Source: Roseivivax marinus (GTDB lineage Bacteria; Pseudomonadota; Alphaproteobacteria; Rhodobacterales; Rhodobacteraceae). From it: DNA of 64,000 nucleotides. Both the position numbers and the translations under genes were made by a program. The notes under the pieces were generated by a model, which was given only the letters and a program-made list of their open reading frames with translations, did no database searches and had not been told where the DNA came from. Positions 1 through 64,000 of this stretch are shown piece after piece. How positions within the stretch are numbered: the stretch's first letter is position 1; every line of letters starts with the position of its first letter. The stretch lies in assembly GCF_900109705.1 (NCBI RefSeq), contig NZ_FOAI01000003.1, positions 248,001-312,000 of the forward strand, given 5' to 3'.

Positions 1-52
1 AGCGCCGTCCCCAGTCGAGGATGGGCAGGTAGCGGCTGAGGGTGCGGGGCAT
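1..52 (-). CDS. Start of a probable SulP-family anion transporter (cut by window edge)
   Basis: Only the first 17 codons are present, reading MPRTLSRYLPILDWGRR. A short pre-membrane segment with a Tyr-Leu-Pro-x-x-x-x-Trp pattern is typical of the N-terminus of SulP permeases (sulfate and related anions), just before the first membrane helix. The start ATG lies 11 bases after the stop of the upstream Spy-like gene, with a GAGG ribosome-binding site overlapping that stop, so it is the next gene of the sulfide operon. An anion exporter or importer would suit an operon producing sulfite or thiosulfate. The call rests on 17 residues and the context. Confidence 0.5.
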   Translation of the reverse strand, partial: MPRTLSRYLPILDWGRR

Positions 53-63
53 TCAGGTGATCC

Positions 64-609
64 TCACTGGCCGTGCTGGTGGCCCGGCCCGGAATGGTCG
101 GTCTCGTAGCCCCGCGCCCGGGCGTAGAGCATGGTCTGGTGCCGGTCGAGCAGGGGCGCCGTGTGCAGATGCGCGGCGAGGTGGGCTGCTCGGAGATCGC
201 CTTCGACGGCGCCGATGCGCGCGGTGGCCCGCGTGACGTCGTCCGGCGAAGGGGCAGTGTCGCCCGAGAACAGCGCGTCGAGGTCGGCCTCGGCGGCGAT
301 CAGTGCCTCGCCGAGGGGCCGGACGACGGCGAGCATGTCCTGCCGGATCGCCTCGACCGCGTCGCGCGTCCGCGCGTCGAGCGACAGCTCATCCGCCAGT
401 TCGAGCACGTGCAGCGGCCCCGGCCAGCCGTTCAGTTCGGCCGCGCGGGCATAGCCGAGACCGGCGCCCGTGCGCAGGCCCTCGGTCCGCTCCTCCGACA
501 GCCCGGCGATGGCGCGCGTGTCCTGACCGGCATAGGGCGACGCGTCCTGCGCCGGGGCGGCGCCGGCAAGGCCGAGGCCGAGGACCGGGATCGAAAGAAA
601 GCGGATCAT
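64..609 (-). CDS. Spy/CpxP-like periplasmic protein with His-rich tail
   Basis: Protein of 181 residues with a signal peptide of about 20 residues ending near Ala-Pro-Ala-Gln. The mature part is mostly predicted helix with evenly spaced acidic and hydrophobic residues (about 65-150), the general character of the Spy/CpxP and periplasmic heavy-metal-sensor family. The C-terminus carries HTAPLLDRHQ and a terminal GPGHQHGQ, so metal binding is possible. The gene lies 54 bases after the sulfide oxidoreductase gene and just before the transporter start, indicating co-transcription. Its role in sulfide stress (chaperone, sensor or metal buffer) is inferred from position only. Confidence 0.65.
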   Translation of the reverse strand: MIRFLSIPVLGLGLAGAAPAQDASPYAGQDTRAIAGLSEERTEGLRTGAGLGYARAAELNGWPGPLHVLELADELSLDARTRDAVEAIRQDMLAVVRPLGEALIAAEADLDALFSGDTAPSPDDVTRATARIGAVEGDLRAAHLAAHLHTAPLLDRHQTMLYARARGYETDHSGPGHQHGQ

Positions 610-663
610 GGGGGTCTCCGTGGGGCGTGGGAGCGTCGGGCGCCGCGGCCCGACAGTCCAGTG

Positions 664-2343
664 TCACTCCGCCGCGACCTTCAGCGGCTCGGGCTTTGCC
701 ATCCATTCCCGGCCGCGCAGCATCGCCTGCCAGTAGATCGGCGGCAGCATTCTTTCCTTCAGGAGCCATGCGGCGCGGGTGGGTTTGGTGCCGTCGATGA
801 GCCACTTCGGGAAGGACGGCTTCAGGGTGCCACCGTATCCGAATTCGGCCAAGACGATCTTGCCGCGCTCGACCGTCAGCGGGCACGAGCCGTAGCCGTC
901 GTATTGCGCCTTCGGCGCGACGCCCCGAATGTCGGCGATCACGTTCTCGGCCACCGTGGGCGCCTGCTTGCGCGCGGCCGCGGCGGTCTTGGCGTTCGGG
1001 GCGTTCATCACGTCGCCGAGCGCCCAGATATTGTCGTAGCTCTTGTGGCGCAGGGTGGACTGGTCGACATCGACCCAGCCCGCGGCATCGGCCAGCGGCG
1101 AGACACGGATGAAGTCCGGCGCCGTCTGCGGCGGGCAGACGTGCAGCATCTCGAACTCCATCTCCACGCGGCGTGGCTCCGCATCGGGCTCCGTGACCTC
1201 GAAGGTCGCCGTCTTCGCGGGGCCGTCCACCGCCACGAGATTGTGGAAGAAGTCGAGGGTGGCATCGTATTTCCGCACGTACTCCATGAGCGCGGGCACG
1301 TAGTCCTTCACGCCGAAGAGGACGCCGCCGGCATTGCAGAAGTGGATGTCGATGTTCTTTAGACGCCCGGTCCGGTTCCATTGATCGGCCGAGAGATACA
1401 TCGCCTTCTGCGGCGCGCCGGCGCACTTGATGGGCATGGGCGGCTGGGTGAAGATCGCGGAGCCGGAGGTCGTGCGCTGCACGAGCTCCCACGTGTAAGG
1501 CGCCAGGTCGTAACGGTAATTCGACGTCACGCCATTCCGGCCCAGCGTCTCGACCAGGCCTTCGACCTTGTGCCAGTCGAGCTTGAGACCCGGGCAGACG
1601 ATCATCCGGTCGTAGGTCACCACCCGGCAGCCGTCGAGGATGACGGCGTTGCGGTCGGGCTCGAAGGCAGCGACGGCGGCCTTGATCCAGTGCACGCCGC
1701 GGGGGATCAGGCTGCCCATTGTCTTGGCGGTGTCGGAGGCCTCGAAGATGCCGCCGCCGACCATGGTCCAGCCGGGCTGGTAGTAGTGGATGTCGGCGGG
1801 GTCGATCACCGCGATTTCGAGACCGGGCTTGCGCGCCTTGAGGCTGGCCGCGACGGCGATACCGCCTGCGCCCGCGCCGACGATCACCACCTTGTAGTGC
1901 GCGTCGCCGGTGTCGGTGGGCGTCTTGCCGCCATTGGCGATGCGGCGCGCGACGCCGGACATGTCGTAGCCCGCGGCCCTTGTCTTCGCGAGGATCTCGG
2001 GCAGGGGGCGGTCCTCGGCCTCGGCCAAGGACCACAGTGTCGCCGAACGGGTGCCCGAGCGGCAATAGGCCAGCACCGGGCCCGGCAATTCGCGCAGCGC
2101 CGCGTCGAAGGCGCGGGCGTGACCGTCCTCGACCATGCCGGAGGTGACGGGGATGTAGCGCGCCTCCATGCCGTTCTCGTGCGCGGCGCGCTCGATCTCC
2201 TCGAACGAGGGCTGGTCGGAGCCTTCGCCGTCGGGGCGGTTGCAGATGATCGCGCGATAGCCCTCGGCGGCCAGCGCGGTCACGTCGTCGGCCGTGATCT
2301 GGGGACTGACCGACAGCCGGTCGTCGATCTTGCGGATGTCCAT
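664..2343 (-). CDS. sqr: DUF442 phosphatase-like domain fused to type II sulfide:quinone oxidoreductase
   Basis: Protein of 559 residues. Residues 1-125 form a DUF442 (Blh N-terminal/rhodanese-like) domain with the YCRSGTRS loop around Cys94. Residues about 150-545 are a flavoprotein with the FAD motif GAGAGG (156-161) and the mitochondrial-type SQR signature KCAGAPQK (Cys307). It should oxidise sulfide to a persulfide and pass electrons to quinone at the membrane face. The second redox cysteine expected in a GDC motif is Val445 here (GDVMNAPN), while Cys250 and Cys403 are additional. The chosen ATG has a GGAGGAG site just upstream; a start 23 codons earlier is possible but lacks family-like sequence. 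Second-last complete gene of the operon. Confidence 0.88.
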   Translation of the reverse strand: MDIRKIDDRLSVSPQITADDVTALAAEGYRAIICNRPDGEGSDQPSFEEIERAAHENGMEARYIPVTSGMVEDGHARAFDAALRELPGPVLAYCRSGTRSATLWSLAEAEDRPLPEILAKTRAAGYDMSGVARRIANGGKTPTDTGDAHYKVVIVGAGAGGIAVAASLKARKPGLEIAVIDPADIHYYQPGWTMVGGGIFEASDTAKTMGSLIPRGVHWIKAAVAAFEPDRNAVILDGCRVVTYDRMIVCPGLKLDWHKVEGLVETLGRNGVTSNYRYDLAPYTWELVQRTTSGSAIFTQPPMPIKCAGAPQKAMYLSADQWNRTGRLKNIDIHFCNAGGVLFGVKDYVPALMEYVRKYDATLDFFHNLVAVDGPAKTATFEVTEPDAEPRRVEMEFEMLHVCPPQTAPDFIRVSPLADAAGWVDVDQSTLRHKSYDNIWALGDVMNAPNAKTAAAARKQAPTVAENVIADIRGVAPKAQYDGYGSCPLTVERGKIVLAEFGYGGTLKPSFPKWLIDGTKPTRAAWLLKERMLPPIYWQAMLRGREWMAKPEPLKVAAE

Positions 2344-2425
2344 GGCGCTCCTCCCGGGGCAGCACGATGTGGGGCAAGGGCGGCCCCGCATCGCAGGGCC
2401 GCCCGTGGTCACGGAAGCGGGAACG

Positions 2426-3301
2426 TCAGAGACCGTTCAGCGGAACCTTGAGGAAGCGCTTGCCGTCCTCGTCCGCGGGCGGCAGCTCTCCGCCGCGCAT
2501 GTTCACCTGAAGCGACGGGATGATGAGCTTCGGCATGTCGAGCTGCGCGTCCCGCTCGGTGCGGAACTTCACGAACTCTTCCTTGGTCTTGCCGCCGCCC
2601 ACGTGGATGTTGTGGGCCTTCTCGTCGGCGACGGTGGTCTCCCACCGGATGTCGCGGCCATTGGGGCCGTAGTCGTGGCACATGAACAGCCGGGTCTCGT
2701 CCGGCAGGGCCAGCACCTTCTGGATCGAGTCGTAAAGCTGGCCCGCGTCGCCGCCGGGGAAATCCGCGCGCGCCGAACCGCCATCGGGCATGAACAGCGT
2801 GTCGCCGACAAAGGCCGCATCGCCCATGACATGGGTCATGCAGGCCGGGGTGTGGCCCGGCGTATGGATGGCGCGGCACTCCATGGCGCCGACGCTGTAG
2901 GTGTCGCCGTCGTCGAAGAGCCGATCGAACTGCGAGCCGTCGCGCTGGAACTCCGTGCCCTCGTTGAACACCTTGCCGAAGGTGTCCTGCACCACGGTGA
3001 TGTTGCGCCCGATGCCGAGCTTGCCGCCCAACTTGCCCTGGATATAGGGCGCGGCCGAAAGGTGATCGGCGTGGACATGCGTTTCGATCAGCCACTCGAC
3101 GCTCAGGCCCTTGTCGCGGATGTAGGCGATGATCTCGTCGGCATGGTCGTAGGAGATGCGGCCGGCGGCGTAGTCAATGTCCATCACCGAATCGACGATG
3201 GCGCAGGCGTCACTGCCGGGGTCCTTGACCACGTAGCTGATCGTGTTGGTCGCCGGATCGAAGAAGCCGGTGACCTCGGGGTGAAGTCTGGTGTCGGACA
3301 T
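2426..3301 (-). CDS. blh: Persulfide dioxygenase (ETHE1/Blh-type metallo-beta-lactamase fold)
   Basis: Protein of 291 residues with the metal-binding signature THVHADH (about 74-80), the later HTPGHT motif and GDTLFM, as in ETHE1-type sulfur dioxygenases. It should convert glutathione persulfide, made downstream of SQR, to sulfite in the cytoplasm. The gene sits between the DUF2892 gene (20 bases upstream) and the SQR fusion (82 bases downstream), the usual order of bacterial sulfide detoxification operons. In some relatives the DUF442 domain is fused to this protein; here it is fused to SQR instead. A general MBL hydrolase is the alternative, but the context makes it unlikely. Confidence 0.87.
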   Translation of the reverse strand: MSDTRLHPEVTGFFDPATNTISYVVKDPGSDACAIVDSVMDIDYAAGRISYDHADEIIAYIRDKGLSVEWLIETHVHADHLSAAPYIQGKLGGKLGIGRNITVVQDTFGKVFNEGTEFQRDGSQFDRLFDDGDTYSVGAMECRAIHTPGHTPACMTHVMGDAAFVGDTLFMPDGGSARADFPGGDAGQLYDSIQKVLALPDETRLFMCHDYGPNGRDIRWETTVADEKAHNIHVGGGKTKEEFVKFRTERDAQLDMPKLIIPSLQVNMRGGELPPADEDGKRFLKVPLNGL

Positions 3302-3321
3302 GATGCGGTCTCCTCCGGGGC

Positions 3322-3531
3322 TCAGCAGTCGCGGCAGGTGCGCAGACCTGCCACGGAATAGAGGGGGCAGTTGCCCAGAAGCGCGGTCAGCGCGAGCACC
3401 GCCGCGACGACGAGCACCAACCAGTGCAGCGCGCCGGCCGCGAGGACCGGCAGCGCGAAGGCCAGCCAGGCGAGAACGACGGCGGCCACGAGCCGCGCGC
3501 CACGATCAAGACGTCCCATGTTGCGTGTCAT
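3322..3531 (-). CDS. DUF2892 (YgaP-type) small membrane protein
   Basis: Protein of 69 residues with a basic N-terminus, two hydrophobic helices separated by a short polar turn, and a Cys-containing C-terminus (GNCPLYSVAGLRTCRDC). This is the DUF2892 arrangement found beside rhodanese and persulfide enzymes. It is the first gene of the sulfide operon. A GGAGG site lies 5-6 bases before the ATG. The three cysteines might accept persulfide sulfur at the membrane, which is inference. Confidence 0.8.
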   Translation of the reverse strand: MTRNMGRLDRGARLVAAVVLAWLAFALPVLAAGALHWLVLVVAAVLALTALLGNCPLYSVAGLRTCRDC

Positions 3532-3549
3532 CTCATCCTCCGCGGGAAT

Positions 3550-3570
3550 CGCTATGGCCTCTGTATAGCG
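3550..3570 (-). promoter_or_regulatory. Inverted repeat overlapping a candidate -10 box of the sulfide operon
   Basis: Perfect 6-base arms CGCTAT (3550-3555) and ATAGCG (3565-3570) flank a 9-base spacer, 18 bases upstream of the first gene. On the minus strand TATACA (3562-3567) could be a -10 box overlapping one arm, the position expected for a repressor such as the ArsR-family BigR/SqrR regulators. No such regulator gene is in view. Confidence 0.35.
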
Positions 3571-3814
3571 CGCGCGGGTGAGATCGACGGTGACATGGTC
3601 ACAGAGGGGGGAGAAAGTCGCCGTGTCGGAGGCAAATGCGCCGGCTCATCAAGCGCCGGCCGCACGTCTGTGGTGGCCAACTGTGCGGACCGGGGCTCTC
3701 TGCGAGGCGACGATCCGGGCGCGTCTTGCGCCAGCCGACCTTCGGACACGCGCACCATGCACGCCGCGCCGGGTCATCTGTCGGCTTCGGTTGTTGTCAG
3801 CGTCGGACTGGCGC

Positions 3815-5065
3815 TCAGCGCAGCGCCTCGGCCATGCCGGGCGCCGGGAAGCAGGTCGCCCGTTCGCCGCGCGCCTCCTGCCAGCGCCCGATGGAACGGC
3901 GGGTCTTGAACCCGGCCAGCCCGTCGACGCCGCCCACGTCGTGCCCTTGCGCCACGAGCCCGCTCTGGATGTCCGCCACGTCCGAGCGCAGCATCCGCCC
4001 CACGTCCTGCCAATCCTCCGAGAAGTTGCCCGAGCCGTAGGCGATCCTGTCGCCCACGTGGCCCACGAAAAGCGCGTAGAGATCGCTCATGTTGTAGTCT
4101 TTGAGGACGTAGAAATTCGGCGTGACCACGAACGCGGGTCCGAGCCGTCCGGCCGGCATCATCAGGTAGCCTTCGCCCGCCAGTTCATGATCGGGAAAGG
4201 CGCGGCCCGACACGCGGGCGACCCCCATGTCGGCCCATTCGCGGATCGGTCGGCCCTGGTCCGGGCCTTCCAGCGCGCAGGAGACCGAGGCCGGCACCTC
4301 TACCTCGAAGCCCCAGTCTCGGCCCGCAACCCAACCGTGATGCGCGAGGTAGGCGGCGATCGAGGCGATCGTGTCGGCATCCGACCGCCAGATGTCCGCG
4401 CGCCCGTCGCCGTCGCCGTCCGCGGCGTGCTCGAGAAAGCTCGTGGGCATGAATTGCGGCTGGCCGAGCGCCCCGGCCCAGCTCGACTTCATCGCGCCTT
4501 CCGGGGCGTGGCCGGCCTCGGCGATGCGCAGGGCGGCGACCAGCTCGTCGGTGAAGTAGTCGGCGCGGGTCGACATGAAGCCCTTGGTTCCGAGCACGCG
4601 GAACACGTCGTGGGGGATCGACGCGCGCCCGTAACCGCTCTCGCGGCCCCAGATGCCCAGGACGATGTGGCCCGGCACGCCTGTCGCCCGTTCGGCCGCA
4701 GAGAGCGCACCGGCATGGCGGCGCGCCATCTCGCGCCCGACCGAGGTTGCGGCGGACAGGCCTCCCGGGGTGAAATAGCGCGCCGGAGCCCCGAATTCGG
4801 ACTGGCGTTGCCGCTCGGGCACGGCCGGCGCCGATCCCGGCGGCACGAGGTCCGGCAGGTCCCAGTCGAGCGTGATGCCTGCCGTCGCGTCCGTGAAGGT
4901 CCCGCGCGACACGCCCTCGGCGTCGGCGCGCGGCCAGACCGTGTCCTCCAGCCAGCCGCGGAATTGACGCTCGACCGCTGCGCGGTCCTGCGCTTGGAGT
5001 GGCGGTGCCGCCGCGATGATCCCCGCGGCAAGCGCGAGGGCGGCGAAAGAGCGGAACAGGCGCAT
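3815..5065 (-). CDS. Lytic murein transglycosylase (MltB-like, SLT_2 plus PG-binding domain)
   Basis: Protein of 416 residues with a signal peptide (about 1-25, ending LQAQD). The SLT_2/MltB domain spans about 28-320 with the catalytic glutamate in WGRESGYG and the downstream GALGQPQFMPTSF motif. A peptidoglycan-binding domain occupies the last 60 residues (GHDVGGVDGLAGFKTRRSI). It would cleave glycan strands in the periplasm with anhydro-sugar formation. A clear GGAGG site supports this ATG; the open frame extends much further upstream without family sequence. It is a single-gene unit, divergent from the lipoprotein gene at 5201. Confidence 0.88.
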   Translation of the reverse strand: MRLFRSFAALALAAGIIAAAPPLQAQDRAAVERQFRGWLEDTVWPRADAEGVSRGTFTDATAGITLDWDLPDLVPPGSAPAVPERQRQSEFGAPARYFTPGGLSAATSVGREMARRHAGALSAAERATGVPGHIVLGIWGRESGYGRASIPHDVFRVLGTKGFMSTRADYFTDELVAALRIAEAGHAPEGAMKSSWAGALGQPQFMPTSFLEHAADGDGDGRADIWRSDADTIASIAAYLAHHGWVAGRDWGFEVEVPASVSCALEGPDQGRPIREWADMGVARVSGRAFPDHELAGEGYLMMPAGRLGPAFVVTPNFYVLKDYNMSDLYALFVGHVGDRIAYGSGNFSEDWQDVGRMLRSDVADIQSGLVAQGHDVGGVDGLAGFKTRRSIGRWQEARGERATCFPAPGMAEALR

Positions 5066-5200
5066 CTGGATACCTCCGGGCCGGGTGGTCCGGGGCACCC
5101 TAGACACGCCCGGCGATGGCGTCGACCGGGTGCCTCGACACCGGCACGGCGCAGCGCTAGCTCTGATCGCAATCACGCGAAAGACAAGGGGCGAGCGGAC

Positions 5201-5803
5201 ATGGGACGGGCTTGGAGACGGATCTGCGCGGTGCTCGTGATGGTGACGGGAGCCGCGGCGCTGTCCGCCTGCGGTCCGAGCTACGAGAACGGCCCGCCCG
5301 AGCCGACCTCGTCCGAGATCGCCGCGCTCGAGCAGGCGATCCTGTCGCTGGGCGCGGACGTGGACCCGGAAGAGGCCGCCGCGACGGCACGCACGGCCTA
5401 TCTCTACCCGCTGCAACTGGCCGAGAGCTACCAGATCACCGATCCGCCGATCATCCACAACATGAAGGTGAACAGCGGCACGCGCCCTCGTGGTCTGTGC
5501 TACCAGTGGGCGGATGACCTCGAGGCGCGGCTCGAGACGCTCGACACCCCTGGACTGGAACTCCACCGCGCCATCGCCAACGCCGATCAGGCCCTGCGGA
5601 TCGAGCACTCCACCGTGATCGTCACCCGCGCCGGTGCGCCATGGACGTCGGGCATCATCCTCGACCCGTGGCGCTGGGGTGGCCGTCTATTCTGGTCGCC
5701 GGTGACGGAGGATCCCGACTACGACTGGGCCGCCCGCGGCGATGTCTTCGCCTTCAAGCGCGCCCGCGAGACCGGCGCGCGGCCGGTGCTGTCGACCTAC
5801 TGA
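5201..5803 (+). CDS. Hypothetical lipoprotein
   Basis: Protein of 200 residues with a lipoprotein signal: basic start MGRAWRR, hydrophobic stretch, and lipobox LSAC with Cys22. The mature protein has no motif I recognise; it includes a Tyr/Leu-rich helix (about 66-85) and a C-terminal part rich in aromatic residues (DPWRWGGRLFW), suggesting a folded globular domain. An AGGGGCGAG stretch precedes the ATG. It is divergent from the lytic transglycosylase with 135 bases between, so the two may share regulation. Function unknown. Confidence 0.7.
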   Translation: MGRAWRRICAVLVMVTGAAALSACGPSYENGPPEPTSSEIAALEQAILSLGADVDPEEAAATARTAYLYPLQLAESYQITDPPIIHNMKVNSGTRPRGLCYQWADDLEARLETLDTPGLELHRAIANADQALRIEHSTVIVTRAGAPWTSGIILDPWRWGGRLFWSPVTEDPDYDWAARGDVFAFKRARETGARPVLSTY

Positions 5804-5831
5804 GCCGGGGCTTGCCGGCGGCGAGGTCGGA

Positions 5832-5850
5832 GCGAGGGCGCTGCCCTCGC
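5832..5850. terminator. Hairpin between convergent genes
   Basis: Perfect 8-bp stem GCGAGGGC/GCCCTCGC with a 3-base loop, 28 bases after the lipoprotein stop. No T-run follows, so a Rho-independent role is only possible. Confidence 0.35.
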
Positions 5851-5930
5851 GCTCCCGGAGTACTTGGCACGAGAAGAAGGGCTGGCACGCGCTGGCCTTG
5901 GGGCAGTGACGGCACGCCTTGGAAGGATCG

Positions 5931-5962
5931 CGGTCGGGCGCGCGCCACGTCGCACCCGACCG
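5931..5962 (-). terminator. Hairpin downstream of the GAPDH gene
   Basis: Perfect 8-bp stem CGGTCGGG (5931-5938) and CCCGACCG (5955-5962), 8 bases after the GAPDH stop on the minus strand. There is no strong T-run; candidate terminator or mRNA 3'-end stabiliser. Confidence 0.4.
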
Positions 5963-5970
5963 TGAGGCCG

Positions 5971-6975
5971 TCAGTGCAGCAGGCGGCCCATGGCGCTGGC
6001 GACGTCGGCCATGCGGGCCGAGAAGCCCCATTCGTTGTCGTACCATGCCAGCACGCGTACGAGGCGGCGGCCGATGACCTTGGTCTGGTCGGGCGCGAAG
6101 ATCGAACTGGCCGTGGTATGGTTGAAGTCGACCGAGACCTTGGGCTCGGGATCGTAGGCGAGAACCGCGCCCATGCGGCCGGCAGCCGCCTCGCGCACCA
6201 CCTCGTTCACGTCCTCAACGGTCACGTCGCGGCCGGCCTCGAAGGTCAGGTCCACCGCCGAGACATTGGGCGTGGGCACCCGAATCGCCGAGCCGTCGAG
6301 CTTGCCGGCGAGCCCGGGCAGCACCTCGCCGATGGCCTTCGCAGCGCCGGTCGAGGTGGGGATCATCGCCATCGCCGCCGCGCGGGCGCGGTAGAGATCG
6401 TCGTGGCGGCGGTCGAGCGTCGGCTGGTCGCCGGTATAGGAGTGAATCGTGGTCATGATCCCGCCCTCGATGCCGATCGCCTCGTCCAGCACCTTGGCCA
6501 GCGGCGCAAGGCAGTTGGTGGTGCACGAGCCGTTGGAGATCATCCGCTCCTCGGCCAGCATCTCGCGGTGGTTCACGCCGTAGACCACGGTGCGGTCCAC
6601 GTTCTTCGCGGGCGCCGAGATCAGCACCTTGCGGGCGCCGCGGCCGAGGTGCACGTCGGCGCGGTGGCCGTCGTTGAACTTGCCCGTGCATTCCAGGACC
6701 ACGTCGCAACCGCTCCAGTCGAGTTCCTGCGGGTCGTAGGTCGAGGACACCTGCATCGGGCCGCGCCCGAGGTCGAGCGTGTCGCCGTCGACGCGGACAT
6801 CGCCACCAAAGCGGCCGTGGATGCTGTCGTAGCGCAGCAGGTGGGCATTCGTCTCGATCGGGCCGGTGGCGTTGATCTTGACGACCTGGACATCGTTGCG
6901 CGCGCTTTCCGCGATGTGGGCGAGCGTGCAGCGGCCGATGCGTCCGAAGCCGTTGATCCCGAGCGTGACGGTCAT
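5971..6975 (-). CDS. gapB: GapB-type glyceraldehyde-3-phosphate (or erythrose-4-phosphate) dehydrogenase
   Basis: Protein of 334 residues with the GINGFGRIG dinucleotide fold at 6-14, catalytic SCTTNC (Cys151) and His178. The NAD-selecting aspartate that normally follows Asn in the second beta strand is replaced: the segment reads KINATG with Ala36. Together with VVYGVN, VSVDFNH and DNEWGF this resembles GapB/Epd proteins rather than glycolytic GapA, so NADP use and a gluconeogenic role are likely. The ATG at 6975 matches the family start; 29 upstream codons are open but unlike GAPDH. Three palindrome-like sites lie 90-156 bases upstream. The Epd reaction (vitamin B6 route) cannot be excluded. 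Confidence 0.85.
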   Translation of the reverse strand: MTVTLGINGFGRIGRCTLAHIAESARNDVQVVKINATGPIETNAHLLRYDSIHGRFGGDVRVDGDTLDLGRGPMQVSSTYDPQELDWSGCDVVLECTGKFNDGHRADVHLGRGARKVLISAPAKNVDRTVVYGVNHREMLAEERMISNGSCTTNCLAPLAKVLDEAIGIEGGIMTTIHSYTGDQPTLDRRHDDLYRARAAAMAMIPTSTGAAKAIGEVLPGLAGKLDGSAIRVPTPNVSAVDLTFEAGRDVTVEDVNEVVREAAAGRMGAVLAYDPEPKVSVDFNHTTASSIFAPDQTKVIGRRLVRVLAWYDNEWGFSARMADVASAMGRLLH

Positions 6976-7064
6976 GACCTGTCCCTCTTGTTTCGTATGC
7001 GGTTGGATACCGGGTAGCCCGCGCCGCGCCGCAGCGCAAAGCGAATTCGGCAATATCTTCATGA

Positions 7065-7131
7065 TGTTAGCGATAAACTTTCACACCGCTCGCATGGTGG
7101 CGCTAACCCCGGGGCGCGGTTTGCGCTAACG
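7065..7131. promoter_or_regulatory. Three repeats resembling the palindrome TGTTAGCGCTAACA
   Basis: Sites at 7065-7078, 7095-7108 and 7118-7131 each match 11 of 14 bases of TGTTAGCGCTAACA, all centred on TAGCG/GCGCTAAC. They lie between gapB (minus) and the DoxX gene (plus). The palindrome recalls LacI-family central-carbon regulators of alphaproteobacteria (CceR/PckR type); that link is from memory and is inference. Confidence 0.5.
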
Positions 7132-7166
7132 AACGGACGGCCCTTCCGGCCGGGAGAGAATCGCCC

Positions 7167-7541
7167 ATGTCCGACCTTGCCGTCCTTGTCGGGCGCGTTC
7201 TGATCGCGCTGCTGTTTCTCGCTGGCTTCGTGCAGAAGGTCGCGGACCCCGTGCCCGCCATGACCCTGCTGACCGATCGAGGCTTGCCGGGCGTCCTGAT
7301 CTGGCCCGCCGCGGCGTTCAACCTCGGGGCCGCGCTCGCGCTGATCGCGGGGTGGCGGGTCCGCAGCGCCGCCGCGATGCTGGCGGGGTATTGCGCCGCG
7401 ACGAGCGTCTTTCACCTGATCCCCTCGGACCCGTGGCAGATGAGCATCTTCGTCAAGAACTGGGCCATCGCCGGCGGCTGCCTGTGCCTTGCCGCGCACG
7501 GGGCGGGGCGCTACCGGCTTGGGGACTTGCGCGGGGGCTGA
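7167..7541 (+). CDS. DoxX-family membrane protein
   Basis: Protein of 124 residues with four predicted membrane helices. The first, VGRVLIALLFLAGFVQKV, is the usual DoxX start, followed by a PGVLIWPAAAFNLGAALALI helix and a short His-containing loop (VFHLIPSD). DoxX proteins are quinone-pool or redox-associated membrane proteins with varied roles, so no substrate is assigned. It is the first plus-strand gene after the gapB divergent region and is followed 38 bases later by the DUF808 gene, probably in one transcript. Confidence 0.75.
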   Translation: MSDLAVLVGRVLIALLFLAGFVQKVADPVPAMTLLTDRGLPGVLIWPAAAFNLGAALALIAGWRVRSAAAMLAGYCAATSVFHLIPSDPWQMSIFVKNWAIAGGCLCLAAHGAGRYRLGDLRGG

Positions 7542-7579
7542 AGCGGGCTACCGTGCCCGCGACCCGAAGGAGGGGCAGG

Positions 7580-8566
7580 ATGAGCGGACTTCTCGCACTA
7601 CTCGACGACGTGGCGGCCATCGCCAAGGTCGCAGCGGCATCTGTGGACGACGTGGCGGCGGGGGCGGTCAAGGCCAGCTCCAAGGCCGCGGGCGCCATGA
7701 TCGACGACGCGGCGGTGACGCCGAAATACGTGACCGGCTTCCCTCCGGCGCGCGAGCTGCCGATCATCGCCAAGATCGCGCGCGGCTCGCTGTTCAACAA
7801 GATGGTCTTCCTGCTGCCCGTCGGGCTGGCGCTCTCGGCCTTCGCGCCGTGGGCGATCCCGCCGCTTCTGATGCTGGGCGGGGCATACCTCTGTTTCGAG
7901 GGCGCCGAGAAGCTGCACCACGCGTTCTTTCACAAGGAAGATCACAAGCCCGATCCCGAGAAGCAGGCGCTCAGCGACCAGCACCTGGAAGAGCAGAAGG
8001 TGCAGGGCGCGATCAAGACGGACTTCATCCTCTCGGCCGAGATCATGACCATCGCCCTGTCCGCGATCCCCGAGCAGGGATTCTGGATGGAAGCGGGCAC
8101 ATTGGCGGCGGTGGCGGTGCTCATCACCGTGGCGATCTACGGCTCCGTCGCGCTTCTGGTGAAGATGGACGACATCGGCCTGTGGCTGGCCGAGAACGGT
8201 GCGACCGGGGTCGGGCGCGGTCTGGGGCGCGGGATCGTGAAGGCCATGCCCATCGTGATGAAGATCCTCTCGGTGGTCGGCACCGCGGCGATGCTGTGGG
8301 TGGGTGGTCAGATCATCGTCCACGGGCTCGCACAGCTCGGCTGGCACGCGCCCGAAGAGATCGTGCACCAGATCGCGGTGTCGGTGGCGCATGGCTTCCC
8401 GGAGGGTCTGCACGGCGCGGTAGAGTGGATCGTGACCGCCACCTGCGACGGCATCCTCGGCGTGGCGCTGGGGTTCGCCCTGATCCCGCTCGCCAGCAAG
8501 GTTATCGGCCCGCTCTGGACATCGGTCTTCGGGGGCAAGAAAGCCGCCGACAGCGGCGGTCACTGA
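7580..8566 (+). CDS. DUF808 (YedI-like) membrane protein
   Basis: Protein of 328 residues. Residues 1-60 are Ala-rich and soluble (LLALLDDVAAIAKVAAASVDD, VTPKYVTGFPPARELP), the hallmark start of DUF808/YedI proteins. They are followed by several membrane helices (about 73-105, 150-190, 225-260, 295-315) and a soluble loop rich in His and Lys (KLHHAFFHKEDHK). Function in the family is unknown. The ATG is preceded by an AGGAGGGGCAGG ribosome-binding stretch. It is downstream of and close to the DoxX gene. Confidence 0.8.
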   Translation: MSGLLALLDDVAAIAKVAAASVDDVAAGAVKASSKAAGAMIDDAAVTPKYVTGFPPARELPIIAKIARGSLFNKMVFLLPVGLALSAFAPWAIPPLLMLGGAYLCFEGAEKLHHAFFHKEDHKPDPEKQALSDQHLEEQKVQGAIKTDFILSAEIMTIALSAIPEQGFWMEAGTLAAVAVLITVAIYGSVALLVKMDDIGLWLAENGATGVGRGLGRGIVKAMPIVMKILSVVGTAAMLWVGGQIIVHGLAQLGWHAPEEIVHQIAVSVAHGFPEGLHGAVEWIVTATCDGILGVALGFALIPLASKVIGPLWTSVFGGKKAADSGGH

Positions 8567-8622
8567 GGTAGGGACGTCCAGCTTGCGATCAGAGCCGAGC
8601 AAAGCGTCTGATCGAAACGCGA

Positions 8623-8649
8623 AAGGCCCCGCCGAGGTGGCGAGGCCTT
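8623..8649 (-). terminator. Rho-independent-like terminator after the PQQ dehydrogenase gene
   Basis: An 11-base stem (8623-8633 with 8639-8649) has a 5-base loop and one G-T wobble on the minus strand. It lies 31 bases after the minus-strand stop and is followed on that strand by TTTCGCGTTTC. It also faces the convergent DUF808 gene and may act on both strands. Confidence 0.6.
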
Positions 8650-8680
8650 GTCACGTCCGGGGCCGGCGTCCGGCCAGCGG

Positions 8681-9883
8681 TCAGCTCGACTCTGCAGGTG
8701 TGATCTTCACCAGTCGGCCGTCTTCGTAATCGGTGATCGCCAGGAGGCCACCGTCGCTGTCGACCTCCACGTCCCGGACGCGGCCGAGGTCCATGTGCAT
8801 CCGCTCTTCCTCGGTCACCCGGTCGTTTTCCAGCGACAGGCGCACGATGCCGCCGGGATAGAGCGAGCCGATCAGCAGATCGCCCTGCCAGTCGGAGAAC
8901 GCGCTGCCGTCGTATGATAGCATTCCGCCGGGCGCGATCACCGGGTCCCAGTAATAGACCGGCTGTTCCATGCCCTCGCGCACGGCTTCGCCCGAGCCGA
9001 TGTCGCCGCCGCCGTATCGGATGCCGTAGGAGATCACGGGCCATCCGTAGTTCAGACCCGGCTCCACCATGTTCAGCTCGTCGCCGCCGCGGGGGCCGTG
9101 CTCGATCGTCCAGAGCTGGCCGTCGCGCATGGTCGCTCCCTGCACGTTGCGGTGCCCGTAGCTCCAGATCGTGTCGATGGCGTCTTCCTGCCCGGCGAAC
9201 GGGTTGCCCTCCGGCGTCTCGCCTTCGGGCGTCACGCGCACGACCTTGCCGTAGGTCTTGTCGAGGTCCTGCGCGTAGACGCGGGTGCGGTCCGAGGAAT
9301 GCTCGCCCGTGGTGACGTAGACATGGCCTTCGCCGTCGAAGACCACCCGGCTGCCGTAGTGCTTGGTGACCGACGAGCCCGGTTCCTGCACGAAGATGTC
9401 TGTGAGGTTCTCGAGCGCTGTCATGTCCTCGGACAGCGTCGCATATGCTGCCGCGGTGGCCGAGAGGCCATCGTCCACCGGCTTGGCGTAGGACAGGTAG
9501 ATGCGGCGACTCTCGGCGAAATCGGGGGCGAGCGCCACGTCGAGAAGCCCGCCCTGTCCCTGCGCGACGACCTCCGGCGCGCCCGAGATCGGCTCGGACA
9601 GGGTGCCGTCTCGGGCGACCACGCGCAGTCGTCCGGGGCGTTCGGTGACGAGGTAGCCCGCGTCGTCGGGCAGAACCTCGATCCCCCAGGGGTGGACGAG
9701 GCCGTCGGCCAGCGTCTCGACGGTCATCGACACGTCGCTGTCAACAAGGGGAGCGCGGGTCTGGTTGTCGAAGGCCGGTTCGAAATCGGCGTTCTTTGTG
9801 CCGCGCTCGAATGTCTGGGCTTGGGCGCAGGCGGCGGCGGACAGCGCCGCGACGCCGGCCATCAGGATCGCTCTGGATCGCAT
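8681..9883 (-). CDS. PQQ-dependent aldose sugar dehydrogenase (periplasmic)
   Basis: Protein of 400 residues with a signal peptide ending near ACAQAQ. It has the Asd/soluble-GDH beta-propeller signatures: LVHPWGIEVLPD, GQGGLLDVALAPDF, the SYGHRNVQG and EHGPRGGDELN motifs, LNYGWP, and the late GGMLSYDG. Enzymes of this family oxidise aldose sugars in the periplasm with PQQ and calcium and pass electrons to the respiratory chain. The ATG at 9883 was chosen because it opens directly into the signal peptide. It stands alone between a terminator and the sulfotransferase-like gene. PQQ synthesis genes are not in this window. Confidence 0.86.
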   Translation of the reverse strand: MRSRAILMAGVAALSAAACAQAQTFERGTKNADFEPAFDNQTRAPLVDSDVSMTVETLADGLVHPWGIEVLPDDAGYLVTERPGRLRVVARDGTLSEPISGAPEVVAQGQGGLLDVALAPDFAESRRIYLSYAKPVDDGLSATAAAYATLSEDMTALENLTDIFVQEPGSSVTKHYGSRVVFDGEGHVYVTTGEHSSDRTRVYAQDLDKTYGKVVRVTPEGETPEGNPFAGQEDAIDTIWSYGHRNVQGATMRDGQLWTIEHGPRGGDELNMVEPGLNYGWPVISYGIRYGGGDIGSGEAVREGMEQPVYYWDPVIAPGGMLSYDGSAFSDWQGDLLIGSLYPGGIVRLSLENDRVTEEERMHMDLGRVRDVEVDSDGGLLAITDYEDGRLVKITPAESS

Positions 9884-9976
9884 GGTGGTCTCCCTCTGGA
9901 TGTGCTGAGGGAGAGGTAGGGCGCACCCCGGCCTGTCGATCACATGGTCGTCAGGCCGGGGTGGACCGAGCGGGGG

Positions 9977-10795
9977 TCAGACCTCGGAGAGGCTGACGAA
10001 CTCCATGCCGGGTTTGGCCTCGGTCAGCTTGTAGCCGCGCTTGGACAGCTGCGCGCCGATGCCCTCGATGTCGCCGTCGAGGCCGAAGGTTTCGGCAAGG
10101 TCGCGCACGAAGGCCACGGGCCGGCGGCGCACGATGTCCATGTCGGCGATCAGCGCGGGCACGCCGCGGTCCGCCAGCAGGAACTGCAACGCCGGCACCC
10201 AGGCGAGAGAAGAGTGCACCAGGCGTTCGAGACCGCCGTAATCGGTCTCGGACCGTTGCGCGACCGACTTCGCTGTGCCGATGGGGTTGCGCACGCACAG
10301 CAGCACCACCGGGTTGCGCAGGGTCGATGTCAGCTCGGGCAGGTGATCGACCGCGTGGGGAATCTTGAAGCCCCAGCGGTCATATCTGGCGTTGCGCTCT
10401 TCGACGATCCGGCAAAAGTCGGCGCGGTCGGCCAGCGGGCCGCGCATGAGCTCTTTCGAGGGCATGGCCTGGCGCAGGTCCACGTCCTCGAAGTTGTGCT
10501 TCTGAAGCCGCTCACCCAGGAACATGTCCAGCTCGAACAGCGCGTGGGCCGCTGCCGAGGTCATCCCGCGCGCGGCGCCGCAGACGATCAGCGTTTCCGA
10601 ACCGCGGCGTTCCTCGATCAGGTCGGGCCGGACCGTCATCAGCGTGCGTTGAAAGGCGAAGCTGCCTTCGCCCGCGCCGCCGGTGGGCGCCACGAGCTTG
10701 TAGCGCGACGTGTCCGGCGGCGACAGCCGGCGCTTCGCGCCGCGCAGGCGCGACACGATCCGCGAGGGCAGGGACGGGGAGGCGTTCCGGCTCAC
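9977..10795 (-). CDS. Sulfotransferase-like P-loop protein of unknown substrate
   Basis: Protein of 272 residues starting at a GTG that overlaps the transketolase stop by four bases (GTGA). After a basic N-terminus there is a beta-strand plus loop, [12 protein letters not shown] (about 75-86), where sulfotransferases bind PAPS. Later [20 protein letters not shown] resembles the second (3'-phosphate) motif with Arg-Asn-Pro. No secretion signal is evident. It could transfer sulfate to a polysaccharide, lipid or small molecule, or be a degenerate P-loop protein. Translational coupling to transketolase is notable because no metabolic link is obvious. Confidence 0.5.
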
Positions 10796-12810
10796 AGCAG
10801 GGCCTTCACGCGTCCCGCCACGGCTTCGGCGGTGATGCCGAAGTGCTCGAAGAGGACCTCGGCGGGAGCGGAGGCACCGAAGCCCTCCATGCCGACGAAA
10901 CCGGACTTCTGCGCGCGGCCGCGCTCGCCACACAGCCAGCGGTCCCAGCCCATGCGCGCCGCGGCCTCGACCGCCACGCGGACGGGGCCGCCGGGCAGCA
11001 CCCGCTTGCGGTAGGCCTCGTCCTGCTCCTCGAAGAGCTCCCAGCAGGGCATCGAGACGACGCGGGTGCCGATGCCCTCGGCTTGCAGCATCTCTCGCGC
11101 CGACAGCGCCAGCGACACTTCTGAGCCGGTGGCGAGCAGGATCGCCTGCCGTTTGCCCTCGGCCTCGGCAAGGACGTATGCGCCCTGCGCGGTGAGGTTC
11201 CGGGTCTTGTGGTCGGTGCGAACGGTCGGGAGGCCCTGGCGGGTCAGCGACAGCACCGACGGGCGGCTCGACTGGGTCAGCGCCAGCTCCCACGCCTCGG
11301 CGGTCTCGATGGTGTCGGCGGGGCGGAACACCAGAGTGTTCGGCGTCGCGCGGCTGATCGCGAGGTGCTCGACCGGCTGGTGGGTCGGGCCGTCCTCGCC
11401 GAGACCGATGCTGTCATGGGTCATCACGAACACGGTCGGCACCTTCTGGAGCGCGGCAAGGCGCATGGCGGGCCGGGCATAGTCGGTGAAACACATGAAC
11501 GTGCCGCCGTAGGGCCGGATGCCGCCGTGCAGCGCCATGCCGTTCATCGCGGCGGCCATGCCGTGCTCGCGGATGCCGTAGTAGACGTAGCGGCCCTTGC
11601 GGTCCTCGATGTCGAACACCCCGAGATCGGGCGTCTTGGTGTTGTTCGACCCCGTCAGGTCCGCCGAGCCTCCGATGGTTTCGGGCAGGATCGGGTTCAG
11701 CACCTCGAGCACGTTTTCGGATGCCTTGCGGGTGGCGACCTTGGGGGCGCTTTCAGAGGTCTGCTTCTTCAGCGCCTTGATCGTCGCCGACAGCTTCTTG
11801 GGCGTGCTGCCCTCGAGCGTGCGGCGGAACTCGGCCTGCCGCGAAGCCGAGGCGGCGGAAAGCCGCTCCTGCCATGCCGAGTGCTCCCCGGCGCCGCGCT
11901 TGCCCCAGCCTTCCCAGGCCGACTTCACGTCGTCGGGCACCTCGAACGGGCCGGAGGTCCAGCCGTAGAGCTCCTTGGCGTCGATCAGCTGCTGACCGTC
12001 GGTCAGCGCGCCGTGGCCCTTGGACGTGTCCTGCGCCGCGTGACCGAGCGCGATGTGCGTCGCACAGGCGATCATCGACGGGCGCGGATCGGCCTTGGCC
12101 GCCGCGATCGCCGCGTCGATGGCCTCGGGGTCGTGGCCGTCGATCTCCTGCACGTGCCAGCCGGCAGCCTCGAAGCGCTTGGGCTGATCGGTGCGGTCCG
12201 CGATGTCGACCTTGCCGTCGATGGTGATCTGGTTGTTGTCCCAGAAGACCACCAGCTTGCCGAGCTGCTGGCGTCCGGCCAGCGTGATCGCCTCCTGGCT
12301 CACGCCCTCCATCAGGCAGCCGTCACCGGCGATGACGTAGGTGTTGTGATCCACCAGCTTCTTGCCGAAGCGCGCGCGCAGCGACTCCTCGGCGATGGCG
12401 AAGCCCACCGACATGGCAAGGCCCTGGCCCAGGGGGCCGGTCGTGGTCTCGATCCCGCGGGCGAGGAAGTTCTCGGGGTGACCCGCCGTCCGGGAGCCGA
12501 GTTGCCGGAAGTTCTTGATCTCGTCGAGGGTGATCTCGGGATCGCCGGTGAGGTAGAGCAGCGAATAGATCAGCATCGACCCGTGGCCCGCCGACAGGAT
12601 GAACCGGTCCCGGTCGGGCCAGTCCGGTGCGCTCGCGTCGTATTTCAGGTGCTTGGAATAGAGCACGGTCGCCACGTCGGCCATGCCCATGGGCATTCCG
12701 GAATGGCCCGAATTGGCCGCGGCCACGGCGTCGAGCGTCAGGGTCCGGATCGCCGCGGCGGCCATCCAGTGATCGGGATTGCGGGTGCGAAGCGTCTCGA
12801 TATCCACCAA
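10792..12810 (-). CDS. tkt: Transketolase
   Basis: Protein of about 672 residues with the full family layout: N-terminal [14 protein letters not shown], the thiamine diphosphate/Mg motif [13 protein letters not shown], central pyrimidine domain with [13 protein letters not shown] and [16 protein letters not shown], and a C-terminal domain. It moves two-carbon units between sugar phosphates in the pentose phosphate pathway, and in the Calvin cycle if one is present. The start is either the TTG used here or the GTG one codon later (12807); an AAGGA stretch sits 7 or 10 bases upstream respectively. Its stop overlaps the sulfotransferase-like gene. Confidence 0.95.
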
Positions 12811-12894
12811 GGGGTCGTCCTTTGCGCGAAGGTGCGGGCGTTGCTCCCGCTCTTACCAAGCCGGGGCCGAAGATCAAGCGTGCGCCTTAATGCC

Positions 12895-12923
12895 TTGACA
12901 GCCCACGGCGGACTGACTTGCAT
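12895..12923 (+). promoter_or_regulatory. Candidate sigma-70-type promoter of the coiled-coil/zapA operon
   Basis: A consensus TTGACA (12895-12900) is followed after exactly 17 bases by TTGCAT (12918-12923), a weak -10. It lies about 118 bases upstream of the first gene on the plus strand, opposite the transketolase start. Transcription from here would leave a GC-rich leader of about 110 bases. Confidence 0.4.
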
Positions 12924-13041
12924 CGGACCACGCTGCCGGGCCATGCCGCAGGGGCGCGATTCGAGCGCCGCCCCGCCATGACGCGTCGGGTGGCGTTCGG
13001 CGAAAGAACGGCCGCCACGGCGGGCAGAAGGGACTGGACCG

Positions 13042-13581
13042 ATGACCGACATCGACGCTTTGCACAGCCGGATCGGCACCGCGCTCGAGCGGATATCGCG
13101 GGGTGTCGAGGCGCTCGACCGCCCGCAGACCGCGCCGGAGGCGGCCCCGGAGCCTGAGGCGCCGGCCGCGGATACCGGCGAGATCGCCCGCCTGACCGAG
13201 GCGCTTGAAGAAGAGCGGCTCGCCAACGCGCAGCTCGAAGAGCGTGTGCGCGGCATCCGCGACAAGCAGGAGCGACAGGTGGCCGAGCTGCGCGAGCAGG
13301 TCGCGGCGAGCCGCGAGGCTTTGTCCCAGCTTGATGCCGAGCTTGGCCGACTTCGGCGCGCCAACGACCAGCTGCGCGCCACCAACGAGGAACTGACCGG
13401 CGCGCTGGCCGAGCAGATCGGCGAGCCGCATCTCGTCAACAAGGCGATGCTGGCCGAACTGGAAAGCATTCGCGCCGCGCGCGCCGCCGACCTCGCCGAG
13501 AATGCCGCGCTGATTGCCGCGCTCGAGCCGCTCCTGACCGAGGCCGAGGATCGCCGCCAGACCGAAGAGGAGGGCGCCTGA
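13042..13581 (+). CDS. Coiled-coil protein upstream of zapA
   Basis: Protein of 179 residues. Residues 1-25 form a short helix (DALHSRIGTALERISRGVEAL), followed by a Pro/Ala/Glu linker and a long coiled coil (about 48-130) rich in Glu, Leu and Arg heptads. A C-terminal helix pair carries EPHLVNKAMLAELESIRAARAAD. No enzymatic motif is present. Its stop shares one base with the zapA start (TGATG), so it is translationally coupled to ZapA and is probably a division-associated partner, comparable in style to ZapB. The role is inferred from context. Confidence 0.75.
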   Translation: MTDIDALHSRIGTALERISRGVEALDRPQTAPEAAPEPEAPAADTGEIARLTEALEEERLANAQLEERVRGIRDKQERQVAELREQVAASREALSQLDAELGRLRRANDQLRATNEELTGALAEQIGEPHLVNKAMLAELESIRAARAADLAENAALIAALEPLLTEAEDRRQTEEEGA

Positions 13582-13985
13582 TGCCCGAAGTCGACGTCAA
13601 TATCGGGGGCCGCACCTTCGCCGTCGCCTGCCAGGAGGGCGAGGAGGAGTTCCTGCTCTCCGCCGCTGCCATGCTCGACACCGAGGCTTCGGTTCTCGTG
13701 GACCAAATGGGACGGGTGCCCGAGGCGCGGATGCTGTTGATGGCGGGGCTGATGCTGGCCGACAAGACCGCCGGTCTCGAGGACCGCGCCAAGGCCGCCG
13801 AGGCCCGGGAGGCCGCGCTTCTGGACGAGATCGCGCGGCTTCAGAACGCGCCCTCTCCCGAGGCGCCCGAACCCGAACGCATCGAGGTGCCAGTCCTGCC
13901 CGCAGGCGTTGCCGATACCATGGCCGAGCTTGCCGCCCGCGCCGAGGCACTGGCCGAAGAGGTCGAGGAAAAGGCCGGGAAATGA
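13581..13985 (+). CDS. zapA: Cell division protein ZapA
   Basis: Protein of 134 residues. The N-terminus PEVDVNIGGRTFAVACQEGEEEFL is the ZapA head domain, followed by the helical segment with LMAGLMLADKTAGLEDRAKAAE. ZapA binds and bundles FtsZ at midcell. The C-terminal 50 residues are an extra acidic coiled-coil tail, longer than in E. coli ZapA but usual in alphaproteobacteria. It is coupled on both sides by overlaps: TGATG with the coiled-coil gene and ATGA with the MliC-like gene. Confidence 0.88.
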   Translation: MPEVDVNIGGRTFAVACQEGEEEFLLSAAAMLDTEASVLVDQMGRVPEARMLLMAGLMLADKTAGLEDRAKAAEAREAALLDEIARLQNAPSPEAPEPERIEVPVLPAGVADTMAELAARAEALAEEVEEKAGK

Positions 13986-14326
13986 GGGTCTTGGCTGGCT
14001 CCGCGGCGGCGCTTTGCCTGCTCGCGGCAGAGCCGGCCGTGGCTCGGGACTGGCAATCCGCGCGCTATGCCTGCGAGCGCGGCGTCGAGATCCCCGTGGT
14101 CTACGTGAATGGCGTGGAGCCGGCGATTGCGATCCTGTCGGTGGAAGGCGCGCTTGTCACGCTGGAGGTCGAACGCAGCGGGTCCGGCGCGCGCTACGGA
14201 TGGCCGTCGGACGGCTCGCACTACATCTGGTGGAGCAAGGGCGACACCGCACAGCTTTTCTGGCGCGACGGTGCGACCGGCGAGGAGACGGTGATCTACT
14301 CGGATTGCAAGGAAAAGCAGGGGTGA
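13982..14326 (+). CDS. MliC-like periplasmic (lysozyme-inhibitor fold) protein
   Basis: Protein of 114 residues with a signal peptide (about 1-22, ending PAVA). The mature domain starts ARYACERG and continues with beta strands (IPVVYVNG, ALVTLEVERSGSGARYGW, SHYIWWSKGDTAQLFWRD), ending in a Cys near the C-terminus that could pair with the first. This is the MliC/C-type lysozyme inhibitor arrangement. Such proteins protect peptidoglycan from lysozyme in the periplasm. The start overlaps the zapA stop by four bases (ATGA), an unexpected partner for a division gene. Confidence 0.7.
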   Translation: MRVLAGSAAALCLLAAEPAVARDWQSARYACERGVEIPVVYVNGVEPAIAILSVEGALVTLEVERSGSGARYGWPSDGSHYIWWSKGDTAQLFWRDGATGEETVIYSDCKEKQG

Positions 14327-14410
14327 GGGTAGAGGTGGGGCCGCGTTGCGGACCGCCGCCGTCGATGCCGGTCCGGCGCACCGTGCATGCGGAACGCCGT
14401 AAAACCGCGA

Positions 14411-14440
14411 CGTCGCGCGCGCCCGAGGGGCCGCGCGACG
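14411..14440 (-). terminator. Terminator after grxD
   Basis: Perfect 9-bp stem CGTCGCGCG/CGCGCGACG with a 12-base loop. On the minus strand it follows the grxD stop by 10 bases, with GGTTTT a few bases beyond the stem. It also separates grxD from the convergent MliC-like gene. Confidence 0.55.
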
Positions 14441-14450
14441 CAGGGACGTC

Positions 14451-14819
14451 TCAGCCGTTGGCCTGACGGATCTTGTCGGCCGCGTCCTTGTCGAAGGTCA
14501 CGCCGTTCTGCTCGAACAGCTGGTCCAACTCGCCCGAGAGCGTCATCTCGGTGATGATGTCGCAGCCACCGACGAATTCGCCCTTCACATAGAGCTGCGG
14601 GATCGTCGGCCAGTCGGAATAATCCTTGATGCCCTGGCGGATGCCGTCGTCGGACAGCACGTTCACGTCGGCATATTCCACGCCCATGTAGTTCAGGACG
14701 CCCGCGACGCGGCTGGAGAACCCGCACTGCGGCATGGTCTTGGTGCCCTTCATGAAGAGCACCACGTCGTTGGCCTTCACGGTTTCTTCGATCTGGGTCT
14801 GTGCGTCGGTGGTGGTCAT
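14451..14819 (-). CDS. grxD: Monothiol glutaredoxin, CGFS type
   Basis: Protein of 122 residues with the CGFS active site (Cys32-Ser35) preceded by FMKGTK, the [16 protein letters not shown] glutathione-binding segment and GCDII. CGFS glutaredoxins carry and deliver 2Fe-2S clusters and work with BolA proteins. The bolA gene lies just upstream in the same direction, separated by a 41-codon open frame, so the pair is likely one operon. The sequence is complete and of normal length, with an extra helical C-terminus of about 15 residues. Confidence 0.95.
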
Positions 14820-14864
14820 GTCGTCAGAGCCTTTCTGAATGTCGAATCTGTCGCCGGGGCCGCG

Positions 14865-14990
14865 TCAGCGGCGCGACGATCGCGGTTGGCGGGCCGGGGC
14901 CGCGGCTGTCGCGCGCTCGGGCCGGGGCAGGGCGGCGGCAAGGCCCGCGATCCCGGCGAGACCTGCCGTCAGGACGAGAACCAAGCTCAT
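14865..14990 (-). CDS. Small one-helix membrane protein between bolA and grxD
   Basis: A 41-codon frame whose ATG overlaps the bolA stop (ATGA). It encodes a single hydrophobic helix (about residues 2-20, SLVLVLTAGLAGIAGLAAAL) followed by a basic, Ala/Arg-rich tail ending QPRSSRR, consistent with a short inner-membrane protein with a cytoplasmic tail. There is no clear ribosome-binding site apart from coupling to bolA. It is not recognised as a known family; it may be a real small protein or a chance frame in GC-rich DNA. Confidence 0.45.
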   Translation of the reverse strand: MSLVLVLTAGLAGIAGLAAALPRPERATAAAPARQPRSSRR

Positions 14991-15229
14991 TCCGGGACCT
15001 TCGTGGTCAAAGCAAGCGCGTGCAGCTCGCCCTGCGAGCCGTCCATCTTGCCCTCGAGCGCCGCGTAGACCGCACGCTGCTGCTGGACGCGGTTCTTCCC
15101 GCGGAAGCTCTCGTCGATGACCTCGGCGGCGTAGTGGTTCCCGTCGCCGGCAAGGTCGGTGATGGTGATCTTCGCGTCGGGAAAGGCGTCGCGGATGAGG
15201 GTCTCGATCTCTTGCGCCTCGATGGCCAT
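14987..15229 (-). CDS. BolA-family protein
   Basis: Protein of 80 residues, normal for the short BolA/IbaG class. It starts MAIEAQEIETLIRDAFPDA, has the central DGNHYAAEVIDESFRGKNRVQQQRAVYAAL fold signature with the conserved His, and ends with ELHALALTTKVPE. BolA proteins bind CGFS glutaredoxins through a shared 2Fe-2S cluster and take part in iron-sulfur trafficking. The ATG at 15229 fits the family start and has GGAGCAGC upstream; the frame is open for 20 more codons. grxD follows in the same operon. Confidence 0.92.
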   Translation of the reverse strand: MAIEAQEIETLIRDAFPDAKITITDLAGDGNHYAAEVIDESFRGKNRVQQQRAVYAALEGKMDGSQGELHALALTTKVPE

Positions 15230-15329
15230 GTAGTGCTGCTCCGTTCCGGTATTGTTGGGAAATGTAAGGAATGCGCGGGCCCCGCACAAGGGACCGGCGC
15301 GGGCCGGGCGGGCCGGTCGTAGGGTAGGC

Positions 15330-16139
15330 TCAGGCCGCGAGGTCGATCCAGAGCGGCACGTGATCCGACGGCTTCTCGCGGCCGCGTTCCTCGCGGTCGA
15401 TCCCCACGTCGCGCAGCAGATCCGCTGCCTCGGGCGTCAGCAGCGCGTGGTCGATGCGGATGCCGTTGTTCTTGTCCCACGCCCCCGCCTGGTAGTCCCA
15501 GAACGTGTAATGGCCGGGACCGCGATGCCGGGCGCGGAACGCCTCGGTGAAGCCCAGATTGAGGATGCGCCGGAACGCCATCCGCGTGTCCGGCAGGAAA
15601 AGCGCGTCCGTCTCCCACTGTGCAGGCTTGGCCGCGTCTTCGGCTTGCGGGATCACGTTGTAGTCACCGGCCAGAACCGCCGGCGCCTCGGCCGCCATCA
15701 GCGCCGCGGCGCGGGCGTGCAGACGGTCCATCCAGTCGAGCTTGTAGCCGTACTTGCCGGTCCGTTCCGGGCGCCCGCCCGCGTCGAACTCGACCGGGTT
15801 CCCGTTCGGCAGGTAGAGCCCGCAGAGCCGCACCGCGTGGGTTTCGCCCACCAGCGTGCCCTCGATCCAGCGGGCCTGTTCATCGCCGTCGTCGCCCGGC
15901 AGGCCACGCGTGACGTCCTCGAGCGGGCTGCGCGACAGGATCGCCACGCCGTTGAAGCCCTTCTGGCCGTGGGTCTCCACATTCCAGCCGCGATCCTCGA
16001 TCTCGGCGCGGGGGAAGGCCTCGTCGACGGACTTGATCTCCTGCAGCAGCACGGCGTCGGCCTCGGACCGGTCGAGCCAGTCCAGGAGCGTCGCGATCCG
16101 CGCCTTGACGCCGTTGATGTTGAAGGTCGCGATCTTCAT
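15330..16139 (-). CDS. xth: Exodeoxyribonuclease III (AP endonuclease)
   Basis: Protein of 269 residues with the whole exonuclease III pattern: start MKIATFNINGVKAR, metal-binding glutamate in LLQEIKS, LYLPNG, the GDYNVIP motif, the DYQAGAW segment and the terminal SDHVPLW catalytic pair. It cleaves DNA 5' to abasic sites and removes nucleotides from 3' ends in base excision repair. Length is normal and the start is unambiguous. It is transcribed alone; the AlgX-like gene follows upstream in the same direction after an 86-base gap. Confidence 0.93.
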   Translation of the reverse strand: MKIATFNINGVKARIATLLDWLDRSEADAVLLQEIKSVDEAFPRAEIEDRGWNVETHGQKGFNGVAILSRSPLEDVTRGLPGDDGDEQARWIEGTLVGETHAVRLCGLYLPNGNPVEFDAGGRPERTGKYGYKLDWMDRLHARAAALMAAEAPAVLAGDYNVIPQAEDAAKPAQWETDALFLPDTRMAFRRILNLGFTEAFRARHRGPGHYTFWDYQAGAWDKNNGIRIDHALLTPEAADLLRDVGIDREERGREKPSDHVPLWIDLAA

Positions 16140-16225
16140 GGGCGGGCCTTTCCGGGGCTGGGACGGGATGCGGGCGGCGGGTGCGCCCCGGTTCTAGGGC
16201 ACCCGCGCGCCGCCCGAAAGGGGCC

Positions 16226-17254
16226 TCAGCGCAACCGCTCCAGCAGCGCCGCGTGGCGCGGGCTGCCATGCGAGAACGCCGCGGTCACGATGTCGAGCGA
16301 CTCGGGCGTATAGGCCGGGCTGCGGCCCTTGTGGTGGGGCACCATAAAGAACGGGACGGCATTCTCGTCGGCGTCGGTGGTGGCAAAGTAGCGTTCGAGG
16401 TTCTGCGTCAAACAGACGTCCGGTCGCACCATGTCCAGCACCTCCGGGTGCAGGTAGCGTGTGCGGCAGAAGACGACGACCTCGAAGATCTCGGACAGCA
16501 CCGGCAGCATCACGCGGGTAAACGAGTCACCGAAGGCCAGCAGCGTCTGGCGGACGCACGGGTCCCGGTTGGTCAGAACCTCGACAATGCCTTCGTTTCC
16601 GGTTTTCTCGATCCCGTTCGAGGCGCGGCTGATCTTCGGGTTGGGCGGCAGCATTGCCACCCGCTCCTTGCGCTTGGGGTCGAGCTTGACGCCGAGGTCG
16701 CCGTGAAACCCGCGGATCTTCATACGACCCGGCAGGTCGCGCGCGTCGAGAACCGCGCGGTCGAGGCCCCAGCGCTCCAGCAGCAGGCCCGCGACGATGA
16801 CCTGACCCGAGGGGCACCAGTGGCTGTCGGTGAGGTAGTAGTCGTCCGCCCCGAGATGATCAGCCGGCCACAGGCAGTCCCGCGCGCTCGCGTCGATGGT
16901 TCGCCCGACGCTGTGTACCTCGTCGAGAGGGTAGTCCGCGTGGGCGACCGTCTGTTTGTCGGGAGCGAGAAGATGGCACCACGGGATCTTGCGCCCCTCG
17001 CAGGCCGCGCGCCTGCTCCGGAGGTTCGCATCGAAGGCGTCGATCGCCTCTTGTGGGATCGGTCGGGCGCCCCGCGCCTGGTCCCAGATCTTGTGGGCGC
17101 CCTGATAGATGTAGAGCCGGTCATTGGCGCCGATCAGCACGTCGTTTTCGACGGTGAGGCCATCGGGCACGCGCGCAAGGGCAGGCGCCACGGGCGCCGC
17201 GCCCGGTGCTGCGTTGGCGCCGCCGCGACGTACGAATTTCAGGAAATTCAGCAT
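16226..17254 (-). CDS. AlgX/AlgJ-like SGNH hydrolase-fold protein
   Basis: Protein of 342 residues. LTDSHWCPSGQ gives Asp143 and His145, and AFGDSF gives Ser244, in the order and spacing of the AlgX/AlgJ catalytic triad that O-acetylates alginate and related polymers. The N-terminal 30 residues are basic then Ala/Pro-rich with no convincing signal peptide or membrane helix, so the protein appears cytoplasmic, unlike AlgX. No polysaccharide genes are adjacent. It may acetylate or deacetylate a glycan or small sugar; the substrate is unknown. Confidence 0.7.
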   Translation of the reverse strand: MLNFLKFVRRGGANAAPGAAPVAPALARVPDGLTVENDVLIGANDRLYIYQGAHKIWDQARGARPIPQEAIDAFDANLRSRRAACEGRKIPWCHLLAPDKQTVAHADYPLDEVHSVGRTIDASARDCLWPADHLGADDYYLTDSHWCPSGQVIVAGLLLERWGLDRAVLDARDLPGRMKIRGFHGDLGVKLDPKRKERVAMLPPNPKISRASNGIEKTGNEGIVEVLTNRDPCVRQTLLAFGDSFTRVMLPVLSEIFEVVVFCRTRYLHPEVLDMVRPDVCLTQNLERYFATTDADENAVPFFMVPHHKGRSPAYTPESLDIVTAAFSHGSPRHAALLERLR

Positions 17255-17330
17255 CGCCGCGTCTCCGGATGTCGTGGCCGCCCGGAACGTATGACGCGAC
17301 GCGAGCCGGGCGCAAGCGCCCGGTGCAGTC

Positions 17331-17654
17331 TTACATCGCGAAGCTGGTGCCGCAGCCGCACGCGCTGGCGACGTTGGGGTTCTCGATCACGAAGCGCGCG
17401 CCGATCAGCTCTTCGGTGAAGTCGATGACGGCGTTCTCGAGGAAGGGCAGGGACACCTCGTCCACGACGACCTTCTCGCCCTGGCCTTCGAGGACCAGAT
17501 CGCCATCCTCGGGGGCATCCAGGCGGATGTCGTACTGGAAGCCCGAGCATCCGCCGCCCTCGACGGCGACGCGCAGGGCACGTCCGTCCTTCGCTGCGCC
17601 GATCTCGTTGAGACGGGCGAAGGCGCGGTCGGTGACTTTCGGTGGCAGTTGCAT
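17331..17654 (-). CDS. erpA: Iron-sulfur cluster insertion protein, A-type (ErpA/IscA)
   Basis: Protein of 107 residues with the three A-type cysteines in context: Cys36 (GGCSGFQY) and Cys99/Cys101 (ACGCGTSF). These proteins receive clusters from the scaffold and deliver them to apo-enzymes. The region just before the ATG has no purine-rich site (CCTCCT instead), so translation initiation may be weak or leader-dependent. It is divergent from dgt with 99 bases between, the standard arrangement in related bacteria. Confidence 0.9.
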   Translation of the reverse strand: MQLPPKVTDRAFARLNEIGAAKDGRALRVAVEGGGCSGFQYDIRLDAPEDGDLVLEGQGEKVVVDEVSLPFLENAVIDFTEELIGARFVIENPNVASACGCGTSFAM

Positions 17655-17753
17655 AGGAGGACCCCCGGAACCAGTTTCCATCGCGGATTGCCTGCAATAT
17701 ATGGGCCGCAGCGACGCCCCACAAGACGGGCGCAGAGGCGGAAGGGACATCCA

Positions 17754-18917
17754 TTGGGCAAGGCCGCGTATGCGAGCAATCCCGCGCAATCGCGCGGGCG
17801 GCTGTTTCCGGAAGAGGAAAGCGCCTTCCGCTCGTGTTTCCAGCGCGACCGCGACCGCATCATCCACGCCTCGGCGTTTCGCCGGCTCAAGCACAAGACG
17901 CAGGTCTTCGTCGAGCATGAGGGCGACTTCTTCCGCACGCGCCTGACCCATTCCATCGAGGTCGCGCAGGTGGCGCGCACGATCGCCAACGCGCTCGGGC
18001 TCGACACCGACCTGACCGAGGCGGTGGCGCTGGCGCACGACCTCGGCCACACGCCCTTCGGCCATACCGGCGAGGACGCCCTCGACGCGCTGATGGCGCC
18101 CTACGGCGGGTTCGATCATAACGCACAGACCGTGCGGATCGTCACCAGGCTGGAGCGCCACTACGCCGAGTTCGACGGACTGAACCTGACGTGGGAGACG
18201 CTCGAGGGGATCGCCAAGCACAATGGCCCGGTCGAGGGCGATCTGCCCTACGCCCTGGCGGAATACGACGCCCGGCACGACCTCGAACTCGGCACGCATG
18301 CCGGGGCAGAGGCGCAGGTGGCCGCTTTGTCCGACGACATCGCCTACAACAACCACGATTTGCACGATGGTTTGCGGGCGGGCCTTTTCACCGAGGACGA
18401 CATCGCCGCGCTGCCCATCGTCGGTCCGGCCTATGCCGAGGTCGACCGGCTGTATCCGGGGCTGGACCGGTCGCGCCGGCGGCACGAAGCCTTGCGACGC
18501 GTCTTCGGCGCGATGGTCTCGGACGTGATCGACACGTCGCGCGCCCGCCTCGAGGCCGCGTCGCCGGACAGCGCGGCGGCGGTGCGACATCTCGGGCGGC
18601 CGGTCATCGTGTTCTCGGACGGGATGTTCGAGGACCTGCGCGAGGTCCGCGCCTTTCTGTTCGGACGGATGTATCGCGCGCCCAGCGTCATGGCGCAGCG
18701 CGCGCAGGTCACGCAGGCGGTCGAAGAGCTTTTCCCGATCTACCTTGCGCGCCCCGATCTCATGCCCGATCGCTGGCAGGCCGATATCGCCGAGGCGGCG
18801 GACGAGACCGCCATCGCGCGCCATGTCGCCGACTACATCGCCGGCATGACCGACCGCTTCGCACTTCAGAGCCACGCCCGGCTCACCGGCCGCGACGTGC
18901 TGGCAGACGCGACCTGA
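17754..18917 (+). CDS. dgt: Deoxyguanosinetriphosphate triphosphohydrolase-like protein
   Basis: Protein of 387 residues of the dGTPase HD superfamily. Metal-binding residues appear as RTRLTHSIEV (His66), AHDLGHTPFGHTGE (His95, Asp96) and the later LSDDIAYNNHDLHDG. It hydrolyses dNTPs to nucleosides and triphosphate, or is regulated by them. The start is a TTG preceded by GGAAGGGA; no ATG or GTG fits the family N-terminus (YASNPAQSRGRLFPEEES). An antiporter gene follows, where argS is the usual neighbour. Confidence 0.92.
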   Translation: MGKAAYASNPAQSRGRLFPEEESAFRSCFQRDRDRIIHASAFRRLKHKTQVFVEHEGDFFRTRLTHSIEVAQVARTIANALGLDTDLTEAVALAHDLGHTPFGHTGEDALDALMAPYGGFDHNAQTVRIVTRLERHYAEFDGLNLTWETLEGIAKHNGPVEGDLPYALAEYDARHDLELGTHAGAEAQVAALSDDIAYNNHDLHDGLRAGLFTEDDIAALPIVGPAYAEVDRLYPGLDRSRRRHEALRRVFGAMVSDVIDTSRARLEAASPDSAAAVRHLGRPVIVFSDGMFEDLREVRAFLFGRMYRAPSVMAQRAQVTQAVEELFPIYLARPDLMPDRWQADIAEAADETAIARHVADYIAGMTDRFALQSHARLTGRDVLADAT

Positions 18918-18937
18918 GCGCCCCCGGCGCGGGGCGC
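18918..18937 (+). terminator. Hairpin immediately after dgt
   Basis: A 7-bp stem GCGCCCC/GGGGCGC with a 6-base loop begins directly after the dgt stop. There is no T-run, so this is a weak terminator candidate separating dgt from the antiporter gene. Confidence 0.3.
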
Positions 18938-19044
18938 CGATCCCACGGCACGCACACGTTCGCGACCCCGACCCTCGCCTTTTGCCGTCGGGGTGCTAGA
19001 CCGGCTGTAAGCGTTCTCGCCCAGCCCAGAAAGGATCCCCGCGC

Positions 19045-20865
19045 ATGGCGACTGCCGCGGCCACCGGCCTCGACCCCGTTCTCGGATTCGCGCTCGTCGG
19101 CGCGCTTGGCGTCGGCTCCCAGTGGCTGGCGTGGCGGCTGCGTATGCCGGCCATCGTGCTGATGCTGGCGGCGGGCCTTGCCGTCGGTCCGGGCCTCGGC
19201 CTTCTGGATCCGTCACGTGATTTCGGGGACCTTCTGCAGCCGCTTGTCGCCATCGCGGTGGCCATCATCCTGTTCGAGGGAGGTCTGAGCCTGAACGTCC
19301 GCAGCCTTGCCGATGCGGCCGCCGGCGTGCGACGCCTGGTGATTATCGGCGCGCCACTCGGATGGGCGGCGTCCGCGGCGGCGCTGCACTACGTGGCCGG
19401 GCTCGACTGGGCGACGTCCTCGGTCTTCGGCGGCATCATGATCGTCACCGGCCCCACGGTGATCGCGCCGCTTCTGAGGCAGGCGCGGCTCAGGCGCCGT
19501 CCCGCCGCGCTTCTGCAATGGGAGGCGATCGTCAACGATCCGGTCGGCGCCCTGGCGGCGGTGCTGGCCTTCGAGGTCGTGCTTGTGCTGAACACGTCCG
19601 CAGGGGCAGGGCACGCGGCGCTCGACTTCGCGATCGGGATCGGCGTGGCCTCGGCACTGGGGCTCGCGGCGGGCTGGGGCCTCGCGCGGGCCTTCGCCAC
19701 GGGACGTGTGCCGGAATACATGAAGGTGCCGGTGCTGTTCGGGTCGGTCCTGCTGGTCTTCGCGGTCTCGGACTCGGTCCTGCATGAGTCCGGCCTGCTG
19801 GCGGTCACGCTCATGGGGCTCTGGATCGCGAACGTCGAGCTGCCGTCCTATGTCGAGCTGCGCCGCTTCAAGGAGCACGCGACCGTGCTGCTGGTGTCGG
19901 GCGTCTTCATCCTGCTCGCCGCCAACATGGACCGCGCCACGCTGGCCGCGCTCGACTGGCGCGCGGTGCTGTTCGTCGCGGCCGTCGTGCTGATCGCCCG
20001 ACCGCTGGCGGTGCTCGTGTCCCTGATCGGCTCCCCGGTGCCCTGGGCCGAACGGTTGCTGGTGGCGCTGACCGGCCCGCGCGGGGTTGTGCTGGTCGCG
20101 GTCGCGGGTCTTTTCGGCGAACGGCTGGCCGAGATCGGCGTCGCGGACGGTGCCCGCATCGCGCCGCTCGCCTTCGCGCTCGTGGGCGCGACGGTGGTGC
20201 TGCACGGCTTCGCCCTCGGTCCCCTGGCCCGCGCGCTGAAACTCACGGCGGCGACGCGGCCGGGCGTGCTGATCGTCGGCGGCTCCGCGTTCTCGCTGGC
20301 GCTGGCGCGCGCTCTCGACAAGCTCGACCTGCCGGTGATGATCGCCGATCCGAACCACGCCCACCTGCGGCGCGCCCGGGAGGCGGGGATCGAGACGTTC
20401 TTCGGCGACGTGCTGTCCGAGGAAGCCGAGCACAGGCTCGACCTCGTGCGCTACGAGATGGTTATCGCCGCCAGCGACAACGACGCCTACAACACGCTTG
20501 TGACCACCGACCTCGCCCCCGAGTTCGGACGAGAGAAGGTCTACCAGCTGCGCCGTTCGCGCGACAGCTCGCGCCGCCACGCGCTGCCCGCAACCCTGGG
20601 CGGCCGTCCCATCGGCCCCGACGAAACCTTCTACCAGGTCGAGGCGCGGCTGGCCGAAGGTTGGGAGGTGCGCACGACGCGGTTGTCCGAGCAGTTCGAC
20701 CTTGATGCCTGGCGCGCGGAGCACCCGGACGCGGTGCCGCTCGGCCAGTATTCCGAGGCCGGTGGCCTGCGCTTCGTCGGTCCTGAGGATGACGTCGAGA
20801 AGGGCGAGGGCGTCCACTTGATCGCCCTGGCCCCGGCGCGAAAGGAGCGGCGCGCCTCGGCGTAG
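19045..20865 (+). CDS. CPA1 sodium/proton antiporter with C-terminal TrkA-N domain
   Basis: Protein of 606 residues. About twelve membrane helices fill residues 10-400, including the LFEGGLSL, VTGPTVIAPLL and NDPVGALAAVL signatures of CPA1 exchangers with the paired Asn-Asp ion site. Residues about 405-520 form a nucleotide-binding TrkA-N domain (VLIVGGSAFSLALARAL, later VIAASDND), which would gate transport by NAD(H) or another ligand, and a further 80 residues complete the C-terminus. It would exchange Na+ or K+ for protons. It sits between dgt and argS, where related genomes usually have no gene. Confidence 0.85.
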   Translation: MATAAATGLDPVLGFALVGALGVGSQWLAWRLRMPAIVLMLAAGLAVGPGLGLLDPSRDFGDLLQPLVAIAVAIILFEGGLSLNVRSLADAAAGVRRLVIIGAPLGWAASAAALHYVAGLDWATSSVFGGIMIVTGPTVIAPLLRQARLRRRPAALLQWEAIVNDPVGALAAVLAFEVVLVLNTSAGAGHAALDFAIGIGVASALGLAAGWGLARAFATGRVPEYMKVPVLFGSVLLVFAVSDSVLHESGLLAVTLMGLWIANVELPSYVELRRFKEHATVLLVSGVFILLAANMDRATLAALDWRAVLFVAAVVLIARPLAVLVSLIGSPVPWAERLLVALTGPRGVVLVAVAGLFGERLAEIGVADGARIAPLAFALVGATVVLHGFALGPLARALKLTAATRPGVLIVGGSAFSLALARALDKLDLPVMIADPNHAHLRRAREAGIETFFGDVLSEEAEHRLDLVRYEMVIAASDNDAYNTLVTTDLAPEFGREKVYQLRRSRDSSRRHALPATLGGRPIGPDETFYQVEARLAEGWEVRTTRLSEQFDLDAWRAEHPDAVPLGQYSEAGGLRFVGPEDDVEKGEGVHLIALAPARKERRASA

Positions 20866-20910
20866 GCCCCCGGTCCGAGGCCACCGCGTCGATTGACCCC
20901 GGACCGGGGC
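20866..20910 (+). terminator. Long-stem inverted repeat after the antiporter gene
   Basis: CCCCGGTCC (20868-20876) pairs perfectly with GGACCGGGG (20901-20909) across a 24-base loop, starting directly after the stop. It lacks a T-run. It may terminate the antiporter transcript before argS. Confidence 0.3.
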
Positions 20911-20949
20911 AGGGCTAGACCGCGCGCGATCAGGCAACAGGACACCGGG

Positions 20950-22695
20950 ATGAACCTCTTCACCGACATCGGCACGCTCGTGACACGGGCGATCGGGGAT
21001 CTGCAGGCGGACGGCACGCTGCCCGAGGGGCTCGACCTCGGGCCGGTGACGGTCGAGCCGCCGCGAGACCCGCTGCATGGCGACATGGCGACCAACGCCG
21101 CGATGGTGCTGGCCAAGCCCGCCGGCCGCAAGCCGCGCGATATCGCAGAGGCGCTGGCGCCCCGTCTGGCCGAGGACCCGCGCATCGAAAGCGCCGAGGT
21201 CGCCGGTCCGGGCTTCATCAACCTGCGGCTCGCCACGGCGGTCTGGCAGGAGGTGGCGCGCACCGTGCTGACCGAGGGCGCCGACTACGGCCGGTCGGCC
21301 ATGGGGGCCGGCCGCAAGGTGAACGTGGAGTATGTCTCGGCCAACCCGACCGGGCCGCTGCACGTGGGCCACACCCGCGGCGCGGTCTTCGGCGACGCGC
21401 TGGCATCGCTGCTGGATTACGCCGGCCACGAGGTGACGCGGGAATATTACATCAACGACGGTGGCGCTCAGGTCGACGTGCTCGCGCGGTCGGTCTACCT
21501 GCGCTACCTCGAGGCGCATGGGCACGAGGTGGAGTTCGCCGACGGAACCTATCCCGGCGAGTACCTGATCGAGGTCGGCGAAGCCCTGAAGGACGAGGTC
21601 GGCGACGCCTGGGTCGACCAGCCCGAGGACGTCTGGCTCGACAAGGCGCGCGCCTTCGCCACCGAGAAGATGATGGACCTGATCCGCGAGGACCTGCGGC
21701 TTCTCGGCGTCGAGATGGACGAGTTCTTCTCGGAAAAGTCGCTCTACGGCACGGGCCGGATCGAGGAGGCGATCGAGACGCTTCGGGGGCGTGACCTGAT
21801 CTACCGCGGCACGCTCGAGCCGCCCAAGGGCAAGACGCCCGAGGACTGGGAACCGCGCGAGCAGACGCTCTTCCGGTCGACCGCGCATGGCGACGACGTC
21901 GACCGGCCGATCATGAAGTCGGATGGCGCGTGGACCTACTTTGCCCCCGATATCGCCTATCACTGGGACAAGATCGGCCGCGGTTACGACCACCTGATCG
22001 ACGTCTTCGGCGCCGATCACGGCGGCTACGTCAAGCGGATGAAGGCGGCGGTTTCGGCGCTGTCCGAGGGCCGCGTGCCGCTCGACATCAAGCTTTGCCA
22101 GCTGGTGAAGCTTTACAAGAACGGTGAGCCGTTCAAGATGTCCAAGCGCGCGGGCACGTTCATCACGCTTCGCGACGTGGTCGACCAGGTGGGCCCGGAC
22201 GTGACCCGCTTCGTGATGCTGACGCGCAAGAACGACGCGCCGCTCGATTTCGACTTCGACAAGGTGCTGGAGCAGTCGAAGGAAAACCCGGTCTTCTACG
22301 TGCAGTACGCCCACGCGCGGGTGCACTCGGTTCTGCGCAAGGCCCGCGAGGCCGGGATCGACGTGGAGGATCCCGTACTTGCCGCAGCGGACCTCTCGGG
22401 TCTGACCCACGAGGCCGAGCTGGCTGTCGCGAAGAAACTGGCCGAGTGGCCGCGTCTGGTCGAGATCGCCGCGAAGGGGCACGAGCCGCACCGCGTGGCC
22501 TTTTTCCTCTACGATCTGGCATCGGATCTGCATGCGCTGTGGAACCGCGGCAACGACGAGCCGACGCTGCGTTTCCTGCAGGAGGACGACCCGAAGCACA
22601 GCCAGTCGAAAATCGCGCTGGCGCGGGCGGTGTCGGTTGTCATTTCGGCCGGCTTGGGTATCCTTGGCGTAACCCCGATGGAAGAAATGCGCTGA
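20950..22695 (+). CDS. argS: Arginyl-tRNA synthetase
   Basis: Protein of 581 residues. It has an N-terminal arginyl-specific domain (1-100), the class I HIGH-type motif [13 protein letters not shown] (His138-His141), the [11 protein letters not shown] segment, KMSKRAG at 396-402 and a C-terminal anticodon-binding domain ending in [13 protein letters not shown]. It charges tRNA-Arg. The ATG at 20950 opens directly into the family start [11 protein letters not shown]. It is followed by the SPOR protein gene after 91 bases, and heads the SPOR-nagZ-scpA-scpB series. Confidence 0.96.
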
Positions 22696-22786
22696 CAGAG
22701 ACGCGCACGCCGCCGGGGCCTTGAGCAGAGGCAGTGAACCGGCGGCCGCGCACCCTCGTGCCCGGCCCGGCCGGCAAGAGGCAGCG

Positions 22787-23821
22787 ATGGCGGATACCTA
22801 CTCTCCCGGCCCGGCGGACGGGCCGAGCTTCATGCAAACTGCGGGGCGCTCCGTCGCGCGCTGGACCAACTATGCCGGCGCAGCCGCGTCGATCGCGCTG
22901 ATGGTCGGCGTGGGCGTCTGGGGCACCAAGCTTATCATGCGCGACATGAGCGGCATTCCGGTGGTTCGTGCCGCCGAAGGCCCGATGCGGATCGCGCCGG
23001 AACAGCCTGGCGGTCAGCCGGCGGCGCATCTCGGGCTGTCGGTCAACGACGTGGCCGGGCTCGGCATCGCGGCTGCGCCCGCGGATACGCTCCGCCTCGC
23101 GCCCGTCGATGATGCGTTGACCGACGAGGATGTGGCCTTTGCCGATGTCGTGCCGGACGTCCCGACACAGGCGATGGCGGAGGCTTCCGAAACCGCGCCG
23201 CTGCCGACACTGGCCGAACTGACGGGCGATGCGGAGAACCCGACCGAAGCGATCCATCAGCTGGCCGACCGTCTGTCGGCCGGGGTTGCACCGCTGGCGC
23301 CCGCCGGCGACGACCTGGACGACACGCCGCCCGAGGTCCGCAGCGCGCTGGCCGCGCTTGGCGTGGCGATGCCGGAGGAGACCGCGCCGATCAAGGCCGT
23401 CGCGACCGTGGCCGAGGCGCGCATCATTCCCGCCAGCGTGCCCGGTGTCTCGGTGTCGCTGCGTCCCGCGCCGCGCCCAGCCGCGCTGGCCCGTCGCGTC
23501 GCCGCGGCTGCCCCGCCCGAACCTCTGAAACCCGCCGAGGTCGAGGAATTGGACGCCGACTCGGTCGCCGCGGGCACCCGTCTGGTCCAACTCGGCGCCT
23601 ATGACAGCGTCGAGACCGCGCGCTCCGAATGGAACCGTCTCGCCGCGCGCTTCGGCGACTTCCTCGACGGCCATGCCCGCGTGATCGAGAAGGCGTCCTC
23701 GGGCGGCAAGACCTTCTACCGTCTGCGTGCTCATGGCTTCGAGGACCTCTCGGACGCTCGCCGCTTCTGCGCGGCCTTCGTGGCCGAAAACGCCGACTGC
23801 ATCCCGCTGGTGACCCGGTGA
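22787..23821 (+). CDS. SPOR-domain membrane protein
   Basis: Protein of 344 residues. A single membrane helix (about 29-48, YAGAAASIALMVGVGVWGTK) follows a short cytoplasmic part. A Pro/Ala-rich periplasmic stretch (about 60-250) leads to a C-terminal SPOR domain (about 262-344: TRLVQLGAYDSVETARSEW to FCAAFVAENADC). SPOR domains bind denuded peptidoglycan at division sites. The stop overlaps the nagZ start by four bases (GTGA). An AAGAGG site precedes the ATG. The link to NagZ suggests joint expression of wall-remodelling functions. Confidence 0.87.
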   Translation: MADTYSPGPADGPSFMQTAGRSVARWTNYAGAAASIALMVGVGVWGTKLIMRDMSGIPVVRAAEGPMRIAPEQPGGQPAAHLGLSVNDVAGLGIAAAPADTLRLAPVDDALTDEDVAFADVVPDVPTQAMAEASETAPLPTLAELTGDAENPTEAIHQLADRLSAGVAPLAPAGDDLDDTPPEVRSALAALGVAMPEETAPIKAVATVAEARIIPASVPGVSVSLRPAPRPAALARRVAAAAPPEPLKPAEVEELDADSVAAGTRLVQLGAYDSVETARSEWNRLAARFGDFLDGHARVIEKASSGGKTFYRLRAHGFEDLSDARRFCAAFVAENADCIPLVTR

Positions 23822-24819
23822 CCCGGTTCGGCGCTGCCATACTCGGCTGCGCCGGGACGCGCCTGTCGGGCGCGGAAAAGCTGTTCTTCCGGGACGTGAC
23901 GCCGTTCGGTTTCATCCTGTTCGCCCGCAATATCGAGAACGCCGATCAGGTGCGCGCCCTCTGCGACGAGCTGCGCGAGGCCGCCGGACACGAGGCGCCG
24001 ATCTTCATCGATCAGGAGGGCGGACGCGTGCAGCGGCTTCGCCCGCCCCTGGCCCGCGACTGGCCTGCGCCGCTCGACCATGTTCGCGCCTATGGCGACC
24101 AGGCCGAGCAGGCGATGTACCTGCGCTACCGCATCATCGCCGCGGAACTGCGTGATCTCGGGATCGACGGCAACTGCGCGCCCATGCTGGACGTGGCCGA
24201 GCCCGGGACCCACAGGTTCCTTCGCAACCGCTGCTACGGCGAGAGCGTCGACCGTGTCGTCGCCATCGGGCAGGCCGTGGCGCGCGGCCTCGACGAGGGC
24301 GGCGTTCTGCCCGTGATCAAGCACATCCCCGGACACGGCCGCGCGCGGCTGGACAGCCACCTTGACCTCCCGGTCATCGAGGCCGGGCGCGAGGCGCTCG
24401 ACGCGGTGGACTTCGCCGCCTTCCGGCCGTTCGCGGACATGGCGCTTGGGATGACCGCGCACCTCGTCTACCGCGCCATCGACGACGCGCCGGCGACGGT
24501 GTCCGAGGGGATGATCCACCTGATCCGCGAGGATATCGGCTTCGGTGGACTCTTGATGACCGACGACATCTCGATGGAGGCGCTGTCTGGCACCGTGGCC
24601 GAGCGCGGCCGCGCGAGCCTCGATGCGGGCTGCGATGTCGTCCTGCACTGCAACGGCGAGATGACCGAGATGCTGGCACTGATGCGCCGCGCGGGCGAGA
24701 TGTCCGATATCGCGCAGCGCCGGGCCGAGGCGGCTCTCGCATCCCGACGCACGCCCCCCGACGCCGACATCGAAGAGCTGGCCGCCGAGCTCGAGGCGTT
24801 GCCGCGGGACGCGGCCTGA
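23818..24819 (+). CDS. nagZ: Beta-N-acetylhexosaminidase NagZ
   Basis: Protein of 333 residues starting at a GTG overlapping the SPOR gene stop. Family 3 glycoside hydrolase features are present: FIDQEGGRVQRLRPP, NCAPMLDV, the KHIPGHGRA loop (Lys168-His169) carrying the catalytic His, and LMTDDISMEAL with the nucleophile Asp. It removes GlcNAc from cytoplasmic anhydro-muropeptides in peptidoglycan recycling. The stop shares one base with the scpA start (TGATG). Confidence 0.94.
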   Translation: MTRFGAAILGCAGTRLSGAEKLFFRDVTPFGFILFARNIENADQVRALCDELREAAGHEAPIFIDQEGGRVQRLRPPLARDWPAPLDHVRAYGDQAEQAMYLRYRIIAAELRDLGIDGNCAPMLDVAEPGTHRFLRNRCYGESVDRVVAIGQAVARGLDEGGVLPVIKHIPGHGRARLDSHLDLPVIEAGREALDAVDFAAFRPFADMALGMTAHLVYRAIDDAPATVSEGMIHLIREDIGFGGLLMTDDISMEALSGTVAERGRASLDAGCDVVLHCNGEMTEMLALMRRAGEMSDIAQRRAEAALASRRTPPDADIEELAAELEALPRDAA

Positions 24820-25631
24820 TGAGCGACGAGAGCCGGACCGACGACGACCGCGACGCGGCCGTGGCGCACATGAGCGTGGCCGAACGGCTCGAGGCCGAGG
24901 CGCTGATCGTGGACGTCGACGGGTTCGAGGGGCCGCTGGACCTTCTGCTTACGTTATCGCGGACGCAGAAGGTGGATCTGCGCCGGATCTCCGTCCTGCA
25001 ACTCGCCCGGCAATACCTGACCTTCGTCGAGAAGGCCAAGGAGCTGCGGATCGAGCTGGCCGCCGACTATCTCGTGATGGCGGCGTGGCTGGCCTTCCTC
25101 AAATCGCGTCTTCTGCTGCCCCCGGATCCCGAGGACGAGGGCCCGACGGGCGAAGACATGGCCGCGCACCTCGCGTTCCAGCTCGAACGGCTGCAGGCCA
25201 TGCGAGACCGTGCCGCGCAACTCATGGCGCGCGACCGGCTGGGCCGCGACGTGTTTCCGCGCGGGTTGCCCGAGCATATCGAGCGCACGAAGTCCGTGCG
25301 CTACACCGCGACGCTTCTGGACCTCATGCAGGGGTACGCCCGGATCCGCACCCGTGACGAGTTCCGCCCCTTCGTGATGGACCGCGACCGCGTGTTCACG
25401 ATGGAGCAGGCGCTGGAGCGGATGCGCGGGATGATCGGCTTCGCGGGCACGTGGACCGACATCGTGTCCTACCTGCCCGACGGCTGGCACGACGACCCGG
25501 TCAAGCGGCGTTCGGCGACGGCGGCAACCTTCGCGGCCTCTCTGGAACTCGTGAAGGAGGGGCACGTGCACATCCGCCAGTCCGACACCTTCGCACCGAT
25601 CCAGATCCGGCGCACGGAGCGGCCCTCGTGA
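24819..25631 (+). CDS. scpA: Segregation and condensation protein A
   Basis: Protein of 270 residues of the bacterial kleisin family: FEGPLDLLLTLSRTQKVDLRRISVLQLARQYL near residue 37 binds the SMC neck, LAADYLVMAAWLAFLKSRLLLP follows, and the C-terminal winged helix (about 195-265) binds the SMC head. With ScpB it forms the condensin-like complex that organises and segregates the chromosome. The first 28 residues are a polar extension. It is coupled upstream to nagZ (TGATG) and downstream to scpB (GTGA). Confidence 0.94.
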   Translation: MSDESRTDDDRDAAVAHMSVAERLEAEALIVDVDGFEGPLDLLLTLSRTQKVDLRRISVLQLARQYLTFVEKAKELRIELAADYLVMAAWLAFLKSRLLLPPDPEDEGPTGEDMAAHLAFQLERLQAMRDRAAQLMARDRLGRDVFPRGLPEHIERTKSVRYTATLLDLMQGYARIRTRDEFRPFVMDRDRVFTMEQALERMRGMIGFAGTWTDIVSYLPDGWHDDPVKRRSATAATFAASLELVKEGHVHIRQSDTFAPIQIRRTERPS

Positions 25632-26419
25632 CCGGGCACGACCGAGAGGACAAGGACCCGGACGGCCCGGAAACAGGAGGGGACCGCGCCCTCGGGGATG
25701 CGGGGGCGGAGCCTTCTGCCGAGACTGGCGCTCCTTCGCCCGGCTCCGAGGGCTCACCGCAGGACACGCCCGCCGCCCCGCCGCGTGAGACGCTTTTCGA
25801 TGCGCCGGTGATGGCCGAGCAGGAGCGCATGGTCGAGGCCATGCTCTTCGCCTCGGCCGAGCCGTTGACCGCCGCGCAGATGGCCGCGCGGATGCCGCAA
25901 GGCTGCGACGCCGCCGAGGCGCTTGTCCACCTGCGCCGCCGCTACGAGGGTCGTGGCGTGCAGGTCGTCCGGGTGGGCGATTCCTGGGCGCTGCGGACGG
26001 CCCCGGACATGGGCTTTCTCATGCGCGAGGAAACCGTCGAGACGCGCAAGCTGTCGCGCGCGGCAATCGAGACGCTGGCGATCATCGCCTACCACCAGCC
26101 CGTCACCCGCGCCGAGATCGAGGAGATCCGCGGCGTGTCGGTCAGCCGTGGCACGGTGGACCAGTTGCTCGAGATGGAGTGGATACGCTTCGGGCGCCGC
26201 AAGATGACTCCCGGACGCCCGGTGACTTTCGTCGTGACCGAGGCGTTCCTGGATCACTTCGGACTGGAAAGCGCGCGCGACCTGCCGGGGCTCAAGGAGC
26301 TGCGCGCGGCCGGCCTGCTGGAGAGTCGTCCGCCCGTGGGCCAGCCCGGCGCGGGCGAGGGCGACGTGGACGCCGAAGAAGCACCCGATACCGGCCAGAG
26401 CGAACTTTTCGAGGATTGA
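25628..26419 (+). CDS. scpB: Segregation and condensation protein B
   Basis: Protein of 263 residues starting at a GTG overlapping the scpA stop. The first 60 residues are acidic and Pro/Gly-rich (likely disordered) and are absent from short ScpBs. Tandem winged helices follow (MVEAMLFASAEPLTAAQMAARMP, then SRAAIETLAIIAYHQPVTRAEIEEIRGVS), then an acidic tail. An internal ATG (25811, MAEQERMVEAML) could also serve as a start. ScpB dimers bind ScpA. In related genomes tatABC often follows; here a small basic protein does. Confidence 0.92.
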   Translation: MTGHDREDKDPDGPETGGDRALGDAGAEPSAETGAPSPGSEGSPQDTPAAPPRETLFDAPVMAEQERMVEAMLFASAEPLTAAQMAARMPQGCDAAEALVHLRRRYEGRGVQVVRVGDSWALRTAPDMGFLMREETVETRKLSRAAIETLAIIAYHQPVTRAEIEEIRGVSVSRGTVDQLLEMEWIRFGRRKMTPGRPVTFVVTEAFLDHFGLESARDLPGLKELRAAGLLESRPPVGQPGAGEGDVDAEEAPDTGQSELFED

Positions 26420-26480
26420 GGCCAAACTTTCCGCACGTTTCGCGGCTAGCGTCGGTCCCCGAGCAGACAGGAGACGCGGC

Positions 26481-26699
26481 ATGAACGCGAACAGCCTCAT
26501 CAATATGGTCGTCCGCATGGTCATGCGGAAACTGGTGTCGCGCGGAGTGAATGCCGGCATCGACAAGGCGTTCGGCGGGAAGGCCAAGCGCAACGGCCCC
26601 ATGACGCCCGAAGAGCGGCGTCAGGCGCAGCAGGCCCGACAGGCGCGGCGGCAGGCCAAACAGGCGACCCGCGCAGCCCGGCGGATGACGCGGCTCTGA
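26481..26699 (+). CDS. Small basic protein of unknown function
   Basis: Protein of 72 residues. A short amphipathic or hydrophobic N-terminal helix (NSLINMVVRMVMRKLVSR) is followed by a Gly-rich turn and a very basic, Gln/Ala/Arg-rich helix (about 45-70). This is compatible with a nucleic-acid- or membrane-associated protein. The ATG has a good AGGAGA site 9 bases upstream. It is 61 bases after scpB and may be co-transcribed. No family recognised. Confidence 0.65.
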   Translation: MNANSLINMVVRMVMRKLVSRGVNAGIDKAFGGKAKRNGPMTPEERRQAQQARQARRQAKQATRAARRMTRL

Positions 26700-26737
26700 C
26701 CGCGGCCTGCGGGGCGACGTCTCCACGCAACGAAAAA

Positions 26738-26765
26738 GGGCCGCGGGTGTCTCCACCCACGGCCC
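26738..26765 (-). terminator. Rho-independent terminator after the SH3 protein gene
   Basis: A 12-base stem (26738-26749 with 26754-26765, one wobble) has a 4-base loop and is followed on the minus strand by TTTTTCG. It lies 24 bases after the SH3-domain gene stop and also faces the convergent small basic gene. Confidence 0.75.
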
Positions 26766-26789
26766 CGTTCCTGTCTTCGCGTCAGCCGA

Positions 26790-27455
26790 TCAGCGCACGA
26801 CCTGCACGATGCGGCGGGTCTCCGGATCCACGACCACGTACTGCTCGTTCACGTTGAGGTACTGGTACTGGGCCTCGGGCACCGAGTAGATCTCGACGTC
26901 CTGCGGGATGCCCGCGCCCACTGCGACTTCGCCGTTCAGGTAGACGGGCTCGACCGGGTTCTCGCGCACGTAGGTGACGGTCGGTTCGGGGACGTCCGGG
27001 CCCGCCGCAGTTGCCGCACCAACGATCGCGCCTGCGGCGACGGCGGCGGGACCACCCACCAGCAGCGACCCTGCGGCGGCACCCCAGCCTGCGCCCACGG
27101 CGCCTTCGGCGGCTTGCTCACCGGCCGGTTCCTCGTAGGTCACCGTCTCGATCTCGACGGTCGACGGCGCCTCGTAGAGGACGACCGGCTCGTTCTCGAC
27201 CGGCGTGGTCAGGTAGGCCGAATAGGCCCAGCCGGTGGTGCCATCATAGGAGACCTGGCACCACTCGCCGTTCTCGAGGCAGCCTGCCACATCGACGGCG
27301 GTTTCGGCGGGGATCACGCCCTGCGCTGCATACTGCGGACCGGGGCCTGCGCGGAAGTTCAGGTCGGTCGTGGTGGACGCGCTCATCTGTGCCAGCAGGG
27401 GCGTTGCGGTGATGGCGGCGACGGCGGTGCCGAGAAGCATGGTCTTGCGAAGCAT
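26790..27455 (-). CDS. Secreted SH3-domain protein with glycine/alanine-rich middle
   Basis: Protein of 221 residues with a signal peptide (about 1-22, TPLLAQ). A bacterial SH3 domain follows (about 24-85: TDLNFRAGPGPQYAAQGVIP, CLENGEWCQVSYDGTTGWAYS), then an acidic linker, a Gly/Ala-rich stretch (about 115-150, could insert in or lie on a membrane) and a DUF1236-like C-terminus (IPQDVEIYSVPEAQYQYLNVN). Such proteins act in the envelope, often binding wall peptides. A GGAAG site precedes the ATG at 27455. It is transcribed alone and ended by a strong terminator. Confidence 0.75.
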   Translation of the reverse strand: MLRKTMLLGTAVAAITATPLLAQMSASTTTDLNFRAGPGPQYAAQGVIPAETAVDVAGCLENGEWCQVSYDGTTGWAYSAYLTTPVENEPVVLYEAPSTVEIETVTYEEPAGEQAAEGAVGAGWGAAAGSLLVGGPAAVAAGAIVGAATAAGPDVPEPTVTYVRENPVEPVYLNGEVAVGAGIPQDVEIYSVPEAQYQYLNVNEQYVVVDPETRRIVQVVR

Positions 27456-27630
27456 TTCGATCTTCCTTGTCCAATCTGGCGCGACAGGCTCCTCCGCCTG
27501 CCGCTGCATGGCTGGACAAGCCGCGGCGATATCAATTCGTTCCGGTTGCCATCGCGGTCATGGGCGCACTTCCGCCGATGTCCGCCCGAACGGGCAGGTT
27601 CCCGCGCCATCCGCAGTGAAGATCGTCCGG

Positions 27631-28707
27631 TTAGCCCCGGAAATGTTTCGAAAGTTTCAATCCCTGGCCCTGATAGTTCGACGCGATGTCCGCGCCGTAG
27701 AGGGTCCGGGGCGGTTCTTCCATGCGCTCGTACACCAGTCGGCCGACGATCTGCCCGTGTTCCAGGACGAAAGGCGCCTCGTGGCAGCGCACTTCCAGCA
27801 CGCCGCGTGACCCGGTGCCCCCGGCGGCGCCGTGGCCGAAGCCCGGATCGAAGAAACCGGCGTAGTGCACCCGGAACTCGCCCACCATGGCAAGGTATGG
27901 GGCCATTTCGGCGGCGTAGGCGGGCGGGATATGCACCGCCTCGCGGCTGACGAGGATGTAGAAAGCGTCGGGGTCGAGGATGATGCGCCGGTCCGAAGTC
28001 CGGATCGCCTCCCAGAACTCGGCGGGGTCGTACTGGCCGATGCGATCGAGGTCGATGACGCCGGTATGGGGCTTCGCACGGTAGCCCACGAGCCCATCGG
28101 GGCCGGGTTCGAGGTCCACCGAGAACCCCAGCCCGTCGCGGATCAGGGCCGGGCCGCCGGTGACCAGTGTTTCGGCCTCGTGAAGCGCGGAGAGTGCGTC
28201 GTCGTCGAGGACGGCGCGGCCCCGGCGGAACCTGATCTGGTTCAGACGCATCCCCGGCCGGACCAGCACCGAGAACGAGCGCGGGCAGATCTCGGCGTAA
28301 AGCGGACCGCGATAGCCTGCGGGGATGCGGTCGAACTCGGTCCCGCCATCTGCAATGGCGCGTGTCAGCAGGTCGAGCCGTCCGGTCGAGGATTTGGCAT
28401 TGGCCACGGCCTGCACGCCGTCGGGCAGGGCGAGGCGCTCCATCAGAGGGACGACGTAGACGCAGCCCTTCTCCAGCACCGCGCCGTCCGACAGGTCGAT
28501 CCGGTGCATCTCGAACTCGGCGATCCGGTCGGCGACGCTGCGCTCTTCGCCCGCGAGGAACGAGGCGCGGACGCGGTGCGCAACGGGCCCCAGCCGCAGG
28601 TCCACGCTGGCGGGCTGCACCTGTCCCTCGACCATCGGCGCGTCGGCCGCAAGGCCGCCGTCGCGGAGAAGGGTTTCGATCTGCTGCGAGGCGAATACGC
28701 CGGTCAT
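27631..28707 (-). CDS. dcd: Long-form 2'-deoxycytidine 5'-triphosphate deaminase
   Basis: Protein of 358 residues, about twice the E. coli Dcd. Two dUTPase/Dcd-type beta domains can be followed: residues about 1-180 with QPASVDLRLGP and AKSSTGRLDLLTRAIADGG, and about 190-358 with FYILVSREAVHIP and GEFRVHYAGFFDPGFGHG. This tandem form is common in alphaproteobacteria. It deaminates dCTP to dUTP for thymidylate synthesis. The ATG at 28707 was preferred over the adjacent upstream GTG because GGAAG then has 7-base spacing. The tRNA-Pro gene lies just upstream. Confidence 0.88.
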   Translation of the reverse strand: MTGVFASQQIETLLRDGGLAADAPMVEGQVQPASVDLRLGPVAHRVRASFLAGEERSVADRIAEFEMHRIDLSDGAVLEKGCVYVVPLMERLALPDGVQAVANAKSSTGRLDLLTRAIADGGTEFDRIPAGYRGPLYAEICPRSFSVLVRPGMRLNQIRFRRGRAVLDDDALSALHEAETLVTGGPALIRDGLGFSVDLEPGPDGLVGYRAKPHTGVIDLDRIGQYDPAEFWEAIRTSDRRIILDPDAFYILVSREAVHIPPAYAAEMAPYLAMVGEFRVHYAGFFDPGFGHGAAGGTGSRGVLEVRCHEAPFVLEHGQIVGRLVYERMEEPPRTLYGADIASNYQGQGLKLSKHFRG

Positions 28708-28756
28708 CACGTGGCTTCCCGAACAAGGGGGCCGGACCGGCGGGCGGGGGAGAATT

Positions 28757-28833
28757 TGGTCGGGCTAGCAGGACTCGAACCTGCGACCTTCCGTCCCCCA
28801 GACGGACGCGCTACCAGGCTGCGCCATAGCCCG
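28757..28833 (-). tRNA. tRNA-Pro (anticodon GGG)
   Basis: A complete cloverleaf reads on the minus strand from 28833. The 7-bp acceptor CGGGCTA pairs with TAGCCCG, a D arm with GCGCAGCCTGGTAGCGC follows, the anticodon stem TCCGT/ACGGA encloses loop CTGGGGG giving anticodon GGG, and the T loop is GGTTCGAGTCC. The 3' CCA is encoded. It lies between merR and dcd. Confidence 0.96.
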
Positions 28834-28917
28834 ACTTGGTGTCGCGTGTCATACATGACCCGCGCGCGGGAGCAACCCCCCGCAACGCGAAAAAAGCGTG
28901 CGTCGGCCCTCACGTCA

Positions 28918-30552
28918 TCACGCCTCGAGCCGGTCCCGCAGCTGCGCCACGAGAGGCCGGATCCGCGCGGCGGTATCGGGGTCGATCCGGTGCAGGGCTG
29001 CCACGCGCGAAAGGATGCCGGGCGCAGGCTCGGTGTCCTCCACCTCGTCCGCGAGCGTGGCGGCAATGGCCGCGGCGGCTGGTGTGGCCGCGGGGTCTTC
29101 GCCAGTTGCGTGGTCCTCTGTATCCGACGGTACGGGGCTGGCGGCCTCTTCTCTTTCTTCGGACCCGGCCGCATCGGTGGTCGGATCGATCCCGTCCTCC
29201 ATTTCGTCCGCTGCGTCCACGCCGGCCCGGGCTTCGGCGGTCTCTTCCGTCTCGTCGGCGGTGGCGGCGTCCGTAGCCTCCTCGGGCGCGTCCGCGTCCG
29301 TGGCGTCCTCCGTCGCTCCGTAGCCCCGGCGCTCGCCCTCGGACGGAGCGTCGTCGTCCTCGCTTGCGTCGGGCGACGACAGACCCGTGCCTGTCTCGTC
29401 CGAGACAAGTGGTTCCGGCATCGCGTTGTCAGATTCGGGGTCGTGGGTGGGATCGTCGTGTGCGAGCGCCTCGGCCGGTGCCTCGTCGAGGCCGGGATCC
29501 GCCGCGTCCATGCCGTCCGTCTGGGCGGTGTCTACGTCGGGCTCTGGCGCAGGGACAGCCTCTTCCTGCGTCGCAGGGTCCGCGTCAGGGCCTTCGGACA
29601 GGGCGAAGGGAGCTTCCGTTTCGTCCGGGCCGATCTCCTGCGGATCGCCGTCGGACACCTCCGGCGCGTCCTCGGGCGGGGCTGCGTCCGAGGTTGCAAG
29701 GTCTTTTCCGCCAAGGAGCTCTTCGTCCGCCGCTCCGTCCTGTTCGCCCGCGCCCGCAGTCGCCTCCGGAGCCGCGCCCGGCACATGCAGGATGCGGTGG
29801 GGCTGGCTCAGGCGGTCGGCGAGGGGCATCGACAGGAAGTCGGGCACAGGGCCTTGTTCGAGCGGGAATAGCTCCCCCTGTTGGCCGTTGTCATGGCCCT
29901 CGGCGGCGGCAGCCTCGGTCCCGGGGTCCTGATCCGTCCGGGCGCCCGCCTCGTCCGGCGGACCGTCTGCGGGCCTTGGGCTAGCGTCAGCCGAGACGCC
30001 GTCTTCCTCGTGTGCGCCCGTCGCGGCGATCTCGTCAGGTTGGGGCGCTTCGGCCGGCGCGTCGGGCGAAGCCTGCGCGGAGTGGACCTCGACCGCCTCG
30101 TCCTCCGTGGACGGGCGCGCCTCGGGATCACGGGAGTGGAAGGGCAGGATCGTCGCTTCCTGCGGCTCCTGCTCGACCTCGGCAAAGCTGGCGTCCATCT
30201 CGGGAGGCGCGCCCTCGATCCCCGTCTCGGCGTAGGCGTCTTCCGGCGCGGCCGCGGTGCCCTCGAGCGTCTCGGCGTCCACTGGCTGAGAATAAGCGGA
30301 CACCGCGCGGACGCCGCGCTCGGCCAGCATCTTCTGCACGCCCTTGATGGTCATGCCGTCGTCGTGCAGCAGCTTCTTGATACCGCCGAGGAGTTCCATG
30401 TCCGAGGGGCGGTAGTAGCGCCGCCCGCCGGCGCGCTTCACCGGCTTCACCTGAGTGAACTTGCTTTCCCAGAATCGCAGCACGTGGGCCGGAGTGCCGA
30501 GCCACTCGGCCACCTCGCTGATGGTGCGGAACGCGTCGGGGGACTTCGCCAT
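28918..30552 (-). CDS. MerR-family regulator with a very long acidic disordered tail
   Basis: Protein of 544 residues. Residues 1-85 are a standard MerR winged helix-turn-helix ([44 protein letters not shown]). Usual MerR proteins end near residue 120-200; here some 410 residues of Glu/Asp/Ala/Pro-rich low-complexity sequence follow, broken by short hydrophobic motifs ([33 protein letters not shown]). A folded C-terminal helix closes the protein ([31 protein letters not shown]). It follows ihfA by 7 bases and is probably co-transcribed. The target is unknown. Confidence 0.82.
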
Positions 30553-30559
30553 GCCGCGA

Positions 30560-30862
30560 TCAGGCCTTGTTGCCGGCCGCGACGCGTTCTTTCATCAGGT
30601 GCGAAGGACGGAAGGTCAGCACCCGGCGCGGCTGGATCGGGACCTCTTCGCCGGTCTTCGGATTGCGCCCGACACGCGCGGCCTTGTCGCGCACCGAGAA
30701 AGTCCCGAAGGACGAAATCTTGACCTGTTCGCCGTCGACCAGCGCGTCGGACATATGCCCGAGCACCGCCTCGACGAGGTCGGCGCTTTCGTTGCGCGAC
30801 AGGCCGACTTCGCGGAAGACGGCCTCGCTCAAGTCCATGCGCGTGAGAGTTTTTTCGCCCAT
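30560..30862 (-). CDS. ihfA: Integration host factor, alpha subunit
   Basis: Protein of 100 residues of the HU/IHF fold: [28 protein letters not shown], the [26 protein letters not shown] core and the DNA-bending arm tip IQPRRVLTF with the intercalating proline. IHF bends DNA in transcription, replication and recombination. It pairs with a beta subunit encoded elsewhere. It lies between fabH (104 bases upstream) and merR (7 bases downstream). Confidence 0.95.
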
Positions 30863-30966
30863 CCGGTCCTCCCGTTTGCGTGAACGATGAAGCCCCGGGT
30901 TTTCAGAGTCAATATCAACGGCTTGGGAAACACGCCTCGCGCGACACGAGAGGCGAAGTCCCGCCG

Positions 30967-31938
30967 CTACCAGCGCAGCAGAACAGCACCCCAGGCGAGA
31001 CCGCCGCCGATGGCCTCGGTGACGATCAGGTCGCCCTGCTTGATCTGGCCGTTGTCGCGGCCCACGGACAGCGCCAGCGGAATCGACGCGGCCGAGGTAT
31101 TGCCGTGGTCCTGAACGGTGACGACGACGCGATCCATCCCGAGGCCGAGCTTCTTCGCGGTGCCCTGGATGATGCGGATGTTGGCCTGGTGCGGAACCAC
31201 CCAGTCGATATCGTCCGCGGTGACCCCGGCCTTCTCGAGCGTGGCCTCGGCGGTCTCGGCGAGCTTCTCGACCGCATGGCGGAAGACCTCGCGGCCCTTC
31301 ATGCGCAGGTGGCCCGTGGATTGCGTCGAGACGCCGCCATCGACGTAGAGGATATCGCGGTGGCGTCCGTCCGAGTTGAGGTCGGTGGCAAGGATACCGC
31401 GGTCGTCGGACGTGCCCGCGCCGTCCTGCGCCTCGAGCAGCAGCGCGCCGGCGCCGTCGCCGAACAGCACGCAGGTCGAGCGATCGCTCCAGTCCATGAT
31501 CCGGCTGAAGGTCTCGGCGCCGATCACCAGCACCTTGCGCGCCTGGCCCGATGCGATCAGCGCGTTAGCATTGGCCAGCGCGTAGACAAAGCCTGCGCAG
31601 ACGGCCTGCACGTCGAAGGCGAAGCCCTTGGTCATGCCGATCTCGGCCTGCACCATGGTCGCGGCGGACGGGAAGGTAAGGTCGGCGGTCGATGTCGCGA
31701 CGATCAGCGCGTCGAGGTCCGTTGCCTCCCAGCCGGCATCGGCCAGCGCGGCGCGGGCGGCGCGTGCCGCCATGTCCGAGGTGGTCTGGCCCTCGGCCGC
31801 GAAATGGCGCCGCTCGATTCCCGAGCGGGCGCGAATCCATTCGTCGGTGGTGTCGAGCGTGGCCTCGAACTCGGCGTTCTCGACCACCTTCTCCGGCAGG
31901 TAATGGCCGCATCCTGCGACCACGGCGCGTGTCGTCAT
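30967..31938 (-). CDS. fabH: 3-oxoacyl-ACP synthase III
   Basis: Protein of 323 residues with the FabH triad: Cys in [10 protein letters not shown] (about 112), His in VPHQANIRI and Asn in DHGNTSAAS. It condenses acetyl-CoA with malonyl-ACP to start fatty acid synthesis. The ATG overlaps the plsX stop by four bases (ATGA). It sits in the conserved rpmF-plsX-fabH order, which ties ribosome, phospholipid and fatty acid synthesis together. Confidence 0.96.
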
Positions 31939-33071
31939 GCGTTGGTCCCGTCCCTCGGCGCGGCGTCCGTCGCCGGCCCGGTCGTGTCCGTGATGTCGTG
32001 CGCCTGTTCGGCGGCGGATGCAACCCGCTCGGCGAGGCGATCCGAGAATCCGGACTGCGCGAGGCGGAAGGCAAGCTTGACCGCGGCGGAGATCCCGGTG
32101 GCGTCGGCGGAGCCGTGCGACTTCACGACGGTGCCGTTGAGGCCGAGGAACACACCGCCATTGACGCGGCGCGGATCGATGCGCTTCTGCAAGCGCCGCA
32201 GCGAGGTCAGGGCAAGAACCGAGGCGAAGCGCGACAGCGGCGAATACTTGAACGCCTCGCGCAGCAAATCGCCGATCAGCTTGGCCGTGCCTTCGCCGGT
32301 CTTGAGCGCGACGTTGCCGGTGAAACCGTCGGTGACGATCACGTCGCAACGATCGCCGGGGATGTCGCCGCCCTCGACGAAGCCCACGAACTCGAAGTTC
32401 GCGTTGCCCGAGGCAGATTCCATTAGCGCGTGCGCCGCCTGCATCTCGGCGCGGCCCTTGTGCTCTTCGGTGCCGACATTGAGAAGGCCGACGCGCGGAC
32501 GAGTCAGCGCAAGACCGTTGCGGGCGTAGGAGGCGCCCATCAGCGCGTATTGCAGAAGGTCCTCGGCATCGGCGCGGATGTCGGCGCCGACGTCCAGCAT
32601 GACGTTGAAATTCTGCGGATTGCGCGAGGGCCAGAGCACCGCGATGGCCGGGCGGTTGACGCCGGGCAGTTTTCGCAGGCGCACCATCGACAGCGCCATG
32701 AGCGCGCCCGTGTTGCCACAGGAGACCGCGACGGTGGCCTCCTTGTTGCGCACCGACTCGAGCGCGGACCACATCGACGTGTCCTGCCCTCGGCGCATCA
32801 CCTGGCTGGGCTTGTCGTCCATCTTGACGACGCCGGACGCGTCCCGGAACTCGCACCGCCCGTCGAGGTGGCGCGCGTTCAGCCGCTTGGCGGCCAGACG
32901 CTTCAATTCGTCCGCATCCCCGTGAAGGATGAAGCGGATGTCCGGGTTCTTCTTTGCCGACTGCGCGATGCCCGCGATCACCGGGGCAGGACCCCGGTCG
33001 CCGCCCATGGCGTCGACCGAAATGACGATCGGCGCGTGGCCCGCCTTGGGTGTCTCCGCCTCAGAGCTCAT
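31935..33071 (-). CDS. plsX: Phosphate acyltransferase PlsX
   Basis: Protein of 378 residues. It opens with IVISVDAMGGDRGP, has the SCGNTGALMAL phosphate-binding segment and VTDGFTGNVALKTGEGTAK near residue 270. It makes acyl-phosphate from acyl-ACP, the first step of glycerophospholipid synthesis by PlsY. The first 15 residues are a polar extension; a later start is possible but no better site is seen. It is downstream of rpmF by 29 bases and overlaps fabH. Confidence 0.95.
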   Translation of the reverse strand: MSSEAETPKAGHAPIVISVDAMGGDRGPAPVIAGIAQSAKKNPDIRFILHGDADELKRLAAKRLNARHLDGRCEFRDASGVVKMDDKPSQVMRRGQDTSMWSALESVRNKEATVAVSCGNTGALMALSMVRLRKLPGVNRPAIAVLWPSRNPQNFNVMLDVGADIRADAEDLLQYALMGASYARNGLALTRPRVGLLNVGTEEHKGRAEMQAAHALMESASGNANFEFVGFVEGGDIPGDRCDVIVTDGFTGNVALKTGEGTAKLIGDLLREAFKYSPLSRFASVLALTSLRRLQKRIDPRRVNGGVFLGLNGTVVKSHGSADATGISAAVKLAFRLAQSGFSDRLAERVASAAEQAHDITDTTGPATDAAPRDGTNA

Positions 33072-33100
33072 GGAAGGGGGCCTTCCCGCGCGTCGGAAAA

Positions 33101-33307
33101 TCAGGCGGCGTCGTCGTCCAGGTCGATCTCGTCGGCCTTGGCGATCACTTCGCGCTCGGCGTAGTGGCCGCAGGACGGGCAGATGTGGTGCGGGCGCTTG
33201 AGCTCGCCGCAGTTGTCGCACTCGTTGCGGTTCGCGGCCACCAGCCCGTCATGGGCCCGGCGGTTGTTGCGGCGCGACTTCGATACTTTGTTCTGTTGGA
33301 CGGCCAT
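33101..33307 (-). CDS. rpmF: Ribosomal protein bL32
   Basis: Protein of 68 residues. The N-terminus [20 protein letters not shown] is typical bL32. [20 protein letters not shown] provides four cysteines in the zinc-ribbon spacing, so this is the zinc-binding form. An acidic tail (DEIDLDDDA) extends beyond E. coli L32. It heads the rpmF-plsX-fabH series and follows yceD, the usual order. Confidence 0.96.
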
Positions 33308-33445
33308 GTCTCAACCTCGGTGCTTGTCTGTGGCGGGCGCGGCCCCGCACGCGGCGGAACGCACACCCGATAAATGTCGGAAATCACCGCGCACATAGTG
33401 CGGGGAGAGGGGCGGTGACAACCCTGAATCTCTCGTGAGGGCGCG

Positions 33446-33473
33446 AACATACGCGCGAAATTGCAAATAGCAA
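33446..33473 (-). promoter_or_regulatory. Candidate promoter of rpmF-plsX-fabH
   Basis: On the minus strand TTGCTA (33468-33473) and TATGTT (33446-33451) are separated by 16 bases in a locally AT-richer patch within the 209-base gap upstream of rpmF. This would leave a leader of about 130 bases. Confidence 0.35.
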
Positions 33474-33516
33474 CCGGAATTGCCCCGCTTGCGCGAGCGC
33501 CCCGGCGGCGCGGCGC

Positions 33517-34110
33517 CTACGCGCTGCCCGACCCGCTGTCCTCGCCGCCGCCGGCGAGCTTGTCGCGCAGGCCCGCGAGACCCGCGAAGGGCTTGAGGTC
33601 GTTGTCGCGGATCGGCTCGGCCCCGGCCGGGCGCGTTTCGGCGTCGCCGTCGCCCTCGTCCGCATCCTCGGCGCGCGGATAGTCGGGGATCTCGAGCGAC
33701 AGCGCCTCGGCCATCACGGCGGCGGGGTCGATAGATGCGCCCAGCGGCTCGACCGTGTCGTCCTCAGGCATTTCGACCTCGGAGCCGGCCTCGAAGCTCT
33801 CGAGCCGTTCTTCGGGACGGAACCGGCGCACCACCTTGCTGTCGATTCGTGTCGTGACCGGCGCCAGCGTCACCGCGCAGGGCTGCACCACCGTGGCGCC
33901 GAGCGTGCCCTCGAGCGTGAAGCCGTTCTTGCCCGCGGGCCGGATTTCGCCGTCGAACACGAGCTTGCGGATCGACGAGACGCCGAGTTCCTCGGCCAGC
34001 GCGGCGCGCGCGGAGGCGTCCGGCGACAGGGCGAAGCGGGTCGCTTTGGTCTGCGAAAGGTCGGCGGTGCGGAACGGTCCGGCGGAGGCGCCGGTGTCGG
34101 TCGGGGACAT
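33517..34110 (-). CDS. yceD: YceD/DUF177 protein
   Basis: Protein of 197 residues. Family features are the central LEGTLGATVVQPCAVTLAPVTTRID strand pair with a conserved cysteine and the acidic segment leading into SLEIPDYPRAEDAD. YceD proteins are linked to 23S rRNA levels and are nearly always next to rpmF, as here. The start at 34110 (MSPTDTG) opens into family sequence; the frame continues upstream without it. The gene is divergent from bamE. Confidence 0.85.
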   Translation of the reverse strand: MSPTDTGASAGPFRTADLSQTKATRFALSPDASARAALAEELGVSSIRKLVFDGEIRPAGKNGFTLEGTLGATVVQPCAVTLAPVTTRIDSKVVRRFRPEERLESFEAGSEVEMPEDDTVEPLGASIDPAAVMAEALSLEIPDYPRAEDADEGDGDAETRPAGAEPIRDNDLKPFAGLAGLRDKLAGGGEDSGSGSA

Positions 34111-34130
34111 GCGGGTCGGGTTTCCTTCAC

Positions 34131-34157
34131 TTGAACGTGGTGCAGAGCTTGTATATC
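34131..34157 (+). promoter_or_regulatory. Candidate bamE promoter
   Basis: TTGAAC (34131-34136) and TATATC (34152-34157) are separated by 15 bases, 42 bases upstream of the bamE start, in the short AT-richer divergent region between yceD and bamE. The spacing is slightly short for a sigma-70-type promoter. Confidence 0.35.
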
Positions 34158-34198
34158 CGCAATAAAAGTCCGGAACGGCGGAAAACAAGGGACCGAGC

Positions 34199-34672
34199 AT
34201 GTGGGGCAGGGCAGAGCGTAAGGGCGCCAAGGGACGTGTCCTTCTTATCGGGCTCGCAATGTCGGCGGTTCTCGCAGGCTGTGCGCCGCAGGTGAGCAAC
34301 CACGGCTACGTTCCGCCGGAGGAGGATCTCGCTCGGATCGTTCCCGGCATCGACACTCGCGACACCGTCACCGAAGTGATCGGCGTGCCGTCGTCCGCGG
34401 GCGTGCTGAACGACAGCGGCTACTACTACATCTCCAGTACCATGTCGCGGTTTGCCTGGCGCGCGCCGCAAGTCGTCGACCGGGAGGTCGTGGCGATCTC
34501 GTTCACCGACGGCGGCGTGGTCCGCGGGATCGAGCGTTACGACCTCGAGGATGGCCGCGTCGTGCCACTGACGCGACGCGTTACCGACAATGCCGGCGGC
34601 GACATCGGCTTCATCCGCCGCCTGTTCGGCAACATCGGACGGCTTCAGGCCTCGGACCTGCTCTCCAACTGA
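34199..34672 (+). CDS. bamE: Outer membrane assembly lipoprotein BamE (SmpA)
   Basis: Protein of 157 residues with a lipoprotein signal (LLIGLAMSAVLAGC, Cys28). The SmpA/OmlA fold follows: IVPGIDTRDTVTEVIGVPS, YYYISSTMSRFAWRAPQVVDREVVAISF and a closing strand before the basic C-terminus. BamE is a peripheral part of the beta-barrel assembly machine at the outer membrane. The C-terminal 40 residues (RRVTDNAGGDIGFIRRLFGNIG) extend beyond E. coli BamE, as is common in alphaproteobacteria. Confidence 0.9.
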   Translation: MWGRAERKGAKGRVLLIGLAMSAVLAGCAPQVSNHGYVPPEEDLARIVPGIDTRDTVTEVIGVPSSAGVLNDSGYYYISSTMSRFAWRAPQVVDREVVAISFTDGGVVRGIERYDLEDGRVVPLTRRVTDNAGGDIGFIRRLFGNIGRLQASDLLSN

Positions 34673-34790
34673 TCCCGGCCGGGCGCGTGACGTCCGGTCT
34701 TGCGCGCCCTCCCGTGGCGCTGTCATCGTCCTGGGGTGCGCGCCGGTCATCCGTGGCGCGCAAGCTGGGATCGACCACCGGGGCACGGGG

Positions 34791-35525
34791 ATGCTTCACC
34801 TCACCAAGGGACGGTACCGGGTGCGCGTGGCCGCTGACCCGGAGGACGTGGCCCGCGCGCAGCGGCTGCGGCACCTGTGCTTTCGCGGGGACGAGGACGG
34901 CCGCGACGTGGACGCCTTCGATCCTGTCTGCGTGCACGTTCTGGTCGAGATACGGAAAACCGGCAGTTTGGTGGCCTGTTTCCGTCTTCTTCCGCTGGCG
35001 GGCGGGCGCGAGATCGGCCGGTCCTATGCCGCGCAGTTCTACGAGCTGTCCGCGCTCGAGGCGTTCGATGGCCCGATGCTGGAACTCGGGCGCTTCTGCA
35101 TCCATCCTGAGGTGCACGATCCGGATGTTCTGCGCGTCGCGTGGGGGGCGATAACCGACTACGTGGACCGCGCGGGCGTGGAACTGCTGTTCGGCTGCGC
35201 CTCCTTTGCCGGGACGGATTGGGCCGTGCACGGCGACGCGCTCGCCATGCTGAAGGCGCGGCATCTCGGCCCCGCACGCTGGCTGCCCCGGATCAAGGCG
35301 CCGGACGTTGTGCGCTTTGCCCAGCGGCTTCGCCGGCGGCCGGACGCGAAGAAGGCGATGCTGGCGATGCCGCCCCTGCTGCGGACCTACCTGATGATGG
35401 GCGGCTGGGTCAGCGACCACGCGGTCGTCGACCGCGACATGGGCACCCTGCATGTCTTCACCGGCGTCGAAATCGGCCGCATCCCGCCCGCCCGCAAGCG
35501 TCTTCTGCGCGCGGTGGCGGCCTGA
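34791..35525 (+). CDS. olsB: Ornithine N-alpha-acyltransferase-like protein (OlsB type)
   Basis: Protein of 244 residues of the GNAT-like OlsB family: YRVRVAADPEDVARAQRLRHLCF at the N-terminus, RLLPLAGGREIGRSYAAQFYELSAL, LELGRFCIHPEV and LLFGCASFAGTD. OlsB transfers a 3-hydroxyacyl group from ACP to ornithine, giving lyso-ornithine lipid, a phosphorus-free membrane lipid. The second enzyme, OlsA, is often the next gene but is not here; the ABC-F ATPase follows after 51 bases. The substrate is inferred from the family. Confidence 0.82.
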   Translation: MLHLTKGRYRVRVAADPEDVARAQRLRHLCFRGDEDGRDVDAFDPVCVHVLVEIRKTGSLVACFRLLPLAGGREIGRSYAAQFYELSALEAFDGPMLELGRFCIHPEVHDPDVLRVAWGAITDYVDRAGVELLFGCASFAGTDWAVHGDALAMLKARHLGPARWLPRIKAPDVVRFAQRLRRRPDAKKAMLAMPPLLRTYLMMGGWVSDHAVVDRDMGTLHVFTGVEIGRIPPARKRLLRAVAA

Positions 35526-35576
35526 GCCGCACGCGCCCCGTTGACGCTTCGCCGGGCGCGCGGTAGCGGCTCCGGC

Positions 35577-37442
35577 ATGGCACAGCCCCCGCTTCTCCAG
35601 CTTTCCGACATCTCGCTGACCTTCGGTGGCGAGCCCGTCTTCGACGACCTGTCCCTCATCGTGCAACCCGGAGACCGGGTGGCGCTGGTGGGGCGTAACG
35701 GGTCGGGCAAGTCCACCCTGATGAAGGTCATGGCCGGCCTCGTGGAAACCGACCGCGGCGACCGCGTGGTCCCGCCCGGCGCGGCCGTCGGCTACATGGA
35801 GCAGGATCCCGACCTTTCGGGTTTCGCCACGCTCGGCGACTTCGCCGGCGCGCGGCTCGACCCGGCCGAGGCCTACAAGGTCGAGGCGGTGGCCGAGGGG
35901 CTCAAGTTCGACCCGGCCCGCGCGACCGAGGTCGCCTCCGGCGGTGAACGGCGCCGGGCGGCGCTGGCGCGGCTGATGGCCGAAGACCCCGAGCTGATGC
36001 TGCTCGACGAGCCGACAAACCACCTCGACATCGAGGCGATCGGCTGGCTCGAGCGCGAGCTCAAGTCCACCCGCAAGGCCTTCGTCCTGATCAGCCACGA
36101 CCGCCGGTTCCTGTCCGAACTGACCCGCGCGACCCTCTGGATCGACCGCGGGGCCGTGCGCCGGCAAGAGCAGGGCTTCGAGCATTTCGAGGCGTGGCGC
36201 GACAAGGTCTGGGAGGAAGAGGACCAGCAGCGCCACAAGCTCGATCGCAAGATCAAGTCCGAGGCCCGCTGGGCGGTCGAGGGCATCTCGGCGCGCCGCA
36301 AGCGCAACCAGGGCCGCGTCCGCGCGCTGCAGGACCTGCGGGCCGAGCGCGCCAACATGATCCGTCGCCAGGGCACCGCGGCGATGGAGCTGTCGGGCGG
36401 ACCGGCCTCGGGCAAGAAGGTGATCGAGGCCGAGGGGCTCGCCAAGTCCTTCGCCGGCAAGACCATCGTGAAGAACTTCTCGCTGCGGGTCCTGCGTGGC
36501 GATCGGGTGGCCTTCGTGGGCCCCAACGGCGTGGGCAAGACGACGCTCATCAACATGCTGATCGGTCAGACCGAGCCGGATGCCGGCACCGTGACACCGG
36601 GCACCAACCTGATGCCCGCGCTCTTCGACCAGACCCGCGCACAGCTCGATCCCGACATGAGCCTCTGGGACAGCCTGACCGGCGATCCCGACATGCGCGT
36701 CTCGGGCAAGGCCGACCAGGTGCTGGTGCGGGGAGAGCCGCGCCACGTGGTCGCCTACCTCAAGGATTTTCTCTTCGACGAGCGCCGCGCCCGAGCGCCG
36801 GTGGGATCGCTCTCGGGCGGCGAGAAGGCGCGGTTGCTGCTGGCCAAGATCATGGCGCGCGAGTCGAACCTCCTGATCCTCGACGAGCCGACCAACGACC
36901 TCGATATCGAGACGCTGGACCTTCTGCAGGACCTGATCGGCGACTACGACGGCACCGTGCTGCTGGTGAGCCACGACCGCGACTTCCTCGACCGCGTGGC
37001 GACGACCACCGTTGCGATGGAAGGCGATGGCGAGGCCACGGTCTATCCCGGCGGCTGGTCGGACTACCGCAGCCAGCGCCCCGACCGGGGCGGTTTCGGC
37101 AGCGGAACCGGTGCGGCCGAGCCGAAGGGCAAGTCCGCGAAGAAGGGTGGAGCGGCGAACGGGCAGGGCGGCGATGCCGCCCCGGCCAAGCCGCGCAAGG
37201 CCGCGCAGCCGAGCCTCAGCTTCACCGAGAAGCACCGGCTGGAGGAGCTGCCCAAGGTGATCGCGCGGCTCGAGGCCGAGATCGCCAAGCTCAACGAATT
37301 GCTGACCGATCCCGGCCTCTTCGACCGCGAGCCGGTGAAGTTCCGCAAGGCGACCGAGGCGCTCGCGGAACGCGAGGCCAAGTTGTCGGCGGCCGAGGAA
37401 GAGTGGCTGGAGCTGGAAGAAAAGGCCGAAGCCGCGGGCTGA
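35577..37442 (+). CDS. uup: ABC-F ATPase, Uup type
   Basis: Protein of 621 residues with two ATPase domains: Walker A motifs GRNGSGKST and GPNGVGKTT, signatures ASGGERRR and LSGGEKAR, Walker B LLLDEPTNHLD and LILDEPTNDLD. A charged linker (about 205-285) joins them and an acidic coiled coil (about 545-615) ends the protein, the Uup layout. It has no membrane segments; ABC-F proteins act on ribosomes or DNA structures. It follows the OlsB gene and precedes a convergent permease gene. Confidence 0.92.
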   Translation: MAQPPLLQLSDISLTFGGEPVFDDLSLIVQPGDRVALVGRNGSGKSTLMKVMAGLVETDRGDRVVPPGAAVGYMEQDPDLSGFATLGDFAGARLDPAEAYKVEAVAEGLKFDPARATEVASGGERRRAALARLMAEDPELMLLDEPTNHLDIEAIGWLERELKSTRKAFVLISHDRRFLSELTRATLWIDRGAVRRQEQGFEHFEAWRDKVWEEEDQQRHKLDRKIKSEARWAVEGISARRKRNQGRVRALQDLRAERANMIRRQGTAAMELSGGPASGKKVIEAEGLAKSFAGKTIVKNFSLRVLRGDRVAFVGPNGVGKTTLINMLIGQTEPDAGTVTPGTNLMPALFDQTRAQLDPDMSLWDSLTGDPDMRVSGKADQVLVRGEPRHVVAYLKDFLFDERRARAPVGSLSGGEKARLLLAKIMARESNLLILDEPTNDLDIETLDLLQDLIGDYDGTVLLVSHDRDFLDRVATTTVAMEGDGEATVYPGGWSDYRSQRPDRGGFGSGTGAAEPKGKSAKKGGAANGQGGDAAPAKPRKAAQPSLSFTEKHRLEELPKVIARLEAEIAKLNELLTDPGLFDREPVKFRKATEALAEREAKLSAAEEEWLELEEKAEAAG

Positions 37443-37464
37443 GACCCCCGCGCGGGCCGTTTGT

Positions 37465-38541
37465 TCAGCGCTCGGTCAGCCCGAAGGCCCGCGCCGAGAC
37501 GATCAGAGCGCCCACGGTCATCAGGATGCGGACCACGTGGTGCAGGCTGACGAGCGCGGGGTTGACGGACAGGCTCAGCGCGATCAGCGACATCTCGGTG
37601 ACGCCACCGGGCGCGAAGCTCAGCAGCAGCTGCAGGAAGTCGAGCCCGGTGATCTGCCACAACACCAGCGACAGCGCCGCGCCAACGCCCAGCATGTAGA
37701 GCACCGACACCAGCGACAGCCCGATCGAGCGCGAGATCAGCCGCAGCGTGATCCCGCGGAACCGCATGCCCAGGCCCACGCCGACCACCGACTGCGCCAT
37801 CGCGATCAGCCAGAACGGCAGGTGCAGATCCACGCTGCCCGACAGCGTGATCGCCGCCGACAGCAGAAGCGGCCCGATGATCTGCGAAGCGGGCAGGTGG
37901 ATGAACCGGGCGACGTAGAGGCCGGTGATCGCAGCCGCCACGATCAGGACGAGGTTCACGAGGCCGACAGGGTCGGTGCCGCCGGGCGCCATCCCCGCCG
38001 AGCTGCCCACCGGCTCACCGGCATAGATCGAGAGGGCCGTGGGGATCAGCGTCACCACCAGGATGATCCGCAGGAACTGCTGGAGCGTCAGAAGCCGCAC
38101 GTCGGCGCCCGCGCCTTCGCCCAACGCGATGCTTTCCATCAGGCCTCCGGGCGTTCCCGAGTAGAATGCCGTCGCCCGGTCGAAGCCGCCGAGCTTGCGG
38201 AAGATCATCGTGTTGCCGCCATGTGCCAGGAACACGAAGATCAGCAGCGCCGTGCCGGTGATCGGCAGCGCCGAGAGGTCCCGGAACAGCTGCGGCTGGA
38301 CCTGCGTGCCGATCATCACGCCGATCAGCGCCACGAAGAGCGCGCGCAGATCCGACGGGAAGGTGTAGTCTGCCAGGATGGTGTCCTGCAGGAACGCCAC
38401 GCTCAGCGCGGTCATCCCGAGACTGCCCAGCATCCACGGCATCGGCAGGCCCAGCGCCGCCGCCAGCGCACCGCCCAGTCCGCCGATGACGAGCATCACG
38501 AGGGTGAGGGCGGTCCGGGTCAGAAGCGTGCGGGAGAACAT
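37465..38541 (-). CDS. AbrB-family membrane permease
   Basis: Protein of 358 residues with about ten membrane helices in two repeats, each containing a Gly/Pro-rich core: LGGALAAALGLPMPWMLGSL in the first, LPASQIIGPLLLSAAITL in the second, and FAPGGVTEMSLIAL near the end. This is the duplicated AbrB family, long misnamed ammonia monooxygenase; it is not the AbrB transcription factor. The substrate is unknown. The gene is divergent from the deacetylase gene with 105 bases between. Confidence 0.85.
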   Translation of the reverse strand: MFSRTLLTRTALTLVMLVIGGLGGALAAALGLPMPWMLGSLGMTALSVAFLQDTILADYTFPSDLRALFVALIGVMIGTQVQPQLFRDLSALPITGTALLIFVFLAHGGNTMIFRKLGGFDRATAFYSGTPGGLMESIALGEGAGADVRLLTLQQFLRIILVVTLIPTALSIYAGEPVGSSAGMAPGGTDPVGLVNLVLIVAAAITGLYVARFIHLPASQIIGPLLLSAAITLSGSVDLHLPFWLIAMAQSVVGVGLGMRFRGITLRLISRSIGLSLVSVLYMLGVGAALSLVLWQITGLDFLQLLLSFAPGGVTEMSLIALSLSVNPALVSLHHVVRILMTVGALIVSARAFGLTER

Positions 38542-38646
38542 GCATTTCGATTTACGCCCGCCTCGGCGGATCGGCAATGGCATGCCGCGGTATGCCGGCG
38601 CGGATGCGCCCTTGCAGCGGGGGCGGCCCGGCTTAGCTGCGCCGCC

Positions 38647-39753
38647 ATGGCAGGACCGCTCTTCATCGGATCGCAGATTTATCGCGGCTCGCGCTACGGG
38701 CGGCTGCACCCGCTGTCGATCGAGCGCGTGCCGGCGGTGATCGACCTCTGCCGCGCAATGGGATGGCTGCCGGCAGAGGTCTACCGCACCTCGCCAAGGG
38801 CCAAGGCCGCCGCGCTGACGGCGTTCCACACCGAGGACTACGTTGCCGCGTTGAAGGCCGCCGAAGCCGCGCAGGCGGTGACGCCGGACGTGCGCGACCG
38901 TCACGGCCTCGGGACCCTGTCGAACCCGGTCTTTGCCGAGATGTTCCGCCGCCCGGCGACAGCCGCCGGCGGCGGCCTCCTGGCTGCCGAACTCGTCGCG
39001 CGGGGCGGCGTGGTGCATAATCCCGGTGGCGGCACGCATCACGGGATGCCGGACCGGGCTTCGGGCTTCTGCTATCTCAACGAGCCGGTTCTGACGATCA
39101 GGCGGCTTCTGTCCATGGGCCTCGACCGGGTGGCCTACGTGGACATCGATGCGCACCATTGCGACGGCGTGGCCCACGCCTTCCACGGGTCCGAGAGCGT
39201 GCGGATGATCTCGGTCCACGAGGTCGGCCGCTGGCCGTTCACCGGCGCGCTGGACGACGATGCGGGCGGGGCGGCACTGAACTTGCCCGCGCCGAAGGGC
39301 TTTCACGACGACGAATTCGCGCTGGTGCTGGAACGTCTGATCCTGCCGGCGGTCGAGGCGTTCCGGCCGGACGCGATCTTCCTGCAATGCGGCGCCGACG
39401 CCGTGACCGAGGATCCGCTCTCGCGGCTGGCGCTGTCGAACGGCAGCCACTGGCGCACGGTGCGGGCGCTCCGCGCGCTGGCGCCGAGGCTGATCGTGTC
39501 GGGGGGCGGAGGCTACAACCCCTGGACCACGGCACGGCTCTGGTCCGGGGTCTGGGCCACGCTGGCGGGACACGAGATTCCCGACCGTCTGCCCGAGCCG
39601 GCGCGCGCGATCCTCGGCGCCCTCGACTGGTCGCGGCGGGGTCGGCCCGGTCCGGCCTTGCTGGAGACGCTGGCCGACGCGCCGCGTCCGGGTGCGATCC
39701 GTGACGAGGTCCGCACGGCGGTCGAGACCCTGCGTGCGCGGCACGCTCTTTAG
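38647..39753 (+). CDS. Histone deacetylase-family (AcuC-like) deacetylase
   Basis: Protein of 368 residues with the zinc-dependent deacetylase fold. The catalytic His pair is in NPGGGTHHGMPDRASGFCYLN, the metal-binding Asp/His in YVDIDAHHCDGV, the second Asp in LQCGADAVTEDPLSRL and GGGGYNPWTTARLW near the end. In bacteria such enzymes deacetylate proteins (for example acetyl-CoA synthetase) or polyamines. The start is fixed by family sequence (MAGPLFIGSQIYRGSRYGRLHPL); no strong ribosome-binding site precedes it. Confidence 0.9.
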   Translation: MAGPLFIGSQIYRGSRYGRLHPLSIERVPAVIDLCRAMGWLPAEVYRTSPRAKAAALTAFHTEDYVAALKAAEAAQAVTPDVRDRHGLGTLSNPVFAEMFRRPATAAGGGLLAAELVARGGVVHNPGGGTHHGMPDRASGFCYLNEPVLTIRRLLSMGLDRVAYVDIDAHHCDGVAHAFHGSESVRMISVHEVGRWPFTGALDDDAGGAALNLPAPKGFHDDEFALVLERLILPAVEAFRPDAIFLQCGADAVTEDPLSRLALSNGSHWRTVRALRALAPRLIVSGGGGYNPWTTARLWSGVWATLAGHEIPDRLPEPARAILGALDWSRRGRPGPALLETLADAPRPGAIRDEVRTAVETLRARHAL

Positions 39754-39791
39754 CGCCGGCGGGCAGCCGTATCTGGATCGGGCAGGAGGGG

Positions 39792-39865
39792 TGGAGCGGG
39801 TGAAGGGAATCGAACCCTCGTCGTCAGCTTGGGAAGCTGCTGCTCTACCATTGAGCTACACCCGC
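39792..39865 (-). tRNA. tRNA-Gly (anticodon CCC)
   Basis: On the minus strand from 39865 the cloverleaf has acceptor GCGGGTG, D arm GCTCAATGGTAGAGC, anticodon arm GCAGCTTCCCAAGCTGA with anticodon CCC (first stem pair G-A), T loop GGTTCGATTCC and an encoded CCA. It closely resembles bacterial tRNA-Gly(CCC). It is convergent with the deacetylase gene, 38 bases away. Confidence 0.95.
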
Positions 39866-39987
39866 ACTGCGCGTCATCTAGCACCGGCCCAGTGCCCCCA
39901 TCAAGCGCAAAGCGCAGGGCGGATCTGCGCTGACGCACCGCGGCTGAGCCAACCGTGAGTGGACTGTAACACCGTTTCCCTGCAACA

Positions 39988-40005
39988 CTGAACGGGACGG
40001 TTCAG
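39988..40005 (+). promoter_or_regulatory. Inverted repeat upstream of the small ORF
   Basis: A perfect 6-base inverted repeat CTGAAC-GGGACG-GTTCAG lies 41 bases upstream of the 56-codon gene. It may be an operator or a hairpin; no more can be said. Confidence 0.25.
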
Positions 40006-40046
40006 AATGGCCGGCGATCGGGCCGGCGCAAGTACGGGAGGCCGCC

Positions 40047-40217
40047 ATGACACGCACCGGGACACGAGATTTCACACTGGTCCGCGCGGCCCTTCTGGCG
40101 GCGCTATTGGGGCTCGGCCACGTGGTGACCACGCTGCACGAGTCCGAGGGACCGGATACGCTCGACGAGACGGACCTGTCGGTTCTCAGCAATCCCGGCG
40201 CGGGCACCACGGTCTGA
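40047..40217 (+). CDS. Small hydrophobic-N-terminus protein
   Basis: A 56-codon frame with a strong GGGAGG site 6 bases before the ATG. The product has a basic start (MTRTGTRDFTLVR), a short hydrophobic helix (AALLAALLGLGHVV) and an acidic tail (ESEGPDTLDETDL), compatible with a small membrane or exported protein. No family is recognised. It is 132 bases upstream of the transglutaminase/DUF2126 gene on the same strand and could be its first co-transcribed gene. Confidence 0.5.
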   Translation: MTRTGTRDFTLVRAALLAALLGLGHVVTTLHESEGPDTLDETDLSVLSNPGAGTTV

Positions 40218-40281
40218 GACGACGTCAACGCTGAAACCTTGGGCGACCGCGCGCCGCCCTGGGACTCGTTCGCGCGATTGA

Positions 40282-40340
40282 GGGGTGCAAAGCCCCGCCG
40301 AGCCTGAGAAAGTCCGGATCGACAGGAACGAAGCCCGGAC
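40282..40340 (+). promoter_or_regulatory. Potentially structured leader before the amidoligase operon
   Basis: Two stems can form: GGGG/CCCC (40282-40285 with 40293-40296) and GTCCGG/CCGGAC (40312-40317 with 40335-40340). The AGGA at 40324-40327 is within the second loop and about 22 bases from the ATG at 40350, too far to act directly. No known riboswitch matches by eye. Confidence 0.3.
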
Positions 40341-40349
40341 CCCGACGGC

Positions 40350-43300
40350 ATGGCCATCTACGCGAGCATCCACCACCTCACGCACTACAGCTACGACCGC
40401 AACGTCACTCTGGGCCCGCAGATCGTGCGTCTGCGGCCGGCGCCGCACAGCCGGACGCGGGTGATCTCGCATTCGCTCAAGGTCGGGCCCGAGCCGCACT
40501 TCGTGAACCACCAGCAGGACCCCTACGGCAACTGGCTGGCGCGCTTCGTCTTTCCCGAGCCGGTGCGCGAGTTCCGGATCGAAGTCGATCTCGTCGCGGA
40601 CATGTCGGTCTACAACCCGTTCGACTTTTTCGTCGAGGAAAGTGCCGAGCACTGGCCCTTCGACTACCCCGCCGACCTGACCGAGGACCTGTCGATCTAT
40701 CGCAGACCCGCCGACACGGGGCCGAGGTTCGCGGCCTATCTCGACGGTCTCTCGAAGGAGCATGGCCAGCGCACGGTGGACATGCTGGTCGGCCTGAACG
40801 CCAAGGTCTCGGGCGACGTGACCTACCTGATCCGGATGGAGCCTGGCGTGCAGACGCCCGAGGAGACGCTCGAAAAGGGGTCCGGCTCGTGCCGCGACAG
40901 CTCGTGGCTGCTGGTGAACCTGCTTCGGCACATGGGGTTCGCGGCGCGCTTCGTGTCGGGCTACCTGATCCAGCTCAAGCCCGACCTGCAGGCGCTCGAC
41001 GGGCCATCGGGGACCGACCACGACTTCACCGACCTGCACGCCTGGGTCGAGGTGTTCCTGCCCGGCGCGGGCTGGATCGGCTTCGACCCCACCTCGGGGC
41101 TCATGGCGGGCGAAAGCCACATTCCTCTGGCCGCCACGCCGCATTACCGCAACGCCGCGCCGATCGCGGGCGGATTCAGCGCCGCCGGCACGCCCGAGGT
41201 CGACTTCGAGTTCGACATGACGGTCGCGCGCGTGGCCGAGCATCCGCGCATCACCAAGCCGTTCTCGGACGAGGCATGGGACCGGCTGAACGCGCTGGGG
41301 CACAAGGTGGACGCCGCGCTCGAGGCCGGGGACGTGCGGCTGACCATGGGCGGCGAGCCGACCTTCGTCTCCATCGACGATTACGAAAGCCCCGAGTGGA
41401 ACACCGCCGCGGTGGGGCCCATGAAGCGCGGGCTGGCCGACGACCTGATCCGGCGCCTGCGGTCCCGCTTCGCACCCGGCGGCTTTCTGCATTACGGGCA
41501 GGGCAAGTGGTATCCCGGCGAGACGCTGCCGCGCTGGACGTTCTCGCTCTACTGGCGGCGCGATGGCCAGCCGATCTGGTCGGACGAGAGCCTCGTGGCC
41601 AGCGAGACCGAGGCCAGGGGCGCGGATGCGGCGGACGCGGGCAGCTTCCTCGCCACCCTGGCCGACGAGCTGGGGGTAGAGACCGAGTATGTCGTTCCCG
41701 CCTACGAGGACCCCGCCGAGTGGCTGCTGAAGGAGGCCAACCTTCCCGAGAACGTCACGCCCGAGAACAACAAGCTCAAGGATGCCGAGGAACGCCACCG
41801 CATGGCGCAGGTGTTCGAGCGCGGCCTGACGGAGCCCACGGGCTACGTGCTGCCGATCCAGGCGTGGCAGTCCAAGGCCACCGGACGACGCTGGCGGTCG
41901 GAGAAGTGGAAGCTGCGGCGCGGCAAGGTGTTCCTCGTGCCGGGCGACAGTCCCGTGGGTTACCGCATCCCGCTGGGTGCGCTGCCCTACGTGCCGCCGT
42001 CGCAATATCCCTACACCTACGTCACCGACCCGACCGTGCCGCGCGATCCGCTGCCCGAGTTCGACCACGGGCCCGAGGTCGAAGGCGACCGCGCGCAGCC
42101 TGTGTCGGCCCCCGAGCCCACCGGACCGGTGCAGACGGTGATCGAGCAGCATCTCGGCCCGGTCGAGGGCGCGGTCCGTACCGCGCTCTCGGTCGAACCG
42201 CGCGACGGCAAGCTGTGCGTGTTCATGCCGCCGGTGGAGGCGCTGGAGGACTACCTCGAACTCGTCGCCGCGGCCGAGCGGTCGGCCAAGCGGCTGGGTC
42301 TGCCGGTCCATATCGAGGGATACTCGCCGCCGCACGATCCACGCATGAACGTGATCCGCGTTGCGCCCGATCCGGGCGTGATCGAGGTGAACATCCACCC
42401 GGCGCACAGCTGGGACGACTGCGTCGCCACCACCGAGGCGATCTACGAGGAGGCGCGCCAGTGCCGGCTTGGCGCCGACAAGTTCATGTTCGACGGGCGC
42501 CACACCGGCACCGGCGGCGGCAACCACGTGGTGGTGGGCGGCGCGACTCCGAACGACTCGCCGTTCCTGCGCCGGCCCGATCTTTTGAAGTCGCTGATCC
42601 TCACTTGGCAGCGGCATCCGTCGCTCAGCTACCTGTTCTCGGGCCTCTTCATCGGCCCGACCAGCCAGGCGCCCCGGATCGACGAGGCCCGGCACGACTC
42701 GCTCTACGAGCTTGAGATCGCGCTGGCGAACATCCCCTCGCCCGATTGGGGCGGCACGCCGCCGTGGCTGGTGGACCGGCTCCTTCGGAACATCCTGATC
42801 GACGTCACCGGCAACACCCACCGCGCCGAGATCTGCATCGACAAGCTGTTCTCGCCCGACGGACCCACCGGCCGGCTTGGCCTCGTGGAGTTCCGCGGCT
42901 TCGAGATGCCTCCTGACCCCAAGATGAGCCTCGCGCAGCAGGTGCTGCTGCGCGCGATCATCGCGCGGTGCTGGCAGGCCCCGGTCTCGGGGCGGCCCGT
43001 GCGCTGGGGGACCGAGTTGCACGATCGCTTCATGCTGCCGCATTTCCTCTGGCAGGATTTCCTCGATCTGCTGCGCGACCTCGCGGCGCACGGCTTCGAG
43101 CTCGATCCGGTGTGGTTCGAGGCGCAGGCTGAGTTCCGCTTCCCGTTCTGTGGACAGGTCGACTACGAGGGCACGCGGCTGGAGCTGCGGCAGGCGCTGG
43201 AGCCGTGGCATGTGCTGGGCGAGCGCGGCGCCATCGGTGGCACGGTCCGCTACACCGACAGCTCCGTCGAGCGGCTGCAGGTGCAACTGACCACCCAGAA

Positions 43301-43688
43301 CCCCGAACGCTTCAAGGTCGCGTGCAACGGGCGGCTGATGCCGATGACACGGACCGAGACGTCGGGCGTGTCTGTGGCGGGCGTTCGGTTCAAGGCATGG
43401 CAGCCTGCCGAGGCGCTCCACCCGACAGTGCCGGTCCACGCGCCGCTGACCTTCGATGTATGGGACAGCTGGTCGAACCGGGCGCTGGGGGGATGCACCT
43501 ACCATGTGGCGCATCCCGGCGGGCGCAACTACGACACCTTCCCGGTCAACGGCAACGAGGCTGAAGCGCGTCGCCTCGCGCGGTTCGAGCCCATGGGCCA
43601 CACGCCCGGCACCGCGGTGCCACCGACAGAAACGCCGCACCCTGAATTTCCCTTCACGCTGGATCTGCGCCGCCCGCCCGGGGTGTGA
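40350..43688 (+). CDS. Transglutaminase-like domain fused to DUF2126 predicted amidoligase
   Basis: Protein of 1112 residues. Residues 1-160 form the beta-rich transglutaminase N-terminal domain ([17 protein letters not shown]). The transglutaminase-like core has a complete triad: Cys181 (GSCRDSS), His230 (LHAWVEV) and Asp246 (FDPTSG). From about 310 to the end is DUF2126, with [22 protein letters not shown], the [12 protein letters not shown] loop and [11 protein letters not shown], classed as a putative amidoligase. Such proteins are predicted to form or cut peptide-like amide bonds on an unknown product. It leads the ATP-grasp/alpha-E and second transglutaminase genes. Confidence 0.85.
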
Positions 43689-43757
43689 TAGAGAGGCCCG
43701 ATCGGGACGGCGCGAGTTGGGAGGCGCCCCCGGCGGGAACGGGACGATGCGCGAGCA

Positions 43758-46175
43758 GTGGGCGTGACACGGATGGACAAGACCGCGCCGGCGGCGGCCG
43801 AAGATGCCGTCGCCCGGCTGGTGCGCGGCTACGCGCCGCCGGCGGGCGTGGCCGACGAAATGCTGGACGCAGCGGGTCAGGTGCGGCCGGTCTGGCGTCC
43901 CTTCCTCGACCGCTTCGCGCACCTGTCGGCCGAGGACCTGTCGCGCCGCTTCGCCCGTGGCGATCACTACCTGCGCGATGCGGGCATCTTCCACCGTCAG
44001 GTGGACGAGGGTGGCGCGTCGGAGCGGGACTGGCCTCTCAGTCACGTCCCGGTCCTGCTGGAAGAGGCAGACTGGACCCGGATCAAGACCGCCGTCATCC
44101 AGCGGGTCGACTTGCTCGAGTCCGTGCTCGCCGATCTCTACGGCGCAGGCTGGCTGGTGCGCGAGGGAGTGCTGCCGGCGGAACTGGTCGCCGGAAACCC
44201 CGCCTTCCTGCGGCCGATGGTGGGCGTCCGGCCGCCCTCGGGGCATTACCTGCACTTCGCCGCCTTCGAGATCGGCCGCGCGCCGGACGGGTCGTGGTTC
44301 GTGCTTGGCGACCGGACCGAGGCGCCCTCGGGCGCGGGCTTCGCGCTCGAGAACCGGGTCGCGACCATGCGGGTCTTCTCGGATCCGTTCGACCATGACC
44401 GCGTGCACCGGCTTGCGGGCTTCTTCGGCGGCTTTCGCGACGCTCTCGGCGCCTCGGCCCGCGCGCTCGACGGCCGCATGGCGATCCTGACTCCGGGGCT
44501 CGGGACCGAGACCTACGACGAACACGCCTACATCGCGCGCTATCTCGGGATGATGTTGCTGGAGGGCGAGGATCTGACCGTGGTCGGCGGCCGGGTGATG
44601 GTCCGCACGGTGGCGGGGCTGAAGCCGATCTCGGTGCTTTGGCGCAGGCTCGACGCGGCCTTCGCGGATCCGCTGGAGCTGGACGACCGGTCGGCGCTCG
44701 GGACGCCGGGGCTGGTTTCGGCGATGCGTGCCGGCAACGTGTGCATGGCCAACGCCCTCGGCGCGGGGCTGGTGCAGACGCGGGCGCTGCTGGCGTTCCT
44801 GCCGCGCATTTCGGACTACCTGACGGGTGCGCCGCTCGAGATGCCCAACATCGCCACGTGGTGGTGCGGCCAGCGGCGCGAGCGCGAGTATGTCATCGGC
44901 CAGCACGCGCGGATGATGGTGGGGCCGGCGCTGAGCCAGGAGCTTCCCTTCGAGGCCACCGGCGATACGCTGATCGCCGGCCGTTTCCAGGACGGCCGCG
45001 ACGCGGATCCGGCAATGTGGATCGAGAAGCACGGCCGCGATCTCGTGGGTCAGGAAGCCGTGAACCTCTCGACAACCCCGGTCTGGGAGGACGGCGCCTT
45101 TCGTCCGCGTCCGGTGATGATCCGGGTCTTCGCGGCGCGCACAGCCTCGGGCTGGAAGGTGATGCCTGGCGGCTTCGCCCGGATCGGGGCGTCCGAGGAT
45201 GCCACCGCGCTGTCCTTGCGCCGCGGGGGCCGGGTGGCCGATGTCTGGGTGGTCTCGCCCGATACAGTGCCCACGGAGTCGCTCGCGCGTTCCGACGGGC
45301 CGTTCCGCCGCGCTGCAGACAGCCTTCTGCCCGCCCGCGCCGCCGACAACCTGATGTGGCTCGGCCGCTACGTGGAAAGGGCGGAGCACATGATCCGCCT
45401 CCTCAGGGCCTACCACCTGAGGTTGGCCGAGACCGGCCGTGCGGACGACCCGCGCGTGGAGCGTATCGGCGCGCATCTCGAGGCGCTCGGCGTCCCGCGC
45501 GAGATCGCGGCCAAGGGCGCGGTCTCCGAGACGCTCGATGCGGCGATTCGCGCGGCGTCCAAGGTGCGGGACCGCTTTTCGGTGGATGGCTGGGCGGCGC
45601 TACGCGACTTGCGCGCGGACCTCGCCGATCACAGCGCACGGCTCACACCGGGCGACGAGGCGGCGCGGGCGCTGTCCGAACTTCTGCGCGGCACCGCGGG
45701 GTTCGCGGGCCTAGTCCATGACAACATGTACCGTTTCGTCGGCTGGCGCTTCTTGTCCATCGGCCGCGCGTTGGAGCGCGCCGCGGGCATGATCGCAACG
45801 CTGCGCGACTTCGCCGACGCCGAGGCGCCGGAGGGCTGTCTCGACGCGGCGGTCGAGGTCGGCGACAGCGTGATGACCCACCGCCGCCGCTACCAGATCG
45901 AGACCAACCGCGAGACGGTGATCGACCTTCTGGCACTCGACGCGCGCAACCCGCGCTCGATCCACTTCCAGATCGCGTTGATCCGGCGGCTTGCGGCGGA
46001 CCTTCCTGGGGCCGAGGTGTCCGGTGCCCTGTCCGAGCCGATGCGCGCGATCCTGCGGATCGAGACGCAGCTTGCCACTGCCGAGCCGTCCGAACTGGAC
46101 GACCGCGCGCTGCGCAAGCTCGCCCGAGGGGTCGCGGGCATTTCCGAGCGGCTGACAGCCGCCCACCTGTCCTGA
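43758..46175 (+). CDS. Circularly permuted ATP-grasp ligase fused to alpha-E domain
   Basis: Protein of about 805 residues joining two parts often encoded separately. Residues about 70-500 are the circularly permuted ATP-grasp type 2 domain (DUF404/DUF407), with MAILTPGLGTETYDEHAYIARYLG and VMVRTVAGLKPISVLWRR. From about 520 the helical alpha-E domain (DUF403) follows, starting ARAADNLMWLGRYVERAEHMIRLLR. ATP-grasp enzymes join a carboxylate to an amine using ATP. The start is uncertain: this GTG, a GTG at 43764 or an ATG at 43773; none has a strong ribosome-binding site. The second transglutaminase gene follows after 15 bases. Confidence 0.85.
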   Translation: MGVTRMDKTAPAAAEDAVARLVRGYAPPAGVADEMLDAAGQVRPVWRPFLDRFAHLSAEDLSRRFARGDHYLRDAGIFHRQVDEGGASERDWPLSHVPVLLEEADWTRIKTAVIQRVDLLESVLADLYGAGWLVREGVLPAELVAGNPAFLRPMVGVRPPSGHYLHFAAFEIGRAPDGSWFVLGDRTEAPSGAGFALENRVATMRVFSDPFDHDRVHRLAGFFGGFRDALGASARALDGRMAILTPGLGTETYDEHAYIARYLGMMLLEGEDLTVVGGRVMVRTVAGLKPISVLWRRLDAAFADPLELDDRSALGTPGLVSAMRAGNVCMANALGAGLVQTRALLAFLPRISDYLTGAPLEMPNIATWWCGQRREREYVIGQHARMMVGPALSQELPFEATGDTLIAGRFQDGRDADPAMWIEKHGRDLVGQEAVNLSTTPVWEDGAFRPRPVMIRVFAARTASGWKVMPGGFARIGASEDATALSLRRGGRVADVWVVSPDTVPTESLARSDGPFRRAADSLLPARAADNLMWLGRYVERAEHMIRLLRAYHLRLAETGRADDPRVERIGAHLEALGVPREIAAKGAVSETLDAAIRAASKVRDRFSVDGWAALRDLRADLADHSARLTPGDEAARALSELLRGTAGFAGLVHDNMYRFVGWRFLSIGRALERAAGMIATLRDFADAEAPEGCLDAAVEVGDSVMTHRRRYQIETNRETVIDLLALDARNPRSIHFQIALIRRLAADLPGAEVSGALSEPMRAILRIETQLATAEPSELDDRALRKLARGVAGISERLTAAHLS

Positions 46176-46190
46176 GGCGGCGCCCGCGTC

Positions 46191-47072
46191 ATGCGCTACG
46201 ACCTGACCCTCGAGATCGGCTACGACTACGGCGCCCCAGCGCCCTCGGCCCGGTGCGTGCTGCGTGTGGCGCCGCGGCGGGTCGCGGGCGAGCAGCGCGT
46301 CGAGGCCGAGCGCCTGCGCGTGACGCCGGAGCCGGGCGAGATCGCCTATCGCACGGACTTTTTCGGAAACTCCGTCACCGAGATGGGCTTCACCGACCCG
46401 TTGCAGGTGGTCACCGTGCGTCTCAGCGCCCGGATCGAGAGGCTTGCCCGTCCGCCGCAGCTCGATCTGACCCCGCGGCTCGACCGGCTCGCCGCCGAGA
46501 TCGGCACCCGCAGCGCGCTCGGCCCGGAGTCGCCCGACCACTTCGTGTCGGCGTCACCGCGCATCGGCTACGAGCCGGCCATAGCCGCCTTCGCGCACGC
46601 ACTCATCGGCCCGCAGATGACCGCGCTCGGCGCGGTGCAGACGATCGGTCAGGCGTTGCACACGCACATGACGTTCGACGCCGAAGCGACCGACGTGGAC
46701 ACCGAGCCGGGCCATGCCTTCGCCGAGGGGAGGGGCGTGTGCCAGGACTTCAGCCACGTGATGATCGCAGGGCTGCGCGCGGTGGGGGTTCCGGCAGGCT
46801 ACGTCTCCGGGTTCCTGCGTACCGAGCCGCCGGCCGGCCAGCCGCGCCTCGCCGGGGCGGATGCGATGCACGCCTGGGTGCGGGCGTGGTGCGGGGCCGA
46901 GACCGGCTGGATCGACTACGACCCCACCAACCACATGATGGTCGGCACCGATCACATCGTTGTCGCGGTCGGCCGCGACTATTCGGACGTCGCCCCGGTG
47001 AAGGGCGCGGTGCGCTCGGCCGGGGTCCAGGCGTCGCACCACAGCGTGGATCTCGTGCCGCTGGGCGAGTGA
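46191..47072 (+). CDS. Transglutaminase-like cysteine protease-fold protein
   Basis: Protein of 293 residues. A beta-rich N-terminal domain (LTLEIGYDYGAPAPSARCVLRVAPRR) precedes a transglutaminase-like core with Cys184 (GVCQDFSHV), His227 (MHAWVRAW) and Asp244 (DYDPTNH). All three catalytic residues are present, so peptidase, transferase or transpeptidase activity is plausible. It belongs to the alpha-E/ATP-grasp associated group and ends with VDLVPLGE. It is 15 bases downstream of the ATP-grasp/alpha-E gene, clearly the same operon. Confidence 0.87.
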   Translation: MRYDLTLEIGYDYGAPAPSARCVLRVAPRRVAGEQRVEAERLRVTPEPGEIAYRTDFFGNSVTEMGFTDPLQVVTVRLSARIERLARPPQLDLTPRLDRLAAEIGTRSALGPESPDHFVSASPRIGYEPAIAAFAHALIGPQMTALGAVQTIGQALHTHMTFDAEATDVDTEPGHAFAEGRGVCQDFSHVMIAGLRAVGVPAGYVSGFLRTEPPAGQPRLAGADAMHAWVRAWCGAETGWIDYDPTNHMMVGTDHIVVAVGRDYSDVAPVKGAVRSAGVQASHHSVDLVPLGE

Positions 47073-47251
47073 GCCGCCGGGGCAGTGCGCGACGGCGGCA
47101 TCGGTGCAAGAGTGTCCGTATCAACCGACACGCCTGTCTCCGAGGCGGTCACCGACCGTGCGTCGGGATCAGCGTCCGGATCGGGCGGCCGTCTCTGGCC
47201 ACGCGCGGCCGTGTGCGCCACACTCCGGCAGGGACACGGAGGCCGAACCAC

Positions 47252-48097
47252 ATGCACGCGATCTACAGCGACACGCTCTGCGACCTGGGAGAATCCCCGC
47301 TCTGGCACCCCGAGGAGGGGGCGCTCTATTGGGTGGACATCATCGGCAAGAAGCTCCTGCGGCGCGACACGCGGGGCGAGCGGATCTGGCACTGGGACCG
47401 CCACATCTCGGCCCTGGGCTGGGTGGATGCAGGCAAGCTGCTGGTCGCGACCGAGACCGACCTCGTGCTGTTCGACACCGGGACAGAAACGGAAACGCGC
47501 CTTGCGGGACTCGAGGAGACCCGTTCCGAGACCCGCAGCAACGACGGCCGGGCGGATCCGTGGGGCGGGTTCTGGATCTCGACCATGGCCAAGGACAAGG
47601 CGGCCGGTGCCGGGGCGATCTACCGCTTCTTCGGAGGCGAGGTCCGCAAGCTCTACGACGGGATGTCGATCCCCAACTCGATCTGCTTCGCGCCGGGCGG
47701 GGCCTACGCCTATTTCGGCGACAGCGACGCCCACGTGGTCCGACGCGTGACCCTCGACGAGGCCGGCTGGCCCGCCCGCGCGCCCGAAACCTTCCTCGAT
47801 CTCTCGCCCGAAGGTCTGCGCCCGGACGGCGCGGTGGTCGACAGCCACGGCAATCTCTGGAGCGCGCAGGCCGGTGCCGGACGGGTGGCGTGCTACACGC
47901 CCGAGGGCCGTTTCATGACGGCGGCGGGCTTCGCCTCCGGGCAGACCACGTGTCCGGCTTTCGGCGGAGCGGACCTCAAGACGCTGTTCGTGACGACGGC
48001 CGCCGAGGGCGCGGGCGCCGACGATCCGCTGGCCGGGGTGACCTTCGCGGTGCCCATGGGCTTTTCCGGGCAGCGCGCGAACCGGGTGGTGCTTTAG
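47252..48097 (+). CDS. SMP-30/gluconolactonase/regucalcin-family lactonase
   Basis: Protein of 281 residues with the six-bladed SGL propeller. The metal-binding residues appear as Glu14 (LGESPLW), SNDGRADPWGGFWISTM, SIPNSICFAPGG and PDGAVVDSHGNLW. These enzymes hydrolyse sugar lactones with a divalent metal. The ATG has GGAGG upstream. It is 179 bases after the transglutaminase gene; it may be independent of that system and instead process lactones made by a periplasmic sugar dehydrogenase. Confidence 0.88.
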   Translation: MHAIYSDTLCDLGESPLWHPEEGALYWVDIIGKKLLRRDTRGERIWHWDRHISALGWVDAGKLLVATETDLVLFDTGTETETRLAGLEETRSETRSNDGRADPWGGFWISTMAKDKAAGAGAIYRFFGGEVRKLYDGMSIPNSICFAPGGAYAYFGDSDAHVVRRVTLDEAGWPARAPETFLDLSPEGLRPDGAVVDSHGNLWSAQAGAGRVACYTPEGRFMTAAGFASGQTTCPAFGGADLKTLFVTTAAEGAGADDPLAGVTFAVPMGFSGQRANRVVL

Positions 48098-48310
48098 GCC
48101 CGCGCGCGTCACTCGCTTGAAACGTCGCGCAAATGTGGGCGCTTTTTGCTGCAACCGACCAGTTCGCAGACACGAATGAGTTCAGGTGCGCCGCGTCGCG
48201 TCCGGCGAGGGCCGCGCGGGTTCGGTCCCCGACGCGGAAAGCACGGGTCTCGCTCGCTCCGCCCGTCAAACCGGATGACCCCGCCGGATCCCGGCACGGC
48301 CGTCCCAAGC

Positions 48311-48341
48311 CCCGCCCGCGCCACCAGTCGACGCGGGCGGG
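48311..48341 (-). terminator. Terminator after the GH13 gene
   Basis: Perfect 10-bp GC stem CCCGCCCGCG/CGCGGGCGGG with an 11-base loop, 10 bases after the minus-strand stop. Only a weak T-stretch follows. It separates this gene from the convergent SMP-30 gene. Confidence 0.5.
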
Positions 48342-48351
48342 CCAAAGCGGC

Positions 48352-50730
48352 TCACTCCGGCGCCGGCCGGGTGAATACGAGCGCCATCGAGTCCTTCATG
48401 ATGAGCGGACCGGACTCGTATTCCTCGCCGATGCCCGGCGTCCGCAGGGCACAGGTCCACTTGAAGCCCTCGAGCCCCGGGATCTTCAGACGCAGCGGGT
48501 CGAAATCCGCGGTCTCTTTCCCCTCCATGTGGATGATCGAATAGACCTGCTCGCCGTCCGGACCATGCCGCAGGGAGGTGAAGATCGTGCGCCCCTCCAG
48601 CGGCTCGATGTAGCTGAAGTGATCCTTCGGGCCGTAATTGTCCCGCAGCCAAGGGCGCGCGGCCCGGAAGTCGCGCAGGCTCAGCGCGAAGTTGGACTGC
48701 ACCGGGTCGAGAGAGCCCAGCGTATGGCCGATGTTGCAGTAGTCGTGCATGTCGTCCATCCACGCCCGCGCCACCTGCTTGAGCGTCTGCGGCGTGTAGT
48801 GCGGCCCGGCGAGCGGCGGATCGGTCGTGTTCAGGAGCCGCGCGATGTCCTCGAGGTCGTAATCCGTCACCTCGACGAGCGCGGGCAGGAAGGTGCAGAA
48901 GCGCGCGAGATCGGCGCGTGTCTCGAAGCCCAGCTCCTTCAGGCGCGTGAAGTTACCCGGGATCATGTAACTGTATTCATCCACCTGCCAGCGCAGCGAG
49001 ATCGCCTCTTCGGCCACCACCTTCACGCCGTAGCGGTCGTCCTGATTGCGCACGAAGCCCCAGGAGGCGCGCGCCATCGCGTTGAGGAAGTCCATCGGAA
49101 CGCCCGGCAGCGCCACGTAGGTCAGCATGTGGGCCGCGGGGTTGTCGTAGGCCTTGTCGAGGATCTCCATCCGCGTGTTGCCGAGCCGGGTGTTGATGTT
49201 CATCTTCGGGCTGACCTGCGTGCCGCGCCGCAGGGTGTCGTGGTTCGACGTGCCCGAGATCCAGTTCGAACCGCTGTTGAGGCATTCGCGGATGCGCCAG
49301 TACTTGCCCAGCCAGAAGGTGTAGAGGAACGGCGTGTTGTGGGCGAAGGTCAGGGGGCCCCACTGGAACACGTCCTCGTCGCGCTGCGCCTCGATCACAG
49401 CGCGGTAGGTCGAGGACAGTTCCCAGTCCTCCTGCGGCCAGGGGCGGCCGTCCTCGAAGATGAACCACGGGCGATAGCGGGTTCCCGCGACCTCCTGCAC
49501 CACGTCGGCCATGCTTTGCAGGTATTCGTCGTCGTGACGCAGCACCTGCGCGCCCGCGTCCCAGTACTTGAAGTCCTGCGCGCCGTCGACGCGCACGCCG
49601 TCGGCGCCGAAGTTCACCTTGCGCCGCTGCATCTCGAGCAGGATCGCCCGCACGGCGGGGTCCTGGTAGGCGAGGTTCTGACCGTACATGTTCGGCCCGG
49701 CGAAGAAGTGGTCGTTCAGGACTCGCAGGCCCTGGTTATCCGAGTGACCGTAGACCACGTCGAAGATCAGCTTCTTGGGCGTGCCGGGGAAGTTGTGCAG
49801 CGCCGCTGCAAGGTCCACCAACTCGTCCGGGCGACCCGACTCCAGCAGCACCGGGTTCACCGTGGCCATGCCCGCGATGACGTTGTCGTAGCCCCAGTTG
49901 GTGGTATCGGGACGCAGGAGCGACACGGTCACGCCGTGGTCGGTGCCGTCGTGCTCTTCCCAGAAATCCGGGCCGGCCTCGTAGACGGTGGTGGGCTCGA
50001 CGGGCAGGAGCTGTACCGCCTCGTAGCCGAGATAGATCTGGTCGGCGGGATCCATGGGCAGGCCGCGGGCCTCGCGCTCGGCCAGCCGCTCGAATTGGCG
50101 GGTCAGCGAGGCGAGCGTGCCGCCGGCGGTGGCGGTGGGCACGTGGATCTGCAGGATGTTCGACACCGGTCCGAGCTTCGCCGGTTCGCCGTCCTGCGCC
50201 AGCGCGGCCCAGTATGCACTGTCGCCTCGGGCCGCGAGCATCGCCTCGACATCGTATAGCTCGGCCGGGGCCATGGCGCCGAAGGGCAGGGACATCGCAA
50301 GCGGATCGAGAATGCGGTGCCACTGGTCCTCGGCATCGCGCCAGACGAGGGCGTAGAAGTCGCCGACCTGATCGCGGTTGCCCGCGACCATGCCCCGGAC
50401 GCACGAATAGGCGTGGCCCTCGACGCGGATGGTGGGGACGTAGAGCCGCTCGAACCTGATCTCCTGGTGCGCGCGTCCGAGGTCCAGCGGCTCTTCCGGC
50501 GACAGGATCTCGAGGAAGATGTCGCCCGAGGGCACGCGCATGTCCTGAAGCTCTGGCACCCAGAATCCGAAAGAGGCCAGCCCGTCTGCATCCACCTGCC
50601 CGCCGAGGCCCCGGGCGATCTCCTGTTCGGCCTCGAAGCGCGAATGCGCCGTGGTCAGGATCTGCTCGCAGGCTTCGGCGCGCGCGGTGGCGGCGGCCTC
50701 GTCGAAGGTGATGCGGTCGGCGAGGGGCAT
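48352..50730 (-). CDS. gghA: GH13-family glycosidase resembling glucosylglycerol hydrolase
   Basis: Protein of 792 residues with the alpha-amylase catalytic regions: DVVYGH (324-329), GVRVDG with nucleophile Asp382, FIFEDG with Glu426, and SNHD (495-498). An N-terminal domain of about 190 residues and the unusual SGTSNHDT/CLNSGSNW stretch differ from ordinary amylases and recall the cyanobacterial GghA family that splits glucosylglycerol into glucose and glycerol. The position, at the end of a block containing ggpS, supports this. No signal peptide, so it is cytoplasmic. An AGGAG site precedes the ATG. The exact substrate is inferred. Confidence 0.75.
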   Translation of the reverse strand: MPLADRITFDEAAATARAEACEQILTTAHSRFEAEQEIARGLGGQVDADGLASFGFWVPELQDMRVPSGDIFLEILSPEEPLDLGRAHQEIRFERLYVPTIRVEGHAYSCVRGMVAGNRDQVGDFYALVWRDAEDQWHRILDPLAMSLPFGAMAPAELYDVEAMLAARGDSAYWAALAQDGEPAKLGPVSNILQIHVPTATAGGTLASLTRQFERLAEREARGLPMDPADQIYLGYEAVQLLPVEPTTVYEAGPDFWEEHDGTDHGVTVSLLRPDTTNWGYDNVIAGMATVNPVLLESGRPDELVDLAAALHNFPGTPKKLIFDVVYGHSDNQGLRVLNDHFFAGPNMYGQNLAYQDPAVRAILLEMQRRKVNFGADGVRVDGAQDFKYWDAGAQVLRHDDEYLQSMADVVQEVAGTRYRPWFIFEDGRPWPQEDWELSSTYRAVIEAQRDEDVFQWGPLTFAHNTPFLYTFWLGKYWRIRECLNSGSNWISGTSNHDTLRRGTQVSPKMNINTRLGNTRMEILDKAYDNPAAHMLTYVALPGVPMDFLNAMARASWGFVRNQDDRYGVKVVAEEAISLRWQVDEYSYMIPGNFTRLKELGFETRADLARFCTFLPALVEVTDYDLEDIARLLNTTDPPLAGPHYTPQTLKQVARAWMDDMHDYCNIGHTLGSLDPVQSNFALSLRDFRAARPWLRDNYGPKDHFSYIEPLEGRTIFTSLRHGPDGEQVYSIIHMEGKETADFDPLRLKIPGLEGFKWTCALRTPGIGEEYESGPLIMKDSMALVFTRPAPE

Positions 50731-50872
50731 GAAGGGCTCCTGTCCATGTCTTGTCTGCGGCGGGCCTGGTGAGAACGGCAAGACGGCGGCCAGCCGGGGA
50801 TTTGCGTCGAACCTCGCCCGATGCCGCGTGGACGGCAAGGGGGCGGGGCGGCACGGGCGGCGGCTTGCCGCG

Positions 50873-50919
50873 GCCGCACGGGGAAGTGACCGCGATTGCG
50901 GCGCTTTCGCCCGTGCGGC
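50873..50919. repeat. 10-base inverted repeat between pgm and the GH13 gene
   Basis: GCCGCACGGG (50873-50882) is perfectly inverted at 50910-50919 with a 27-base spacer, 7 bases after the pgm stop on the minus strand. It may be a long-loop hairpin terminating pgm or a regulatory site for the downstream GH13 gene, whose start is 143 bases away. Confidence 0.35.
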
Positions 50920-50925
50920 GGTCGC

Positions 50926-56534
<5,609 letters not shown>

Positions 56535-56538
<4 letters not shown>

Positions 56539-57932
56539 GAGGGTGTGACGAGGCTCTTCATCAGGTCGGCATAGGCGCGGGCCGACACGTCCCAGCCCAC
56601 GGGGTGAGCCATAGCGTTGCGCATCAGCCGTTGCCAGAGAGGGCGGTCGGACCACAGGGTCGTGAGCTTAACCAGCGCCTGCGCCAGCCGTTCCGATGTA
56701 ACGGGATGAAATTGCAATCCGGTTGCCGCTTTCGCAGCGATGCCTGCCGGAGAGGCATTGATGACGGTATCGGCCAGCCCCCCGGTCAGCGCGACCACCG
56801 GGATGGTGCCGTGGCGCAGACCGTAAAGCTGGGTCAGGCCGCAAGGTTCGAACCGCGACGGCACCAGGATTGCGTCGCCGCCGGCCATCATCCTGTGCGA
56901 TAGCGCCTCGTCGTAGCCGAAGCGCACGGAGATGTTCGGCTCCGCCTCGGCGGCGTCTCGGAAGGCGGCCTCGAGCGCGGGCTCGCCGGAGCCGAGCATC
57001 GCCAGTTGCCCGCCGGTGCCGGTCAGCGCGGGCAGCGCCTCGAGCAGCAGATCGAGGCCCTTCTGGTGGGTGAGCCGCGAAATCACGATGGCCAGCGGTC
57101 CGTCCGAGGGCGGCAGGCCGAATTCCTCCCGCAGCGCGCGGGTGTGTTTCGCCTTGCCCCGGGGCGAGGCGTAGGGCGGCGTCCAGGCTGCGGTGTCGAT
57201 GCCGTTGAGGATGCCGCAGAGAACCCCCCGCCGGGCGCGCAGCAGACCGTCGAGGCCCATACCGAATTCGGGCTCGAGGAGTTCGGCGGCGTAGGTCGGG
57301 CTGACCGTATTGATCGCGTCGGCATGGACCAGACCGGCCTTTAGCGCGCTGATCTGGCCGTAGTACTCGAAGCCCTCCGACGTGAAACCTTCGGCCGGCA
57401 GACCGAGCGCGGCAAGTTTCTCGGCCGGGGCAAGGCCTTGGAAAGCGATGTTGTGAATCGTGACGATGGTCGGCACCCGCGCGCCGAGGGCCTGCAGGTA
57501 GACCGGCGTCAGCGCGGCCTGCCAGTCGTGGAGGTGCATGAGATCCGGCCGCCAGCCGTCCACGCCCTCGGCGCCGATTCGCGCAGCGGCCATGGAAAGC
57601 GCCGCGAAGCGTTCGGGATTGTCCGGCCAGTCGGCGCCGTCGGGACCCAGATACGGCCCTCCCGCCCGGTCGAAGAGATGCGGCGCGTCGAGCGCGTAGA
57701 GCGTCGTCTGCCCAAGCCGCCCCTCCACCAATCGCGCGGGGCCGCCGAACGTCTCGCCCAGATCGTGCGCCGGGCCGGTCGCGGCGGCCATGACCGCAGG
57801 GTAGCCCGGCAGCAAGGTGCGCATTTCGACGCCCTCGGCCGCGAGCGCGCCGGGCAGGGCGCCCGCCACGTCCGCCAGTCCGCCGGTCTTGACCAGCGGC
57901 ACGGCCTCGGAGGCGACCGACAGCGCCCGCAT
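56535..57932 (-). CDS. glgA: Glycogen synthase (ADP-glucose)
   Basis: Protein of 465 residues of GT5. The ADP-glucose binding KTGGLADV is at 15-22, HLHDWQA follows, and the C-terminal half has VISRLTHQKGLDLLLEALP and PSRFEPCGLTQLYGLRHGTIPVV with the catalytic Glu. It extends glucan chains from ADP-glucose. The start shares one base with the glgC stop (TGATG) and the stop overlaps glgX. Confidence 0.95.
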
Positions 57933-59212
57933 CAGAGCGCGGCCTCGCGCGCATCGATCATGTCCTGCGTGATGAGGGTGACACCGCCGCTGGTGACTCG
58001 GAACCAGCGGGCGTCCTCGTCGGCGTCCTCTCCCACGACAAGTCCCTCGGGGATGTGCACGCCGCGGTCGATGACCACGTTCGAAAGCCGCGCATGCCGC
58101 GCAATATGGGCGTGCGGCAGCACCACCGCGCGGTCGAGCGAGGAATACGAGTTGGTGTGCACCATGGTGAACAAGAGCGACTCGCGGATCTCGGTGCCCG
58201 AGACGATGCATCCGCCCGAGATCAGCGAGGACACCGCCGAGCCGCGCCTGTCGTCCTCGTCGTGGATGAACTTCGCGGGCGGGACGCTTTCGGAATAGGT
58301 CCAGATCGGCCAGTCGCGGTCCCACAGGTCGAGGTCGGGCGCGAAGTTCGTGAGGTCGAGGTTCGCCCGCCAGAACGCGTCGACCGTGCCCACGTCGCGC
58401 CAATAAGCCGGCGCCTCGGTCGAGGCGCGCACGCAGGAGTCCCCGAACCGGTGCGCCTGCGCCTTGCCGCCGGCGACGATATCGGGGATCAGGTCGTTTC
58501 CGAAATCGTGGGTGGATTCAGGATCTTCCGCGTCTTTCTTCAACAGGTCGCGCAGGAAGTCCCAGTTGAAAACGTAGATCCCCATCGAGGCCAGCGTCAC
58601 GTCCGGATCGTCCGGCGTGCCCGGCGGATCAGCAGGCTTTTCGAGGAAAGAGGTGATGACGTCGTTTGCGTCCACGGCCATCACGCCGAAGGCCGAGGCT
58701 TCCTTGCGCGGCACCGTCAAACAGCCGATCGTCACGTCCGCGCCGCTGGCGACGTGATGCTCGATCATCCGCTCGTAATCCATCTTGTAGATGTGATCCC
58801 CGGCCAGGATCAGCACGAAGTCCACGCCGTAACTGTCGACGATATCGATATTTTGCGCGACCGCGTCCGCTGTGCCGCGATACCAGCTCTGGTCGTTCAT
58901 GCGCTGGCTCGCGGGCAGGATGTCGAGGAACTCGTTGCGCTCGGCGCGGAAGAAGTTCCAGCCGCGCTGGCAGTGCCGGATCAGGCTGTGCGCCTTGTAC
59001 TGCGTGGCGACCGCGATCTTGCGGATACCCGAGTTCAGCGCGTTCGACAGCGCGAAGTCGATGATCCGCGTCTTGCCGCCGAAGTAGACGGCCGGCTTCA
59101 CGCGCCGGTCGGTCAGTTCGCGCAGCCGCGATCCGCGTCCGCCGGCCAGAACGAAGGCCATGGAGCGGTGCGCGAGGCGGCTGCGGCGCGCGAGTAGATT
59201 GGTCGATGACAT
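57932..59212 (-). CDS. glgC: Glucose-1-phosphate adenylyltransferase
   Basis: Protein of 426 residues. The nucleotidyl-transferase domain starts [30 protein letters not shown], continues [26 protein letters not shown] and FLEKPADPP, and is followed by a left-handed beta-helix (about 300-426). It makes ADP-glucose from ATP and glucose-1-phosphate. ADP-glucose is the donor for both GlgA and GgpS in this block. A strong GGAGGGAGG site precedes the ATG; it is 79 bases downstream of glgB. Confidence 0.96.
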
Positions 59213-59291
59213 GGTCGGTCCTCCCTCCGGGCCGGTGGGCCCGCGTCGGTCCGAGCATGGCAGTGCGACGCGGCGCGGGCTAGGGGCGGCG

Positions 59292-61481
59292 TCACTCCTC
59301 CTTCACGAAGACCAGCGTCGAGAGCGGCGGCAGGACCACCGTCGCCGAGGCGGCCTGGCCGTGCGACGGTTCCTCGACCGCATCGACTCCGCCCATGTTG
59401 CCCCGATCCCCGCCGCCGTAGATAGACGCATCCGTGTTGAGCGCCTCGCGCCAGCGGCCCGCTGTGGGAAAGCCGCTGGTGTAGGACGAATGCTCGGAGG
59501 TCGAGAAGTTCGAGAACACCACCGCCTCCGGCTCACCCGGACCGCCGCGCCGGATCCAAGAGAAGACCGATCGGTCGGGATCGTCGGCCTCGATCCACTG
59601 GAAGCCCTCTGGATCGCAGTCCTTGCGGTGAAGCGCCGGCGTGCCGCGGTAGAGCGTGTTCAGATCGCGCACCAGCCGCTTGATCCCGGCGTGGGCCGGC
59701 TTCTCGGCCATGTCCCAGTCGAGCGACACGTCGTGGTTCCACTCGTGCGCCTGGGCGAACTCCTGCCCCATGAACAGGAGCTTCTTTCCCGGGTGGCCCC
59801 ACATGAAGCCGTAAAAGGCGCGCAGGTTCGCGAAGCGGTCCCATTCGGAGCCGGGCATCTTGCCCAGCATCGAGCCCTTGCCGTGCACAACCTCGTCATG
59901 GCTGATCGGAAGGATGAAGTTTTCCGAGTAAGCGTACGAAATCCCGAAAGTCATCTGGTGGTGGTGATGCTTCCGGTGGACCGGGTCCTTCTTCATGTAT
60001 TCCAGTGTGTCGTTCATCCACCCCATGTTCCACTTGAACCCGAAGCCGAGCCCGTCCTCGTGGACCGGGCGCGACACCTTGGGATAGGACGTGGACTCCT
60101 CGGCGACGGTCATGATGCCGGGGCACTCGCCATAGGTCAGCGTGTTCATCTCGCGCATCATGGCGATGGCCTCGTAGTTCTCGCGGCCGCCATCCTTGTT
60201 CGGCACCCACTCGCCGTCGCGGCGGGAATAGTCGCGGTAGAGCATCGAAGCCACGGCATCCACGCGCAGACCGTCGGCGTGGTATTCCTCGAGCCAGTAG
60301 AGCGCGTTGGAGGTCAGGAAGTTCAGGACCTCGCGCCGCCCGTAGTTGTAGATCAGGGTGTTCCAATCCTGGTGGAAGCCCTCGCGCGGGTCCGCGTGTT
60401 CGTAGAGCGCGGTGCCATCGAACAGGCCCAGGCCGTGCGGGTCGGTGGGGAAGTGGCCCGGCACCCAGTCGAGGATCACGCCGATTCCGGCCTTGTGTGC
60501 GGCGTTAACGAGATCCCGAAACTCGTGCGGGGGGCCGTGGCGCACGGTCGGCGCGAAGAGGCCCACCGGCTGGTAGCCCCAGGAGCCGTCGAAGGGGTAT
60601 TCGCTGATCGGCATCAGCTCGATATGCGTGAACCCCATGTCGTGGACGTAGGCGATCAGCTCCTCGGCGGCCTCCACGTAGGAAATCCGGCGGTTCTCGG
60701 CCTTGCGGACCCACGAGCCAAGGTGGACCTCGTAGACGGCGATCGGCGCCTCGCGGGAGTTGCGCGTCTTGCGCTCGTCCATCCAGTCGGTGTCGGACCA
60801 GCCGTAGCCCGTGATGTCGCGCACGATGCTGGAATTCTTGGGCGGATGCTGAGAACCGAAGCCCACCGGGTCGGCCTTGAGAGGCTGGACCTCGCCGTTG
60901 GCACCGACGATCTCGTATTTGTAGACGCTGCCTTCGCCGAGGCCCGGCAGGAAGATTTCCCACACGCCCGTTGCCCCACGGCGGCGCATCACGTTGCGCC
61001 GGCCGTCCCAGGCGTTCGAGGGACCGACGACGGACACGCGCCGCGCGTTCGGCGCCCAGACAGCGAAGTGGGTCCCGAAGACGCCTTCGTGGTGCATGAC
61101 GTGCGCGCCAAGCGCCTGCCAAAGCCGGTGGTGCGTGCCCTCGCCGAGGAGATACTCGTCGAGTTCGCCCATAACCGGGCCGAAGCGGTAGGGGTCTTCC
61201 ATGTCCCAGCGCGCGCCGTCCTTGCCTTCGCCGCGCAGACCGTAGGGATCGTCACCCGGAACCGGACCGGTGAAGGCGCCTGGCACACCCTCGACCGGCG
61301 CGAGCGGATGGGCCTGTTCGCCGATCACCGCCCACATGGCGGCGGCGTTCGGGTCGAAGGCGGTGACGTGGCGGGTGCCGTTCACCTCGTGCGGTCCGAG
61401 CACCGCGAACGGATCGTCGTTGGTGCCGTCGGCAATGCGCGCGAGGGCGTCGTGCGGGGGGGAGGCTTGGAGATCGTCCAT
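59292..61481 (-). CDS. glgB: 1,4-alpha-glucan branching enzyme
   Basis: Protein of 729 residues of GH13. Two N-terminal beta domains ([30 protein letters not shown]) precede the barrel with [26 protein letters not shown] (nucleophile Asp), [10 protein letters not shown] and [13 protein letters not shown]. It introduces alpha-1,6 branches in glycogen. No good ribosome-binding site precedes the ATG. A terminator lies between it and ggpS, so it probably starts the glg transcript. Confidence 0.96.
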
Positions 61482-61608
61482 GCCGGTCAGGTTAGGCGGG
61501 ATGCGCCGCGGTTCAACGCCCGGAGGCGGAATAAGGCGCGGTGCAGGACGTTCCGCGCGGGGTCGCGCCTAGATCGCGGTCATTTCGGGCAAGCAAGCCC
61601 TAGTTGCG

Positions 61609-61644
61609 AAAACGCCGCCCGCCGGGTACGGCGAGCGGCGTTTT
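61609..61644 (-). terminator. Strong terminator between ggpS and glgB
   Basis: Perfect 10-bp stem AAAACGCCGC/GCGGCGTTTT with a 16-base loop, 22 bases after the ggpS stop, ending in TTTT on both strands. It should stop much of the ggpPS transcript before glgB. Confidence 0.8.
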
Positions 61645-61666
61645 CCGGAATACCGTCGGCCGGTGG

Positions 61667-63160
61667 TCAGGCCGCCTCGGTGCCGAAGTCCTCGGGCGAG
61701 AGCAGGGCGAGCTGATCGCGGGCCCAGGCCTCGGTGTTGTATTTCTCGACCACCCGGCGCAGCTCGGCCATGCGCGAGCGCCGTTCGTCCTCAGGCATCT
61801 CGAGGGCCATCTCGATGGCGTGGTCCATCGACTTGTTCGAGTAGGGGTTCGTCAGCACCGCCGAGCTCATCTCCATCGCGGCGCCGGCGAACTCCGACAG
61901 GATCAGCGCGCCGTCCCCGTCCGCGCGGGCGGCGGCGAATTCCTTGCAGACGAGGTTCATGCCGTCAGCCAGCGGGGTGATCCACGCCACGTCCGCCGCG
62001 CGGTAGTAGCCGACCAGGTGCTCGAACGGGATCGCCCGGCTGATCAGAACCACGGGTGTCTTCGAGAACGTGCCGAACCGGCCGTTGATGCGGCCGGCGA
62101 TCTGTTCGATCTCGGACTGGATCTCGGCATAGACCGTCATGTTGCGGTTGGCCGAGACAGACACGTGCAGCAACCGTACCGTGCCGCGCAGGTCGGGGCG
62201 ACGTTCCAGCAGACGCTCGAACGCCAGAAGCTGGTCGGCGCCGCCCTTGGTGTAATCCGTCCGGCCCACCGAAAGCACCAGCCGGTCGCCGTCGAGCTCT
62301 TCCTTGATCTCGGCGGCGCGCTTGGCGGTTTCCTCGCGGTCGGCCACTCGCGCGATGTAGTCGGTGTCCACGCCCACCGGCGTCGTGCCGAGCTTCACGA
62401 CCCGGTCCTCGGTGTGAATCTCGACGGGCACGGTGCGGTCCGACAGGGCGGAGCCTTCCGAAATGAAATCCGGATCGACCTTTTCGCGCGGAACCTGGCC
62501 CACGTCGCGGAGCGAACGGACCACGGACACGAAATTCGCGGCATATCGCGGAATGTGGAAGCCCACGACGTCGCAGGCCAGCAGCGAATCCACGATCTCG
62601 CCGCGCCATGGCAGCACGTTGAACATGTCGGCGGCCGGGAACGGCGTGTGGTGGAAGAACGAGATCCGCACGTCCGACCGCATCTGCCGCAGGTAGCCCG
62701 GGACCAGCCAAAGGTTGTAGTCGTGCACCCAGACCGAGGCGCCCTTCGCGGCTTCGGCGGCGGCGGCCTCGGCGAAGGCCCAGTTCACCTCCTTGAAGGT
62801 CGGCCAGTCGACGGGATCGTAGTTATACTTTTCCTTGAACCCGTGGAGGATCGGCCAGAACGCCTCTTTCGATGTGACGTGGTAGAAGCTCGACACCTGT
62901 TCCTTGGTCAGCGGCAGACGCGAGACGGTATATTGCCCGAAGCTGTCCTCGATCTGGATGATGCGCTCGAAGCCGGGGTTCGACGTGTCCTCGGCCTCCT
63001 TCCAGGCGACCCAGGCGCCCTTGTCGACCTTGCCGAAGAACGACTTGAGCGTCGGCACGATGCCGTTCGGGCTCTTGTTCTCCTTGAAGACAATCTTGCC
63101 GTTTTCCTCGACCTCTTCGTAAGGCTGGCGGTGATAGACGATGACGAGATCGCTGCTCAT
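61667..63160 (-). CDS. ggpS: Glucosylglycerol-phosphate synthase
   Basis: Protein of 497 residues, GT20 (OtsA-like). The start [48 protein letters not shown], the [22 protein letters not shown] phosphate-binding segment and [16 protein letters not shown] match GgpS rather than trehalose-phosphate synthase. It joins ADP-glucose and glycerol-3-phosphate to make the precursor of the osmolyte glucosylglycerol. The ATG overlaps the phosphatase stop by four bases. The GgpS-versus-OtsA choice rests on the N-terminus, length and neighbours. Confidence 0.88.
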
Positions 63161-63945
63161 GACGCGGCTTCTCCTTCCGGGAGAGGATGCATGGATTTCT
63201 CGGCCACGGCCTCGAGGATGCCCGCCGCACCGACGCCCTTGGCCACGTGGACATGAGGTAGACCGGCCACCCGAGCGAGCAACGCCTCCTCGGACCCGCC
63301 GACGGCCACCGCGGGCAGGCCGCATTCCAGCATCGACGCGTCGTTGAGCGTGTCGCCCGCCGCCAGCACCCGGCCCTCGTCGATGCCCTGGTGGGTGACG
63401 AACCGGCGCAGCGAGGGGCCCTTGGAGACGCCTTTGGGCAGCACATCGAAGTAGCGGTTGTCCGAAATCAGAGCGTCGAGGCCCATCTCGTCGACGATAC
63501 GGTAGGCCCGGTCGTCGAAGCGCGCGGGGTCCATGTCGAAGCTCACGCGGTAGCGGAAGTCGGTCTCCTGAAGGGTCAGGCCGTCGACATCCTTCAGCGC
63601 TGCGCGGACGTCGTCCCCCGCGTTGCCCCAGGCGTCCGCGATTTCTTGCTCGAGCTCCGCGATGGGAGCGACGCGACCGTCCTCGATCCGGGCGATGGTC
63701 GTGCCGACATCGCCGATGGCGAACTCCGGCCACGGCACGCCGCCGTCGCAGAGCTCGGCGATGAAGGCCGGGTCGCGGCCGGTCACGAAGACCAGCCCCA
63801 CGGTCGAGCGATTGGCCTCGATCCAGTCGTAGAGGCGGGCCCGGTCGGCGTCGGTGCCGCCGAGGAAGGTGCCGTCGAGGTCGGTGGCCAGCACGAAGTG
63901 CTTGTCCTTGAGCGCGGTCTCGCGCGGTCGGTCGGTCTGTGTCAC
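63157..63945 (-). CDS. ggpP: HAD phosphatase, probable glucosylglycerol-3-phosphatase
   Basis: Protein of 262 residues starting at GTG. HAD motifs are complete: TDLDGTFLGG (Asp22 nucleophile, Asp24), VTGRDP, the lysine in LPKGVSKGPSL, and GDTLNDASML. It resembles the sucrose-phosphatase-like group. It overlaps ggpS (ATGA), so it should remove the phosphate from GgpS product. In some gammaproteobacteria the two are a single GgpPS fusion in this same order. Ribosome binding is weak; translation may be coupled to the gene whose stop is 8 bases upstream. Confidence 0.82.
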   Translation of the reverse strand: MTQTDRPRETALKDKHFVLATDLDGTFLGGTDADRARLYDWIEANRSTVGLVFVTGRDPAFIAELCDGGVPWPEFAIGDVGTTIARIEDGRVAPIAELEQEIADAWGNAGDDVRAALKDVDGLTLQETDFRYRVSFDMDPARFDDRAYRIVDEMGLDALISDNRYFDVLPKGVSKGPSLRRFVTHQGIDEGRVLAAGDTLNDASMLECGLPAVAVGGSEEALLARVAGLPHVHVAKGVGAAGILEAVAEKSMHPLPEGEAAS

Positions 63946-63953
63946 GGGGTCCG

Positions 63954-64000
63954 TCAGCTTTCGGTCATGGCAGAGGGATGGGCGAGCTCGATCTCGAGCG
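63954..64000 (-). CDS. C-terminal end of an upstream gene (cut by window edge)
   Basis: The last codons of a minus-strand frame, reading LEIELAHPSAMTES then TGA, 8 bases before ggpP. The close spacing suggests the same operon. The fragment is too short to identify; a transporter ATP-binding subunit or another osmolyte gene would fit the context, but nothing in the sequence shows it. Confidence 0.4.
   Translation of the reverse strand, partial: LEIELAHPSAMTES

Follow-up and report, generated by a model that had tools for sequence, protein, structure and literature searches.

Genes for Anbu, a permuted ATP-grasp protein, an Alpha-E protein and a transglutaminase-like protein (TGase) are widespread. 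Iyer et al. 2009 is said to be the founding prediction for these systems. That work lies outside the literature searched here, in which no report was found of the product of the Anbu/ATP-grasp/Alpha-E/TGase genes, nor of an inactive fused ATP-grasp, nor of the term DUF2126. In the Pup-proteasome pathway a ligase of the glutamine-synthetase (GS) kind, PafA, is used together with a proteasome. This pathway is comparable in its way of working only, since here too the genome would pair a ligase, putatively of GS type, with a peptidase resembling the proteasome. A canonical ATP-grasp of an Anbu operon is reported to release phosphate from ATP, and in a pull-down Yersinia Anbu did not interact specifically with the remaining proteins of the operon (PMC6376114). 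The Rlo/Rim systems of Pseudomonas comprise the ATP-grasp protein RloC, the inactive TGase RloB and the retropepsin RloA, and RimK and RimB (PMC12239564). They are like the type described below in that an ATP-grasp, a TGase-type protein and a peptidase are found in one locus, with one partner dead. By their description the roles are nevertheless reversed: the inactive partner is the TGase, which sits in the membrane, and the text available does not describe the ATP-grasp as inactive.

The window, i.e., the whole stretch of 64,000 nucleotides of Roseivivax marinus analysed here, lies on contig 18 in the contig numbering of the assembly. Three consecutive ORFs on its + strand, with intergenic gaps of 69 and 15 bases, are considered (Table 1). 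The first-pass annotation had described three neighbouring genes, i.e., a TGase/DUF2126 gene, an ATP-grasp/Alpha-E fusion and a second TGase, and both ORFs and Pfam matches agree with it. An alternative start of gene 2 is possible at 43773. Gene 1 is the sole DUF2126 match of the genome in a genome-wide search. The NCBIfam search gave no match for any of the three proteins.

Table 1. Features of the three-gene locus (positions in the window; canonical residues are numbered as in the canonical ATP-grasp copy).
Feature	Position	Strand	Remark
Gene 1 (1112 aa)	40350-43688	+	TGase-like, about residues 1-265; DUF2126, 283-1107; Pfam Bact_transglu_N PF08379, Transglut_core PF01841, DUF2126 PF09899
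Gene 1 triad Cys181 / His230 / Asp246	40890-40892 / 41037-41039 / 41085-41087	+	positions checked
DUF2126 motifs E679-x-N681, G722-G724, H726, R776, E847, R849	42384-42896	+	positions checked
Gene 2 (805 aa)	43758-46175	+	permuted ATP-grasp, residues 98-476; Alpha-E, 524-803
G184-D185-R186 in place of metal-binding E160-D161-N162	44307-44315	+	residue comparison
R296/R297 and D299 kept (canonical R275/R276/D278)	44643-44654	+	candidate substrate arginines
G389 in place of ATP lysine K368	44922-44924	+	Gly-rich loop after G389 also gone (alignments)
M454 in place of D428; R456 retained (canonical R430)	45117-45125	+	residue comparison
S486 in place of canonical N459	45213-45215	+	residue comparison
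Gene 3 (293 aa), stand-alone TGase-like	46191-47072	+	Pfam Bact_transglu_N, Transglut_core
Gene 3 triad Cys184 / His227 / Asp244	46740-46742 / 46869-46871 / 46920-46922	+	positions checked

Some other candidates were rejected. An antisense ORF of 1790 aa (40104-45476) is probably not a gene, because the genes beneath it have strong Pfam matches. A defence system was discarded, PADLOC having no match at E 0.01. An HDAC-family gene, an SMP-30 gene and GHL5 were discarded as partners, because tblastn at 1e-15 found none of them in 172 DUF2126 stretches. Glycogen genes are found near DUF2126 in Rhizobiaceae loci, in L094, L100 and the window, i.e., largely in a single lineage.

The comparison with the Anbu operon (as in Pseudomonas and Yersinia, and here on contig 27) bears out the link to Anbu/ATP-grasp/Alpha-E/TGase systems drawn in the first-pass annotation, three domain families being common to both sets. 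The TGases have 34% identity over 146 aligned residues, and the ATP-grasp of the operon has 30% identity with gene 2 over 456 residues. The window set differs in that: (i) Anbu is missing; (ii) ATP-grasp and Alpha-E are fused; (iii) ATP-grasp residues are lost; (iv) DUF2126 is added. The reading preferred here, to which a probability of about 0.5 is given, is that the window set is one half, the accessory one, of a bipartite system of peptide or amide processing that is linked to nitrogen stress.

By their Cys-His-Asp triads, genes 1 and 3 are predicted to encode TGase-like cysteine proteins. The first-pass annotation had considered both triads intact, and they are indeed invariant among the relatives aligned: C181/H230/D246 in 28/28 and 53/53 gene-1 proteins (two alignments), C184/H227/D244 in 72/72 gene-3 proteins. 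Alignment A1 contains 27 of 29 loci (L025 and L028, with interrupted genes, being left out), while A2 was made with 52 of the 75 proteins listed, A3 with 61 of 70 and A5 with 31 of 44.

DUF2126 (PF09899) is matched at 1336 bits over profile positions 4-826 of 826, i.e., at full length. Its motif residues (E679, N681, H726, R776, E847 and R849 included) are invariant in 38/38 aligned domains; a loss of these putative catalytic residues, which the first-pass annotation had named as counting against its proposal, is thus not found here. This alignment (A4, whose numbering is the gene number minus 282) was built from 37 loci, i.e., 35 out of the 147 ranges computed, with L245 and L246 added. The invariant motifs may resemble those of GS-type active sites. 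The AlphaFold2 model of the domain has a pLDDT of 74.6 and a pTM of 0.64. No GS-type entry is present among the 50 listed of its 468 Foldseek matches, the profile has no credible relative in the PDB (best E 0.65) and no other Pfam family is matched at E up to 10. Neither the profile search of the PDB nor the listed Foldseek matches thus confirm the amidoligase identity given to DUF2126 in the first-pass annotation. For ATP-driven chemistry in the window set, DUF2126 would be the one candidate left.

A link with nitrogen is found in Burkholderia cenocepacia H111, where I35_5080-5083 are NtrC-dependent; the available part of the NtrC list comprises canonical genes, a TGase and a large TGase protein (PMC5491218). 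The gene order of I35_5080-5083 matches two Burkholderia loci read in this analysis. The fused gene and the last TGase are absent from the list as available (PMC5491218), so it shows NtrC control for neither of them. Nitrogen control is reported for Pseudomonas as well as Burkholderia systems. In the window no sigma54 -24/-12 site with up to 2 mismatches was found between 39287 and gene 1, and other control is possible. Sigma54-like matches across the window number 47 for 57.6 expected, and upstream of DUF2126 in relatives they have the same distribution as in shuffled sequence. Promoter-like sigma70 sites (0 found vs. 0.4 expected) and terminator-like sites (0 vs. 2.1) were not found either.

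The set may also be read as a net catabolic system, in which TGase-type peptidases or amidases would free the nitrogen of a polymer, peptide or isopeptide in nature, the ligase homologues only tagging or holding substrates. The two intact Cys-His-Asp proteins, set against one apparently dead ligase, are consistent with it, as are the nitrogen-related control reported in the papers and a zinc metallopeptidase (PF15887) present within the stretch at 17 of 172 DUF2126 loci and also on contig 21 of the same genome. However, the canonical ATP-grasp is nearly always retained, the canonical homologue uses ATP, and the tested Anbus had no amidase activity in the part of the paper available (PMC6376114). 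This catabolic reading is considered unlikely.

Gene 2 belongs to the circularly permuted ATP-grasp family PF14403 by profile and predicted fold. CP_ATPgrasp_2 is matched at 415 bits (cut-off 32) and Alpha-E (PF04168) at 172 bits. The AlphaFold2 model (pLDDT 89.2, pTM 0.87) matches 3n6x in Foldseek with E 6.9e-29, 27% identity and a TM-score of 0.86 normalised to 3n6x, as well as eukaryotic glutathione synthetases and the fungal Cp1B (9cjn, E 1.4e-7). The entry 3n6x is a permuted ATP-grasp of Methylobacillus flagellatus, annotated as a putative glutathionylspermidine synthase, of a fold like that of gene 2. It keeps the E-x-N, the Lys, the Gly-rich loop and an N-S-S-Q motif, whereas gene 2 has none of them. 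The glutathione synthetases and Cp1B share the fold as well; they are active ligases in the texts available, while gene 2 is devoid of their metal and ATP residues, the equivalence being set by motif and fold. In Cp1B, alanine at E163 or N165 is reported to abolish or strongly lower activity (PMC12568646).

The loss is general in the fused form. E160 is kept in 2/148 fused proteins and N162 in none, 137 having Arg in its place; both residues are present in 59/59 separate homologues. K368 is kept in 20/148 fused proteins vs. 59/59, N459 in 1/148 vs. 59/59 and D428 in 0/148. For the five positions E160, N162, K368, D428 and N459 together, 125/148 fused proteins keep none, 23 keep one and no protein keeps more, while all five are intact in 59/59 separate homologues. 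The first-pass annotation had named a lack of ATP-grasp catalytic residues as what would refute its proposal, but had not noticed it in gene 2: they are missing in the window protein, and four or five of the five are missing in 148/148 fused proteins. In the window protein G184, R186 and G389 stand where the active signature (E-x-N, lysine, Gly-rich loop) would be. Other residues are maintained, i.e., R430 in 147/148 fused proteins, R275 in 145, R276 in 136 and D278 in 139. Alpha-E retains its E540-R541 and E673-R674, at 97-100% among 118 fused proteins and at 100% among 42 separate ones.

It should be noted that 30 of the 59 separate homologues are best-scoring matches, a choice favouring canonical residues; the other 29 give the same result. 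The residue counts exclude short ATP-grasp pieces (L046, L188, L257, L252, L260, L279), and the totals of 148 and 59 exclude four further plasmid loci (L281, L282, L284, L285). Among these four, L282, L284 and L285 have a degenerate fused ATP-grasp, with R or H at N162, L284 and L285 also have an intact canonical one, and L281, being interrupted, was scored in pieces only. L212, counted among the 148 fused loci, is without DUF2126 in its stretch.

We read the fused ATP-grasp as a conserved pseudo-ligase. In the tree, fused and separate ATP-grasps split cleanly on a long branch, with a support of 0.56 at the split node. The dN/dS of the ATP-grasp part is 0.066-0.256 in 10/10 chosen pairs. The fused ATP-grasp is thus not decaying, given the clean split, the low dN/dS and the retention of the putative substrate arginines. 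A rebuilt site, not a dead one, is another way to read these data: the conserved D161-R162 and a conserved C-terminal motif would serve a different chemistry, e.g., with a nucleotide of another kind, with a donor of phosphate or carbamoyl, or without any donor. The recurrent Arg at N162, the other sites at which one new residue has become common (M242L 0.96, D319E 0.94, F287L 0.90) and the low dN/dS agree with it, but at K368, D428, N459 and in the Gly-rich loop the replacements vary widely, as expected for simple relaxation. Such a rebuilt site is thought improbable.

An intact permuted ATP-grasp, Alpha-E, TGase and Anbu are found together on contig 27. The genome has two proteasome-family matches, on contig 24 (the stronger, presumably HslV) and on contig 27, and none on contig 18. 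The first-pass annotation saw no Anbu in the window and suggested a search of the rest of the genome; the former holds only locally, because the search finds the Anbu set on contig 27. DUF2126 is present in 8 of 26 other members of the family. Among 58 other DUF2126 genomes, a canonical-type ATP-grasp is nearly full-length in 53 (48-66% identity to the copy of the present genome), partial in three and not found in two, these two genomes being 84% and 63% complete. For the high-quality genomes the values are 49/51 nearly full-length and 2/51 partial. Any CP_ATPgrasp_2 is found in 56/57 DUF2126-positive vs. 92/315 negative genomes (Fisher p about 7e-25, uncorrected for relatedness), a division that assumes the first 372 genomes as sampled, G373 and G380 being absent from that list yet matched elsewhere. 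DUF2126 can do without the pseudo-ligase, since 11/58 DUF2126 genomes have no fused-type match.

In the window the canonical and DUF2126 sets are not adjacent. Outside the class, a canonical ATP-grasp or Alpha-E lies in the same stretch at 15/26 DUF2126 loci, from 14 families; these loci were picked by the author to span families. The same holds for 3/4 plasmid loci plus 3/4 further ones (8 of 25 records sampled). Among alphaproteobacterial loci the values are 9/56 in one set (four from a single family) and 1/80 in another, composed of the 80 best matches, hence close relatives, whose species may overlap with the first; in the family itself it is 0/6 (six of the eight DUF2126 genomes). These values are corrected for two fragments, L046 and L188. 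The lack of adjacency here and in the family, together with the uncorrected statistics, would suit two independent paralogous systems that co-occur by shared lifestyle or ancestry only. Against this stand the single clusters outside the class, the 49/51 high-quality genomes with the other two partial, and the NtrC dependence that the large TGase protein shares with the canonical genes in B. cenocepacia (PMC5491218). Independence is therefore held to be very doubtful.

That the three genes form a self-contained system, the fused ATP-grasp still ligating and building a peptide with DUF2126 and the TGases unaided, agrees with the 415-bit match and the predicted fold, but it is highly improbable given that none of the 148 fused proteins retains more than one of the five catalytic positions, that the genome has an intact paralogue and that 56/58 other DUF2126 genomes have a canonical-type copy (three of them partial). 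The «complete» ligation system of the first-pass annotation is thus not supported, because the metal and ATP residues of the fused ATP-grasp are lost.

In the accessory-half reading, the contig 27 set would be the core half, with the intact permuted ATP-grasp ligase, Alpha-E, TGase and Anbu. The accessory ATP-grasp would be the pseudo-ligase, having kept the fold and possible substrate-carboxylate arginines, lost the metal and ATP residues and fused to its own Alpha-E. It would most likely pair with, or replace, the canonical ATP-grasp/Alpha-E as a non-catalytic subunit, substrate-holding or regulatory. Both TGase-type Cys-His-Asp proteins and DUF2126 would then act on the held substrate. We infer the substrate holding, the canonical pairing, the DUF2126 chemistry and the nitrogen control in this organism. 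Counted against this reading are the null pull-down, the genomes without the fused type, the few alphaproteobacterial clusters, the missing sigma54 site, the H111 list, DUF2126 without PDB relative, the 20 K368 keepers and the node support.

A bolder and speculative view, rather unlikely at present, is that the fused protein founds an ATP-free family of ATP-grasps. With its glutathione-synthetase-type fold turned into a peptide-binding receptor, or through a new D161-R162 chemistry, it might sense or present what the canonical ligase makes and so place two thiol transpeptidases and a new type of ligase (DUF2126) under the influence of nitrogen starvation.

If the DUF2126-linked ATP-grasp is a conserved pseudo-ligase and its module is nearly always accompanied by a canonical ligase, the window operon alone would make no ATP-grasp ligase set, the choice of proteins to purify together changes, and the nitrogen-stress setting would be testable.

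The three-gene layout of the operon is confirmed, with intergenic gaps of 69 and 15 bases, and so are the Cys/His/Asp triads that the first-pass annotation had placed at 181/230/246 and 184/227/244 of the two transglutaminases (TGases), without any variation in the alignments made. The genome (4.01 Mb, 39 contigs) is 99.7% complete; the window, positions 248001-312000 of contig 18, has a GC content of 69%. Among the matches listed, the closest relatives of the DUF2126 protein are those of a Rhodobacteraceae MAG and of Pseudooceanicola (78-79% identity), which points to an alphaproteobacterium and probably to the Rhodobacteraceae. Glycogen/trehalose metabolism genes are close to the operon, as also in Rhizobiaceae loci (stretches L056-L074 and similar ones), where they are arranged differently.

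Location of the operon, its neighbours and the related features discussed in the text
Feature	Sequence	Coordinates	Strand	Position
tRNA-Gly	window	39792-39865	minus	upstream of operon
Histone-deacetylase-family gene	window			upstream of operon
Three-gene operon	window	40350-47072	plus	
SMP-30 gene	window			downstream of operon
Glycogen/trehalose cluster	window	48352-63160	opposite	beyond SMP-30 gene
Anbu operon with phage-like neighbours	contig 27 (L011)	2508-14694		
PF15887 metallopeptidase gene	contig 21	160169-160876		away from window
TGase-like gene	contig 13	125738-126097		outside both sets
TGase-like gene	contig 9	182763-183065		outside both sets
PF15887 gene (example)	stretch L103	9002-9892		
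Stretch L245 with five-gene cluster	NZ_CP116251.1	9621-29990		cluster between IS6/IS26-family transposase genes

The ligation system had been called complete; this cannot be maintained, since ATP-grasp catalytic residues are missing from gene 2 and degenerate across the fused homologues. In alignments with 3n6x, a homologue of solved structure, and with the second copy of the same genome, gene 2 retains neither Glu nor Asn at the E-x-N pair; the lysine for ATP and the Gly-rich loop belonging to it are missing as well, and so is N-S-S-Q. The fused set comprises 148 ATP-grasp domains from 148 loci, i.e., the window, 72 from the 80 best-matching alphaproteobacterial loci, 45 other alphaproteobacterial stretches, 27 phylum members (6 of the same family and 21 outside the class) and 3 plasmids (Enterobacter, Caballeronia and the acidobacterium Granulicella). 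The separate set contains 59 proteins (30 picked as best-scoring matches, 29 not picked by score), and all 59 keep E160, N162, K368, D428 and N459 (numbering of the contig-27 copy). The corresponding numbers for the 148 fused proteins are 2, 0, 20, 0 and 1; none of the five residues is kept in 125 and one in 23. D147, before the E-x-N pair, is acidic in all of them (Asp in 95, Glu in 53), thus some candidate ligand remains. In glutathione synthetases, acidic residues are reported as Mg ligands and two lysines as binding the ATP phosphates (PMC2845819). For the fungal ligase Cp1B, Ala at R139, D141, E163 or N165 is reported to abolish or strongly lower activity (PMC12568646). The predicted model of gene 2 (pLDDT 89.2, pTM 0.87) matches 3n6x, glutathione synthetases and Cp1B; E160/N162 are equated with the E-x-N of the latter two by motif and fold rather than by residue-level superposition.

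Judged from its sequences, the fused ATP-grasp does not look like a decaying domain. Its dN/dS is 0.066-0.256 in all of 10 hand-chosen pairs, and the ER motifs are retained in the Alpha-E half. A FastTree tree separates fused from separate sequences cleanly (118 vs. 44; branch 0.89, node support 0.56). Canonical proteins have 122 columns with 95% conservation; in 47 of these, including R275, R276 and R430, the residue is unchanged in 90% or more of the fused proteins. Arg replaces N162 in 137/148. Because arginines are described as binding substrate carboxylates in glutathione synthetases (PMC2845819), it is plausible that gene 2 encodes a substrate-binding pseudo-enzyme.

The first-pass annotation saw no Anbu gene in the window; the rest of the genome holds one, on contig 27, together with separate genes for an intact ATP-grasp, Alpha-E and TGase on one strand, i.e., a second set of these domains. 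About 1.3 kb from this operon, an ORF weakly matches a head-tail connector; a phage-terminase-like gene is 2.6 kb away from the operon. Two more TGase-like genes are found on contigs 13 and 9. DUF2126 occurs in 120/398 genomes of the phylum sample, 59/385 of the class sample and 8/26 other genomes of the same family. In 53 of 58 other DUF2126 genomes the canonical-type ATP-grasp is nearly full-length (48-66% identity) and in three (G231, G127, G264) partial; it was not found in G099 (84% complete) and G255 (63% complete). A fused-type match (29-37% identity) is present in 47 and absent from 11, the two types being assigned in these 58 genomes by identity and residues being read in the 59 and 148 proteins only. 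Any CP_ATPgrasp_2 is found in 56/57 DUF2126-positive vs. 92/315 negative genomes, uncorrected for relatedness. Anbu is detected in only 42 of the 58 (37/51 good genomes), although divergent Anbu may have escaped the search; the constant partner is therefore the canonical ATP-grasp rather than Anbu. One stretch (L212, genome G344) has fused ATP-grasp/Alpha-E and TGase genes without DUF2126 in 12 kb, and this genome is not among the class-sample DUF2126 matches.

Both sets were considered clustered when a canonical ATP-grasp or Alpha-E was located within the same fetched stretch as DUF2126. This is the case for 15/26 loci outside the class (from 14 families), for 3/4 plasmid loci plus 3/4 further ones, for 9/56 class loci beyond the best 80 (4 of the 9 from one family), for 1/80 best-matching alphaproteobacterial loci (Pseudooceanicola pacificus, with a divergent Anbu set) and for 0/6 loci of the same family. 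The gene order on the Enterobacter roggenkampii plasmid, typed as non-mobilizable, is ATP-grasp, Alpha-E, TGase-DUF2126, fused, TGase; that of the Caballeronia plasmid resembles it, with a metallopeptidase gene inside. The Acidithiobacillus caldus plasmid carries DUF2126 and the canonical pair, with ntrC/glnL about 7 kb off, and the Granulicella stretch the DUF2126 set only. A putative zinc metallopeptidase (PF15887) is found in 17/172 DUF2126 stretches, often divergent beside DUF2126, with one copy in the genome studied; 14 well-known genomes used as controls gave no match. DUF2126 genes broken by stops or frame changes are seen in L164 (G264), L167 (G124) and L281 (a Halomonas plasmid).

Nitrogen starvation is reported to induce Anbu (PMC6376114; PMC5666114), and in P. 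putida the proteasome-beta-type PP_2685 and the circularly permuted ATP-grasp gene PP_2688 are listed as up 4.44 and 3.99 log2-fold, respectively, on nitrate vs. ammonium (PMC8050072). In marine metagenomes these domains are described as co-varying with urea metabolism (PMC3597751). A DUF404/407, DUF403, TGase and "large" TGase cluster of B. cenocepacia H111 is given as NtrC-dependent (table values -6.0 to -9.4); the cluster genes named as such do not include the fused gene or the last TGase (PMC5491218). The same order is seen in two Burkholderia loci, where TGase-DUF2126 is the large protein and the fused gene and a TGase come next. The B. cenocepacia stretch examined, from a sequence other than that of H111, contains 22 sigma54 matches, about as many as expected by chance (20.4); the sole one-mismatch match is at the 5' end of the cluster's first open frame. 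No sigma54 site was found before the window operon, and none with one mismatch before the contig-27 set.

The Pfam title of DUF2126 reads "putative amidoligase". The profile search gave no credible PDB relative, and a GS-type fold is absent among the listed Foldseek matches of its moderate-quality model. The DUF2126 motifs are invariant in 38/38 aligned domains, thus an enzymatic role is likely.

The window operon is ordinary in that its gene set is widespread. Two points are unusual: (i) throughout the relatives examined, one enzyme appears to be a conserved pseudo-ligase; (ii) the DUF2126 module nearly always co-occurs with a canonical-type ligase.
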